Shown: piece after piece, positions 1-64,000 of the stretch | Numbering within the stretch: position 1 is the first letter of the stretch | Layout of the letters: the number at the start of each line of letters is the position of its first letter | Origin: Termitomyces sp. T153 | Taxonomy: Eukaryota; Basidiomycota; Agaricomycetes; Agaricales; Lyophyllaceae | Assembly: GCA_018296165.2 (NCBI GenBank) | Contig: JACKQL020000066.1 | Coordinates: 124,001 to 188,000 of the forward strand | Reading direction: 5' to 3' | Length of the DNA stretch: 64,000 nucleotides | Program-made: the position numbers and the translations under genes | The notes under the pieces: model-generated | Databases searched by the model: none | What the model was told of the DNA's origin: nothing | What the model saw: the letters and a program-made list of their open reading frames with translations, nothing else

Positions 1-342
1 TTTTTGAACATCATGCAGAAGAGTTTATTTTTCCAGGCCTGATTGTTAAAGGCCTGGTTGGTGGTGTCATCTTTCAATGACATTGTTCATGCATAAGAAA
101 TGATTTCCTGTCAATTTTTATGGAACATGAGTCTATTTGGAGCACCACACAACTAGGCATTGTACAGGTAGGTAGACAACAAAATATGTTTGAAGAGTTG
201 AAATGTTACAAAATGCATAAAATTTATCAACATGAAATTTCTAGATCATCTTTTCCCTATAATACTTTGTCTCACTATGTCAACCCTTTTCTGCCTTGCT
301 CTAAATCTCAGCAGGTAATATACCATCTAATGTGTCCTGCTC

Positions 343-3300
343 TTTTATGAACTCAGGCTATACTACACATTTCTTAAAAAGTTGCAAGGTATTTGTTAAC
401 TATAAATCTGTTGTGAAGTTAGTTGGGCAATTATCAAAAGAAAGCACAATTTTCATGATTCTAGAAATGAGGAATGTCATGATTCAGGTCATCAATGATG
501 GCAAGGAGCATACTTTGGTTTTCAAAGATGCACTGCATACATACAATGTGACAGTCAACTTGATGTTCATAAGCAAACTTGATCTTGTAGACTGGCACTC
601 AGTATTTGAGGATTGAAAGATTTGCTTCTTCTTCAATAAAGCAGAAGTCTTCACTGGCAAATTCAAAAATGGAATGTACCTGGTGTCAGTATCATTTACT
701 ACACTTATGCTAGTGGCATTCACAGCATGATCACTCCAAAGTCCTATAGACACAGTGACATGGCACCAAAGATTTTCCCACTTTAGTGTTACCACATAAA
801 TAAAGCAAGTAAATTGGTTAATGGCCTGAAAATCACAAAGGTTGACACAACAGGTCAATGTGTATTGTAGGAAATATGAGGAAGCAATCATATAATAGTC
901 ATCCAATTCCTGAAAAGGTTGTCTTGCAGTCTATAAATATTAATTGTGGGGACCAGCTTGCATTAAATCTATTAGAAGTGCAGTATATACAATGAAGTTC
1001 TTTTTCCTTTCAAATTATTTAGCAAAGACATGCCTACAGGCTCCAAAAATGTATAAAGTGGAGTCTGAGAGGATTACTGGGTGGCTGATAGTGTTTGTAT
1101 GAACTGATAATGCACCAGAATTCTAAAGCACATTATGGAAAAATTACTTCTGCAAAGAGTCTTGTAGCTGACTTTACTGTTTCATATTCTTTAATGTCAA
1201 ATAAAACAGCTGAGAGGTTGATTTTGATTGGAGTCACAACTGGCACTCTTTAGGTCATGCTAGCAGATATAGATCTGCCTTCAAAATGGTGGGCTCAAGC
1301 CTGAGAGTTTGTAGACTATGTCAAAAATTTGTCACTTTCAGCTTGTCACTCAGGCACTATACCAGAAGAGGTGTGGATAGGAGTTTTCTAGGACATCAGA
1401 CACTTATATGTTTGAGAATGCATCATGTGCATCTATGTTCCAAAGAAATAGGAAAGTGGCAAGCTAACTGAGCATGCTATTAAGGGTAGATTTATTGGGA
1501 TCAAGAGCTGAGAGATGTATCAGGTACTGATACTCAAGACTGAGAGATCATATAATCACACAATCTTAGATTTGAGGAGGGATCTGGGCACTGTTCTCTC
1601 ACCGATCAGGAAGAGGACAATACTAAAAGCAACAACAGTGACAACAACAAGAACTATGACTTTCTCATTGCCAATCACCAGCTTGATGTCACTCCTGCTA
1701 ATTTGAAAAACAAAGAACCAGATGAAATTATTGTTGATACAACTACAACTTTACTTCCAATTTCTATATTGAAAACACTAACAGTCAAAAACATACAACT
1801 TCTCAAACTCTCTTTAGAGCCACATAAAACTTGACCTTGCATCACCCATCTACTAGCTTCATAAAAGTCTGTATACTTGGCTGCAAAGAAACCAGAATCA
1901 GAATTAATCATGAAAAAAGGTGTTAACACTGAATTGGATTGGAAGCTGTCAATACTCACCAAACCTCAGTAAAGATGAACATTTCACTGATGCTTCAGAT
2001 ACACCTGCATCAATGTCAGTTGGCCTACCTCTAGAACCACAGGACTGATTCATCCTGTTATTATGTGCTGAAGCTAACAATCCTATTAAACATCACCTTT
2101 GAAGACCTGCAATGGAAAAGAAAATAGCAAGATGAAATAAGAGAGATATTGTTATAGCAGTACCATGTCCAGCCAGTATCAACATAATCAAAACAAAGTG
2201 TGTATTTGATATCAAGATCAATAGCAAAATGAAATGAGAGAAATATTGTTATAGCAGTACCATGTTCAGCCAGTATCAACATAATCAAAACAAAGTGTGT
2301 ATTTGATATTAAGGTCAATGGAGATGGGCTGATATTGAGGAGGAGGGCAAGAAGTGTGGTGAAAAGATTTACCTAAAGGCTAAAAAAATATTACAAAGGA
2401 TTGTTTGCAGCAATGGTCAAATACAAATCTGTCAGAATTCTTCTCATTACAATTGTGTCTTGTGGACTCAAAGTTGGCCTCATTGATTTCATTGATGCCT
2501 ACTCTAATACAAAACTCCAAGAAGAGAACTACTTCAAAATTTCAGAGGGCTTCAAAAGTCACTACAAGTTATCAAGTGTTGACAAAGTTCTACATATGAA
2601 CTATACAATCTATGGCACAATGAATGACAGAAACAACTGGTTTCATAAGCTTAATAGCATATTTACCAAGCTTGGTCATTGCCAATTTTGTACTAATGTG
2701 TGTATCTGAATTAATCATATCATCAACTTATGCAGATGATGTATTAATGGAGCAACTTCTGACAAGGTTGCAGAGTTAACAAAGAAGGAACTAAAGGGCA
2801 CTTACAAGATTACTGACTTTAAGAAAACCCAACAAAGTCTTTGGCATATCCCTGATTATTGACAAATCCATGGATGACATCATGATTGATCAAAAACAAC
2901 TCATTAATAAGGTGCTCTCTACACTCAAAATGCAAGATACAAATTTAAAATATACACCACTACTTTCTAATGTCAATCTATCCAACTCATAACCTATACT
3001 TACTTTTGTAAAGGATGCCTACTTTATACAGGACAAACATTGGAAGGCATTGGAATTATTAAACTATATTGCTAACAGAACATGTCCAGACATGGCTTTT
3101 GCAATGATGGTTTTAATGTGGTATGTCAAAGATATGTGTCCATTCATTGGTATCCAAAGACCACACAAGAGCTTGCTATCACATACTAAAAAGGTGATGT
3201 TATTGAGCCATATAAATTCTTGAATCCCTTGTATGCCAACAATTTAAACACTTGAAAATCATCAGCTAATAGCAGGTGGTTCAGTGAGCTGGAAAACAAA

Positions 3301-3612
3301 GACACAAGTTGAATCAGTACATCAATAAGTTAAGTAGAATATATAAGTATATTGGAGGTAGGAAAACAGGCAATGTAAATGTTTTTGTGGTTGTTGGAAG
3401 TGGATATTAGAGTGGACCAACCTCTTGTTGTCTAATGCAATAGCAACATGACTGTTGCACTCATTAAAAATACTAATAGTCACAGCAAAATTAAACATCT
3501 CAATATAAAGGTCTATCGAATTCATAAGGCTGTCAAACAAAAGGATGTAAACCCGGAACTGATTTTATCAAAAGATAATGTTGCTGACTTATTTACAAAG
3601 ACATTATCTTGA
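343..3612 (+). pseudogene. Ty1/copia Pol relic (copia-1)
   Basis: A decayed copia polyprotein is read in pieces on the plus strand. A protease-like start at 346-372 has NSGYTTHFL where DSG is expected. It is followed by a stretch ending LHTYNVTVNLMFISKLDLVD (about 532-592) and a GAG-pre-integrase motif TWHQRFSHF near 757-783. The integrase C-terminal part is recognisable at about 1280-1500 (KWWAQA, then IKGRFIGIKS). RT follows at 2400-2870 (IDFIDAYSNTKLQEENYFKI, IYGTMNDRNNWFHKL). The RNase H tail ends ADLFTKTLS at 3583-3609, immediately before TGA. Many stops and frame changes are present, and CpG is nearly absent. The classic copia order PR-INT-RT-RH is preserved. The first 342 bases may be gag but cannot be assigned. 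Confidence 0.88.
2124..2317. repeat. 97-bp tandem duplication inside copia-1
   Basis: Two adjacent copies (2124-2220 and 2221-2317) both run from ATAGCAA to a TTTGATAT...AAG.TCA end and differ at only a few positions. The duplication lies between the integrase and RT segments of copia-1 and encodes nothing recognisable. Confidence 0.9.
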
Positions 3613-3696
3613 CCAAGGCTTGAATGTCTTATAAAAAATATGGATATGGTTATTATTGTGGCTTGACTCTTCATTGGGTTATAAATTCAAAGGAAG

Positions 3697-4916
3697 TGTT
3701 GAGATAGATTCCTTACTTGTGCTGCACCTACTCAATTACCTTTTCTATTATGTTTTTGATCATTTAATTACTCATTTTTTGCTCCATAATTTGTAGTATG
3801 ATACCTTAGTTGTTTACTATTATATTGTGGTTGTCTGAAATATGTAGAGTTTAATCAGTTGACCTCAATTTGCTTATTAATTATGCTACTAATTTAGACT
3901 TATATTCTATTCAACAGTTAGTTTTGAGCCTTGCATCTGCATTGGTCACAAATTGGCATTTATGGAAGCCATTAGTATCTTGGCATTTTTTTTACATGAC
4001 TGAATCTTCAACATAGATTTGAAACCTGGCAAGACTCATTCACAGTACAAGGAAAGACTTATGGTCATCAGGCTATATACAAGTACTATTTTCCCCATTT
4101 GCTCAACTTCCACTCAAGATCATAAAACATGTTTGAGCATGAATATTTTTTTTGTTGTGTCTTCTCAATGCATATATCAAATGTTTAGACTTAACCCAAC
4201 TCTTGCTGGAAAATGCTCTCTATCCATGTAAGTGTGACTCTACTACATGAGATTTAAATTTCTCAAGGCCCTGGCTTCAGATGGCTTTGTGTGCAACATA
4301 ATGGCTTTAATTATGTATGATGGAGATTTCATAATCAGTATAAGAGATGGATTAGATTGAAAGGAACTCCCAGACACAGCTTCTATGCTGACTCATCAGT
4401 AACTGTAACTATACAGTAGGTAGAAAAAATTATAGTACTCTATATGGGCCCACTGCCTTGATATGATGGATTAATATAGTTTCACCAGAAGTACTTATTA
4501 ACAAGAGTAAGAAAGAGCCAGTGGTGATGAGCTGATGAGATGCTTATGTTCTAGACTACTTTTTGTCACAAACTCAGTTATTGTATTTGTTTTAGTGAAT
4601 GAATGATACACTGGCACTAGCAACAAAAGTGTGCTTTGATAACTTGTCAGACCAATGATGGATAACCTAACAGCCTGTTCAGCATGCAATTTGAATTCCA
4701 AATCTGCAATATTCTGCTTATTAATATACTAGAATATTTATTTCAGATTATGCCAAGATGTAAGTGTGACAATTTTCATTCTTATTAAGAACATGTTACT
4801 CTAACTTCTGTATGACTATGAGTGGCCATGTGGCATGCCATAAGGCTGAAATTTCTTCTACTTCTATCTCTGTTCTAAAAAAGTCTATTCCTCATGCATC
4901 CTGAAGCACAAATGAT
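3697..4916 (+). other. Probable copia-1 3' LTR and gene-free flank
   Basis: A purine run (AAAGGAAG) ends at 3696, and TGTTGAGATAG begins at 3697. This is the usual polypurine tract/LTR junction 85 bases after a copia stop codon. The distal end of the LTR could not be placed, because no 5' copy is visible in the window. The remainder up to 4916 is AT-rich, CpG-free sequence in which I see no gene. Confidence 0.45.
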
Positions 4917-6060
4917 GAGGCTTGGCTTCTGCAATACCTTCTTGATCACAAGTCCAAGGCTGGTGATGGCATGTCTTTCAAGAAGCCAACATTTATGGTA
5001 GTGGCTGCCCATGTCAATGAAATCATTATCAAGGGTGATCCAAAGACCTCAAACTCTTGTAAAAACAAGTATTGTAGTGTGAATACATAGCTCAAAAATA
5101 ATTCATTTTCAACACTATTGATATATTATCAATTAGCTCAAGATGACTTATGAGCTTGTGAATGCTATTTGCAATTACTCAGATTGGTTTTGAGATGATC
5201 AAAAGAATGTTCAAGTCATTTTAGAAAAACAAGGAACTTAGGATGCATTTGTAGACAAGAATTTTGGAGCTGAGGCTTTTGCTAATGTTGGCTGGATTCA
5301 TCTGAAAGCTTTTGGTTAACTTGCTCCTTTTACTGCTTGTAGTACACATGCCTATCAGGCAACTCAGGAACTTGCTTCTAGTGATGATGAAAGTGATGGT
5401 ATGAATTCAAATTGGACACCAGTAAAGGAAGAAGAAAGGTTAGGCACTTGCATCACTCTTTTTATTTTTTTTATATCTATTCTAATGTTTTTCTAGACCA
5501 CTTCACTTCCACCTGTCACTCCTATGCCACTTGTTTGCAAATACAGTGCTACCATGACTCCTGCACCACAAAGTCACAAGAAAACTTGCATTGCTAGTAG
5601 CAGCCAGAGTTTTTCAGACATTCATTGAACCATGTGTGAGTTCAACTCTATTTTTCAGAAGTTATTTGCTCCTTCTTGCTCTAGGCTTGAAGGTACACCA
5701 AATTGCAAGCAGCATGCCATTATCTGATTTCAGAATCTGAAGAAAGATTGATTATCTAACAAGGTCATGGTGATCTTTATTGGACTGCTGAAATAGCATA
5801 TTTCTGCAGTTGACAGCTATGCAGTCTTAGAAAATGAGAACTTGTACAAGGACTTTTGCAGTTATGAAGAGTGTGTTGTTCAACAGCTGATGGACAAGCA
5901 GCAATTGAGTGCTATTTATAGCACCTATGGCTCTTTTGAAAAAAGAGAAACCATTTTGGATTGTTCTGAATGCACTTAGGAATGAAGTCATTGATATTGG
6001 GGAGGCAAACATCAATTGTAAAAAGTAGGAGAGGAAAGAGTAGTAAGACTACATTAGAAA
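4917..6060 (+). pseudogene. Myb/SANT-like domain protein relic
   Basis: From 4917 the plus strand reads DEAWLLQYLLDHKSKAGDGM and continues through KKPTF, AAHVNEI, KGDPKTSNSCKNKY. This follows the pattern of the fungal Myb/SANT-like DNA-binding domain often linked to transposons (W..EDE..L..YL.DHK.EAGDG..FK..TF..AA...GG.KT...C.NK). A later piece gives FVDKNFGAEAFANVGWIHLKAF with one stop, matching the domain's end, and DEN-type linker residues around 5380. A possible C-terminal piece near 5760-5890 reads VMVIFIGLL, AVDSYAVLENENLYKDF. Stops and frame changes throughout mark it as dead. Family assignment is from memory of the motif; whether it belonged to a transposon is inferred. Confidence 0.6.
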
Positions 6061-6745
6061 TATCTTTATGGCATTCAAAGAGGCAATGGACCAAAGCATG
6101 ATATTACATACTTGGAAATAGTTGCATTGGCATGCTGGAATCTTTCTCCAACATATCAACTTGATAAGCTAGTAACACAAGTATATAAAAAGATAGCAAC
6201 CTGTTGCTGGAGAGAAATATGTCTTGAATTTCATCTGTGAAGGATGCTCTCTCTAGCTGCACTGCCTGCTACTTGTTAGTCCCCTTGCATACAATGTTTA
6301 TAATTAAACTCTTGTGATTTGTTATGTACTTTATATCTGCCTCCTATTGTAAATATACACATGTGTTCATGTATATTTAAGGGCCAATCACCAGCTCATG
6401 TTTTTTGTGTTTAAGAGATAGTTGGGCATGTTGAAATCTTTTCTAGTGAGTATGTGTAAATAGCATTGGGTCAATGCACAAAGGAAGATAATGTGCAGGT
6501 AAAGAAAAAAGAAACATTGTAATAAAGAGACAAGAATGTTGAATACTTGAATGTCCAATCAAAATACAGATAAAAAAGGGGCATATGAAATGTCATATGT
6601 AGATAAAGAACAATGATATATTTTAAATAATGAAAATAGAGAGGGCATATAGATTATTGGCCCCATAGTTATTTTCCTGTAGAAAAAAATTCAATCCTTA
6701 CAACAGACTTACCAGACAACTCAAAAACTTTTTTTTACACACACC
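6061..6745. other. Gene-free AT-rich stretch before copia-2 gag
   Basis: I see no coding segment. By position it should contain the 5' LTR and leader of copia-2. A possible LTR end (CTTACAACA) lies near 6703, but no match to the 3' LTR at 19949 was recognised by eye. Confidence 0.4.
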
Positions 6746-7600
6746 ATGTCAAATAATACATCCAATGGCAGATCACCCATGTTCCTGGAAGACCAGCAAT
6801 TTGACAGAACAAATTTTATCCACTTTAAAAATTGGGTCCTGATAGCAGCTAGAGCTCATGGAGCAAAAGGTTACTTAGAAGGAACTATCCCAAAACTAGG
6901 AGCTGGAAACCCAGACACCCCTATAAAATCAGAAACATCTGAAACCTCAAGCTGGTTCTCTGACAACTTCTCAGCTGCTGACTGGGACCTATGAGATGCA
7001 TGGACACTTAGACTGATTGTATACAACTGCAAAAACCTGGTTGGACTGGGGGTCAAAATGGACAGAACAGCTGCTGAAGCATAAAAGTCACTCACAGATG
7101 CATACAGGGTGATGTCTGAGCTGGCAGCTACGGGTGCCAAAAATGCACTCCAATCCACTAGATTTACAGATAGAATGGACTTTCTGACACACATCACAGA
7201 CCTGTGCATAAAATGGGCAAATGCCACAGAAAAGGGAGCAAACATATCTGACCTCACTTTCTGATCCACTATCATGACATCCTTGCTGGAATTGTGGAAT
7301 ACCATTGTAGCTAGCATGTACTCAACCAAAAATTCAACAGATCTTGTATTGGGACTTTTAGTTCATTGGGAATGCCTGAAACTCCAAAAGGTCACAACAC
7401 CATTGGTTACAGCTCTGCAAACAGATACAAGGCCCTAGAGGGACAAATTTGTTTGCACAAATCCAAACTGTAAATGTACTAGGACATACAATCAAGAAAT
7501 GCTACTGGCAAGGTAGTGGAAAAGAGGGGCAGTTCCCAACAAGCTTTAGAAACTGTGAGCAGGCATTAGCAACACTTGCAGCATCAACAGCAAGCACTAA
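6746..7600 (+). pseudogene. copia-2 Gag relic (UBN2/retrotran-gag type)
   Basis: The frame opens MSNNTSNGRSPMFLEDQQFD with an ATG in the context CACACCATG, then reads TNFIHFKNWVLIAARAHGAKGYLEGTIP in the manner of copia Gag N-termini. Stops at 6992 and 7083 split it. Further Gag-like text runs to about 7400 (DRMDFLTHITDLCIKWANA). A CCHC knuckle is spread over two frames around 7445-7510: NPNCKCT in one, GHTIKKCYW in the next. This indicates a one-base indel there. It would bind RNA and form the particle in an active element. Confidence 0.8.
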
Positions 7601-7779
7601 CCCCAAGAGACTAAACACATCTGTGGCCCACTTAGCCAACACAAACCCAATAACTCCAGCAGATACAACACAGACAACATATACACTGGCCACAACAACA
7701 GCACCCATTGCACAGTACACAATTCCCACCACAGATCAATCCAGGGTGACCCTGAATATGATGAATGGAATGGTCCCTA

Positions 7780-9212
7780 TGTTTGCAGACTATGGAGCTA
7801 CTGATTATTGCTTTGTTGATTGAGAAGCATTTTTAGAGTACACACCTTTCTCTACACCCCAACAAGAGCAGGCTGCATCTAAAGATAATATGTTCCATAT
7901 TGTGGGCTCTGGCACTGTAAGAAAGACAGTCAGAATGGGTCAGGGAAACATTGAACTAGTCTTCAGAAATGCACTGCATACTCCTAACCTATTGGCTAAC
8001 TTAATCTCTATTGGGAAATTTGACCATGGGCCACACAGAGGTTGACACAATCTAAAAGGTGGTCCAGGAAAAATTGCTGGATAGCCTGGTGGTAAAAGGT
8101 GATCTGGAGGTTAAAGGGTTGTATAAGGATTGTGTGTATAGTAAGCACACATTCTGACTTTACAATGGTGAGCATGAAAACAAGGCCTATCCAAACAACT
8201 GTGCCTATATAGACCTCTGGGGACCATCAACAAAAGTGTCACTGGGGAGAGCATCATACATGATGCTAGTAGCTGATGGATGCACATTGAGACTCATAGG
8301 CTACTTCCTAACAAGAAAGGATGCAGCTACTGCTCTCACTGCATTTGCTATATACCACACCACATTAGAGTGGCAGACCAGGAGAAAACTGAAGATTGTG
8401 CAGGTAGATGCTGGGTGTGAATAGTTAAACAAGAGATGAGAAGACTATTGCACAACTCATGAGATCATCATAAAACTAGTTGTCCTATATGCACACTTGC
8501 AAAACAGCTTTATTGAGTGTGCTATTCACACTGTCATTGAGGGTGTTCAATGTATGTTAGCAGAAAGCAGCCTACCAAAGGACCTGTGGGCAGAAGCTGC
8601 TGCTACACAAATATACACTTGAAATAGGCTCCCATCATTGAGACACTATGCTATCCCAGAAGAGTCATGGATGAAGACTCAACAAAATGTAAATCACTTA
8701 TGCCCATTTGGTTGTATTGCATTTGCAAAGGTTCTGGACAAGCTTATTAGGTTAAAACTAGACCCCTGCTCAGTAAAGTATGCTATGGTTGGATATACAC
8801 CATAAGAGCAATCATCACATCTCATGATGTGATTTTTGATGAAGGCACAGGCCACCATTCACTCACTGCCATCAAGGAAGTGACCAACTTCTTGTCAGAC
8901 ACACTACGCTTGGCCCCCAAGGGCACTCCTGGCCACTTTATGCCCTAACAGCCAGTGGCTCCCTGCATCAGGGGTGATGCTCTACTTCACAAACAGATCC
9001 CACCAAACAATTGAGATGTACCTATAGCCAACCCTGACAGTGGTGCTGCTGAGGTAGCTGACCTGGGAGGTATCAATGTTCCAACTATACCACTCTGCCA
9101 CTCAAATTCACTCCAAGGAATTGCTCTGAATGTGCAATCTTGCCTAGTGCACAGTGCCTATATGTTCATGGCAGTGATTTCTAATGCCAGCATAGGTGAT
9201 GATTTGTACATA
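7780..9212 (+). pseudogene. copia-2 protease and integrase relic
   Basis: The protease signature appears as DYGATDYCF (7788-7814), with Tyr in place of the usual Ser of DSGA. FRNALHTPNLLANLISIGKFD follows and leads into the pre-integrase region. The integrase core shows YIDLWGPSTK near 8205-8234, SYMMLVADGCTL, then VQVDAGCE (second catalytic Asp) at 8401-8424. NSFIECAI and LPKDLWAEAAA follow at about 8500-8610, where the third catalytic Glu is expected. A C-terminal KLDPCSVKYAMVGYTP occurs at about 8753-8803. At least eight stops are present. The frame is cut at 9213 by insertion of element A. Confidence 0.85.
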
Positions 9213-9217
9213 CCAAG
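9213..9217. repeat. Target site duplication CCAAG, left copy (element A)
   Basis: CCAAG lies directly before the LTR start TGTCAGG (9218). The same five bases occur at 15600-15604 directly after the other LTR end. A perfect 5-bp duplication fits Ty3-type integrase. Confidence 0.93.
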
Positions 9218-10366
9218 TGTCAGGTTCCGCTGACCTCGGGGGCTCAGCTGCACTGGGCGAGTCCTTACTAGGCGGGCGTGATCCCCTTGCACTGGTAACC
9301 GAACACTCAAAAACGTCTGGGCACTGGTGTCTTGTGCGGATAGTCAGTGGGATGTGATTCAGACAGATCTGGGAAGGTCCGGAGAAGTCAGGTTGCGAGG
9401 AAATGGGATGGTCTTGGTGGGGTTCAGGTAGAAGACCATATGGGAGATTTGCGGGAGTGAAGGAGTGGACGGCTGTGTGATCAATGGGAGCAGAGCCAGG
9501 GTTTGATGGGAGATCAATTGGAGTTGATGGAGTCCGGGACTGAGCAAAGAGCGAGGTTCGGACCTGGTGAAAGAGTGTCGGGGTTTGTGATCGTAATCGC
9601 GGAGTTTGTGAGGTCGTTTAAGTTGATGAGGACTTGGGCACAATGGCCAGACGGAGTCACCGAGACAGCATCAGACGAAATGGAATGGGGTTGATATGGA
9701 ACAAGAGCAGATTCGAGTGGAGATACGAAACGATAACGAGAACAATAACAAAATGGAGATGAGACAAGACCGGGAGACTGAGATAAGACCGGGAGACTGA
9801 GAGTAAGGGGAACGAGACACAAAACACGAAACATGAAACATGAAAAGGAAACAATCAGACCACAGGTAACATTAAGCAATATCAAGACTAGAGTACAAAG
9901 AGCTACTTGACGGCTTATATACTGACTACCGGAGAACTTCGGGGTACGTCAGCTGCGGCGGCGGGGCTTGGCGGAGCTCAATGGAGTGGGCGGGTGTCAG
10001 TTGCGATCGAGGATTGGGCCACGCTGATACATTGATGGGATCATTGGGGAACACGGGTCGCTCTGAGGTTGTCGTGATACTCCGGAATAGGTTGGAGGAA
10101 CCAGGGTGTTGAGTTGATGATGGGTGACAAAGATCGGGAACAGTGGGGGTGGTTCTCGGGGTTTGGGAGACCCAGGGTAAGTGTCAGTGGCTGCGGGGAA
10201 GGCACCAAAGTTGGCCAGGGGGCCGTTGGAGTTAGCTGGGGAGGCATCGGAGTTAGCCGAAATAGGCGCGGGGCAGGGGCAGAAGTTCGGTGGGGCGTTG
10301 GGGGTTTTTTGGGGGTTCGGGGGGTTGATGGACGATGTGTGGGGGTTCAGGGGATGGGTCGTAACA
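9218..10366 (-). repeat. Element A 3' LTR
   Basis: It begins TGTCAGGTTCCGCTGACC and ends GTCGTAACA, against GTCGTGACA in the 5' copy. In sense orientation the LTR therefore starts TGTCACGAC and ends GGAACCTGACA. It contains the reversed TATA/start block (CTTATATACTGACTAC near 9939) and the conserved GCAATATCAAGACT. It has two units of the 20-bp leader repeat at 9764-9808, where the 5' LTR has four. Confidence 0.92.
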
Positions 10367-10382
10367 TCACCCCCCCTTCAGC
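10367..10382 (-). promoter_or_regulatory. Polypurine tract of element A
   Basis: Directly inside the 3' LTR the plus strand reads TCACCCCCCCTTCAGC, i.e. GCTGAAGGGGGGGTGA in sense orientation. This is the plus-strand DNA priming site of LTR elements. The same tract abuts the 3' LTRs of B and C. Confidence 0.85.
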
Positions 10383-10536
10383 ATCAAGACCCTTTGAGAT
10401 GCGGGGGGCGGGATGGGGATTGGCGGGGCGTGGGAGTCGAAGCCGAGCAATATTGATCAATCTGCAGTGAGTGATAGCGGCGTGGGAGGCAAAGTTGAAG
10501 CGCGGCTGCCGCTTCGTCAGGGTTCTCCTCAATCAA

Positions 10537-10542
10537 TTAAAA
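10537..10542 (+). promoter_or_regulatory. TATA-like box of the antisense aORF (element A)
   Basis: TTAAAA lies 36 nt before the aORF ATG at 10579. The corresponding gaps are 35 nt in C and 39 nt in B. Upstream similarity (GGCTGCCG.TTCGTCAGGG) is shared with B. Promoter function is inferred from conservation. Confidence 0.5.
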
Positions 10543-10578
10543 GCTTTGGACGTACCCCGGGGTTTCCCAAATTTCGTC

Positions 10579-11709
10579 ATGTCTTCCCCCAGTGTTCCAG
10601 TAGTCCCTTCTGCTGATTTGGACAAGGTGGTGGTGTACGATAGTGGGGGGGAGGAGTTTGAGCGTTGGCGCTGTGCTAGTGTCAGGGACCGGAGTCGTAA
10701 GTGGTGTTGACTTGTCTTTTCGGGATGATTGATGGGGCTTTTGTAGAGTCATCTGTGGTGGTGGTGGTGGATTTTCCGGGGGTTCCGAAACAGACTAAGT
10801 TTTGTCCTGCATTGCCGAAGGGGAAGGGGGTGTCCTCGGCGGTGGTTCGGGGGAAGCATCGAGCCTCCCCACCCTCAGGGGCAGGACCCAGCAAGAGGCC
10901 GCATGGGCATGAGTCATCGGTGGGGCCTCCGGAGTCTTCCCTTTTTTCTCCTACCCTGGGCATTCCCTTGGAACGGTCGTCGAGTCCCCCTGCGCCTATT
11001 CCTTTGATCACGGAGGTCTTTCTTTGCAAGCAGGTGGAGGCTTTGACGATGTCGTTGGCAGTATGGGAGGGTGAGCTCTGACAGGCGAGGGAGGATCGTG
11101 ACGTGGCGTGGACGGAGAAAGAAGCAATGGAGCGGGAGAGGAACACTTCGGTGCACGTGGCGACGGAGTGAGCGTTAGAGGTGCGGGGCTTGCAGGAGCA
11201 TCTGACGCAGATGGAGGGGCAGCCCGCGGGGGAGGCGGAGGGGCGGGGACAAGCTCCAGAGGGGGATGCGCTGTGGGTGGAGCTGGAGGCGGCGAGGCAG
11301 AGGGAGGACTGGTTGGCCAACAAGGCCGCTTCGGGGTGCGCGGGAATCCTTTGTGAGTTGTCTCCCGTTCCTCCGTTCATTACTGACGGTTCATTTTCTG
11401 GGTTTAGGCTGGGTGCGGGAGCATCGGGTCCTCTTGGACGGTGCCTCCGCGGCGTTCATGTCGATTCAAGACGGGTTGATGCAGGGGTCCGCAGTTCAGC
11501 CTCCAGAGTTGCAGCAGGGGATGGCGCGATTGGAGAGGTTGTTGGCGGGGCATTGGCGACACAATGTGGTGGCCCTGGGGTCATGGTGGGAGGTGGCGGC
11601 TGACGCGGGGGAGGCACTGCCGGGGTTGGTAAAGGTCTTAGCAGTGGTGCAGGCCCAGATGGAAGTCGACCTGGGGGTTGGGTTGCCGGTGGGTCCGGGG
11701 AGGGAGTGA
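10579..11709 (+). pseudogene. aORF of element A (antisense accessory gene, cysteine cluster lost)
   Basis: It runs on plus, opposite to the element, and starts MSSPSVPV like the B copy (MSSSAYSP). The first frame stops early (RKWC then TGA). The region that holds the cysteine cluster in B and C is missing. From about 10750 a readable P/S/K-rich linker and coiled coil follow: PSKRPHGHESS, then VRGLQEHLTQME. The conserved block is WLANKAASG, a 55-nt intron at 11353-11407 (GTGAGT...TTTAG), then WVREHRVLLDGASAAF, PPELQQGMARLERLLAGHW and a C-terminal VLAVVQAQMEVDLG. The intron joins the codon T|GC in frame. Function is unknown. No database family is claimed. Confidence 0.7.
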
Positions 11710-14406
11710 GATGGGTGTGGGCCTCGTTTCTTGCTGCTCTTGGACTTGCTGCCTCCCTCGCCTATTGTATATATAATTTTTTGTATGCAAACATGTCCTT
11801 TTCTTGGTCCCTGGGCGTGTGAAGTGAGGTTTTAGTTTGTATGAGGGCGAAGTAAGTGAAACACGCAGGGGTGTGAGAGGGAGTTGAATCCCTAGTGAGT
11901 CCAGAGGCGGGGGTTACGCCCACTAGTGCTGTCTGTGCTGGCTAGTCCCAGGGTTTGTCAGGACGGGGCGGGGCATCGCAGGGAGGGCTCCTGGGGTCTG
12001 GCAGGGGTGGTGGGAGTTCTCCGGTGGAGTTCTGTGGTATTTTGGGGTGTTGTATTGAGTTTGATTCTCGGAATTTCTGACCAGGGGTGTAGGGGTTTTC
12101 TTTGGTCTGCAGCGGGGACATGCGCAGTGTTGGTATCGGAGGGCGGACCTTCGAATCTTTTGCAGGCGTCCTGCAGGTTCGGGGCTTTGGTCTTCTTAGC
12201 AGTGCAGTTGGCAGGGGGGGGGGCAGAGGTCTTCCTGTGACCTGGCCCTTATGCCAGCACTGGTGGTGAAGGCAGCAGGGCCTTCTTCATTGGTGGGAAT
12301 TGGTGGGGCAAGGTTCATCCTCATGGCGTAGTTGGTCCGGGTCAGGATCATGTCCCGGAGTATTGTGTCTGTGGGCAGGCATGTTTGAGTGGTGCTTTGG
12401 TGTGCCCTGGAGTGTCGATGACTGAGGGGGTAGGATGTGGGGTGATCAGTCCCGACCAGTTCCTTTGGGTCCAGAGCCGAAATTTGAGGTTCCGGATCGT
12501 CTGCATGACATTGCTTTCCTGACCAAAGGTAAGTCCCGAGACGGACAGAGGGATCTTACATATTTCTGATACTTCCTCGAGTTTGGAGGTCTGGGGGTCG
12601 GTGGTTCCTTCATCGGGGAAGAATTGGGTGGTCCCAGAGTCGACACAAGGGTCACTTGGTGGGGGTTTGTTGGTTGTTCACGGTTGTTGGGGCGGCGGAG
12701 AGGTCAGCCGCAGGGAGGCACTGGGGTGGGGCTCCCCAGGGGTCGTGGCAGGGTTGAGGCAACTCTTCATTCATGTTCTGGAGTGGCCCGGAGATTGTTG
12801 CAAGTGTGGGGGTGGCAGTGGGGAGAGGCACCGCTCGCTTTTCACGTGTGGCCTGCTTCTGGGTACTCCAAAGAGGATGCTTGTATGTGGCTTGCTTCTG
12901 GGTGCTCCGATGGTGTGGTCCCTATTCAATGGACATATTCCAGCATAGGGGTGGAGCTCGGAGCAGGTGGTGATTTATGTTGCGGAGTTGGGGTTACCAG
13001 GGCATCGTTGTTGGGCTGGTGCCATGAGTACCCTCGATCAAATGTTGTGGTCGGAGCGGAGGCCCTGGAGTCGTGTTGCCAGGGTCCGAAGCTGTGTCGA
13101 GGGGTTTGGAGGGGGTCAGAAGGGTGGGTTGGGCAGTTTTGGGCTGGCGCAGGGTCGTTCAGGTCGTTGAGCCAGGTGGGGAGGTCCTCTAGGGATATCG
13201 GAGTATGTGCCCTTTGGGTTGTCAGGTCGCTTAAACGACTCTCTGGGTGATGGTGGGCTTCTCCCTCCCTTATATGAACATGTCAGCAAATCTAGAGTAC
13301 TTAGGGGAACTACTTCGTATAGGGTCCTTTTTCCTATAGTTAGTTCGGGGTGACTCCTATGCTGGGGGTTCCTTTGTGGGAGGTGGCGGAGTCTGATGGT
13401 GGAGTTTGGGTTTGGGGGTGGCATGCAGGGAGGTTTGGCATCCAGGGTCCTCATTGTCGGGGGTTCCGGATTGTGTGGGGGTGGTGAAATAGCGGCATGG
13501 TCCGGAGTTGTTCCTTGTCGGGAGTGGGGTACCGTGGTTCTCCCCATTAACGTCTGGAAGCTCGGGGATGTCTCGGTCTTGTGCCGGGGTTGTCGGGGTC
13601 GGGTCGGAGGTGTTGGGGCCCCTTCATTTGTTGGGCGGAGGTGACGGCCGAGTCGACCGAGGTCCGGAAGCAGGTCCTGGGGTTGGAGCGTAGCCTAGGT
13701 TGGAGGTTCTTGTTCTGTTGTTGGGGTTGTTGGGTTGAGCTTGATTTCGGTGGTTTCGGGGTTAGTTGTCGGAGGGCTTAGTTCCTCGGGAAGGGGGGGG
13801 GGGTTGGGGTGAGGGTCAGGGGTCGATAGTAGGGTTCAGTGATGTTGTCGGCGGTTAGTCACATTCGTCAGTCTGTGGAGTTGCCAGTGAGTCGGCAGAT
13901 CCACAGGCGGGCTTTGAAGAAGCGCGTTCTCAGTGGTCTCATTGGGGTTGGCGATCCTCATGCAATGGGTGACTGTTTTCGCGGTGGGTTGGCGTTATTG
14001 TTTGTTGGAGGGTTGGCGCAGTGCTGGAGACATTTGTTGCTCATTTGGTCAGATGGTTGCTGGGTTTTAGGATGCTGTTCTTTGGATGACATCAGGGTCA
14101 GCTTTGTGCGAGGGAACGGATTTGGCAGAGAGGATGAGGGTGGGGGTGGGAGATGATTTGATGGTTTGCGCGAGGGGTTGGAGGTTGGGTGGGAGTTGGG
14201 GAGGGTGTCCGTGGGGGAGCCGTTGTATGGAAGTAGCTGGAGCGGAGGGGACATTTGGTGTCGGATCTGCGACTCAATGTGCCTCGGCAAATTGGGCAGG
14301 GCCGTATGAATCATAAGGGTTTCCAGGCACGGGTAGACCATAGACATCGGAGTTATTTGATTGTGTGTGTGGAGATAATGCGGGCATCACGGACAGGGTA
14401 AGGTAG
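11710..14406 (-). other. Degraded internal region of element A (Gag start, PR-RT linker)
   Basis: No intact gene is present. Next to the primer site the minus strand opens with MPALSPHTQSNN (ATG near 14375) followed by YGLPVPGNPYDSYGPAQFAE. This resembles the Gag N-terminus of B (YGRPLLENSYAPFYPGPFA). Near 13270-13345 the minus strand reads RTLYEVVPLS and, in another frame, LLTCS/ADMF. That corresponds to the [14 protein letters not shown] linker preceding RT in B. The rest is G-rich on plus (C-rich, Pro-coding in sense). The homologous interval occurs in element C (48128-49282 plus 61206-63485). Confidence 0.6.
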
Positions 14407-14419
14407 AGTCTTGATATTA
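14407..14419 (-). promoter_or_regulatory. Primer-binding site of element A (self-primer complement)
   Basis: AGTCTTGATATTA on plus is TAATATCAAGACT in sense and directly follows the 5' LTR. It is complementary to the leader sequence at 15110-15122 in the same LTR at 12 of 13 positions. That leader starts 32 nt after the TATA box (15147-15154). Confidence 0.75.
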
Positions 14420-15599
14420 TGTCAGGTTCCGCTGACCTTGGGGGCTCAGCTGCACTGGGCGAGTCCTTACTAGGCGGGCGTGATCCCCTTGCACTGGTAA
14501 CCGAACACTCGAAAATGTCCGGGCACTGGTGTCTTGTGCAGATAGTCAGTGGGATGTGATTCAGACAGATCCGGGAAGGTCCAGAGAAGTCGGGTTGTGA
14601 GGAAATGGGATGGTCTTGGTGGGGTTCAGGCAGAAGACCATATGGGAGATTTGTGGGAGTGAAGGAGTGGACGGCTGTGTGATCAATGGGAGCAGAGCCG
14701 GGGTTTGATGGGAGATCAATTGGAGTTGATGGAGTCTGGGACTGAGCGAAGAGCAAGGTTCGGACCTGGTAAAAGAGTGTCGGGGTTTGTGATCATAATC
14801 ACGGAGTTTGTGAGGTTGTTTAAGTTGATGAGGACTTGGGCACAATGGCCAGACAGAGTCACCAAGACAGCATCAGACGAAATGGAATGGGGTTGATATG
14901 GAACAAGAGCAGATTCAAGTGGAGATACGAAACGATAACGAGAACAATAACAAAATGGAGACGAGACAAGACTGGGAGACTGAGATAAGACTGGGAGACT
15001 GAGATAAGACTGGGAGACTGAGATAAGACTGGGAGACTGAGAGTAAGGGGAACGAGACACCAAACACGAAACACAAAAAGGAAACAATCAGACCACAGGT
15101 AACGTTAAGCAATATCAAGACTAGAGTACAAAGAGCTACTCGACGGCTTATATACTGACTACCGGAGAACTTCGGGGTACGTCGGCTGCGGCAGCGGGGC
15201 TTGGCGGAGCTCAACAGAGTGAGCGGGTGTTGGTTGCGATCAAGGATTGGGCTGCACTGATACGTTGATGGGATCATTGGGGAATGCAAGTTGCCCCAAG
15301 GTTGTCATGATACTCCAGAATAGGTCGGAGGAACCAGGGTGTTGAGTTGATGATGGGTGACGAAGATTGAGAACAGTGGGGGTGGTTCTCGGGGTTTGGG
15401 AGACCCAGAGTAAGTGTCAGTGGCTGCGGGGAAGGCACAAAAGTTGGCCAGGGGGCCGTTGGAGTTAGCTGGGGAGGTGTTGGAGTTAGCCGAAATAGGC
15501 GCGGGGCAGGGGCAGAAGTTCGGCGGGGTGTCAGGGGTTTTTTGGGGGTTTGGGGGGTTGATGGACGATGTGCGGGGGTTCAGGGGACGGGTCGTGACA
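14420..15599 (-). repeat. Element A 5' LTR
   Basis: It begins TGTCAGGTTCCGCTGACC and ends GTCGTGACA. Its reversed TATA box is at 15147-15154. Four 20-bp units (GACTGGGAGACTGAGATAA type) lie at 14967-15043. The substitutions that separate it from the 3' LTR are mostly CG against TG or CA. Confidence 0.92.
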
Positions 15600-15604
15600 C
15601 CAAG

Positions 15605-15837
15605 GAACTATCTGGAAGCAATGTGTAGAGCCAATTTGTAGATGCCAGTGGTTCAGTCAGAACTGAGAATGCTCAAGGACAGGCAAGTGATGTGTCTGGT
15701 ATTGAGGGATGAAGTACCAGCAGAGAAAAAGGTCATCAGTTATTAGTGGGTCTTTGCAATCAAGTATAATGCAAATAGAGAGGTGGTTAGATGAAAAGCC
15801 AGGCTTGTGGCAAAAGAATACTCATAGGTTCTGGAGC
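15605..15837 (+). pseudogene. copia-2 RT N-terminal segment
   Basis: The frame resumes after element A with NYLEAMCRANL, then VFAIKYNANREVVR and KARLVAKEYS. This matches the start of the copia RVT_2 domain (W..A...E, WVFKIK, KARLVAKG). It is cut at 15838-15842 (AGGAC) by a solo LTR. Confidence 0.8.
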
Positions 15838-15842
15838 AGGAC

Positions 15843-17009
15843 TGTCATGACTCATTCCCAGAACCCTAGACCTTGTTTCCAGCCACCTTGCTTCCCCAGA
15901 GTTCATCTCCATTCCCCCCTTTGACTTCCCCAACCTTCACCCACCCATGGCACCCACTCCAGGTAACTCTGATGCTCCCCCAGCAAACCCTAATAGCCCC
16001 CTGGCTAACTCTGACACCTTCCCTACAGCCATTGATGCCTCCCCTGCCTCTCCCAAACCCCTGGAATCCTCCTCCACTGTTCCTAACTTTGGTGTACATC
16101 ATCAACTCATCACCCTGATTTTCTCAACCAACTCTGGAGCATCACAACAACCCTGGAATGGCACACATTCTCAACTGATCCCATCAGAATATTGCTGTGG
16201 CCCATCTTCTGATTGCAACTGACACCCATCAACTCTGCACAACTCTGACAAGTCCTGCTACCAGACCTGCTATCCTCCAGAGCTCTCCAGTAGTCAGTAT
16301 ATAAGTTGTAGAGTAGCATCCCATACTCTAGTCTTGATATTACCTACCTGCTTAACATTACTTATGGTCTGATTGTTTCTGTCTTGTGTTTTATGCTCCA
16401 TGTTACATTTTCCCTTTCCTCTCAGTCTCCTAGTTTTATTTCAGTCTCCCAGTCCTATCTTGTCTTCAGTTCCATTATTGTTCTCATTATTGTTTTGTAT
16501 CTCCACTTGAATCTATTTTTGCTCTCATCGCAATCTTGTCTTGACTCCATCTCATCTTGTTCAACTCTGTTTTTATTATTGTGTTCAAGTCCTTCCAACC
16601 TTAACACCTTTACAAACTCCATGCCTACAGTTATGACCTTCAAACATTCTTTAAACCAACTCCAAACCTTGCTATTTGCTTGGCTCCAAAACCCATCAAC
16701 ATTCATTGATCCCCTATCAAGCTCCAGCCCACTTCCATCACTCACATAGCCTCTGCTTACCCCACACCTCCCATACTCACTTCTAGACTTGGACCCGGCA
16801 TCCCATCAAGTCTGACCCCTTTTCTACAACTTGTCTCAAACCTCTCCAGACCACTCTGAACTTGCTTGGATTACTCCTCCTTGCCTATCCTCACAAGTCT
16901 CTGAGGTCTAGACCTTCCCTGATGCCAAGTTATCAGTGCAGGATATTATGTCTGCCTAGTAAGGATTTTCCCAGTGTAGCTGAGCCCCTATAGTCAGCAG
17001 AACCTGACA
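15843..17009 (+). mobile_element. Solo LTR 1 (Ty3 family), TSD AGGAC
   Basis: It begins TGTCATGACTC and ends CAGAACCTGACA. AGGAC occurs at 15838-15842 and again at 17010-17014. It contains CAGTATATAAG followed by TCTAGTCTTGATATTACC, the family's TATA/start block. Essentially no CpG is left, whereas A and B are CpG-rich. No internal region remains, as expected after LTR-LTR recombination. Confidence 0.93.
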
Positions 17010-17166
17010 AGGACTATGACAAAATGTATGCAACAGTGGTTTGACTAAAGTCACTTAGGATTACAATTGCTGTGGTGGTGATGTTGGGACTGGAGATCTG
17101 GCAAGTGAATTTTATCTCAGCTTACCTTAACAGTGTGTCAGACTTCCAGATATTTATGGAAGTGCC
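17010..17166 (+). pseudogene. copia-2 RT middle segment
   Basis: This 157-base sliver reads DYDKMYATVV, ITIAVVVMLGLEIWQVNF, ISAYLNSV and IFMEVPP. It is the RVT_2 stretch where DV.NAYLNG is expected. It lies between two solo LTRs in opposite orientation. Confidence 0.8.
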
Positions 17167-17171
17167 TCCAG

Positions 17172-18204
17172 TGTCAGGTTCTGCTGATGATGGTGGCTCA
17201 GCTACACTGGCAAATTCTTACTAGGCAGATACAATGCTCTGCACTTATAACCTAGCATCTCAGGGTTGGTGTGGAGTGAAGGGACTTGCGAAGGGGAGCT
17301 AGGGGAGGTGGTCCAAGCAAGTCTGGAATGGTCTGGAGGAGTCTAAGACCAAGTATATTAGATGTCAAATCTGGGCAGGCATCAGAAACAAGTTCGTGGG
17401 CACACAAATAGACTGCAGGGTAAGCAGAGACTTTGCAGTTGATGGGGGCGGAGCTGGAGTCTGAAGGGGGATCATCATGGCTTGATGGGTTCCAGGGCCA
17501 AGCAAGGAGTGAGGTCCGGAGTTGTCATAAGAATGTTCAGATCACAGCGCATGTGTGGAGTTTGTGCTGACATTGGAGAAGAAAGGAACTTAGGGAAACA
17601 AAGGAAATATACATAGTTGAGACGAGACGGAGACAAGGCAAGATGAGACAGAGGAAAGAGATTGATTCAAAACTAAAAATAGAAATAGAGACAAGACAAA
17701 AGATGAGACATAGGAAACCAGTAAATGCAATATTAAGACTAAAGTATTAGAGGTTACTCTACAACTTATATACTGACTACTGGGTGGCTCTGGAGGACAG
17801 AGGATATGGCAGAGGGGCTTGACAGAGCTGTGCAGAGTCGATGGGTGTTGGGTGCAATTGTGGAGCAGGCTGCAGTGATATTCTGATGGGATCAGCTGGA
17901 AAGCAGGTCACTCTGGGGTCATTGGGTGCTCCCCAGCAGGTCAGGGGAATTAGAGTGGGGGGTCGGGGTTGTGTGACATGGTCAGGAGCGGTGGGGGAAG
18001 TCTCAGGAGTTCAGGGGAATTTAGAGGATGCATCAATGGCTGCAGAGAAGGCATTGGAATTGATCAGGGAGCCATTGGGGTTTGCTGAAGAAGTGTTGGA
18101 GTTACCTGAAGTGAGTGCAGAGGGTGGACAAGGGTTGGGGGAGTTTGGCAGAGCATTGGGGAGGACTAGAAGTGATGCCGGGGTCTAGGGAGTGGGTCGT
18201 GACA
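17172..18204 (-). mobile_element. Solo LTR 2 (Ty3 family), TSD TCCAG/TCTAG
   Basis: It begins TGTCAGGTTCTGCTGATG and ends GGGTCGTGACA, so it is reversed. Flanks TCCAG (17167-17171) and TCTAG (18205-18209) differ by one C-to-T transition. The reversed TATA block CTTATATACTGACTAC lies at about 17766-17781. It is strongly CpG-depleted. Confidence 0.9.
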
Positions 18205-18748
18205 TCTAGGGCTCCTAGGAGCAGAGGAAAAGATGGTAAAACTCCTGAAGACCTTGTATGGCTTGATACAAGGGGGCAAGATTGGTTCTGAACTCTCAAT
18301 ATAGTGCACAAGGCCCTTGGATACCACACATTCCAAGCAGACCCATGTGTACAAGCAAGAAACATTGGAGGCAAACACACAGTGGCAAATACATTTGACA
18401 ATAATGTCTTTAGCATATCCACAAGTTGTGAGGGAGCAATGGCAGTTAAGCATGAGTTAGCAAAGATATATAATGTCAAGGACTTGGGAGCACTGGAATA
18501 CATTCTGGATATGGCCAAGACAGGGGCTATCTTGTTATCTCAAAAAGCATACTTGGTTCAGATCCTAGAAAGGTTTGGCATGGCAGAGTGTAACCCACAC
18601 TCCACCTCATTGTACTTTATGACAACAATTGATCCTCTATTGCTCTTGCCAAGACCACCAAAAACCATGCAAGGGCAAAACATATTGACCTATGCTACCA
18701 TTATATCTGGGAATGCATATGTGAAGTTGACATCAAAATTGTACCTAT
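18205..18748 (+). pseudogene. copia-2 RT C-terminal/RNase H segment
   Basis: The frame continues as EEKMVKLLKTLYGLIQGG and KIGSELS, then HKALGYHTFQADPCV and LAKIYNVKDLGALEYILDM, KAYLVQILERFGMAECN. These match the palm/thumb of copia RT (LKKALYGLKQ, ...F.M.DLG, YL...L..F.M). After ILTYATII the expected RNase H body is missing. A short end piece at 19830-19925 (KNIANLFTKPL) completes the element beyond solo LTR 3. Confidence 0.82.
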
Positions 18749-19824
18749 TGTTACAACCTGCTTCCTGGACCCCCAACCTTGTCCCCAACCTGCTCACCTC
18801 TCCTGAGCCCTCTCTGACACCCTGCCAAATGCCCCCAACCTTTGCCCACCCTCTGTGCCCACTCCAGATAACTCTGACACTTCTCCAGCAAACCCCAATA
18901 CTTCTCCAGCAAACCCCAACAGCCTCTTGGCTAACTCTAACACCTTCTCGACAGCTATCAACACCTCCCCTGACCCTTTTAAGCCACTAGAACCCTCCCC
19001 TACTGTTCCTGACTCTAGCATGCATCACCAACTCACCCCCCTGGTTTGCCTAACCAGTTTCAAAGCATCATGATAACCCCAGAATGGCCCACATCCTCAA
19101 CTGGTCCCATCAGAATATTGCCATGGCCCATCCCCTGATCACAACTGACACCTGTCAACTCTGCATGGCTCTGTCAAACTCCACCATCACACCTGCTGAC
19201 TCCTGGAGCTCTTCAGTAGTCAGTATACAACCCATAGAGTAGCACCTTGTACTCTAGTCTTGATATTGCATTAACTGGTTACTTGTGTCTCATGTTTCTT
19301 TTGTTTCCATCTCTATTTTTTAGTCTCAAATTTATTTCTTTTTCTCAGTTCCATCTTGTCTTGTCTCTGCCTCATGTTGACTGTCTCTGTTTCCTTTGTT
19401 TCCCTAAATCTCTTTCCTCTCCAACATCATTACAAACTCTGCACACATGCTACAACCTTCAAACATTCCTACAATAATTCCAGACCCCACCCTTCACTTG
19501 GTTCCAGAACCCATCAGTCTTGATTGATCCCCCATCAAACTCCAGCTCTGCTCCCATCACTTGCAAAGCCTCCACATACCCCACAATCTATTTACATGCC
19601 CATGAACTTGTTCCTGATGCCTGCCCAAGCACACATTAATATACTTGGTCTTAGACTTCCCCAGACCACTCTAGACTTGCTTGGACCACTTCCCTTAGTT
19701 TCTCCTCACAAGTCCCTATCATGGTGCCACCTCCAGGACACTAGGTTATAAGTGCAAGATATTGCATCTGCCTAGTAAGGACTCGCCAGTGTAGCTGTGC
19801 CCACATATTTAGCAGAACCTGACA
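18749..19824 (+). mobile_element. Solo LTR 3 (Ty3 family), TSD CCTAT
   Basis: It begins TGTTACAACCTGCTTCCTGG, a mutated form of TGTCATGACCTGCTCCCTAG, and ends AGCAGAACCTGACA. CCTAT is found at 18744-18748 and 19825-19829. It carries CAGTATACAAC and TCTAGTCTTGATATTGC. A 17-base piece (ACTTCTCCAGCAAACCC) is locally duplicated near 18879-18922. Confidence 0.92.
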
Positions 19825-19948
19825 CCTATACCCTTTGTATAAAAACATAGCCAACCTGTTCACCAAACCACTCCTACATGTTATCCAAGAATACTCTGTC
19901 ACTAAGCTAGGCATGAAAAATTAATATGAGCCAGCTTGTCAGGGGGAG

Positions 19949-20950
19949 TGTTGACATATGATGGTCAGGCTCACCTTACATTCTTTCATTTTTCATTTGT
20001 TTTCCTTTTCCTATTCTATTCATTGTATGACATACACCACTATCCTTATGTCTGCAACATTCTGCTGTGCAAACCTTATTTGGATGCTTACTTATCTTAC
20101 ATACACAAATAGTTTTTTTTCCCTCAGTTGTCTCCACTCATTGTGACATTCTGAGGGTTTGACTACTTACAGTTGTTCTTTTTCAAATTTTACATACAAC
20201 ATTATATAATCCAATTGCATTTGCATTTGACATTACATAACATACATTTGGCATTTACTATTACCTGATGGACTAGATTTTGGATTGTTATTTTTACCTC
20301 AACTTTAATTGGAGTTAGCAAATCAAAATAAATAATAAAAATAACAGAAGAAAGAAGGAAATAAGCAGAGTTTTTGATAGATTACTGCACACCAGTTGAT
20401 CTATAGACATTCTATGCATAGATACATATGTCACAGTACCTAAATATATGCTCATAGGCTATTTCAAAGAGAAAATAGCAACTTTTGTGCCTGCTTCCTC
20501 AGCTGAATGTCATAGGAAGTTGATGTCAAATCAAAATATGCTCAACATTGTTGAGCACATAGCTCTGCATTTATGATCAAATGAAAGAGTTGAAAAAATC
20601 TCTTGATGTCTGTGGTGCCTTGGCTTTCCCCACTTAGTCTGTTACAGCAAGTCTTAGAGCATAGAGCTATATTGAAGAGTTGTTCTATAACTGCATACTT
20701 CATTCATAATGTTTTGTAAGATCTATCATGTCTATTAGTCTGAGAATTTACTCACAGCTTCTTGTGAGATGTAGATAATTATATTCCCATCCAGAAAATT
20801 GAACCCTGCTATCATCAAAAAAACTGTGAAAGAATGAGCAATCTCTGAACATCAGTTAAAACTTGATATACAGCTTCTCAAGCTTTCCATGCCTCTCCAA
20901 CTTTTTCAAGTCTTCTCAGTTGATTTTATATATATAGAAAGGTATCAATA
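19949..20950 (+). other. copia-2 3' LTR start and gene-free flank
   Basis: The LTR starts TGTTGACATATGATGG after the polypurine tract. Its end was not located. The rest to 20950 is AT-rich and CpG-free with no recognisable gene. Confidence 0.55.
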
Positions 20951-21225
20951 CAGTTCATATTTTCATGATAGATGACTTATCAAAGTTTCGATCACCAGAT
21001 TAGAGACCATTAAAAACCTAGTATTGTCTCCAATCCATAATTATTAATATTAAAATTCCTGACTGACATATAAGAAAGAAGGCAAAATCATCATTACATA
21101 CTAAAATATTCAGAGCCTGTCTAGCCCTTCAAGACTTGCCTAGCATGGTACAAACAAAGGATCATCATTGTTTTCTATGCTCAGAGCATCATCACCTTGT
21201 AGAGAACCTTGGCCTCTGAAGTAGT

Positions 21226-22329
21226 TGTCAGGTTCTGCTGACCATGGGGGCTCAGCTTAACTGGGCAAGTTCTTACTAGGCAGATGCAACATCCTGCACT
21301 GATAACCTAGCATTTGAAACTTCAGTCACTCATGAGGATAAGCAGCAAGGGAGAGCAGTCCAAACAAGTCCAGGGTGGTCTTGGGAAGTCTAAGACAAGA
21401 TGCACGGAAGGGTTGGGCTTGAAGGAGCATCAGGCACAAGTCTGGAGGCAAATATTGGAAGTGTAGGGCAAATGGAGGCTACATGAGTGATGGGAGTGGT
21501 ACCAGAGTTTGATGGGTAATCAATTGATATTGATGGGTCTTGGGGCCAAGCAAATAGCAGGTTATGAATGTTTGGGAGTTGTAATTGTATGCACATAGTT
21601 TGTAACAGCATTAAAGTTGAAAGAGGCTTAGGCACAATAAAGGAAATAGAGTTTAAATGAGATGAGATGGAGTCGAGGCAAGATTGAGACAAGAACAAAA
21701 ATAGATTGAAGTAGAGATACAAAACAATAATGGAGATAGAGACAAGACAAGACCAGGAGACTGAGATAAGAGAAAATGTAACAAGAGAGACAAACACAAA
21801 GAGACAAACAATCAGGACATGGTAAGACAGGTAATATCAGGACTAGAGTATGGGATGCTACTCTACAACTTATATACTAACTACTGGGACTGCTCCAGGG
21901 ATGATGGGTCTGGCAGCAGGGCTGATTGGGGCTGTGCAGAGTTGATAGGTGTTGGTTATAATTAGTGGGTGGGCTGTAGTGATATAGTGATGGAATCAAA
22001 TGGAAATGTAGGCTGCCTTGGAGTTGTTATGATGCTCCAGAGTTGGTCAAGTAAGTCAGAGTGATAGATCAGTAATGTATGCCAGCATCAGGAACAGTGG
22101 AGGAAGGTTCCAGGGGCTCAGGAGGGGAAGGGGAAGCATCAAGGCCTGTGAAGAACACATTGAGTTAGCCAGGGGGTTGTTGGAGTTTGCTGAAGAAGTG
22201 TCAGAGTTAGCTGAGGTGGGCACTGTGAATGAGCAAAGGTTGGGGTGGGCCAAAGGAGTGTTGGGGGAAACTCCAGGGAAGCAGGGTGGCTTGGGGAGAG
22301 GTGTGGAGGTCTGGGGACAGATTGTGACA
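21226..22329 (-). mobile_element. Solo LTR 4 (Ty3 family), TSD GTAGT
   Basis: It begins TGTCAGGTTCTGCTGACC and ends ACAGATTGTGACA. GTAGT is at 21221-21225 and 22330-22334. It contains the reversed block GTAATATCAGGACTAGAG and CTTATATACTAACTAC. It is CpG-depleted. Confidence 0.93.
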
Positions 22330-22948
22330 GTAGTGTCAAATGCTTTCTTGAAAGGGGTCACATAGAAGATGTGGTACATAGGTATATCAATGAGATCCTC
22401 AAGAAAACTTGATCTGTGATATGATTTGCTCAAGATCTGTGATGCTATGACAGCCTGATTCAAGATCTAATGACACACTAAGGTAGAGGGAATATACTGG
22501 ATAATGAGTGCCATAAGGTCTGTGGTGATGTTTAATGAAGAAGAGTCTCAATGAGGCCAAGAGGATAGTTTTAATGATCTTTTGGGTGCCATCCTAAGTA
22601 TCAAGGAACAGTTTGTTGAAAACTGCATATATCACAGAAAATAAAGTATTGCCTGCATCTATTTCATTTGGTGCTTGGATAAGGAGTTCTTGATGATTGT
22701 CTACATCTTTCAAGTATAAATCACACTTGGTTTTGAAACAGCAAAAGGTTTGGTGATCCTTAACAAAAAACTCTAAAGTGGGTATAGGCAATGTTGTAAT
22801 GGAAGCAAGAGGTGGTGCTGATATGGCCATGGAAGCTGGTGTAATCAAATCATTAATTGCAGAAGCTGGGATCATCAGATGAGGGTATTAAGTTTCAGAA
22901 GTTAAAGTCAATGCAGTTGAATTATGGATTGGGTTATTAAATACAGAT

Positions 22949-23053
22949 ATGAGAGCTGAGATGGGTACAACAGGTGTATTGAGGATGGGAGCTGAGATTG
23001 ATGCAACAGGAGTATTGAGGATGAGAGCTGAGATTGATGTGACTGAGTTATTA
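22949..23053. repeat. 36-bp tandem repeat within the decayed gene
   Basis: About three units of the type ATGAGAGCTGAGATTGATGC...GTATTGAGG lie head to tail. Read on minus they encode Ile/Ser/Pro-rich ISALILNTPVA units between the Cys/His segment and the conserved core. Confidence 0.8.
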
Positions 23054-23340
23054 AGTATAGTTGCAGGAACTGCAGATCACAAATTCAATGTTGACAATAT
23101 TAAAGATGCTCCAGAAAGTAATGCAGAGTCAATGATGGGGTCAGTGATAGAAGTGATGATGCCTGTTTCTTGAAGAGCATTCTGAGAAGCAATGCATTTT
23201 TCATAGCATTTAGGATGTTCAGACCCTTCAGATATATTGTCAGTAAGACAATGGTCCTATAAGCAGGGTTCCAGGGTTTTAAGCAGGCATGCTTGCCTCC
23301 ACTAGGAAAAAGTGGACCCATGATAGTTGCAAACATTGGT

Positions 23341-25827
23341 ACTGTTTAAGATAGGGTCAGCTTATAATATTGAACTATTCAATACATGTAATAATAATAC
23401 AAGCTTGTGACTAGAAGAATGAGAACCTCCATCTACTAATAGTGGTTGTGAATATTTTGGAAGGCACACACTCATTGCTCCAAGTTCATGATAGGTAATC
23501 TCTATGACACATTGACCAGGGAGATGTAGCAAAGTTTCACTATAACCTAAGAGTTGCAGCATGCAAAAATTCCATTTATATAGAATTGTCTCTTAAGCCA
23601 CTCAAATTAGAGAGGAGGGAGGTGATGTGTTGTCATAGCTTGAGAAATAGGTATTAAAGTGGTTAGTGAAACTTTGGTTCATAGAGGAACCAATGGGATT
23701 GTTAGGAAAAGCATTGGCATTGAAGTTGAATGCAAGGATCAAAGCATGCACTTGCTTGAGGGATATAGGAAGTTTTTCCTAAGATGGGCATCATAGATCC
23801 TTGAACAAATCACCACTCTCAGTAGTTAATGTACCAAAAAACTAAAAAGTGATGAGCATGATGGCATAGAATGATAAAATAAAATCTTACTAGTTCAGGG
23901 TGTATAATTACAGTATACAAGTAATGGGTTGCAGCATTTGGTATTGAGATATTGTTGTTGTGTCAAGTATTTGGGCAAGCAGAACTATGCTCATGTGAAT
24001 TGGGCTGTAGTTGAAGATTCAGGAAGAGGATTGACAGTGACACCATCTTGGCAAGAAGGCTCCAATGGACCTGGAGCTGCACTATGGTGCTGATAGGCAT
24101 TCACATGGGCTGTATTGACCATTGAGGAGCCTGTCAATGGTACTATGCATTGAACTTGAATATAAAAAAAATGTCTGATCATGTACCTTGAACATTGGAC
24201 TGGCAGAAAGAAAATGGCAGAGATTGGTGGTGTTCATGTTGGTATTGTTCCTAAAAGAGGCAAATCTGTTAGTCACATAAATGTGGCAATAGTATGGCTG
24301 GTTGCAGTGTATACATATACTTCATGAACCATTAGCATCATTCTGAAAAAGATGAGTACATGAAAAAAGAATACAAAAAAAACAGTGCACAGATGAAAAA
24401 AGCATTGAAGGATTTGCATGTTCAAATTCTGCTTGACTGCAAACAGTCAGTAGGATCTGGGAGGAAGGAGGTGCAATGGCAGCCAGAGTGTCTACAGGAA
24501 GGTGGGGGAGAGGACATCATGGTAAGAAGAAAAGATTCCTGAGCCTGCAAAAAGATTGCCCCATGAAGTGTCAGCCCAAGATCTTCTTTGGTCATGCTTA
24601 AGAGAGTTCAATTGTGTGACCAGCTCAGCAGCAAGTCCATGGACAGAATATGAGCAACAATCAAAGGTTGTTGAACCATTGAATCTGGTGATGTAAAGGT
24701 GATGGTATACATGTACAAAGTTACAATATTATTTAAGTGTGAACATGAATGCACAAATGTGAATGTGAATGTAAATGCAATCCTTTCATAGAATTGATTT
24801 GTCTGGTGGGGTCCTTCATAAAGATATAGTGTTGCAGGTGCAAAACAAAACCAGAGGATGAAGAACCAGAACCAACATAGAGTGAACAAGGGCAACAAGG
24901 AAAGAATGGGCTCACTGGATGAGTGGTCCAGAAAATGTGACTTTTCAACTGAATCAACCTTGAATGTTTTTTTGAATAGAGCTGACAAGAACCTACTACA
25001 AAGTAGCAGAAATCTGTCATACCACAAATTTGTAGTTCAGAAACTAGGGCTAGAAAAACATGGAGATGCATTCCAAGTTCACTTCTAATGCGCTCAGGAT
25101 GATATATAAGTTCTTGTACCCATGCCTCACCAGAGAGTGCAGAAGTATAGTATGGTTGTTTCCAATACTACTGGCTAGCATAGAGTGCAATTGCTGTGGT
25201 GACAATAAAGAGCTACTGCAAGTAATTCCCTGTAATCAGGGGACAACATTGAGCTGGGTAGAGGGGCACTGTTGTAGTTTTGTCTCAAAATAAGTGAATA
25301 AAGTCATTCTTCTAAGGAGAAATTGTATTGTCACATCATGTCACATCACTATTCTGGTATACTAATAAGCAGAATCTCGCAGATTCGGAATTTCGAATCG
25401 AACATTGGTTGTCTGAGGATTGAACATCGTCGTGGCACCGCGAGAGAGCCTAGAGATATGTTGGCATCGTTGGTACGGGAAAAATATAAATAATAATGCG
25501 GAAGCAATTCTCCAGTCGTTACGTCGATATCACGATCTTAGCTCTTCTAGAAGTCGGCGCAATATGATCACAGTAGGCAGTAAGCCAAATTTCCACGAAG
25601 CGCTCCTGTACTCACTGGATTACCTCAGTAGAGACCAAAGCACTGTATAATCTGACACCGCTGTTGATTCTAGAAAGGCGAGTTGTCATGCTACTGTCAT
25701 GATCGAGACATTGAGCTGAACACTAGGATTACTAGTAGAAGGCAGCTAGAAACCAATCTGTCAATCAATGTTGGGTATATTCACATATGTATACATAGAA
25801 ACACATATCACAGGACGGAGTAACTGA
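23341..25827. other. Gene-free stretch, composition change near 25.35 kb
   Basis: I see no supportable gene. Short open frames at 24608-25088 lack a recognisable domain. At about 25,350 the sequence switches from CpG-free, AT-rich DNA to DNA with normal CpG frequency (ATTCGGAATTTCGAATCGAAC). This marks the left edge of the gene island. The 3' flank of the surface-protein gene occupies the last few hundred bases. Confidence 0.6.
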
Positions 25828-27365
25828 TCAATTCGCAGAGTAACTAGGAGGCGGTTGTTCACGATGATACAACTGATGCCCAAGATCCTGGCGCTGAAAG
25901 AGTTCAAAGACACCTCGGAGTAGAACCTGTAATTGTTGTTCTACAGGTCCGTTTTCGGGAACAGTATCGTTAGAACCGGATGGACCATTCTGAGAGCTCT
26001 CATTCCTCTCCGCTTCGGAGTCGATATTCTCGTTGGAGATCTGTACAGGAGGCGGTTGTTCGCCATATAACTGATGCTCAAGATCGCGCTGCTGAGCCTC
26101 AAGTTCGATAATACGTTGTCGTAGAGCTTCCATTTGTTGTTCTAGGACTCCACTTCCAGAAGGTGTATCATGGGTACCAGATGGACTATTATGATCCACT
26201 TGAGCTTGCAGTTGGTCACGTTGCCGTTGAGCAGCGTCTTTCTCCTCAGCGATCTGTGCAAGCCGGCCTTCATAAAGTATGTGAGTGACTGGCAGGAATT
26301 TGTAGAAGCAAGTGACGAAGACTGACTGTTTTTGTCCAATGGTTGAACATAATTCTGATTGTAAGGGAGAGGGACTGGAGGAGGAGGAAGAGGAGGAGGA
26401 GCCGATAGCCGACGTCGTCGTCGAAGGCAGATGAAAAAGATAAATACTAGTATCCCTAAGCCAACAAAACCACCCACTACACCCCCTACTATTGCTCCAA
26501 TGGGAGTTGTAGATGTTTGTGTCGAATTGGAGGCGGAGGCCGTATTATGGGAGGACGACGAAGTAGAGCGAGTTGGGCTTTCACTTCACAGTACTTCAGT
26601 ACGGCCAAGAAATCAGGAAACGGAGCGTACTCGGAGGATGCATCTGCCAAACTAGTCGTCGGGGGTAGCGAGGTAGATGTTTGTGTCTTGGATGAGTTTC
26701 CACTTCGAAAAGGCTTCAGTCATATCAACTAGTTGAGAAACAACAGGAATCATACTTGGATGGGTCTATTGATGCGGTCGGGAGTGAATGACGGCTTGTT
26801 TCTGCGGGGAATCCTGAGATACCGTGAATAGTAGTCGTGACAACGCTGGCCACTGAAACCATGACTTGGGTTTCATTGAGTAGAGTATTGGTGTTGTCCC
26901 TTTCATACTCGATCAGCATTTCTGTGCTTCATTAAACAATCAAGGCAACCGTACACTGTTCGAGCTTGAAAACTGCATGACAGCCTTGAGTCGAAGTCAA
27001 AATGTGTTTTCTACCTAAGTAGTATGATCGTGTTGGACTCACGGGGACGGTGGGGATAGGTTGCTTAGTGATAGTGGCACGGTGACGGAAACGAGCATTA
27101 AGGCTGTCGAAACGGAGGAAGCGAGAATATTAGGCGAACCATTGCACACCAAATCGAGGCTGAACATGTTGGGATCGTCAGGTGTAGAGCTCCACGAGAT
27201 CTTCAGATTCTCGCCCTGGAAGATAACAGAAGGGGCGAGAAGATCGAGAGCATACGTCACTCGAAGAACGAGAAAGAGGACGCTGTGAACCACGGTCAAA
27301 TGACTGAAGTGAAGTCAAGACGGCAGTGACCAGACGTACATGTGGCTGGAGAGATGCGGGGGCAT
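25828..27365 (-). CDS. Surface protein: signal peptide, stalk, one TM, cytoplasmic coiled coil (paralogue 2)
   Basis: Exon model on minus: 27365-27340, 27303-27043, 26926-26756, 26702-26631, 26583-26327, 26288-25828. Every join keeps frame, for 415 residues. The N-terminus (HLTVVHSVLFLVLRVTYA) is a signal peptide. A beta-type domain with ISWSSTPDDP and LVCNGSP follows, reminiscent of Kre9/Knh1-like N-domains (tentative). Then come a Ser/Thr stalk, the helix GAIVGGVVGGFVGLGILVFI with an RRRRR stop-transfer, and a Pro-rich segment with VPLPYNQNYVQPLDKN. The C-terminal coiled coil contains QRQRDQLQ and EALRQRIIELEAQQRDLEHQL, ending PPPSYSAN. The first intron would be only 36 nt, so the start is the weakest point. 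It is probably a plasma-membrane sensor or wall-interacting protein. Function is inferred from architecture only. Confidence 0.72.
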
Positions 27366-27972
27366 CGTGATGATAAAAAGCAGAGGACGAACTTAGAGCA
27401 ACGCGCATGATAAACTGACAGAGGCTATGAGAAAGGAGAAATAGCTCGAGGTGATCATCATGGGGGAGATGTAAAATCATGTAAGTAGTCCCAGCGTCTA
27501 ATCATCCCTGCGAATCATCCCTCATTACATAATCTGACAGTTACGCAATGATGGACCTTGATCACATTCGTCATTGCCCCTTGACAAACTTGTGTTCGCC
27601 GCCAAGTGGGTGACTGAGTGACGCTGCAACGGACGGAACGAGAATTCCTAGCCTGGATAACGCCGATATGCCGACTGTAGCGATGAGGAATAAATGCAGG
27701 CTGTGACCAGTGACTGGCGCGCACTTGTGATGGTTTCGCGGGGTGATAGAAGACGTGAGACGGAACCTCAGGCTGCTGATGTCAGATATCATAGGTCAAA
27801 TGTCATTATATGACCCAGAGAAAGAATGCATCAAGTGCGCGCAAGTCTCCCGAGCAAGGCTGAGATGTGTTAGACTACTTAAATGGTACCACTACCTCAT
27901 GTAGTCGAATAAGCTATCGAGCGGTGTTGTAAAGGCTGAGTTGTCATTCTGTCCATACTGTTAGTCAGTAGA

Positions 27973-28236
27973 TTACATCGAAAATGACATGTTGAGCAAT
28001 ATTAATAGTCGACACAAGCAAATTGTCATCAGGTGTATCCATCTATCCGAAGTCTTTCCACTGTCCGGGCCGGTGCCCACACCAACAAGTGCCCCATAAG
28101 TATTTGGGACGTCTATGAATAGTTTAAAGCTATGTTCCAATTGCTGGACCTGGAGGACGAAGCAGGGCCTTTCGGAGACTTCACACGCCAGTAATTCTGT
28201 AGAAAAGTCATCATGATCGGGAAGGTTTACAATCAT
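27973..28236 (-). CDS. Small hypothetical ORF, 87 aa
   Basis: A single open frame with ATG (MIVNLPDHDDFSTELLACEV) lies between the two paralogous genes in normal-CpG DNA. No signal peptide or known motif is visible. It could be a chance ORF or a gene remnant. The remaining intergenic DNA at 27366-28299 shows nothing else. Confidence 0.2.
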   Translation of the reverse strand: MIVNLPDHDDFSTELLACEVSERPCFVLQVQQLEHSFKLFIDVPNTYGALVGVGTGPDSGKTSDRWIHLMTICLCRLLILLNMSFSM

Positions 28237-28299
28237 CTGTCAATCATTCGATATTAGATACGCTCATACGCATAAACGCATAAACGAACTGTCTATACA

Positions 28300-29749
28300 T
28301 CACAGGACGGATGGTAAATTCGAACTTGAATAAGAAGGAGGTGGTCGTTCGCCATACAACTGATACTCAAAGTCACGCTGTTGAGTCTCGAGATCAAGGA
28401 TACGTTGTTGTAGAACTTCCGTCTGTCGTTCTGAGAATATACTTCCAGGAGGTGTATCACTGGAGCTAGATGGACCATCATGATCCATTTCAGCCTGCAG
28501 TTGGTCACGCTGCCGTTGAGCAGCTTCTTTCTCGTCAGTGATCTGTGCAAGCCGGCCTTCATAAACTACGTGAGTGACTGACATAAATATTCAATAGCAA
28601 GTGCTAATAACTGACACTTTTTGTCCAATGGTTGAACGTAGTCCTTGTCGTATGGGAGAGGAGTCAGAGGAGAAACCGATAGCCGACGGCGTCGGCGGAA
28701 GAAGATGATAGAGAGGATTGCCAGTATCGTTAAGCCAATGAAACCTCCCACCACACCTCCTACGATTGCTCCAATGGGATGGGTTGTGTGTGTAGGTTCA
28801 GATGTGGAGGCTGTATTATGGGAAGTAGACGACGTAGTTTGGACTGGGCTTTCACTTCACAAATACTTCAACTTGCTCAGCTGATTAAAAGACAATGAGA
28901 AACATACTCAGAAGGTGCCGGAAACGAGACATCAGTTGTTGGATTAATTGGCGATGGCGAGACAGACATTTGTGTAGTCCTGGACGTAATGGTTAGGGGG
29001 GCTGTGGCTGTTTGTGATGTAGGTTCAGATGTGAAGACTCGATTAGGGGGAGGATGGCTTTCACTTCACAGATAGTACCTCAGTTTTCTCGGTTGATTAA
29101 GAGACAATGAGAAACATACTCAGAAGGTGCAGAAGATGATATTTGAGTCTTCGATAGCGGAACAGAAATTCGTGTAGACCTTGACGTAGTGGATGTTCCT
29201 TGATTAGACGACGACGACGATTTAGCTGACGGTACATTCGACGCTGTCAATATTGTCTTGGTCAATGAGGTAGCTACGGCAGAGCTGAGCACATCAATTG
29301 TCACTTCATCAAGTACAGTGACATCGTCCCTTTCATAACAGTCATCATTTCTGTTATTGACTGGAAAATCAAGACAGCGCACGTTTTTAGAGCCTCAAGA
29401 TTGCAAACCAGTCTTGGATATGTGTATGTTAGTGTATCTTCAACCAATAATCGTGTCGAACTCACGGAGGCCGTAGGTTGTACGTTCGCGCAGACAAGGG
29501 GAAGATTGCCGAGGCTATCGTGATGGAAGAAGCGATTTCTTTTGAAGGACCGTCGTTGCACGACAAATTAAGATTCATTGTCTTTGGATCGCTAGGTGCG
29601 GAGGTCCATGTAATCAATGGTGTCTGTCCGGGGACGACAACCGGAGGAGGAACATTGAATTTGAAAGCGCACGTAAACTGAAGAACGAGGAAGAAAACGC
29701 TGCGATTCACGGTCAAATGGCTAAAGTCAAAAGGGCAGTGAATAAACAT
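28300..29749 (-). CDS. Surface protein: signal peptide, stalk, one TM, cytoplasmic coiled coil (paralogue 1)
   Basis: Exon model on minus: 29749-29466, 29350-29120, 29063-28908, 28854-28616, 28577-28300. All phases agree, for 395 residues. The start MFIHCPFDFSHL precedes a hydrophobic signal SVFFLVLQFTCAF. The N-domain has ITWTSAPSDP and LNLSCNDGP, parallel to paralogue 2. The Ser/Thr stalk (SAKSSSSSNQGTSTTSRSTR) is spread over exons that begin and end with the same PS(D|E)ES junction. The TM is GAIVGGVVGGFIGLTILAIL with RRRRR. The tail has LPYDKDYVQPLDKK, VYEGRLAQITDEKEAAQRQR and a coiled coil ending QLYGERPPPSYSSS. Introns 28855-28907 and 29064-29119 share their first ~18 bases, so an exon-intron unit was duplicated. 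An alternative start at 29789 with a tiny intron is possible. Confidence 0.75.
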
Positions 29750-29789
29750 ACACGGAGATAAAAAGGCTCGATCCGTGAGATTGGTGCAT

Positions 29790-30960
29790 CGTGATATAGT
29801 TAAAGGCAGGGGATGAACTTGGGGCAGCGCACCTGATAAAGGGCATAGTCCTGAGACTGATTCCAACCCCCCTTAGATCATCGAGATTATATCACCGCAA
29901 CCTCCAAAGGCCTGCGCATGAACTGTGGGACTCGTTACCATTCGTTGAACTTGAACTTCTATGTCGTAGCTCGTAATCTTCATCAAGAAGTGTGTTCATC
30001 AACCGCGGTGATAACAGACTGAGACGAGATCGCTTTTCCCCGTGGCCATGTATACAATAAGTAGGGGTCCATAATCTGTGATGGTTTTGCAGGTGGATGT
30101 ACAAAGGCCATTTTCATGGATACCAACCGACGTGACAGGATTATCATTACCAAATAGTATGTACTATGCGAAAGAAATGCTCGTTCGAGACATTTGCCAT
30201 TCTAGAACCGCCAAGACAATTCAAGCTTGTGACACAGGTAACGAATAACACCAAGTGAGCCAGGAAAAGCTTTGTGGCGCGACTTTGCTGCTATAGAGAT
30301 GCGGAGAGATCCAGACCAGCCTGATCAGCGACAAAAAAGCGAGGATAAGGGATTTCAGCCACGATTATCTTTGTAGAGCCAGAAGTAACGGATCTTGAAA
30401 CTGTATTCAGATTTTGAATTCTGAGATGACCACACCTTGAAGCTTGAAGTTCGATCATCATCATCTAGACATCCATCTCAAAGTGTTTCTGCCGTACATC
30501 TTCCCCTGCGCCAACAAGTCTCTGAACATACCATGTAAATATCTTGACTGAAAGTGAAAGAGTAGTGCTATGTCCCGCATCCTTTTCGAGGACCCCGGCA
30601 TCGACTCCAACTGACACCGGTAGACTAGGCTAGGGCCATGAACCCGTGTCAAAAGGACCAGACGAGATAGTTGACACTTCTCAACGCGTTGGCTTAAGGC
30701 GAGACAGAGTGGGCAATAGAATATCCCTGACTTCCGCGACAGTACTTGCGATAGCTAGACCCATCACAAAACAGACATGGCTGTACAGGGGGGCTGAATA
30801 ATCCTTCAGTCGCGTTTGTCGTTGACGTGTTAATAATGACGTAGTGTAGGGATTGGTGTTCAATCCAAAAGTGATGTTCTGATGCCATCATAGAAAGTCA
30901 TCATGAACCAAAATTATAACGAAGGCCAAAAGTAGTTAGTTTTTACCACTTACCACAAAG
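29790..30960. other. Intergenic DNA upstream of paralogue 1
   Basis: Normal-CpG DNA with no frame I can assign. It separates paralogue 1 from the inverted relic at 30967 and should contain the promoter of paralogue 1. Confidence 0.5.
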
Positions 30961-30966
30961 CTTCGT

Positions 30967-31167
30967 CAGGTCACTCACGTAGTGTATAAAGGTCAACTTG
31001 CACAGATCACTGATGAGAAAGAAGCTGCTCAACGGCATTTTCCGGAAGTTCTACAACCAACGTATCCTTACCAACGTATCCTTGAACCCCAGACAGCGCG
31101 ATCTTGAACATCAATTCTATGGCGAACAACTGGCCCCTACTTGCTCGAATCGACCATCTGTCCTGTG
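30967..31167 (+). pseudogene. Relic of a third surface-protein paralogue (last exon only, inverted)
   Basis: The plus strand begins after a CAG acceptor with VTHVVYKGQLAQITDEKEAA, nearly identical to VTHVVYEGRLAQITDEKEAA of paralogue 1. It then loses the middle of the coiled coil and returns in another frame with RDLEHQFYGEQLAP and a PSVL-type end. Signal peptide, stalk and TM are absent. Orientation is opposite to paralogues 1 and 2, pointing to an inverted partial duplication. Confidence 0.8.
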
Positions 31168-32084
31168 ATGTACGTTTGTTTATACGTGTGAACATATATT
31201 CAAAATTGAATTATTGACAGATGAGCATCTTGTCGCTGCAATTTACGGCCTTGAGACGCAGATATCCGAAGTCTTACGAGGATATGCATGACATGGAACT
31301 TCTTTTGTTACCACGCAGCTATTCAGGGACTTGGGACGCTACTTTGAACACTACTCCATGCTCCTTTTGGGTTTGCCTACCCCTCTGCAATTGTGCTGGC
31401 CGAGAGTATCCACTGTGTTCTTTGAATCGTCAGGCCGGTTTGGGTACTTAATGTATTTGTATCAGGAAGCATTGGGCGAGTTGGCGGCGAAGAACCCGGA
31501 ATTCTGACCGGAGCTTCTGAAGCTGGCACCTTAGAATCCCACTGTACTTTGAACAAGGCCCCAATCGATCTGGCCCGACGAGATTCAATTCAATATCTCA
31601 AATAACAATCGATGAAGCGCTCGATAACTTCAGACCATGTTTCGCATTCAGCCTTCTGAACGTATCTATTTGCCCTACCGGGACGTCTCTTCAGCGATTT
31701 GAGCTCATACAACGCGTTCACACGGATGGTGACTTCAATCACTTCTGTCGACTTACAGGATTCAGGCCAACTTTGTGGCAAAAAACTGAGCAACTGCTAC
31801 TGATTTTAGATTTCTAGATTATTGGATAAGCACGATTGTCCATTGCCAAAAAGGTTAAGGACTTTTCTTGTTCCGGTCATGACAAACGCAGGCTATACTG
31901 ATGGATCGTATCACAATCAATATCGAGGAAAAATTATCTTTGGATCCGGGGCAACTGTGTGTCTAAGAACTGTTTAGAAAGAGGTCAAAGACGCAATGAC
32001 AGGTTGAGTGGCGAGCTCTCTGCATTGTACGATGTCTGCAAGGAATCCACGACAAACTCGCTTCGGAGCGAGAATCTTGACATT

Positions 32085-32925
32085 ACAGTGACCGCCCATG
32101 GTACCCTCTCCATGACATTCACGTATTTAAAAGGTAGTTGGGGAACACCGCAATGGATAACGTGTATGGCAAGACAACAGAGATTAGATCACAGGAGCCA
32201 CTCCACTACCAACTGAACATTCAAGATCTCCAATTTGAGCTCAGTGAAACTCTCCTCAAGGATCAACGAGCGATCCCCCTCTTGCTGCCAGTTAGCCAGG
32301 AAAGCACTCATTTTGTTGCTAGCGCTATCATCCGCTTAGATTTGATGCAGTAACCGAGCCTGTGGCAAAATGTATTCTGGGACATGAACACCCCGTCGGC
32401 TCGTCACCAGCTCTTTCTTACAGTAGATACTTCTAATTAATCCGAACCAATCCATCACATCAAAGTAGCGTCCAATTGATTGGGAGATTATCCGTACCGC
32501 ATACGGCCACGCTTACTGTTGAGGATAGAAAACTTCAGCATGCAAATGCGATATCCATAATGACAGAATCTCCGCGACGCGTTGCGCGAAGCGCGGACAC
32601 CCCAAACAATCATGAGTTTCTCTTGCAACTCGGGAGTGAGGGGTGACGTGTAATGCAAAGCTTTCTTTATGCGTATGACCGGCGAGAGACTTGCGAATTT
32701 CTTGCTTTTGAGTTACCCTAGTAGAACTTTGACGGTACAGTGTGCACTGATAAAACCCTCTCTGCAATATTCACGTATTTGAAAAGAGAGTCGGGCACAC
32801 TGGGGGCTACGACAGAGATCGAATAACTCCACTACTGACTGAAGATTGAAGATCTCCGACTTGAGCTCAGTGAAAATCTCCTCAAGGGTCAACGAAAAAT
32901 CCCTCTCTTGCTATCGGTTGTCCCA
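32085..32925. repeat. Dispersed direct duplication (~200 bp, two copies)
   Basis: 32085-32297 and 32737-32925 are related along their length. Shared blocks include TTCACGTATTT, CTCCACTAC, TTGAGCTCAGTGAAA and CTCCTCAAGG. They are separated by about 440 bases and encode nothing recognisable. Confidence 0.8.
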
Positions 32926-32970
32926 ACCAGTACCGTCAGCTCATCACTCGGGGTGGCGTCGGAGTACCGC

Positions 32971-33238
32971 GAATAACCCTCATTGTTCCTTATTTTCTTA
33001 CCGATCTTCATCAGGTCATCGTACCAGTCTTTTTCGGTGGTGCAATTAGCATGAGAGCCTTCAGAAGTTTGTAAGGTATGTGGAGCGAGAGGGAGAACCG
33101 TCGCCGTCCGAGTATCACAAATAACCCTTATTTCCTTACCGATCTTCACTAGGTCGTCATATTAGCCTTTTTCGGCAGTCCAATCAGCATAAGAGTCTTC
33201 AGAAGTTTGTAAGGTATGTGGAGAGAGAGGGAGAACCT
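32971..33238. repeat. Tandem duplication (~125 bp, two copies)
   Basis: 32971-33099 and 33116-33238 share AATAACCCT, TTACCGATCTTCA and TTCAGAAGTTTGTAAGGTAT, and both end GAGGGAGAAC. On minus the first copy encodes KDWYDDLMKIGKKIRNNEG. Confidence 0.85.
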
Positions 33239-33779
33239 GCAGCTAGACTTCGTGTCCGCCTGGTAGGTCTCGAAGACGCTGATCAAGTTTGGTCAGTTCG
33301 TCAAAGGGAAATAGTGGGTCGTGCTTTTCGTAGAGTCTCGCCGCGATTTCAGGAGATATCTTCTAGTGCGCAGGAAGATGCTTCGCTTGTAGGAAATGTT
33401 GCGTACGGCGAGAATGGGTCAAAGGAATAATCCAAAGGGAGACCTCACATCAAAAAGGAGAGCAAACCTCTGTAGATATGGCCATGCGAAGCAATGTGTC
33501 GTCAAACGGCCAATTAGGATATCTTAATCAGGCTCTGAGGAACAGTCACCAACATTTTTGGGCACTTGTTTTTCAAGAAGTCAGAAAGTGCGCCTCTTCG
33601 AATGGCGAGGACGTAGATGTTGGGAATCTTGTCATTGCGAAGACATATACCTGGGATTGTCTCCATAGACAGCGAAGGTGTCCAGCGAAGAGGGCACCAG
33701 ATAGTTCAGGATCATGCTAGTATGAAGGATCTTCGTGGAATGGCCTAAATCCTTCTAGATTAGTTTGAGGAAGTATTCG

Positions 33780-34937
33780 AACATAGATCCTTTCTCTACC
33801 GGAAAGTCCGGAGTCGGGTCAAGAGTTCCGTAGAAGATTTTGAGACTGAAATGAGATGAGATACATATCATTATGAGTTCATTGTAAGAGCTCGTCAAAG
33901 AAATGATATCCATTTTTGGACAGTCCAGTGGAATTGTCAATGATCATCGTAACCATTGATCTTTCCAATGTGTTTGAATGTCGCGATCCAGCCTTTATAT
34001 TCGGGGTATTCCATCGAAAAGTAGGCCCCGGACATAGTCTAAAGGACTCACCGAAAGGGGGCACGAAGCAGACGCTCAATCTAGAGCCCATCCAATTGTG
34101 TTTCTTCTCAAGAACCTGAAGCGTGGAGTTCATGACACGACGTCGGTTATATGGCTACCACGGAAAGTGACCGCGTAGAAGGGCAAGGAAAATGTACGCA
34201 AGAGATTATAGGTCACCGCGGCGAGTTAGTTCTGACAGAGATGATCAGTTGGAAGCTTGGATAGCCAAGTACAGACGAAAGCCTTTATGAGAGTCAAGAC
34301 TAGCCCATCCACATACCCGCCGTCGTCCCTCCTTTTGGTCTCGGATGAATCGATGCGCCGTGCTATTACAAAATCAACGATTTTCAGCTGGTCAGGGTTA
34401 CCTAGAGAGTAGAACATTGCTGGGATTGATGTCTCGGTATGCGATTCCAAGTTTGTGGATGTATGAGAGCGACGATAACTAGTAAAAAAGCGTTCAGGAA
34501 GAAAAAGATGAAATTAATCAAAGCTCGTACCATTTGACCAAGGACCTTCAAAAACAGGACCGAAGAAAAAGCAGTCCCGAAGTTCCTAAACTGGGTCCTA
34601 GCAGCTCCAAAGCAAGAAATTCGAAGTGTTCTTGCTGATCATACGCATAAAACTCGGGGATTGCAGGATGAACTTGCAAGGAGCGTAAAATGCAAGCTTC
34701 ATACTCAATCCGGAGCCTCTTCAACTGAAAATAAACTCGTGGATATTTCAACGCATTAACCTCTGCCCTTTCATTGGTGCTCGCCAAACGATTTCCTTCA
34801 GCTTTCATTTGATTCTGTGACTCCTTTAGATAGATGGATTGCACACTCACAGTAGCCCCTGATATTTCGGATAGTCTCCTAATTTTGATTGTGATAGAGT
34901 TCGTGCGCGTTGACTTGAAAGCTATTATCCCCAACAA
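33780..34937 (-). pseudogene. Casein-kinase-1-like protein kinase pseudogene
   Basis: The minus strand starts IRRLSEISGATVSVQSIYLK, a degenerate glycine loop. It continues RLRIEYEACILRSLQVHPAI, then PEFYAYDQQEHFEFLALELL and GPSLG, which is the hinge of CK1 kinases. After a break it reads MFYSLGNPDQLKIVDFVIAR (34360-34420 region), where the DFG-type motif is DFV instead of DFG. A CK1-like tail PPFGESFRLCPGPTFRWNTP lies near 34010-34070. The HRD-type catalytic loop is not intact, several frames are needed, and the residues for ATP/Mg binding are damaged. In the family these are Ser/Thr kinases. This copy should be inactive. Confidence 0.7.
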
Positions 34938-35176
34938 ATGGCAAACGTGGAAAGCGCCGAGAACGCTTTTGGGAACTCTTCGCTACTCTTCGGGCCGCCT
35001 CCATACTGTCTTCCATTTCGTGAAACGTTGATAGACGTTAACTGATGAGGGAAGACGTGCCATGACTACGAACCTGTGTTTACAATTCTTAGTATGAAAG
35101 TAGTTATCGATTTGTCGATTATCTGGAACATGTATGCAGGGCCGCGGATCTTGAGCATTCCATTCCTCAAACCACC

Positions 35177-37701
35177 ATGGCTGGCAAGTCAGATGTCGAG
35201 ACTGGCGAGGCCTATGCCCGCGACTCGTATGACGGCCAAGAACGTCAGTCCCTACTCCCGTCGACGTCGGGTGCGCCCGTAGGGTCGCCTACAAAGAAAT
35301 TCGGTGTTCTCCACCTCGGCCTAGCTTTCCTGGCGGGCGTCATTGCGTGTGCAGTGGCACATCTCTTCGCTTGTCCAGGTTGTTTCGTGCACGGAAGAAC
35401 CAACTACAGTAACTCTACAACCGATAATAGAGTGAAGGTCTTCGCACCACCTTACGTAGGCTCTACACAAGTCCACAATTACCCTCCTTCATCCCCCACC
35501 AACGCAAATCCGACTCTCTTTCCCAGCGATGTAGGTTATCCAGGTGGGACACCGACAGGGGCCGAGCCCAACGTCATCGAGACTGCACCTGCATATCCCA
35601 TTCACACAGGGGCCGCTCAACTCGTTGTACCAAATACATTGGGAGACACAGACAAGGAGAAGTCTGCGTCTGGAGATTTCAATCTCTTTCAGAAATGGGG
35701 CAATCTGTCGCCGTGGTATAGCGTTGGACGGGGCGCGTTTGGTTTAGATTCGGACCCAACTGTGCCCGAGACCTGTCGGGTCACCGGTTTGCATTTTTTG
35801 CATAGACACGGAGCTAGATATCCAACGCAGTGGGGTGGGTGCTTGTTCGAGTTAGCCCGCTTGAGTGTGAGATACTGACCTATGAGCAGCATCATATGGA
35901 GGACCAGCCAGCCTTGCGGCAAGGTTGAACGAAGCAGCTGCGGAGTGGAACGCGTCAGGAAGTCTTGATTTTCTGAATGATTGGTACGTACCACTGTTTT
36001 TCGTAGAAGTGATGATTCTGACTGGAGTCGAAGGACATACAAACTCGGGGAAGAGTGTACGCGTACTTTACTCTATCTTTGACAGCTTCTGAACATAACC
36101 TACAGTGCTTACTCCGTTCGGTCGGCAGCAGATGTGTCAGTATCTTACATCTACGTCCGTGAGGACTGTACTGAGCATACACGAAATCTAGATGACCTGG
36201 GTATATCCATGCGCCTGAAATATGGTTTCCTTCTCGAGGTATTACATTTCGTATGGTATTCTGCCGATTGTCTAACAATTCATTCCAGAACTTCACGGAA
36301 ACCAACACTATACCCGTCTTCCGGACAGAATCCCAGTACGCATGCGCATACATCCTCATCAGCACCGCTAACCCTCATTTGTCCTCAGGGACCGGATGCT
36401 CCATTCTGCACTCAATTTTGCCATGGGGTTCTTCGGCTACCCATTGGACGGCAAGTACCAACAAAGCATCACCATCGAATCCGACGGGGTCTGTTATGAC
36501 TTTTTCTCTAAGCCAACGAATTCTCATATCATTCTTATAGGTCAATAACACTCTGTCACCATACACAACGTATGTCCCTCCGCTCCAGTAGCGATCTGTT
36601 CCAACTGAGCTGTTCACTTTAGGTGTTCGAACGCGAATGTCCGTGAAAAGGGCGATCGCGGCGTTTGGTACGTCAAACGATGGGCTGAGATTTATCTTGT
36701 CGAGGCACTTGCTCGTCTACAGCCCTATATCAAGGGCTATGCACTCAGCATAGAAGACGTATATGTCATGCAGCAGATGTGCGCTTATGAGACTGTAGCT
36801 ATTGGCTACTCGAAGTTCTGTGAGCTTTTCACTGAAGATGAGTGGGAGGGCTTTAACTATGCGTAAGATGTTTTCGTCTTTTGACTTATGTTTCTGTTCT
36901 CACTCATTTTTGCCAGCCTCGACCTGAGCTTCTGGTGAGTTTCTTTTCTGTGAACTCTCCGTTTGAGGGAAAAGGGAAGGTAGGTTAATGGATTGTATGT
37001 AGGTATGGGTCTGGCTTTGGGTGTCCACTTGCCCGAGTACAGGGTTATGGTTGGGTCAAAGAATTCCTCGCCCGTCTGACGAACACACCAATCACCGAGC
37101 ACAACTCGTCGACGAACTCAACTCTTGATGATGATCCAATCACTTTCCCGCTCAACCAAAGCCTCTATGTGGATGCTACACATGAAGTCGTTGTTCTTAA
37201 TAGTGAGCAAGCAACAGTGTCAACACCTTTTTATCGCTCTTGACCACCAACCCTCCTAGTTATAACCGCACTGAACCTGACCAACTTTGCTATGTCTGGC
37301 CCGCTTCCTTATACCCACATCCCCACCAACCGTTCCTTCGAAGTCTCCAAACTCGCACCATTCGGCACCAACATCCAATTCCAACGTACGTCCCCTCTCT
37401 CACTCCTCATATCTCCCATTGCGACCGAACTAACACAACACCCCACAACCACACAGTCCTCGAATGCACCTCCGTCCCCGGCCCCCAACTTCGCATCATC
37501 ATAAACGATGGTGTGACCCCTCTCACAGGCATCAAAGGATGCCCCGAGCAACGCGACGGGATGTGTCCCGTCGATACGTTCGTCAAAGCGCAGAAGGAGC
37601 TGCTTCTGGAGACGGATTGGGAGTATGATTGTTTTGGTAATTGGACGGTGCCTGAGGGTGATGCGTGGAATACGACTATTGGGTCGCCGCCTAAGCCCTA
37701 G
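35177..37701 (+). CDS. Membrane-anchored histidine acid phosphatase family protein
   Basis: Thirteen exons: 35177-35834, 35890-35983, 36034-36056, 36106-36135, 36192-36238, 36289-36335, 36389-36488, 36541-36569, 36623-36862, 36917-36934, 37003-37202, 37260-37385, 37457-37701. All introns are GT-AG and all joins are in frame, giving 618 residues. The start has a strong context (CACCATGGC). Residues 1-43 are polar. A hydrophobic helix at about 44-64 (GLAFLAGVIACAVAHL) would act as signal-anchor, with a Pro/Thr-rich linker before the catalytic domain. RHGARYP (residues 210-216) supplies the nucleophilic His and Arg of this phosphomonoesterase superfamily. LLTPFGRQQMYDLG is a family landmark. The distal motif reads DATHEVVV (H489, E490), where many members have HD. 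About ten N-x-S/T sites support an extracytoplasmic domain. The likely substrate is a phosphate monoester such as phytate, but this is unproven. Confidence 0.93.
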
Positions 37702-39010
37702 TCTAGGGAGCTCGTGTGTCTCATTTCTGATTTCATGTACGTGTTTGGAGGCCTGCGTTTTGGATGAATGGGTATCTTGGTTTCACGTTGGAATGACACT
37801 CTAGATACGGATGTTGTATACGTTAACGATGGACCGATAATCGTATTCAGATGCCCTTTTAATATTGGGTTGCATAGCTTTCAGCAATGATACGCAAAGA
37901 CACTAATGAGAGAATCCAATTATACCATCTATATTGAGTGCCAAAACTTTGGTTGATTTCCACCTTTGACTTCTAATCCTTCACTTGGTTGGGTCAGGTC
38001 CAACAAGGTAAATCAGTGATCCAGTCCTGTCGTATCGGCTAATAAATCATGATCTTCCGTACTGGGTGTGCGTCTGCTGATCAAACTCAAAAAGCGAATC
38101 GGTATTGATAAAGTAGGACAGTAGTTTGAAAGGTTGAACTTGGAGTATAACCGTTGTATAGAACTTGAAAGAAACACAGCAACTGTATTCCAAAAGAAGG
38201 TAAGGGCAAAATAAAGGACTTGAGTGAAGAAAAAATATTAACTCGAGCATGGTCGACATAATCATATATTCAAACAAGGACTTGAAGTGTAGAGGGAGGT
38301 ACATTTCATTTCACCTAGATAACCTCATAATTTCCCAAAGTTGGAACCAGCAGCACTTTCGGACTCTTCATAACCATCATTGTTTCATATGTTAGGGCAG
38401 GGCCGGCTAAGAGTAAGTGAGGATCACGAGGGAGCTGAGGAACCGCAATATACGAGGTACCTCAGTGGATGGACATCACGAAAAAGGCTGTTAACATATT
38501 TGGCCATGTATGGCCTGGGGCCTCTTATTTTCAAGAAAGATAATTCTGAGGTCTTATACCTGTTCATAAACACAATGTTAGATTGATCTATAGTAAGAAT
38601 ACCTTTTCACAATGAGGGTTTTTAAGTTTTTCAAAAAAATCTAGAGTTTGAAGGAAAATCAAATACCACTGAGATATGAGATTATCACACAATAACCAGG
38701 ATGATTTAAACTATATAAGGTTATATCATATTGATAATTTCTTATTTTTAAATGTTATTCAAAGACTTTAATGACTATAGACAAAATGCTAATATGAGCT
38801 TGCTTTTGGAATATAATGTTAAATAATTTACCTTTCAATATATATCAGTATATAATAATCAATGCGTACATCTACAAGGATGCTTGATCCAGGATTTCAT
38901 GACATTGAAATGTATATACTATTCAAGTCAGCTTAGCACATGATTCAGCACAGATCTTGCACAGCAATCATGAAACATAATCCATAGGCAGAGTTATTTC
39001 TTGTAATGAA
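37702..39010. other. Gene-free stretch, right edge of the gene island
   Basis: The first ~350 bases have normal CpG and should hold the phosphatase 3' UTR. From about 38,050 the DNA turns AT-rich and CpG-poor, and no gene is seen. Confidence 0.6.
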
Positions 39011-39577
39011 CTACAATCCTGCATAGCCCAAAAAATCATCAAACAAATTCTTCTCATCTTCATTCTCTTCATCTTCCTCTTCACTCATCTCTTCATTCTC
39101 TTCTGGGATTTCTTCATATGGATCTTCCTCCTCCTCACTCTCAATTGTGCTCTCCTCTTGATACTGGGTCTCCAAATTATCTGTGTAGGTAGATAAGTTT
39201 TCATTCAATAAAAAACCTTTTTCTATATCTTCTTGAAATGGGTGTCTGCATCTTGTGTTGCACAATGTCCAATACCACCCCCAGTAAATCGAACAAAGGT
39301 ATCTCTGTCCCCAAACCTGAAATTGAATGAGTAATCAATAAAAAAAGGAATAATTTATTAACATCTCAACATAGTATCATTCATAGTCCAAATTGCCTTC
39401 ATCTATGTGGTGAGCCATTGATGGAGCCAGCAAGTCATTGGTACAAGATCCTGCAAATTGTGGAATGAGATGGACTGCATGAAGAACATCTGCAGGGTTA
39501 ACAAACTTCTCCTTCAACAAAACCAATTTGATAGCAATGCTTGGCAGCAAATCCAGACTTGGCATCATCATCAACTC
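39011..39577 (-). pseudogene. C-terminal relic of a Plavaka-like (CACTA-type) transposase protein
   Basis: The minus strand reads LKEKFVNPADVLHAVHLIPQ, then FAGSCTNDLLAPSMA, then YYVEM. After a break come RCRHPFQEDIEKGFL and a strongly acidic tail (ESEEEEDPYEEIPEENEEM). In basidiomycetes the PADVLRAVHLIP..YYVNMFVDRD pattern closes Plavaka-type transposase proteins. The assignment rests on recall of that pattern. The upstream part is cut off by the LTR-like repeat at 39578. Confidence 0.45.
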
Positions 39578-39817
39578 TGTCAGGGGACATCCTACTTGTT
39601 TCCCCTTCTCCTTCTCCAGTTCTTGTCAGATTTCCCCCGCTATAGTTTTCCTTCATTCTCCTTCCTTTTCCCTATCTATTGGTCTTAGTTTCAGCCCTCA
39701 GGCTGCACTGGTTCTCTGTCAATAATTCAGACAAGTGTGGCCTCTTTGACACTGCCACCAGCTTATGTAACTGCTGACCAATTGCTGACACATCACTTTT
39801 GTCTTTTTTCTCTGTCA
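39578..39817 (+). mobile_element. Short LTR-like repeat S, plus-orientation copy
   Basis: It starts TGTCAGGGGAC and ends TCTCTGTCA, about 240 bases. An inverted copy is at 43459-43698. Shared text includes CAGACAAGTGTGG, CACTGCCACCAGCTTATGT and GACCAATTGCTGACA. The TG...CA ends suggest a solo LTR. No convincing target duplication was found. Confidence 0.6.
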
Positions 39818-40269
39818 TACTGTACAGTTGTTTCTCATGCTTCTGAAGCCTCTGAAGTGTCGCACCTGGCCTAGGGAATCCCCAGACTTGTTCTCCTTGG
39901 ATTTCCCTTTGCCAGGTGAGTAGTTATCTCAGTAGACACTGTACAGTACTGAATAGACTTTGGATTTCCCTTTGCCAGCTGTGTGATTGAGCCACAGCCT
40001 CCAGAGGTTGCCCTTACAAACTCCATACCACTGACCCCATAAGAACTCTACTCGCTGAAACTCCTGCCCAATTTCATTGAGCCATATCAGTGCATGAAAG
40101 ATTTTCACAATCCTGAAGTACCAATAGGGGTGAACATCATTGTCTGCAACAACCATTACATCTGATTGCCATTGTGGATTGAGAGTGTCTTGATCATGTC
40201 AATTGTCATAGGTTGTATAGTTGATGCATAAAGTTTTGTGTTTATATATCATGTTGTTCCTGATAATGA
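39818..40269. other. Gene-free stretch
   Basis: AT-rich DNA with a short internal repeat (GGATTTCCCTTTGCCAG twice, near 39897 and 39961). No gene is recognised. Confidence 0.5.
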
Positions 40270-40630
40270 TACATAGACCTAACCAAACAAGGTAAGGTTG
40301 GGTCTGGGACTTGGCATTGAGTTGGAAATACAAAGACCTAACTGAACAAAGTGAGGTTGGGTCTGGGACTTAGCATTGAGTTTGAAATACAAGGACTTAA
40401 TGAGGTTGGGTCTGGGACTAAGCATTTCTAACTGAATGAAGTGAGGTTGGGTCTGGGACTTAGCATTGAGTTTGAAATACAAGGACCTAATTGAACAAAG
40501 TGAGGTTGGGTCTGGGACTAAGCATTGAGTAGAATATCAAGGACCTAACCAAACAAAGTGAGGTTGGGTCTGGGATGAAGCAAGAGCTGCAGGTCCATGC
40601 CAAAGGCATGGACCTAGCTTGTCTATATAT
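40270..40630. repeat. Minisatellite 1 (~58-bp units) ending in a palindrome
   Basis: Five to six units of GACCTAACCAAACAAAGTGA and GGTTGGGTCTGGGACTTAGC type repeat with a period of about 58. The last unit runs into GCAAGAGCTGCAGG and a perfect inverted repeat CCATGCC-AAA-GGCATGG (near 40594). A TATA-like CTATATATTATATGATG follows. Confidence 0.85.
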
Positions 40631-41767
40631 TATATGATGACTCCTGGGAAAGTGGCTGTTCCTATGCAACAACTTTTGTGCTGACAAATGCTGACAAATT
40701 TAAACCCTTTTATGGTAATAATCAGACTTGGCTGTTTTGCTGCTCTTTAGATGCATTTAATACAAAATAAAATTCAGTAGACAACTTCAATACATGTATA
40801 CCATCATTTGAATATGTGTGAAAGGTGATATTTCAGGCAATATTCAACTATTTTCAGCCTTACTCATGTGAAATGTACTGTCTTTGAATGCACCTCCTCA
40901 AGGAACACTTCTAGCTGCTTTTTGGGAAAGGAACATGTCCCATGCATGTATTTCTTATCAAAAAAAGTTCAGAACAATGAGTCTATGATCAAAAATGGCC
41001 AAAGAAGTGGTATAAGATGTTTCTTTGACTCTTAAAAGCTTCTACTTATTAGAAAGGAGAATGATTGCCCTGTGTATATCCCTAGGCAACCTATGGTTCC
41101 TGAAGGACTTTGAGAAGTTTATGACATACACTATGTTTTGACTATAAATCTGACTTGAATTTGATTTCTGATAGCCTCTAACTTAAAATGTTAGGTGGTA
41201 CTAATGTTGAATTGTAAAATGAAATTCCCTACCAAAGAAAGTGAGACCATACTTGAACTGGAGTGCTGATAGCTGTATGTTGGCTTTCTGATTTCAAGAT
41301 GTGTGTTCAGACTTGAAAGTGTGTATTCTTATAGTTTTACAGTAATCAGTTCTTATACCTTAGAATCAGCTTATTCCTGATCATCTCCATCTTCCCTGCT
41401 CTCAATGGATATTTGACTACATTATGACAGCCTCTAGAAAGGATAGTGGGTATAATTTACTATGCCAATGGAATTATTGGTGAAGAGAGCATTGAAGGTT
41501 GCTTTGAGATGGAAAAAGCTTCAGAAGGTAGTATTAATATAGAATGTGGAAAGTTGATGGTCCTCTGTTAAGGAACAGGAGGTTTTTTGGTCACTACTAT
41601 GATATATATGTATATTTTGATAGATTGGATTGCTGATAGCTGTTGGCTAGCTCCTGTTCCTGAGGATCCACAGGGGTTCTGATTTGAAGGTGTATGGTTT
41701 GTGATTAGATGATTGTATATCAGATATATTGAGTTGAAGAAAACAGATAATAAATCTTGATTAGACA
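40631..41767. other. Gene-free stretch
   Basis: AT-rich, CpG-free DNA with no frame that I can assign. Confidence 0.55.
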
Positions 41768-42592
41768 TGTCACTGACTTGTCCCTTTGACCCACTTAACC
41801 ACTCCAGAACTTCCTGACAACTATGGGGCACACTGCATTATCATCAGTTCCCATCAGAATATCACTGTGGCCCACCATCCAATCAGAACTGACACCTGTC
41901 AGCTCCATGCAGCTCTAACAAACCCCACCATTGCACCCTTAGTCCCTGGGGGAACTCTAGTAGTCAGTATATAAAATGTAGATAGTATCCCTTACTCTAG
42001 TCTTGATATTGCTGTTATTCTTCTGTTACATTCTGTGTTTGTTACATCTCCTGGTCTTGTCTCTATTTCTGTCTCTAGTCTTGAATCTCTCAATCTATCT
42101 CATTTTTGTCTCTTTCTCATCTCAACCTCCATCTCATCTCACTTGTCTCTATTTTCTTTATCATTGCCTGAGTCCCTTTCAGCCTTAATTCTGTTACAAA
42201 CTACAATTATATGATTATGACTCCCAAACATTCATAACTAACCTCTGGACCTTGCTCTATGCTTGGTCCCAGAATCCATCAACATCCACTGATCTCCCAT
42301 CAACCTCTAGCCCTGCTCCCTTCACTTGCATAGCCTCTGCCTGCCCCACAATCTGTATATTTGCCTCTAGACTTGTGCCTGACACCCCTCCAAGCCCAAC
42401 CCTTATTGTACCTGGTCCTAGACTTCCTCAGACCACCCCATACTTACTCAAACTGCTCCCCTTGGCTTATCCTCACAAGTATCTGAAGTACAGACCTCCC
42501 CAGAGTGCTAGGTTATAAGTGCAAGACATTGTGTCTGCCTAGTAAGGACTTGCCCAGTTAAGCTGAGCCCCCATGGTCAGCAGGACCTGACA
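41768..42592 (+). mobile_element. Solo LTR 5 (Ty3 family), internally shortened
   Basis: It starts TGTCACTGACTTGTCCC, alignable with the family start TGTCATGACCTGCTCCC, and ends CAGGACCTGACA. The TATA/start block is CAGTATATAAAATG followed by TCTAGTCTTGATATTGC. At 825 bp it lacks roughly 300 bases of the 5' part seen in solo LTR 3. AGACA precedes it and GACAG follows, so the target duplication is only approximate. Confidence 0.82.
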
Positions 42593-42593
42593 G

Positions 42594-43186
42594 ACAGAAG
42601 GTGGAGGAGACTTTGATTCATTAATGATTCTAGATTCTCAAGTATATTCAAGATGATCTATTGAATGATAATCACTTGGAAGAGTTGGAATATTGAAAAA
42701 CTAACCAAGTGAAGTGAGGTTTGGTCTGGATTTCAGAATTATGTTGAGAATAATGGAATACTTATAAAGGAAGGTTCATTTAACTGAGTGAAATATAATT
42801 GAAATCAAAAGTCTGATTGCTAAGTATTAGTACCACTTAGTGATACTATAAATGAGATTATAGATATCTCATTACTCAGGCTACTTTCTCTAATTTCTTT
42901 CTCTTTAGTATATTTTGGTGTCAAAAAATTGTCAAACATGCTCTTCAAAGTGTATGAGTAAAAAGAAGACAGAAGCTGGAGGAGACTTTGATTTATCAAT
43001 GATTCTAAATTTTCAACTATATTAAAGATGATCTATTGAATGATAATCACTTGGAAGAATTGGAATATTGAAAACCTAACCAAGTGAAGCAAGGTTTGGT
43101 CTGGATTTCAGCATTATGTTAAAAATAATGGAATACTTATAAAGGAAGGTTAATTTGATTTAGTAAAATATAACTGAAATCATAGT
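42594..43186. repeat. ~218-bp direct repeat, two copies
   Basis: 42594-42811 and 42969-43186 share ACAGAAG.TGGAGGAGACTT, ATGATCTATTGAATGATAAT and AATGGAATACTTATAAAGGA. Each contains one diverged unit of the GAGGTTTGGTCTGG minisatellite. The intervening 157 bases are unique. Confidence 0.88.
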
Positions 43187-43189
43187 AAA

Positions 43190-43458
43190 GTCTTACATCT
43201 ACTGAATTGAATGTAGTGAGGTTGGGTCTGGATAGCATTAAGTTGATGAAATACAAAGACCTAACCAAATGTAGTGAGGTTGGGTCTGGATCCCAGCATT
43301 GAGTAGACAAAATACAAAGACCTAACCAAACATAGTGAGGTTGGGTCCAGATTTCAGCATTGAGTTAGGATATCAAGGACCTAGCCAAATGAAATGAGGT
43401 TGGGTCTGGGACTTAGCAAGAGCTACAAACCTGCACCAAAGGCATGGACAGTAGCTTG
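43190..43458. repeat. Minisatellite 2 (~58-bp units)
   Basis: Four units with GAGGTTGGGTCTGGA end in the same tail as minisatellite 1 (AGCAAGAGCTACA, CCAAAGGCATGGAC, AGCTTG). The palindrome is disrupted by mutation. The array is cut directly after AGCTTG by repeat S. Confidence 0.85.
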
Positions 43459-43698
43459 TGACAGAAGGAAAAGACAAAAGTGACATGTCAGCAATTGGTC
43501 AGCACTGACATAAGCTGGTGGCAGTGCCAAATGGGCCACACTTGTCTGAATAATGCACAGAGAACTACTGAAGCAAGAGGGTTAAGACTAGGACCAACAG
43601 ATAGGAAAAAGGAAGAAGAGTAAAGGAAGATTATAAGGAGGGGAATCCAACAAGAATTGGAGGAGGAGAAGGGGGAACAAATGAGAAGTCCCCTGACA
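43459..43698 (-). mobile_element. Short LTR-like repeat S, inverted copy
   Basis: It begins TGACAGAAGG and ends GTCCCCTGACA. This is the reverse complement of the copy at 39578-39817, with scattered substitutions. The pair lies 3.6 kb apart in inverted orientation. Confidence 0.6.
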
Positions 43699-45224
43699 GT
43701 TTCTTCTCATCTGAATAAATGATTTTCTTCCCTAAAAGTCAGTTCTATTGTTGCTCATACTTGGCTAACCTTTTGCTCAGTTATGATGGCACCTGCAGCC
43801 CTTGCAATAGTTATTAGCCACACAAGTCAAACATCTTCCATCATCTTCCAATCATTTGGAGCTTCCTTTGCAACCCTTTTGAACAGTTGGATCAGGTTCT
43901 GCAGTCACTGTCCCTTCTCCATAAGTACAATCTGCTTTTCTTGTAGAAGATGTGTCTGAAAGCAGATTTTCAGCATTGATTGAATGCATAATACAGTTCT
44001 TCTTCAGTGATGTTGTCTGAATCAAGGTAGAATTGATATCTTGAAGTGCTGTCAACTGGATCAAATGGAAAGAACACTGATAGATTCTTGAACAAACAAT
44101 ACTTAGAACATACATGAGCTTAGAGCTGCAAGAATACCAGGATTTTCCTGTAAGGACATTGTTGTTGCTAAAAAATCACTCAATATCTGTACTGGTACTT
44201 GAAATTCAACTAAACTACATTTTAATCAGTTCATGTGCACCTCAACAGTGCTGTTTTTGATGTCAGTGACTCATGGCAAGCCTGCAAGCTTGGGGTGCAT
44301 CAGTCTCTTAATTGACCCTTGGTCATGCATAATGCAGGTGAGGTTGCTAACTTGGTACCCATTCAGTGCATAATGCTCCATCACTGGTTGGTACCATTCA
44401 CTTGGGTAGAGTGCAAGTAATTGGAGGCTTGCCTATATAATGGAATGACTCCTGGGAATATTTTAGATGTAATGCTTATTTAAAATTATGTAACTTGGCT
44501 GACTTTCAGAAATTTTGGCTCTATTTTTGAACAGCTTGGACAATGGCTGAATAGACTGCACAACATGTTATAACCTCTGTGAGCATGGATTATGACCACC
44601 TGTCTGATATTCTGTTATAAATTGTGCTCAAATGATTTTGAGAAGTAGGGAAACACAATTGATCATGCTCTATTGCTATCATTTGTCTCAGAGGTGCAGT
44701 CAAAAGAAAGACATAGAGCTCAAGTTAGATTTTGAGAAGTAGGGATATTTGGCTACATTACTACATTCTCTATAAAAAGATGGTGGAGTTTTTGGGACAG
44801 AATAAACTTGAGGAGGCAGAAAGAATAATTACAGGTAAATATTGACTGATGCAACCTATATATTAATATAGCATATGTAAAGTAGATAGAGTCATATTAG
44901 ATGTTCATATGTCAGACATAGTAAGTTGAAGGAGACATAGTGATGCACAGTAAATCTTGGTGAGATAGAATATCAAAAAGAGAGTATTAAAGTATGATTA
45001 CCACTTCTTATGGTAACTTCCTGAAACAATCAAATTAAAAATATTAGAATACTTATAAAAAAACCTTTATCTAACTAAACACAATAAAATTGAGAGTATA
45101 CTCAAGACTGAAATTTACTAACAGTGACAGCACTACAAGTACATTGATTGAAAGAAGAAAGACCCAAGTTGCATGGTTCCATTTATTTGACAAGCTTGGT
45201 TATTTTATTAAGAAGCTCTTACAA
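43699..45224. other. Gene-free AT-rich stretch
   Basis: No gene is recognised. A short minus-strand frame at 43852-44115 has no motif. Near 44440 the motif CTTGCCTATATAATGGAATG, then ACTCCTGGGAA, repeats the TATA-like tail that follows minisatellite 1, so a related element end is likely. Confidence 0.5.
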
Positions 45225-45440
45225 ATACAAACTAAAGACCCAAGTAGACAAAGTGAGGTTGGATCTGGATCTCAGCATTGAGTTACAAAATATAAAGATG
45301 TTACTGAACAAGGTGAGGTTGGGTCTGGATCTTGGCATTGAGTTCAAATACTGAAGACCTAACCAAATCAACTGAGGTTGGGTCTGTGTCTTAGCAAGAG
45401 ATACAGGCCCATCCCAAAGGCACAACTGTAGCTTATGCCA
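45225..45440. repeat. Minisatellite 3 (~58-bp units)
   Basis: Three units with GAGGTTGG(A/G)TCTGG end AGCAAGAGATACAGGCCCAT and CCCAAAGGCACAACTGTAGC. This is a mutated version of the palindrome tail of minisatellites 1 and 2. Confidence 0.82.
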
Positions 45441-45514
45441 TTGGTAAGGGGTTGAACAATTTCCTTAAAGGCCAAATGAGGTCAGGAGCATGGGGATACA
45501 AAACTACCCATTAC

Positions 45515-46685
45515 TGTCAGGTTCTGCTGACCACAGGGGCTCAGCTACACTGGGCAAATCCTTACTAGGTGAACATGATTTGCTGCACTGATAACTGGGC
45601 ACTCAGAGAGAGTCTTAGTGTGGGGGACTTGTGAGGGCAAGCAATGGGGAGTGATCCTAACAAGTCCGGAGTGGTCTGGAGGAGTCTAGGACAAGTTGCG
45701 GGGTAAGGGGCAGACTTGATGGGGCATCAAGTACAAGTCTGGAAGCAAATATTGTAGGTGCAGAGTAAGCAGAGGCTACATGAGTGATGGGAGCGGAGCT
45801 GGTGCTTGATGCAGGATCAACAGAGGTTGATAGCTTCCAGAACTGAGTGAGTAGTGAGGTCTGGAATTGGTTTAACAAATGTTCAGGGGTTGTAATTGTA
45901 AGCATGGAGTTTGTGAGGGTGTAAGGTCAAGAGATCTTGGACACAATAATAGAAATGGAGTCAAACAAGATGAGATGGAGTTGAATGGAGCAAAATGGAG
46001 TCAAGACAAGATTGAGACAGGAACAAAAATAGATTCAGGCAGAGATATGAAATGATAATGAGAATGATAACAGAGATAGAGACAAGACAAGACCAGGAGA
46101 TGGAGGTAAGGCTGGGAGACTGAGATTAAAGGAAAACATGACATGGAACACAAAACAAGAGACAGAAGCAATTAGAAACACAACAGGTAAGGCAATATCA
46201 AGACTAAAGTATGAGGAGTTACTTTACAACTTATATACTGACTACTGAAGAGCTCTGGGGAATAGCAGGTGTGGCAGCAGGGTTTGGCAGAGCCATGTGG
46301 GGTCAACAGGTGTCAGTTGTGATCAGGAGGCAGGCCATGGTGATATTCTGATGGGATCAGCTGGGAATGCAGGCTGTCCTGAGGTTGTTGTGGTACTCCA
46401 GAGTAGGTTGGGTGAACCAGAGTGATGAGCTGGTGACATATGATGGAGTCAGGAACAGAGAGTTCTCATGGCTTTTGGCAGTCAGGAGAAGTGTTGATGG
46501 CTGTAGAGAAGGCATTGGAGTGGGCCAGGGGGCCATCAGGGTTTGCTGGAAAAGCATTGGAGTTACCCAGAGTGGGTACAACAGGTGTACAATGGTTGGA
46601 GGGTTTGACAGAGCATTGGGGGGGAACTCTGGAAAAGTGAGTGGGCTGGGAATGATGGCAGGGGTCCAGAGAGCAGGTCGTGACA
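45515..46685 (-). repeat. Element C 3' LTR
   Basis: It begins TGTCAGGTTCTGCTGACC and ends GCAGGTCGTGACA. Compared with A, nearly every CpG is TpG or CpA (TTCCGCTG becomes TTCTGCTG, GGGCGAG becomes GGGCAAA). The last 360 bases are close to identical with 63486-63846. Confidence 0.92.
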
Positions 46686-46855
46686 TCACCCCCCCTTCAG
46701 CATTGAGACTCTTGAGAAGCAGGGCATGGGTTGGGGATCAGCAGGGCATGGGAATTGAAGCCAAGTAATATCAATTAAACCACAGCAAGCAGCAGTGGTG
46801 TGGGAAACAAAGTCAAAGCATGGCCACCTTTTGTTAGGGGGCTCTTCCCAAGTCA

Positions 46856-46861
46856 TTAAAA
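46856..46861 (+). promoter_or_regulatory. TATA-like box of the antisense aORF (element C)
   Basis: TTAAAA, in the context AGTCATTAAAAGG shared with B, lies 35 nt before the aORF ATG at 46897. Confidence 0.5.
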
Positions 46862-46896
46862 GGTCAGACATATCCTGGGGTTCCCAAACTTTTGCC

Positions 46897-48127
46897 ATGC
46901 CTTCTGCTGCGTCATTATTGCATTCTTCATTGCTAACCCCTCCCCCTTCTGGTGACAATCATGTGGCCATCTGGGCGGAGTATGAGCATCATTGGCAGGA
47001 GTTTGAGCAGTGGTGGGACTGTAAGAAGGTGGAGGTGATGGCCCATCATTGTGAGTGTGAGGTTTTTTCTTGCTCTGCAGTCGCTGATTGAGCTCAGCAG
47101 AGTTGTCTTCAGCTGTGGTGGGTTCCTCCGGGGGTTCTTTGCATATGAAGGGGTTGGGGCCTGCTAGTCATTCAGTTCTTGTTGCTCCCGGGCATTCCAT
47201 GAGGCCTAGTCTTGGGGCAGGGATTATTCACATTGTTCCAGAGGCAGAGAGGGTTCCATAGGCACAGGTGATGCTGGAGGTATTTGTGGGGGTGCTGGAA
47301 TGGGCATGAGGTCCTCTAACTCTAGAATGGTGCCAGAATGAGGCTCTAGTGAGTCTCTACCTCTTTTTTCAGTGTTTGCTGACCCATTGTTCCAGTGCAC
47401 CCTCTTTGCCTGGCAGGGAGAGTTGTGCAAGTTTGACAAGCCAACTGTGGAGTCCTGCCATGACACCTTGGTCTGTATTCCATGCTGCACTAGGCATGAG
47501 AAATGTTCAATTTTGCTGGAGTGGCATGCTGCATATATCACTATAGAGCAGGGGTGGGAGGAGTGCAGATGGCCACAGCAAGGGCACTGGAGGTGCAGAG
47601 TTTGCAGGAGCATCTGGCACAGTTGAAGGCATGATCCACAGAGGAGGCAGAGGAATGGCAGGGCTTGGATGAGGGAGGCTTGACTCAGGCACAGGCCAAG
47701 GCTGGGAGGCAGTGGGAGGAGTGGCTAGTGAGAGAGGCAGCCTCAGAGTGTGTGGGGATCTTGTATGAGTGTCCCTCTCTGCTTCATGACTTCTGCTAAT
47801 GAATTTAGGTCAGGCTGGGTCCAGGAGCACCAGGTCCTCATGGATGGAGCTTCTGCCACTTTCACATTGATCCAGAATGAGTTAGCACAGATGCCCATGG
47901 ATCATCCTCCAGAGTTACACCAGGGGGTGGTGAGGATGGAGCAGCTATTGGCAGGGCACTAGCAGCATAATGCAGTGGCTCTGGAGTTATGGTGGAAGGT
48001 GGTGGCAGATGTGGGGGAGGAGTTGCCTGGGCTTGTGGAGGTGCTGGCTGTGGTGAGGGCCCAGATGGAGGTGGATTTAGAAGTCATGAAAGTGGGGAGG
48101 GGAGCTCTGGAGAGGAAGAGGGAGTGA
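46897..48127 (+). pseudogene. aORF of element C (antisense accessory gene, decayed)
   Basis: It starts MPSAASLLHSSLLTPPPSG. Before the intron it reads LEWCQNEAL; a 47-nt GT-AG intron (47349-47395) follows. It continues CTLFAWQGELCKF, then ESCHDTLVCIPCCTRHEKCS and WHAAYITIEQGWEE. The B copy has the same intron position and the aligned C.SC....GEQC / CLLCHSRHEKCS cluster. The first cluster has Phe where the second Cys should be. A decayed coiled coil precedes WVQEHQVLMDGASATF, PPELHQGVVRMEQLLAGH and VLAVVRAQMEVDLE. Stops and frame changes make it a pseudogene. Its value is as an independent witness for the intron and cysteine pattern. Confidence 0.72.
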
Positions 48128-49277
48128 GGTGGTCAGAGGCTCAAGCCTTTTCTTGTCTCTGCTGTTTGTCATGCCGTTTTCTTGTTGCTTCATGTCTTTC
48201 CTGCTTTGTAAGATTATGTACCTTTTTAGACTTGTTCATACCAACTCTTTGTGGAGTCCTGGCAAGTGTGCAAGGTTTTAGTTTGTGTGAGGGGTGAATG
48301 AGCAGAAACACATAGGGGTACTCATGGGAGTTGAATCCCAAGTTTATCCAGAGGTGAGGGTCAAGCCTACTAATGCTATTTGTTGTCAACTAGTCTTGGG
48401 ATTGCTGGGGCTTGGCAGAGCATCATAGGTGGGGTTTCCAGAGTTTGGTGGGGGTGCTGGAGATTCTGCAGGGCTCTTTTAGGAGGGTCGGACCAAGGTT
48501 GGAGGTGGGCATCCTTGGGTCTGGGATTACGTTGACTGCTTGTGGTTGGGCTTAAGGGTAGATCTCTGGACTTTGAGTGCACTTGATGGGGGTTTTTGGC
48601 TTTTATTCCAATGTGGCTGGCAGAGTGGGTGGAGGTTTTCAGGCAACTTTGATTTTGCTCTGACACAGCTGGTAGAGGGGGCAGAGGTTCCTTTTGATGC
48701 CAGTGGGGGTGACAGAGTTATGGAGGGGTTCTTGGCAGTTTAGTGGCAGGGCTTCAGGATTAGGGTTGCCATTGTAGTAGACTCGGCAGGGAACTGCTTT
48801 ACATGCCTGCTATGCTGTTGGGTGTATTAGCATAGGGGCAGAGATACCTTCTCAAAGTTGGGTTTGCCTGTTTTTGCAATCTGTTGATCTCCAAGTGTGT
48901 GGGGTTGGGTGGATGGCTTCAAGAGTGGGGGGTGTTTGGAGGCTTTCATTTGAGTGGAGGCATGCTTGCATGGGCATTTGTCAAACTCCAGAGTATTGTA
49001 TTTTGTCAGGGGTGTGTTTGGTTAGGCATTTGCTGTGCTCCAGAATATTGCATTTTGTGCCTGGTTGGAGTTTGCTGCACTCTGGAGTATTGGTGGAGGG
49101 TTGTGCTTGGTTGGGATTTGTAGATTCTGGGCCAGCTACATGACATCCCTTCTTATTCCTAACCAAAGATAAGTCCAGAGATGGGCAGGAGAGTCTTATG
49201 TGTTTCTGGTGTGTTTGGAGCTTTGGGTGCTGCTGGAGCTTGTCAGGACAAGTGTGTTCTAAGTCTGGGGCATGAGT
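48128..49277 (-). other. Degraded internal region of element C, left part
   Basis: G-rich on plus, with no gene. A short motif CTCCAGA.TATTG(T/C)ATTTTGT recurs two to three times at 48985-49095. It corresponds to 11710-12650 of element A. Confidence 0.6.
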
Positions 49278-49282
49278 TTGTC
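49278..49282. repeat. Target site duplication TTGTC, left copy (element B)
   Basis: TTGTC immediately precedes the LTR start at 49283 and is repeated at 61201-61205 right after the 3' LTR. Confidence 0.93.
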
Positions 49283-49662
49283 TGTCATGACCTGCTCCCT
49301 AGACACTGCTCCCAACCCCTCCCAATTTCCCGTCTAACTCCCCTGAACCCCGCCCACACTGGATAACTCTGACGCTTCTCCGGCAAACCCTGACGGCAAC
49401 TCCCTCTCCGTAGCCATCAACACTCCCCTGAAACCTTCCCCCACCATTCCTGGCCACGTCATACATCCCCGACCCCCTACTCTAGTTTACCTGACCTGTC
49501 CCGGAGTATCACGACGTCCCCAGAGCGGCCGCGCCCCCAACTGATCCCATCAGAATACCACCGTGGCCCGACCTTGGATTGTACCCGACACCCATCGACT
49601 CTGCACAGCTCCATTGACCCCCGCCACCATATCCGCCGCCCTCCAAGGTACCCAGTAGTCAG

Positions 49663-49670
49663 TATATAAG
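49663..49670 (+). promoter_or_regulatory. TATA box of element B LTR
   Basis: TATATAAG in the context AGTCAGTATATAAGT is shared by nearly all family LTRs in the window. The distance to the AGTCTTGATATTA start block is 32 bp here, in the 3' LTR (60605 to 60637) and in element A (15154 to 15122). Confidence 0.8.
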
Positions 49671-49694
49671 TCGTAGAATAGCTCCTCGAACTTT

Positions 49695-49707
49695 AGTCTT
49701 GATATTA
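49695..49707 (+). promoter_or_regulatory. Predicted mRNA 5' end / self-primer sequence
   Basis: AGTCTTGATATTA lies 32 bp after the TATA box, where transcription should begin. It is the exact reverse complement of the 13 bases following the LTR (50259-50271). In Tf1-type elements the mRNA 5' end folds back onto such a site to prime minus-strand cDNA. Confidence 0.7.
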
Positions 49708-50258
49708 CATTTACCGGTTTCCTATGTTTCATCTCTTGTCTTGTCTCTATTTCTGTTTTTAAGTTTCAAATCTATCTTTTTCTCAGTCTCGTCTTGTCTC
49801 CGTCTCGTCTTGACTGTACATATTTCCTTTGTTCCTCTAAAGTTCCCTTGCCCCCTACGTCAGCACAAACTCCGCGCACGTGCCACAACCCAAACATTCT
49901 TATGACAACTCCGAACCTCGCTACCCGCTCGGCCCTGGAACCCATCAAGCCCTGGTAATCCCCTATCCAGCTCTGACCCCACCCCCATCACCCGGGAAGC
50001 CTCTGCCTACCCTGCAATCTATTTGTGTGCCCACAAACTAGCCCTGACACCTGCCCTGGGTCAACGACCAGTACCTTTGGTCTTAGACTCCTCCGGACCA
50101 TTCAGGACTTACTCGGGCCACTCTCCCTAGGGACCCCCTTGCAAGCTTTCCCCACCTCCGCTCCAACTCTGGATGCCTGGTTATAAGCGCAGGACATTGC
50201 ATCTGCCTAGTAAGGATTCGCCAGTGTACTGAGCCCCCGTCATCAGCGGAACCTGACA

Positions 50259-50271
50259 TAATATCAAGACT
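50259..50271 (+). promoter_or_regulatory. Primer-binding site of element B
   Basis: TAATATCAAGACT abuts the LTR end CCTGACA, leaving only 19 bases to the gag ATG. It does not end in TGG as a tRNA 3'-end complement would. It pairs perfectly with 49695-49707. Confidence 0.75.
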
Positions 50272-50290
50272 CCCCCTTACCCCGTTCTCA

Positions 50291-53200
50291 ATGTCTGCGT
50301 TTAACCCCGCATACAACCCTGTCGGTTACCCAACCGACGCCTACGGCCGGCCCCTACTGGAAAATTCCTATGCCCCATTCTACCCGGGTCCCTTTGCGGA
50401 CCAATACGTGCCCCGTCATTGGACCCCTGACCCCAACCAGGCGTTCTATGCCCCCTCCATCAGCCAGGGAATACCCACGGGCTGGCGCCGCCCTCCCGCA
50501 TTCCACGCCAATGGCAACAACCCCTGTATCAACCCTGGAGGATACTGTCACGACCCGTTCCCCAAAACCCCGCACATCGTCCATCAAACCCCCGAACCCC
50601 CAAAAGGACCCCCAACGCTCCGCCGAACTTCCGCCCATGCCCACGCCTACTTCGGCTAACTCCGACACCTCCCCGGCTAACTCCGACGGCCCCCTGGCCA
50701 ACTTCGGTGCCTGCCCCGCAGCCACTGACACTTACCCTGGGCTTCCCAAACCCCGAGAACCACCCCCGCTATTCCTGATCTTCGCCCACCCATCATTAAC
50801 TCAACACCCTGCTTCCTCCGACCTATTCCGGAATATCACGACAACCTCGGAACAACCCGCGATCCCATCAACGTATCAGCGCGGCACGATCTTCGATCAC
50901 AACCGACACCCGCCCACTCCGTCAAGCCCCGCCAAGCCCCGCCGCCACAGCCGATGTACCCCGAAGTCCTCCGGTAGTCAGTATATAAGTCATCGAGTAG
51001 CTCTTCGTACTCCAGTCTTGATATTGCTTAACGTTACCTATGGTCTGATTGTTTCCTCTTTGTGTTTCGTGTTCGTTTTCGTATCTCTTTCTCCTTACTC
51101 TCAGTTTCCCGGTCTTATCTCAGTCTCCCGGTCTTATCTCAGTCTCCCGGTCTTATCTCAGTCTCCCGGTCTTGTCTCGTCCCCTTTTCGTTATCGCTCT
51201 CGTTATCGTTTCGTACCTCCACTCGAATCTACTCTTGTTCCATATTGTCTCGTCTGACGCCGTCTCGGTGACGTCGTCTGACCCTTGTGCCCAATTCCTC
51301 ATCAACCCTAACGACCTCACGAATTCCGCGATTATAATTACGAACCCCGACACTCCTTACCCGGTCCGAACCTCACTCTTCGCTCGGTCCCGGACTCCAT
51401 CAACTCCAAATGATCTCCCATCAAACCCCGGCTCCGCCCCCATTGATCACACAGCCACCTACTCCCTTGCTTCCGCAAATCTCCCGTACGGCCTTCTGCC
51501 TGAACCCCGCCAAGACCGTCTCATTTCCCCACAATCCGACTTCTCCGGACCTTCCCGGACCTGTCTGGATCACATCTCCCCAATTACCCGTGCAAACCCC
51601 CAGGACCCAGAATGTCTTTGAGTGTCCGGTCACCAATGCAGGGGAATCACGCCCGCCTAGTAAGGACTCGCCCAGTGCAGCTGCGCCCCCGAGGTCAGCG
51701 GACCCTGACAGATACTCTGCAGCACCCCCCAACCCCGCCTACCTCCCCCCCGCCCATTACTATGCATACCCAATCCTCGCTGCAGCCCCAGTCCCTCTGG
51801 AGGCCACAGATAACTATTCCCCTCCCTGCCCACCGTTCGCTGCTCAAACCCCTCCTTCTCCTAGGTAGCAAAGAATCGAAGCCTACGCCTAGCAACGCGA
51901 CGAAGTCCTCCGCTTCCTCCACCTGTCCCCCGCAGAATTTGCAAGGCATACCTGCACCCTCCTCACCAACCTAGGCTACCCTGACGCCTCTGCAACTCCG
52001 GAGGTCTGGGTGGATCAACTCCTCGGCTTCCACAAATGCTACCTGCAAGGGAACCTCCCGGAGAATACGCAAGGCACACTGGGCATCAATGACAACTTAC
52101 AGAACAAGCTCCGCACCTTGGTCGAAGAAATCCACACTAGCCCAAACCCCCGCCCCTTCAAAGACCCTCTGGATCCTGCCTGCTCCTTCCACATGCAACG
52201 CAAGGAACCCGTCGGGACACAAAACGAACCCCATCAGCAGGAAGAACTCAACGCAGCCTCCAGCATCTTGAGGAACCTCAACCCCATGGGGGAGTTGTTC
52301 GACCAACCCGCCGCCCACACCTTGGCTCTCTCCGCCCGGCCCCGGGCCAGCTCCGTGCCCAGCGCCTTCCAAACCTGGGACCAACCCGCCGCCCCCGAAC
52401 TCCATTCCCAACGACTGCCCCTATGCGTCAATGACAACAACAGGACCCTCTCCTATATTGACGAGCCGGGCAACCCCGCCGATGAACACTCCCCATGCAA
52501 CGGGCCCCAACGAGACCGACCCCCCCACTTTGATCTCCGCGCCCCTCGTAGCAATGCCCCTCCGCCCCGTCCCAACGCCCCAGTTCCCCCGCGACAGCCC
52601 ATGGGCCCTGGGGCACCCCGACCCCCTTTTTCTGCCAACCCCTCTCATCCCCCGCCCACCCCGATGCCTAATCCCCCCACCGACGCCAACTATTTCAGAC
52701 CCCCAAACCCTGGAGGACCCCCTCCCCCTCAATGGGCCCCAGGACCTGCCCCAGGTAGTGTGGGTCAAAACCCCGGTGGAGGACCACCCAATGGCAGACC
52801 CCCGGGAGGATGGGGCCCGGCAATGGACAACTTTCCCCCCCAGCGCGGAAACAGAAATCACTACTACTACTACTACAACGCTGGACCCCCACCTCAAACT
52901 CAAAATTCACAGGATGATACCCGCGATGCACTGGCCCAGGAGGGTAAGCTTGACATCCAGAAGCCCGAACCCTTCACCGGCTGCGACCCTCGGAAGTGGC
53001 AAATCTTCCTGACCCAGTGTTTAACTATGTTTCAAGCTAAGCCCATCACTTTTCAGCTTGAGAGCTCATGAGTAGCCTTCGCCACATCATACTTACAGGG
53101 CATCGCCTTTGACCACTACACCATGCTACTCCAGTTCAACCCAAACAATCCTGTACTCTCTAATTGGCTCACTTTCACCCAAGAGTTCTCAAGTAAGTTT

Positions 53201-53956
53201 GGTGTCTTTGACACCGTAGCGGAGGCGGAGGAAAATCTCTTCAACCTCCAAATGCACAACAACGAACGCTTTACGACCTTCATCGTACGATTCAAACGAG
53301 AGGCCTATGAGACTGGCTGGAATTACAACGCCCTCCGGTTCACCCTCCGTTGTGCCCTACCCCAACAGATCAAGGACGTTCTTTGCCTTGCGCCCAAACA
53401 AACCACCTACAATGGGTACAAGGCGCTCATTATCCAGGTCGACCAACGTTACTGGGAAGACTGCAGCAAAAACACGGCGCCCCAGACCTCTTGGAACACC
53501 TCCAGTAACACCAACTGGCAGGCCAGAGCAACCAATGGCATCCGATCCTCAATCCCCGCTAACCCTGCTAACCCCACACCCCACTTCCCTCCAGGCTGAG
53601 GAGTCCCCAACACCAACCGACCCCCAGGGCAGCGCCCACTTGCCCAGCTCAACGCCACCGACCTCCATGACACCCCAGTACCCCTGGATACCAACCCCGA
53701 CGATCATGACGACATCCCGGACCCCGCTGATGATCAAGAAGCCCTATGCGCAAACAGAATCCAGGACAGCCCGTGGATCGACGTGCCAGAGGAAACACAG
53801 GAGAAACAATGGAAGGGGGGCGCGTGCATCCTATGTGGTGAGCAGGGACACTTTATTCGCAGTTGCCCTAAACAACAGGTGATGGGATGCGCCATGTGGA
53901 TGATCGACGGAGAAGACTGTAACTACCAGTTCACAGAAAATGAGTCGGCAGTTTAG
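50291..53956 (+). pseudogene. Gag of element B (split by solo LTR 6)
   Basis: The start is MSAFNPAYNPVGYPTDAYGR, 32 bases after the LTR. The frame is interrupted at 50546-51715 by solo LTR 6 plus one TSD copy and resumes exactly (NPGGY|SAAPPNPAY). A long Pro-rich segment (52500-52900) precedes the capsid-like core: QKPEPFTGCDPRKWQIFLTQ, IAFDHYTMLL, WLTFTQEFSSKFG, ALPQQIKDVL. A CCHC knuckle CILCGEQGHFIRSC lies at about 53827-53868. Stops in frame include TAG at about 51866 and 51890, and TGA near 53069 and 53597. The frame closes at TAG 53954-53956, and the protease frame starts one base back. Role: particle assembly and RNA binding. Confidence 0.88.
50546..51710 (+). mobile_element. Solo LTR 6 (A-type Ty3 LTR) nested in element B gag, TSD GATAC
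   Basis: It starts TGTCACGACCCG and ends GCGGACCCTGACA. GATAC is at 50541-50545 and 51711-51715. It has CAGTATATAAG and CCAGTCTTGATATTGC, plus four 20-bp CTCAGTCTCCCGGTCTTAT units at about 51096-51180. CpG is abundant, so it is the youngest insertion layer in the nest (inside B, inside C). Confidence 0.95.
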
Positions 53957-54571
53957 GTCTAGAAGATGCACTAGACCGTGGACCATATCCCGACGTCTTC
54001 TCTGCCCCAGCCACACTCCTCCGCGCAATGATACTCGCCCTGGATAACCCCCCAGCACACCTCCCCTCCCACTCCTCCACAAACCTCCTCCTCTGCACCA
54101 CTCTCCCCTTCACCAACAAACCCGTCCCCACACTAGTCGACAGCGGCGCCACCGATAACTTCGTTGACAAATCCCTGGTGGCGCTTGCCCCACAACCCCT
54201 CCGCTGCCTCCCTGCCCCAATCCCCCTCAAACTCTTTGACAGAGACTCTACCCCAGCGGGAGACATCACTCATTGCCTAGACACGACCCTGACCTTTGCC
54301 AATGGACAACAGCAAGAACTCCGACTCCTTGTCACAAAATTACACCCCTCCGCCCCTGTCGTCCTAGGGTTCTCATGGCTCCGCTCCACCAATCCCCACG
54401 TCAATTGGCCCAGTCTCACCCTACGCCTCAACTGGGACAACCCCACCAACTCCGAACTGGTACCCTTCAATGTCTCACCCCCCTCCAAGAACTCCAAGAC
54501 CACGATTGACCAACCCCAGACCCCGCCGCAACTTTGCTCTAGGTCTGCACGATTGTTCGTCATCTACGTCT
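53950..54571 (+). CDS. Element B retropepsin-like domain 1
   Basis: The frame reads SLGLEDALDRGPYPDVFSAP, then PVPTLVDSGATDNFVDKSLV, with the catalytic motif DSGA at about 54139. Further on come IPLKLFDRDSTPAGDITH, LLVTKLHPSAPVVLGFSWLR and NPHVNWPSLTL, the flap and C-terminal pattern of Ty3 protease-like domains. It begins one base back (-1) from the gag frame, so gag and pol may be joined by frameshifting, or a mutation moved the frame. It stops at TGA 54571. It would cleave the polyprotein in the particle. Confidence 0.8.
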
Positions 54572-54582
54572 GACTTGGCGGC

Positions 54583-55020
54583 TTGCTCAAGATACTTCCT
54601 GCCCTCGTAGACAGCGGCGCCTCCGGTGTCTTCGTCAGCAACCAACTCGACCTCCAATGCAACGACCTCGACAAACCCCTTGAGCTCCAACTCTTCGACG
54701 GGAGCCCCACCACGACAAGAATCACGCAGTACCACGACAACACCCTCACCCTCGATAATGACCTGCAGTTCCAGGCCCGACTCCTCGTTACCCAACTACC
54801 CCCATCGACCCTGATTGTGCTTGGACTCCCGTGGCTGCGAGACATCAATCCCGACATCAACTGGAAGAACCTCACCATGCAATTCCCCGGCCCTGAAGCA
54901 AGCTTAGCGGCCGACATCACCCTGGACCTGACTGCTACACCTACGGTACCCAACCCCATCAACTCTGGAAACCTTAACATTAAAATCATTGGCGCCGTCC
55001 CCTTTGCGCGCCTCCTATGA
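54583..55020 (+). CDS. Element B retropepsin-like domain 2
   Basis: A second DSGA copy at about 54610: LPALVDSGASGVFVSNQLDL, LELQLFDGSPTTTRITQY, LLVTQLPPSTLIVLGLPWLR and NPDINWKNLTM. It parallels domain 1 motif for motif, so the domain was duplicated or the region is a pseudo-dimer. The end IKIIGAVPFARLL meets TGA at 55018-55020 and continues with [15 protein letters not shown] toward RT. Confidence 0.8.
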   Translation: MLKILPALVDSGASGVFVSNQLDLQCNDLDKPLELQLFDGSPTTTRITQYHDNTLTLDNDLQFQARLLVTQLPPSTLIVLGLPWLRDINPDINWKNLTMQFPGPEASLAADITLDLTATPTVPNPINSGNLNIKIIGAVPFARLL

Positions 55021-55041
55021 GAAGGTACCCCCACCTTCCAG

Positions 55042-56560
55042 TTGCAAGTCACGCCAGCCCTACCCGAGAAATACCTCCGCGTGGGGACTACCGTGCCAGA
55101 AAACAAGATGGAGGAACAGATCCTATCCGAAGTAGTTCCCCCGGAGTATCATGAGTTTGCTGACATGTTCTCTGAAGGAAGTGCCAAGGAACTCCCTCCG
55201 CACTGCTCCTACGACCACCAGATTGACCTCGAAGAAGGTACCTCACCCCCATTTGGCAAGATCTACAACATGTCCAAAATCGAGCTCCGGGCCCTGAAGG
55301 AATACCTCGACGACATGCTCGGCAAAGGTTTCATACATCCCTTGATCTCCGCGGCTGGCACCCCGGTTCTGTTTGCCAAGAAAAAAGATGGATCCCTCCA
55401 ACTCTGTGTGGACTATCGGGGACTCAACAAAGTCACCAAAAAGAACCGGTACCCCCTCCCCTTAATTGGAGACCTTGTTGATTGCCTGCGCAGCGCCAAG
55501 ATTTACATGAAAATCAACCTTCGTTCCGGCTACAACAATGTCTGGATCGCCCCGGGACATGAATGGAAGACCACCTTTCGCACCCGCTACGGCCTCTTTG
55601 AGCATCTCGTAATGCCCTTCGGAATGACTAACTCCCCCGCCACCTTCCAGTACTTCATGAACGACATCTTCCACAACATGAACGACATCTTTGTCATTGT
55701 ATATTTGGATGATATCCTGATCTACTCAAATTCGCCAGCGGAGCATTTGGAGCACATCTGCCATGTCCTGGAACGACTCCAAGAGTATCACCTTCACACT
55801 AAACCCGAAAAGTGCTCATTCCACACAGCGGAAGTCGAATATCTCGGGGTCATCGTCACCCCCGATGGTGTGCACATGGACCCTGCCAAGGTTGATGTGA
55901 TACTCAACTGGCCCTCCCTGCGGAACGTCAAGGAGGTACAGTCATTCTTGGGGTTTGCTAACTTCTATCGCTGCTTCATCGACAACTACTCCGGGATCAC
56001 CAAACCCCTCAACCAACTCACACGGAAGGACACCCCTTGGGATTGGGACAGCAAGTGCCAGAGCATGTTCCTCCTCCTGAAGAAGGCCTTCACCTCTGCT
56101 CCAGTCCTCCACCATTTCGACCCCTCCCTACCGATCATGCTCGAATGTGACGCCTCTGACTACGCTATTGCTGGGATACTCTCCCAGTCGAACTCGGGGG
56201 GCAAGGATCTCCGCCCCGTCGCCTTCTACACCCGATCAATGATCCCAGTGGAACTCAACTACAACATCCACGACAAGGAACTCCTCACAATTGTCGAAGC
56301 CTTTTGTTAGTGGCGGGCCTACCTCGAGGGGTCCCCACACCGCATCCAAGTCTACTCCAATCACAACAACCTGCAATATTTCACGACCACAAAACAGCTC
56401 AGCCGCCGCCAGGCTCGATGGTCCGAAACCCTTTCGGAGTATGATTTTACTATTCACTACCGCCCTGGGCAACTCGGCGCAAAGCCTGACACCCTCACTT
56501 GGAGACCCAACATGTATCCAAAGAAATCGTTCAAAACCAAACAAAATGCATTCAACCATT
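55042..56560 (+). CDS. Element B reverse transcriptase and RNase H
   Basis: A linker [20 protein letters not shown] leads into [62 protein letters not shown] and the active site YLDDILIYS at 55702-55728. The connection and RNase H follow ([39 protein letters not shown]). TAG at 56308-56310 interrupts EAFC|WRAYLEG. The end [11 protein letters not shown] and [29 protein letters not shown] is readable. HN replaces DH in the usual T/SDH.NL motif, a G-to-A change. Template: element mRNA; the product is cDNA. Confidence 0.93.
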
Positions 56561-56562
56561 GA

Positions 56563-57802
56563 GTGGTAATCCCACCCGAACATCTACATGCTGTGCTGAT
56601 TTTAAACAAAGAAGGATTCCTCCAGCAAATCAGGAATTCGCCCCCGGACCCCTTCTTCAACCAGCACAACCCCTGCAACAACCCCGACAAGTCAAGCGTA
56701 GACAACCCCTTTTCGCTATCCCCGGACCACTGCCTCCTGCTCCGGAGTGGACAAATCTACACCCCGGACCACAAGTCCATTTGCCTCGACATACTCTGGC
56801 AGCACCACGATCACAAACTCCAGGGGCACCCAGGAATTCGTAAGACCCTTCAACTCATCTCCCGGACTGATTTTTGGCCAGGAATGAAGAAGGACGTCAC
56901 GCAATATGTAAGAGCCTGTAAACCCTGCCTACGGGCCAAAGTACCCCGCCATCACCCCCATGGATTACTGAAACCCCTCCCCGTCGGTTGCCGCCCCTGG
57001 TCTTCAATATCGATGGATCATATCGTCAAACTCCCCGACTCCAAAGGTTTCGACGCAATCCTTGTCATCGTCTGCCGCCTTACTAAACAAGCCCTCTTTA
57101 TTCCCTGCCACACCACTGACACCACCCCGGATTTCGCCAAACTATTTCTAGAACACGTATTCTCCAAACACAGACTTCCCAACGACATTGTCTCCGACCG
57201 CGGACCCCTATTTGTATCTCATTTTTGGCAATCGCTGTGCAAGGTGCTCGAGATCAAAACCAGCCTCTCTACCGCCTACCCTTTCGGAAACCGACGGACA
57301 AACCGAGTGCGTAAACCAGATGTTAGAACAGTATCTTTGCCTCTACGTTAACTATTTACAGAACGACTGGCACGCAGAGCTTCCCCTCACCAAATTCACC
57401 TACAACAACACGCCTCACTCCGCCACCGGAGTTTCCCCCTTTTACGCCAACAAGGGCTACAATCCTCGACTCACGCTGTCCCTCAAAGACATCCCTTCCC
57501 ACATTGCCCACGAAGTCGCCAAGGACCTCCGATCCCTCCACCAATTCCTCTGGGATGAGATTGACACCACCAACCAAGCCTACTCCAAGCACGCCGATGC
57601 CTGTCCCAAGCCGACCCCTGACTGGCCCCCCAGCACCCTGGTCTGGCTCGACCGACGAAATCTTAAGACCTGGAGGCCTTCCATCAAACTCGACCACAAA
57701 TGCCTCGGCCCATTCAAGATCCTCCGGAAGGTCTCCACCCACACTTACAAGCTCGACCTGCCTCCGGGCCTGAAGGGCCTCCACCCTGTGTTCCACATTT
57801 GA
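56563..57802 (+). pseudogene. Element B integrase (one-base shift)
   Basis: The zinc-binding N-domain is seen as HHDHKLQGHPGIRKTLQLIS and YVRACKPCLRAKV. The core follows with SISMDHIVKLPDSKGFDAIL (first Asp) and LPNDIVSDRGPLFVSHFW (second Asp). Around 57283-57290 a single-base indel moves the frame, and the downstream frame gives TDGQTECVNQMLEQYL with the third catalytic Glu, then YNNTPHSATGVSPFYANKGY. The C-domain reads LVWLDRRNLKTWRPSIKLDH, LGPFKILRKVSTHTYKLDLP, HPVFHI and stops at 57800. It would insert the cDNA with a 5-bp duplication, as seen at all TSDs here. Confidence 0.9.
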
Positions 57803-57868
57803 CTCCTTGAAAGGCACGCTCCAGACCCCTTGCCCGGCCAATGCCCCAGCCAACCGCCCCCCGTCAAA

Positions 57869-58072
57869 GTTGAGGACGAGTATCACTACAAGGTCGACAA
57901 GATCCTCGACTCCCAGATAGTTCATGGCCGACTCCAATACTTGGTCTGCTGGAAAGGCTACGGACCTGAGGATGACACGTAGGAACCCTGAAAGAACCTT
58001 GACAGAGCCTCCGACGAACTCCAGGACTTCCACCGACAAAATCCCGCCAAGCCCCAGAACCCCCGGGACTGA
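57869..58072 (+). pseudogene. Element B chromodomain
   Basis: [20 protein letters not shown], then [17 protein letters not shown], has the Y...W cage pattern of a chromodomain. Two Trp codons in the following DDTWEPW motif are TAG and TGA, both explicable as G-to-A changes. KNLDRASDELQDFHRQNPAK ends the domain, and TGA is at 58070-58072. In chromoviruses this domain steers integration to heterochromatin. That fits the insertion of family members into other elements, but the link is inferred. Confidence 0.88.
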
Positions 58073-58301
58073 CCCAACACAGATGGCAATAGTGGGCGTA
58101 ACCCCCACCTCTGGGTTCACCAGGGATTCAACTCCCACCAGTACTCTCCTACGTGTTTCCACTTACTCCTCTCCTTGCTCTATCTGAAACTTCCCACACT
58201 CAGCAGAAGGACCAGAGACTGTATAGGAACAAGCAGTGTACATATATATACTCGAACAAGAAGGGGCAGAAAACAAGTCAACAATGGGGTCCAAGTTCCC
58301 C

Positions 58302-59997
58302 TCACTCTCCCTCCTCCTCTGACCCTAACCCCGCTACCCTTGCCACCATGAACACCTCCAACTGTGCCACTACCGCCGCCAGAACCTCGGGTTGCCTGGG
58401 AAGTGGTTCCCCCACGTCCGTCGCCATCTCCCACCACGCCCCGGGATCTGCTGTCACCCTCCGCCGATGCCCTGCCAACAGACGCCCCATCTGTGTAACC
58501 CCTTGACCCAACTCCAGCAGAAGGTCCCCGGGCATCCTCACCAACCCATCATGGATGGACCCCAGCGCTGCCAACGCTCCGTCGAGAAGGATGCAATGCT
58601 CCCTGGCCCAGTCTATGGAACCTGAATCAGTGCATAGGAGATGAAAGCGGGGAAACCACTCATGAAGCACTCCTTGCCAGCCCGAGGCCGCCTTGTTGGC
58701 AAGCCATTCCTCCCGCCGTTGCGCCCTCTCCGCTGCCGCCTGGACTTCCCCAGTGCTGGAACCCTGCTGGGTCTCCCACACCCCTGAGCCTCCTGCCTGC
58801 TGCATCGCCACCTCCACCGCCTCTGCCTGTGCCTGCAAATGCACTGTCCGCACCTCCAACTCCTGCAGACAAGACAATTGCTCTGCAGCAGTCCCAACGG
58901 CGATGTCCTTGTCTTTCCACGCCAAGTCCTGTTCCCTCCGAACCCTGTCCAACTCCCATCGAGCCCCATCCCTCTCCTCCTGTACCCCCTGAATCTCCTC
59001 CTCGCATGCAACCAACAACCGTTCCAAGCCCTCTACCCAACGCCACAGATAGGCCTCTGCAACCGACCATGACCTATCCGTGGACTGCTCAACGGGGGCT
59101 CTGGAGGTAGGGGAGTACACCGCGGAACCAGGGGGGCCCCCCATTACCTGCTCGCCCCGTGCCCCCTTACTGAGACCCGCCTCAGGTGAAGGGGACGCTC
59201 TCTGTTTCCCTTTCTCCTGCGTGGAAGGGGCCCCCTTCCTCTGCCCACCCTGCGGGGAGCCCACCTTCATGACAGGCGCGCTAACCCGTTCCCCTTCCCC
59301 AGCCCCGGAGCCCCTCCCCGACACCCTGCCCTTCCGCCCTTCCTCCAGCTGCGCTGCGACCCAACCTCAATCCCACCCTTGCTCCGCCGCAATGCAGATG
59401 GCCCGCCAACTCAGGGTGACAGAGCACTTCTCGTGCCGTGAATGGCATAGAAGGCACACCGATGTGTCCTGCCGTACCCCCAATGCAGGTTCCTCAAATT
59501 CACACTGCTCCCCTCATTGGGTACAAGATGCACACTGCAGGGGCATGTTGGTCCAGGAAACATGAAGCTAAGTAGCCACTCACTGGGGCCGCCGCCTGAC
59601 ACCACTTGAGGGTGGGGGGACCCCTCGCCCAACCCACCGCCTCGGCAAACTGCTCCGGCGTCACCTCTGCCTGTACCACCCTCAAACCCTCTGGGACAAG
59701 CCGGACCACCTCCAGACAAATGCCAGACTTGGAGCGCGTAGAAGGAGCCACGCCTGCTGGTGGATGCGTTGCATCCGCGCCAGACGGTGGCCCTGAGGGA
59801 CCAGCCACAGCCGCGGACAACTCTACGAAGGGACAATCAGTGTTCTGGGGTACATGAGATGGACCGCACTCATGACTACGGTACATTGCCTCGACCCAAC
59901 AGCAATCTCGGCGAACCTCTGACTCTTTGGAAGACAACAGCTGGGAAGGCGGGGACGGCGACCTAGATGCTGTGGGAGAATAAGCTGAAGAAGACAT
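58302..59997 (-). pseudogene. aORF of element B: antisense spliced gene with Cys6 cluster and coiled coil
   Basis: The minus-strand gene lies between pol and the 3' LTR, convergent with pol (230 bases between stops). Exon 1 is 59997-59584 (MSSSAYSPTASRSPSPPS ... PTLKWCQAAAP). The intron is 59535-59583 (GTGAGT...CTGCAG, 49 nt). Exon 2 is 59534-58302. Both exons are multiples of three, for 548 codons. Exon 2 opens CASCTQ.GEQCEFEE and continues DTSVCLLCHSRHEKCSVTLS, i.e. C-x2-C-x6-C-x15-C-x2-C-x6-C, like a spread Zn2Cys6 cluster. A basic P/S/K-rich linker follows, then a coiled coil (LERLLVACEEEIQGVQEE; RWELDRVRREQDLAWKDK). The conserved end has WLANKAASG and WAREHCILLDGALAAL. Two in-frame TGA codons (after CTQ and after QGWD) break this copy. 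It may be DNA-binding, but the function is unknown. Confidence 0.75.
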
Positions 59998-60036
59998 TAC
60001 AACAAGCTGGGGGACTCCCGGGTGCATCCACCCCTT

Positions 60037-60042
60037 TTAATG
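60037..60042 (-). promoter_or_regulatory. TATA-like box of the antisense aORF (element B)
   Basis: TTTTAA on plus (TTAAAA on minus, context AGTCATTAAAAGG) lies 39 nt upstream of the aORF ATG at 59997. The box and upstream CAGCCGCCGTTCGTCAGGGG have counterparts in A and C. Confidence 0.5.
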
Positions 60043-60195
60043 ACTTAGGAAGGGGCCCCTGACGAACGGCGGCTGCACCTCGACTTCCTTCCCCACGCCA
60101 CCACCGCTCGCTGCAGTTTGATCAATATTGATCAACTTCGATTCCCATGCCCTACCAATCTCCGACTCGCTCCCCACGTCTTGAGGGTCTCAATG

Positions 60196-60210
60196 CTGAA
60201 GGGGGGGTGA
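60196..60210 (+). promoter_or_regulatory. Polypurine tract of element B
   Basis: CTGAAGGGGGGGTGA directly precedes the 3' LTR start TGTCATGACC. It is the expected plus-strand primer and matches the tracts of A and C. Confidence 0.88.
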
Positions 60211-61200
60211 TGTCATGACCTGCTCCCTAGACACTGCTCCCAACCCCTCCCGATTTCCCGTCTAACTCCCCTGAACCCTGCCCACACTTTCATGCCCACA
60301 CTGGATAACTCCGACACTTCTCCGGCAAACCCTGATGGCAACTCCCTCTCTGTAGCCATCAACACCCCCCTGAAACCTTCCCCCACCATTCCTGGCCACG
60401 TCATACATCCCCGACCCCCTACCCTAGTTTACCTGACCCGTCCCAGAGTATCACGACGTCCCCAGAGCGGCCACGCCCCCAACTGATCCCATCAGAATAC
60501 TGCTGCGGCCCGACCTTGGATTGTACCCGACACCCATCGACTCCGCACAGCTCCGTAGACCCCTGCCACCATATCCGCCGCTCTCTGAGGTACCCAGTAG
60601 TCGGTATATAAGTTGTAGAATAGCTCCTCAAACTTTAGTCTTGATATTACATTTACCGGTTTCCTATGTTTCATCTCTTGTCTTGTCTCTATTTCTGTTT
60701 TTAAGTTTCAAATCTATCTTTTTCTCAGTCTTGTCTTGTCTCCGTCTTGTCTCGACTGTACATATTTCCTTTGTTCCTCTAAAGTTCCCTTACCCCCTAC
60801 GTCAGCACAAACTCCGCACACGTGCCACAACCCAAACATTCTTATGACAACTCCGAACCTCGCTACCCGCTCGGCCCTGGAACCCATCAAGCCCTGGTAA
60901 TCCCCTATCCAGCTCTGACCCCACCCCCATCACCCGAGAAGCCTCTGCCTACCCTGCAATCTGTTTGTGCACCCATGAACTAGCCCTGACACCCGCCCTG
61001 GGTCAACGACCAGTACCTTTGGTCTTAGACTCCTCCGGACCATTCAGGACTTACTTGGGCCACTCTCTCTAGGGACCCCCTCACAAGCTTTCCCCACCTC
61101 CGCTCCAACTCTGGACGCCTGGTTATAAGCGCAGGACATTGCATCTGCCTAGTAAGGACTTGCCAGTGTACTGAGCCCCCATCGTCAGCGGAACCTGACA
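60211..61200 (+). repeat. Element B 3' LTR
   Basis: It starts TGTCATGACCTGCTCCCTAG and ends GCGGAACCTGACA, 990 bp. The TATA box is at 60605-60612 and the start block AGTCTTGATATTA at 60637-60649. Differences from the 5' LTR are few and mostly transitions. Confidence 0.95.
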
Positions 61201-61205
61201 TTGTC

Positions 61206-63485
61206 CTTCTTGGAGTAGGGGTTGGTCATCTGAAGATGGTGCAGAGGTTGGTGGGTGGATGATTCTTTTTGGCAGAGTTGCTTTTGGGGCAAGGGAGGAT
61301 TTTAGGATTGTTATTTTGTGAGTTGTCCTTCCTGGAGGTAACATCTATGGGTGGGTTGGCTGCTGGCTCACTGGCAGAGTTGCATTGTTGGTTGTACTGG
61401 TAGGTTTAGTGTTGTATTGGAGGTCCAGCAGTAGTTTTGTTCCTCTCCAAAGTGGAGCCAGCAGAATGGAGGCAGTACAAGGTTTGGTGGGGTGTGGACT
61501 TGCTGGCAGAGCTCTTCTGGGTTTGATGGGGTACAGGCAGGGTTGGTCTGAGGGTGAGCTCAGGGTTTTATGTCTTTTTCTGGAGTAGGAGCCAATAGTC
61601 TGAGATTGGTGTAGGGGCTTGTTGGTCAGTGGCTCATTGACGGAGTTGACCTTGGAGGTGGTATGAAGTGGGGGAAGGGGTCTGGGGTGTGTTTTGTCAG
61701 TCTGTCATTTCCAGCACATGAACCAGAGGTCCAGAGTAGATGTGGGGGGTGGGGTTGGGTCTTGGCTTGTTAGCAGGGCTGTGTTGGAGGTGATGCTGGT
61801 CAAAGAGGAGGTTTCAGAGTGGGGTTTTCCTCTTTATTCAAATAAGCATGACATGCAGATCTTTAATGGAAGTTACCACTAAGTGGCAGAGTTGTTGAAT
61901 TAGTGGCAGTGGTTCCCAGAGTCATGCTTGGATAAGATGGGTGGATTTGAGCTGTTTTCCGAGAGCTTAGGTGGGTCTGGCCATTGCCCAGGTATTTGAG
62001 GTCACTTATTTTACATTGGGGAGTGTTTGTCCACAAGTGCTGGAGGGTGGCAGAGGAAGTTGGTTGTATGGGAACATTATCTGGGACTCCAAGGAGGTTA
62101 TGGTGGGGTTAGGGCAACCTTTCATTCATGCTCTGGAGTAGTCTGGAGGTCACTATGAATAGAGCAGGAGTAGGTCTTGGCACTGTGGGGCGATCAACAA
62201 TGTTTATAGTCAGGGGAAAAGGGTACTACTGTGTTTGGAGGGCATTGTTGGTCCCTTGATTGTCAGGGCAGATTTGGAGGAGCCATTTGTCTTTTTTGGC
62301 ATCTGAGTCGATCTCTGGCAGATGGGGTTGGGGTACCATGGTGCATTACTGGACTTGGAGAAAACTACTTCAAGAGTCTGGAGTTTGTTTTTTTGCCAGG
62401 AAATCAATTTTGTTGGAGGAATGGAGTAGGGTGATGGTGGGGCTGTGACTCCAGTGGTGGGGTTAAGGCATGTGGCATTGTTGCTCAGGGTTGATCCTCA
62501 GTGGGTGTGGTTGGGTTGCATGGTGCTTTGGGGAAACTGCATCAGGTGTCCTGGAGTCTGTTCTTTTACTGGGTGGTTAAGGTTGAGGAGGATGGTGGAT
62601 GGGGGTGACCTCCAGGGGCAGGGTTCAGGGTGTGTGATGCCCTTGCTCATTGTGGGTGGGGGCAGCTCTTTCTCAAATGTCAATTTGTTGTTGGGTGGGG
62701 GTGGCATCTTCTTGATGTTGATTTGAAGCAGATGGGGTGGGGGATACTCCTCATTTCTTGGGGAACACATCAGCAAACTTAGGACACTCCAGAGAGACTA
62801 CTTTGTATAGGGTTTGTCCCTGGGTGCTCCAGCAGTGTGGTCCTTGTTTGGTAGATGCCTTCTTGTGCAAGGGCAGAGTGGTTCAGAGTTGGTAGTCAAG
62901 AGCTTGGCCCTGCAGAGTGCATGCTATAGGGACATCATTGATGAGTTGGCATTGGGGGTCCCCTCCATGGATATTGGAGTCAAAATGGGGGCTCTGGAAC
63001 TGTGTTACTAGGGTTTAGAGTGGTGTGGAGGGGTCCAGAGTAGCCTGGAGTGGTGTGTCAAGGCATCCTGGATCTTGTGCAGGGTTGTCAGAGCCATTGG
63101 GGTTTTTGAAAGACTTGGGGGAAACCTCCAAGGGCTTTTGGAAGTATTTTCTTCACTGTTGGGGCTTTTTCCTCTCTTGGGAGAACATGTCAGCAAGTTC
63201 AGAGTACTCTAGGAGAACTACTTCATATAGAATTCTCTTGTTCCTGTAGTTCATTCTAGCAGGGTGACTTCTGTACTGAGGGGTTCTTTCGCTAGAGGTG
63301 GTGTAGTTGGGTGGTTGAAGGGCAGAGGTCTTGTCTGGTAGTGGGTGTGCAGAGAGGGGCAGTGTTGAGCATTTCAATGTCAGAGGTTCCAGATCAAGTG
63401 GGAGGAGGTGTTGAATTACTGGTGGAGAGGTCTAGAGTTATTCCACATTGTGAGTCGGGGTGCCATGGTTCTCCATGTTGACTTC
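61206..63485 (-). other. Degraded internal region of element C, right part
   Basis: G/T-rich on plus. On minus, two separate copies of the PR-RT linker are read: QTLYKVVSLECPKFADVFPK (about 62755-62815) and KRILYEVVLLEYSELADMFS (about 63175-63245). The B equivalent is [20 protein letters not shown]. No RT is present between or beside them. The sequence ends abruptly at 63485 and jumps into LTR sequence. Confidence 0.65.
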
Positions 63486-63846
63486 AGGAGGCAGGCCATG
63501 GTGATATTCTGATGGGATCAGCTGGGAATGCAGGCTGTCCTGAGGTTGTTGTGGTACTCCAGAGTAGATTGGGTGAACCAGAGTGATGAGCTGGTGACAT
63601 ATGATGGAGTCAGGAACAGAGGGTTCTCATGGCTCTGGGCAGTCAGGAGAAGTGTTGATGGCTGTAGAGAAGGCATTGGAGTGGGCCAGGGGGCCATCAG
63701 GGTTTGCTGGAAAAGCATTGGAGTTACCCAGAGTGGGTGCAAAGGGTGTACAATGGTTGGAGGGCTTGACAGGGCATTGGGGGGGAACTCTGGGGAAGTG
63801 AGTGGGCTGGGAACAAGGTTGGGGGTCCAGAGAGTGGGTCATGACA
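63486..63846 (-). repeat. Truncated 5' LTR of element C
   Basis: CAGGAGGCAGGCCATGGTGA onward matches 46326-46685 of the 3' LTR at about 96 % by eye and ends GGGTCATGACA. The other ~810 bases of the LTR, the primer site and the gag start are missing, so one deletion removed them together. Confidence 0.88.
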
Positions 63847-64000
63847 ATGACCCCTAGTAGAAACATAGCTGAGTACCAACAATGACAACATAACAGTATT
63901 TTCTGACAAACTCTTGGGCACTGCACCAGGTCAGTCTTGCCAGAGGCAGGGTCATTGGCAGACAGCACAGGAAGTTTTGGGTCATTTGATAGTCACATCA
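63847..64000. other. Right-edge flank of element C
   Basis: Short CpG-free sequence outside the element, with nothing recognisable. It should have been contiguous with 45,441-45,514 before C inserted. Confidence 0.5.

What the first reader, a model, noticed from the sequence alone, without database searches (positions are those of the whole stretch)
58302..59997. Antisense accessory gene (aORF) in a fungal chromovirus, retained in pol-less relatives
A minus-strand gene occupies the interval between pol and the 3' LTR of element B. Homologues occupy the same place and orientation in elements A (10579-11709) and C (46897-48127). A and C have lost RT, RNase H and integrase but kept this gene, so it may have been selected. 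It could help non-autonomous copies mobilise, counter host silencing, or regulate the sense promoter. Antisense extra ORFs are known from some plant LTR elements; I am not aware of a characterised fungal one with this architecture.
Basis: partly seen in the sequence, partly recalled or inferred. Interest (0 to 1): 0.92.

Follow-up and report, generated by a model that had tools for sequence, protein, structure and literature searches.

The report
Antisense spliced gene in fungal retrotransposons
Jumping genes in a mushroom that is probably a termite-farmed Termitomyces carry an extra gene written backwards, with its own introns, and selection appears to have kept it even in relatives that lost their other genes.

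Summary
Element B (49283-61200) is a Ty3/Gypsy chromovirus. Between pol and its 3' LTR lies a minus-strand gene of three exons (59997-58302). The window copy is decayed, but many genomic copies are open. An intact copy encodes 531 aa: six cysteines in fungal Zn(II)2Cys6-like spacing (below Pfam's cut-off), a bipartite nuclear-localisation-like segment, a long predicted coiled coil and a conserved C-terminal block.

Among 42 B copies, shared non-CpG variants show purifying selection (N/S ratio 0.24), singletons none (0.97), and introns vary about 3-4 times more than exons. The apparent conservation of one sense frame is a shadow of this gene. The A family, in which no gag or pol was found, is recently amplified (40 scored filler loci, 97-100% identical) and keeps a version without the cysteines, again under purifying selection (0.13, 11 copies). 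A, B and C share priming signals.

Homologues were found only in Termitomyces. Antisense genes at this place are known from plants, and brtn of the fungal element Boty is prior art, so this is a new variant of a known kind. Best inference: a nuclear regulatory or anti-silencing accessory protein. No transcript or functional data were available.

The parts
49283..61200 (+). Element B: Ty3/Gypsy chromovirus, inserted in element C with 5-bp target duplication TTGTC (49278-49282 and 61201-61205)
   Evidence: LTR pair 94% identical; TSD
49283..50258 (+). 5' LTR of B
50259..50271 (+). Presumed primer-binding site TAATATCAAGACT, complementary to AGTCTTGATATTA in B's own LTR, 32 nt after the start of TATATAA (self-priming layout)
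53123..53599 (+). gag fragment (Retrotrans_gag)
   Evidence: PF03732, E 1.7e-6
55042..56310 (+). RT and part of RNase H
   Evidence: PF00078 E 2.7e-36, PF17919 E 5.1e-27
56563..57351 (+). Integrase
   Evidence: PF17921 E 2.9e-20; chromodomain PF00385 found in the pol of copy L021
59584..59997 (-). aORF exon 1 (ATG at 59997)
   Evidence: ATG in 46 of 46 unique copies; coordinates
59535..59583 (-). Intron 1 (49 nt)
   Evidence: GT donor 45 of 46, AG acceptor 46 of 46; shared non-CpG variant density 0.20 against 0.05-0.07 in exons
58664..59534 (-). aORF exon 2
   Evidence: coordinates; shared-variant N/S ratio 0.26 for exon 2 of the two-exon model, which runs on through intron 2 and exon 3
59424..59534 (-). 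Six-cysteine block C-x2-C-x6-C-x15-C-x2-C-x6-C (Zn2Cys6-like)
   Evidence: six Cys in 46 of 46 copies; Pfam Zn_clus E 0.0073, below its cut-off; coordinates derived from the start of exon 2
59151..59213 (-). Bipartite nuclear-localisation-like segment (KGKRR...KRAR in copies such as L020; altered in the window copy)
   Evidence: the name is from recall, no predictor was run; coordinates derived from the codon index
58613..58663 (-). Intron 2 (51 nt, in frame); donor decayed in the window copy
   Evidence: shared-variant density 0.216
58302..58612 (-). aORF exon 3 with stop; conserved C-terminal block
60198..60210 (+). Polypurine tract GAAGGGGGGGTGA, identical in A, B and C
60211..61200 (+). 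3' LTR of B; the antisense promoter is presumed to lie in it or in the 213 bp before the ATG (inferred)
9218..15599 (-). Element A: no gag or pol found, LTRs 9218-10369 and 14420-15599, TSD CCAAG
   Evidence: TSD read by eye
10579..11709 (+). A-type aORF, no cysteine block; antisense to element A; window copy decayed (2 stops)
46897..48127 (+). C-type aORF, about 450 bp shorter inside than other C copies

Best explanation
SHOWN BY SEQUENCE: the interval holds a protein-coding gene on the antisense strand, with three exons and short GT-AG introns, kept by purifying selection on the protein in the autonomous B family and in the A family, where no gag or pol is found. INFERRED: in A the selection continued after gag and pol were lost, because compared copies share the same pol-less filler. 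INFERRED: the gene is transcribed from the 3' LTR side as a separate mRNA and spliced; because it is antisense to the genomic RNA, its introns are not removed from that RNA and survive reverse transcription. INFERRED: the product is a nuclear accessory protein that dimerises through its coiled coil and, in B and C, binds DNA through a zinc-cluster-like module, acting on the element's own chromatin as activator or anti-silencer. A keeps the nuclear and oligomerisation parts only and borrows gag-pol from B-type elements, with which it shares primer site, polypurine tract and LTR ends.
For: B, 42 of 46 unique copies: shared non-CpG transitions N/S 28/57 against 833:409 expected (ratio 0.24, p 1.5e-10); singletons 59/30 (0.97). 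Introns vary about 3-4 times more than exons in B. A, 11 copies: 10/41 against 497:262 (ratio 0.13, p 2.4e-11), no indel in the 987 coding nt. Pairwise dN/dS 0.19 between A copies L019 and L050 (dS 0.315), 0.34 between A and B. Frame control: no sense frame is open in B over either exon of the two-exon model; the sense frame whose third positions face those of the gene has 7 stops in the spliced L020, as chance predicts (6.4 +/- 1.9), and a higher dN/dS than the aORF frame in all 4 A-A and A-B pairs compared. B-like integrase in place: 102 of 120 B matches, 2 of 150 A matches at odd distances, 0 of 33 C matches. 117 of 150 A-type blocks have no stop (counted by eye). PBS identical in A and B, PPT in A, B and C. 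Six-cysteine spacing in 46 of 46 B copies and in Termitomyces P0087 and P0107, which are 36% identical. Long helices, residues 254-394, in the model of P0087.
Against: No RNA evidence at all. Pfam Zn_clus stays below its cut-off and is weaker or absent in relatives. The structure model is poor (pLDDT 64, pTM 0.31) and matches nothing. CGG-n-CCG sites are not enriched in the LTRs. A has no cysteine block, so DNA binding by it cannot be the only selected function. A trans-acting protein should not be maintained copy by copy unless it acts near its own gene or few copies are active. In A, intron 2 does not vary more than the exons (0.055 against 0.058; intron 1 0.14). 45 of 146 integrase matches had no listed B-type aORF beside them. 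Singletons are not neutral everywhere: 0.28 in gag and 0.29 in RT, 0.53 in A.
Confidence: 0.42

Rival explanations
1. The protein is a cofactor of the integration complex: it enters the nucleus with the cDNA or integrase and helps import or target-site choice, together with the chromodomain integrase.
For: Nuclear-localisation-like segment in both A and B types. Plant genes at the same place have been proposed to be nuclear accessory proteins (PMC7264820, section 7 read).
Against: It would act in trans, so pol-less A copies would gain nothing from encoding their own; no sequence link to gag or integrase was found (Pfam).
Confidence: 0.2
2. The antisense transcript, not the protein, is what matters (RNA-level control of copy number or of silencing).
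For: Position and orientation fit an antisense regulator; splice sites are conserved.
Against: Selection acts on amino acids: low N/S in this frame.
Confidence: 0.07
3. The conservation is a shadow of a sense-strand gene overlapping the region.
For: In A the sense frame facing third positions has no stop over the main exon in 8 of 11 copies and looks conserved (ratio about 0.19).
Against: Every sense frame of B has at least 2 stops in exon 1 and at least 3 in exon 2 in each of 42 copies. The aORF frame has the lower dN/dS and the higher identity in all 4 A-A and A-B pairs; sense stops match the number expected by chance. In A, codon position 2 varies less than position 1 in the aORF frame (3 against 15 sites, p 0.0075), the usual order for a coding frame.
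Confidence: 0.03
4. A-type conservation is inherited from unseen autonomous A-type elements; pol-less copies are repeated fresh deletions and are not themselves selected.
For: Match lists are capped, only 62 of 150 A-type genes were tied to the pol-less filler, and a divergent integrase would escape.
Against: L019 and L050 both lie beside the filler, which suggests that pol was lost before they diverged, and dN/dS between them is 0.19. 34 of 40 young filler loci have the gene beside them.
Confidence: 0.15

Closest known systems
brtn of Boty-like elements, Botrytis cinerea (Zhao et al. 2011)
   Same: Fungal LTR element with CHROMO-domain gag-pol and an extra antisense gene (passages in PMC4227169, PMC8365987, and text of PMC7264820; original paper not seen)
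   Different: Ascomycete host. No Botrytis protein appeared, but brtn itself was not compared. The passages read mention no pol-less lineage and no selection test
aORF-3R genes of plant Grande, RIRE2, Retand, PvRetro13
   Same: Antisense gene between pol and 3' LTR, present in many copies, nuclear or DNA-related role proposed; some Retand elements are non-autonomous (PMC7264820, PMC11963269)
   Different: No Pfam match to TRP28 (PF04195); six-cysteine block and introns here
Fungal Zn(II)2Cys6 proteins
   Same: Spacing within both cysteine triplets; a predicted coiled coil occurs in the same protein
   Different: Below Pfam cut-off; 15 residues between the triplets; no other transcription-factor domain detected
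Anti-silencing proteins of transposons (VANC of VANDAL elements; recalled)
   Same: Element-encoded accessory protein with a nuclear role (the role here is only proposed)
   Different: No sequence comparison made; DNA transposon of plants

Membership tests
Antisense additional ORF of LTR elements (aORF-3R) | Lies between pol and the 3' LTR | tested here: met
   Integrase at 56563-57351, gene at 58302-59997, PPT and LTR from 60198
Antisense additional ORF of LTR elements (aORF-3R) | Opposite strand to gag-pol | tested here: met
   Integrase on the opposite strand within 4 kb for 102 of 120 B matches; at 899-1023 nt for 76 of the first 86
Antisense additional ORF of LTR elements (aORF-3R) | Present and conserved in many copies | tested here: met
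   101 of 146 integrase matches have a listed B-type aORF (lists capped)
brtn (Boty) | Sequence homology to BRTN | not tested
   No BRTN sequence at hand; no Botrytis hit
Chromovirus (Ty3/Gypsy) | RT, RNase H, integrase and C-terminal chromodomain | tested here: met
   pol of copy L021: PF00078, PF17917, PF00665, PF00385
Fungal Zn(II)2Cys6 cluster protein | Six cysteines, two C-x2-C-x6-C triplets | tested here: met
   46 of 46 B copies; read by eye in P0087, P0091 and P0107 and in C-type L052
Fungal Zn(II)2Cys6 cluster protein | Pfam Zn_clus above its cut-off | tested here: not met
   16.8 bits against 21; 5 of 10 members of A2 match at E up to 1
Fungal Zn(II)2Cys6 cluster protein | Binds zinc and DNA | not testable with these tools
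   needs purified protein
Non-autonomous LTR element (A, C) | LTRs and priming signals but no gag-pol | tested here: met
   no match of the B gag fragment, PR, RT or IN; PPT in A and C, PBS in A; TSD of A
Self-priming (Tf1-type) element | PBS complementary to the 5' end of its own transcript | tested here: inconclusive
   Complementarity 12-13 nt, 32 nt after the start of TATATAA; transcript start not known

The most novel reading that the evidence does not exclude
A-type elements are parasites reduced to one gene: a recently amplified retrotransposon lineage whose only coding capacity is an antisense, intron-bearing nuclear protein. Selection kept it after gag and pol were gone, because the protein acts in cis on the chromatin of the copy that makes it. 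Having no zinc module, it may pair through the shared coiled coil with the B-type protein and so compete for or recruit B's system.
Probability: 0.2. Interest if true: 0.82.

Novelty: new variant of a known kind. Interest (0 to 1): 0.62.

Why it matters
According to the review read here (PMC7264820), the function of antisense extra genes of LTR elements is not known. Here is a high-copy fungal case with intact copies, conserved introns on the antisense strand and measurable selection. It also offers a natural series (full gene in B, gene without the zinc-like block in A), including a lineage without detectable pol in which this gene is the only one seen to be kept. That makes the question of what these genes do directly testable. 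It also suggests how a retroelement can carry introns: put the gene on the strand that is not packaged.

Tried and rejected
Sense-shadow explanation: one sense frame in A looked conserved, which was a real worry; the direct comparison and the closed sense frames in B reject it. Gag-substitute idea: gag of copy L021 has its own CCHC knuckle, though below Pfam's cut-off, so the six-cysteine block is not needed as a nucleocapsid. Zinc-cluster binding sites (CGG-n-CCG) in LTRs: no excess (B young LTR part 6 against 5.3 +/- 2.1 in shuffles, window B LTR 2 against 2.2, A LTR 0 against 1.0). Fold search on the model: nothing at E 0.001. PDB by sequence: nothing at E 1, nothing convincing with the profile. 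PADLOC: nothing convincing. Homologues outside Termitomyces: none in three searches, but two of these scored only about 7990 capped candidates and all need shared exact words, so absence elsewhere is not shown. Singletons as a neutral control worked for the B aORF (0.97) and roughly for integrase (0.84), but in gag and RT they are 0.28 and 0.29 (17 and 18 copies), so they are not purely post-insertion there.

Rows dropped: 3 duplicates of 49 aligned B sequences; 4 of 46 unique copies (L019, L046, L047, L048; indels) before the N/S counts; L011 and L017 were kept although they carry 6-nt and 1-nt insertions whose columns are not counted. In the controls, partial matches were left out (gag 1, RT 2, integrase 9). 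One search used 86 of the 120 rows; one search repeated it with all 120. For C, 33 rows were used.

Full report
WHERE. All 98 homologues of the antisense protein, and those, are named as Termitomyces (strains J132, T112, Mn162, T159_Od127, T32_za158), so the host is very probably a Termitomyces; this is inference from the hits.

THE ELEMENT. B has LTRs at 49283-50258 and 60211-61200, 94% identical, flanked by TTGTC on both sides, and sits inside element C. Gag, protease, RT-RNase H and integrase domains are on the + strand (protease below cut-off in this decayed copy). A young copy (L021) has an open 1358-aa pol ORF ending in SH3_Tf2-1 and Chromo domains, so B is a chromovirus. The window copy is old: CpG observed/expected over the gene region is 0.57 against 0.97 in 15 young copies.

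THE GENE. Forty-six unique copies were aligned, 40 of them without indels over the gene. They define an ATG and two short introns on the antisense strand. Public Termitomyces gene models such as P0001 show the same join at intron 2 (read by eye; models, not known to rest on transcripts). The 531-aa product of L020 has six cysteines C-x2-C-x6-C-x15-C-x2-C-x6-C, kept in 46 of 46 copies and in P0087 and P0107, which are 36% identical to each other. Cysteine codons are not prone to CpG decay, so retention within the family alone is weak evidence; retention across species is stronger. Pfam's Zn_clus gives only a sub-threshold partial match (E 0.0073). A segment KGKRR-x10-KRAR in L020 has a counterpart in A-type copies; calling it a bipartite nuclear-localisation signal is from recall. 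AlphaFold2 gives long helices at residues 254-394 of P0087 and further helices at 402-460, with low overall confidence, and no structural relative was found.

SELECTION. Most shared variants are CpG transitions (324 of 430), so these were set aside. Among 42 B copies, shared variants (in at least two copies) are N/S 28/57 transitions, ratio 0.24 against a mutational expectation of 833:409; singletons are 59/30, ratio 0.97 (p-values). The two-exon version of the test gives 36/57 and 61/31. Known genes of the same elements give shared ratios 0.18 (gag), 0.17 (RT-RNase H) and 0.13 (integrase), and singleton ratios 0.28, 0.29 and 0.84. Shared variants are 0.20 and 0.216 per site in introns 1 and 2 and 0.05-0.07 in exons. 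This is a count-based test, not a codon model, and shared sites are not independent events.

WHICH STRAND CODES. In B no sense frame is open in any of 42 copies, over either exon of the two-exon model. In A one sense frame is nearly open and looks conserved, its third positions facing those of the gene. In all four A-A and A-B pairs compared, the aORF frame has the lower dN/dS (for example 0.34 against 0.54, and 0.19 against 0.26) and higher identity; in the one B pair the two are nearly equal (0.27 and 0.28). The number of sense stops is that expected from codon-resampled aORFs (2 against 2.4, 3 against 2.0, 7 against 6.4). The sense signal is a shadow of the antisense gene.

POL-LESS RELATIVES. 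A has LTRs, TSD CCAAG, and an interior of about 4 kb holding the gene and a filler. The B gag fragment, PR, RT and IN proteins find nothing in A or C. Genome-wide, a B-like integrase lies on the right strand within 4 kb for 102 of 120 B matches (76 of the first 86 at 899-1023 nt), for 2 of 150 A matches (at 4.0 and 5.7 kb; 6-kb limit) and 0 of 33 C matches. The A-filler of L019 gives 40 scored loci, itself included, 97-100% identical, and 34 of the 40 have an A-type gene beside them: a recent burst of pol-less elements. Among 11 A copies, shared variants are N/S 10/41, ratio 0.13, singletons 18/18, ratio 0.53, and there is no indel in the coding columns; 4 of the 11 have no in-frame stop. L019 and L050, both beside the filler, differ by dS 0.315 and dN 0.060. 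So selection on the protein very probably continued after pol was lost. The A-type copies lack the cysteine block (L019 and L025 have no cysteine in the part aligned, the other nine 1-5); the C-type copy L052 keeps it, interrupted by a stop, read by eye. C was not tested for selection.

SHARED MOBILISATION SIGNALS. A and B have the same sequence TAATATCAAGACT after the 5' LTR, and A, B and C the same polypurine tract. The presumed primer site is complementary over 13 nt (B) or 12 nt (A, C) to AGTCTTGATATT(A) in each LTR, 32 nt after the start of TATATAA, a layout recalled from self-priming Tf1-type elements. B can therefore plausibly mobilise A and C; this is inference.

PRIOR WORK. [quoted passage not shown]). 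Boty's gag-pol has a CHROMO domain and carries brtn (PMC4227169 and PMC8365987, passages); PMC5987419 mentions BRTN in a Monilinia transcriptome (passage). Retand elements include non-autonomous members, and their antisense genes are proposed to bind DNA (PMC11963269, passages and discussion). In the listings of my searches I saw no basidiomycete case and no test of selection in a pol-less lineage; I judged the listed papers by title and the start of the abstract, and only open-licence papers are searched.

VERDICT. A real, selected, intron-bearing antisense gene; new variant of a known kind; splicing and function inferred, not shown.

Noticed in passing
50259-50271; 60637-60649; 14407-14419: Primer-binding site complementary to the element's own LTR 32 nt after the start of the TATA box, in B and A, with the same LTR motif in C: a self-priming layout like Tf1 (recalled).
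   Followed up: partly
49278-61205: Element B is nested in element C with 5-bp duplication TTGTC, splitting C's interior.
   Followed up: yes
50546-51710: An A-type LTR lies alone inside element B between its 5' LTR and gag; it is 98.4% identical to the LTR of the pol-less copy in L019.
   Followed up: partly
13255-13403 and 63162-63318: A and C share a 73% identical interior stretch that by eye resembles the region just before RT of B; possibly the same ancestral pol relic.
   Followed up: no
G000 contig ends (C10, C112, C289, C181, C241, C121, C170, C174 and others): Many contigs end within some tens of bases of the outer end of a B or A LTR (for B; offsets for A); most likely assembly breaks at these repeats, but the number is striking.
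   Followed up: partly
58150-60300 and its copies: Old copies have lost CpG (0.57 in the window against 0.97 observed/expected in young copies), and most shared variants are CpG transitions: methylation-type decay, as expected of silenced elements.
   Followed up: partly
40264-45422: Cluster of related 100-220 bp direct repeats (D3, D11, D12), nature unknown.
   Followed up: no
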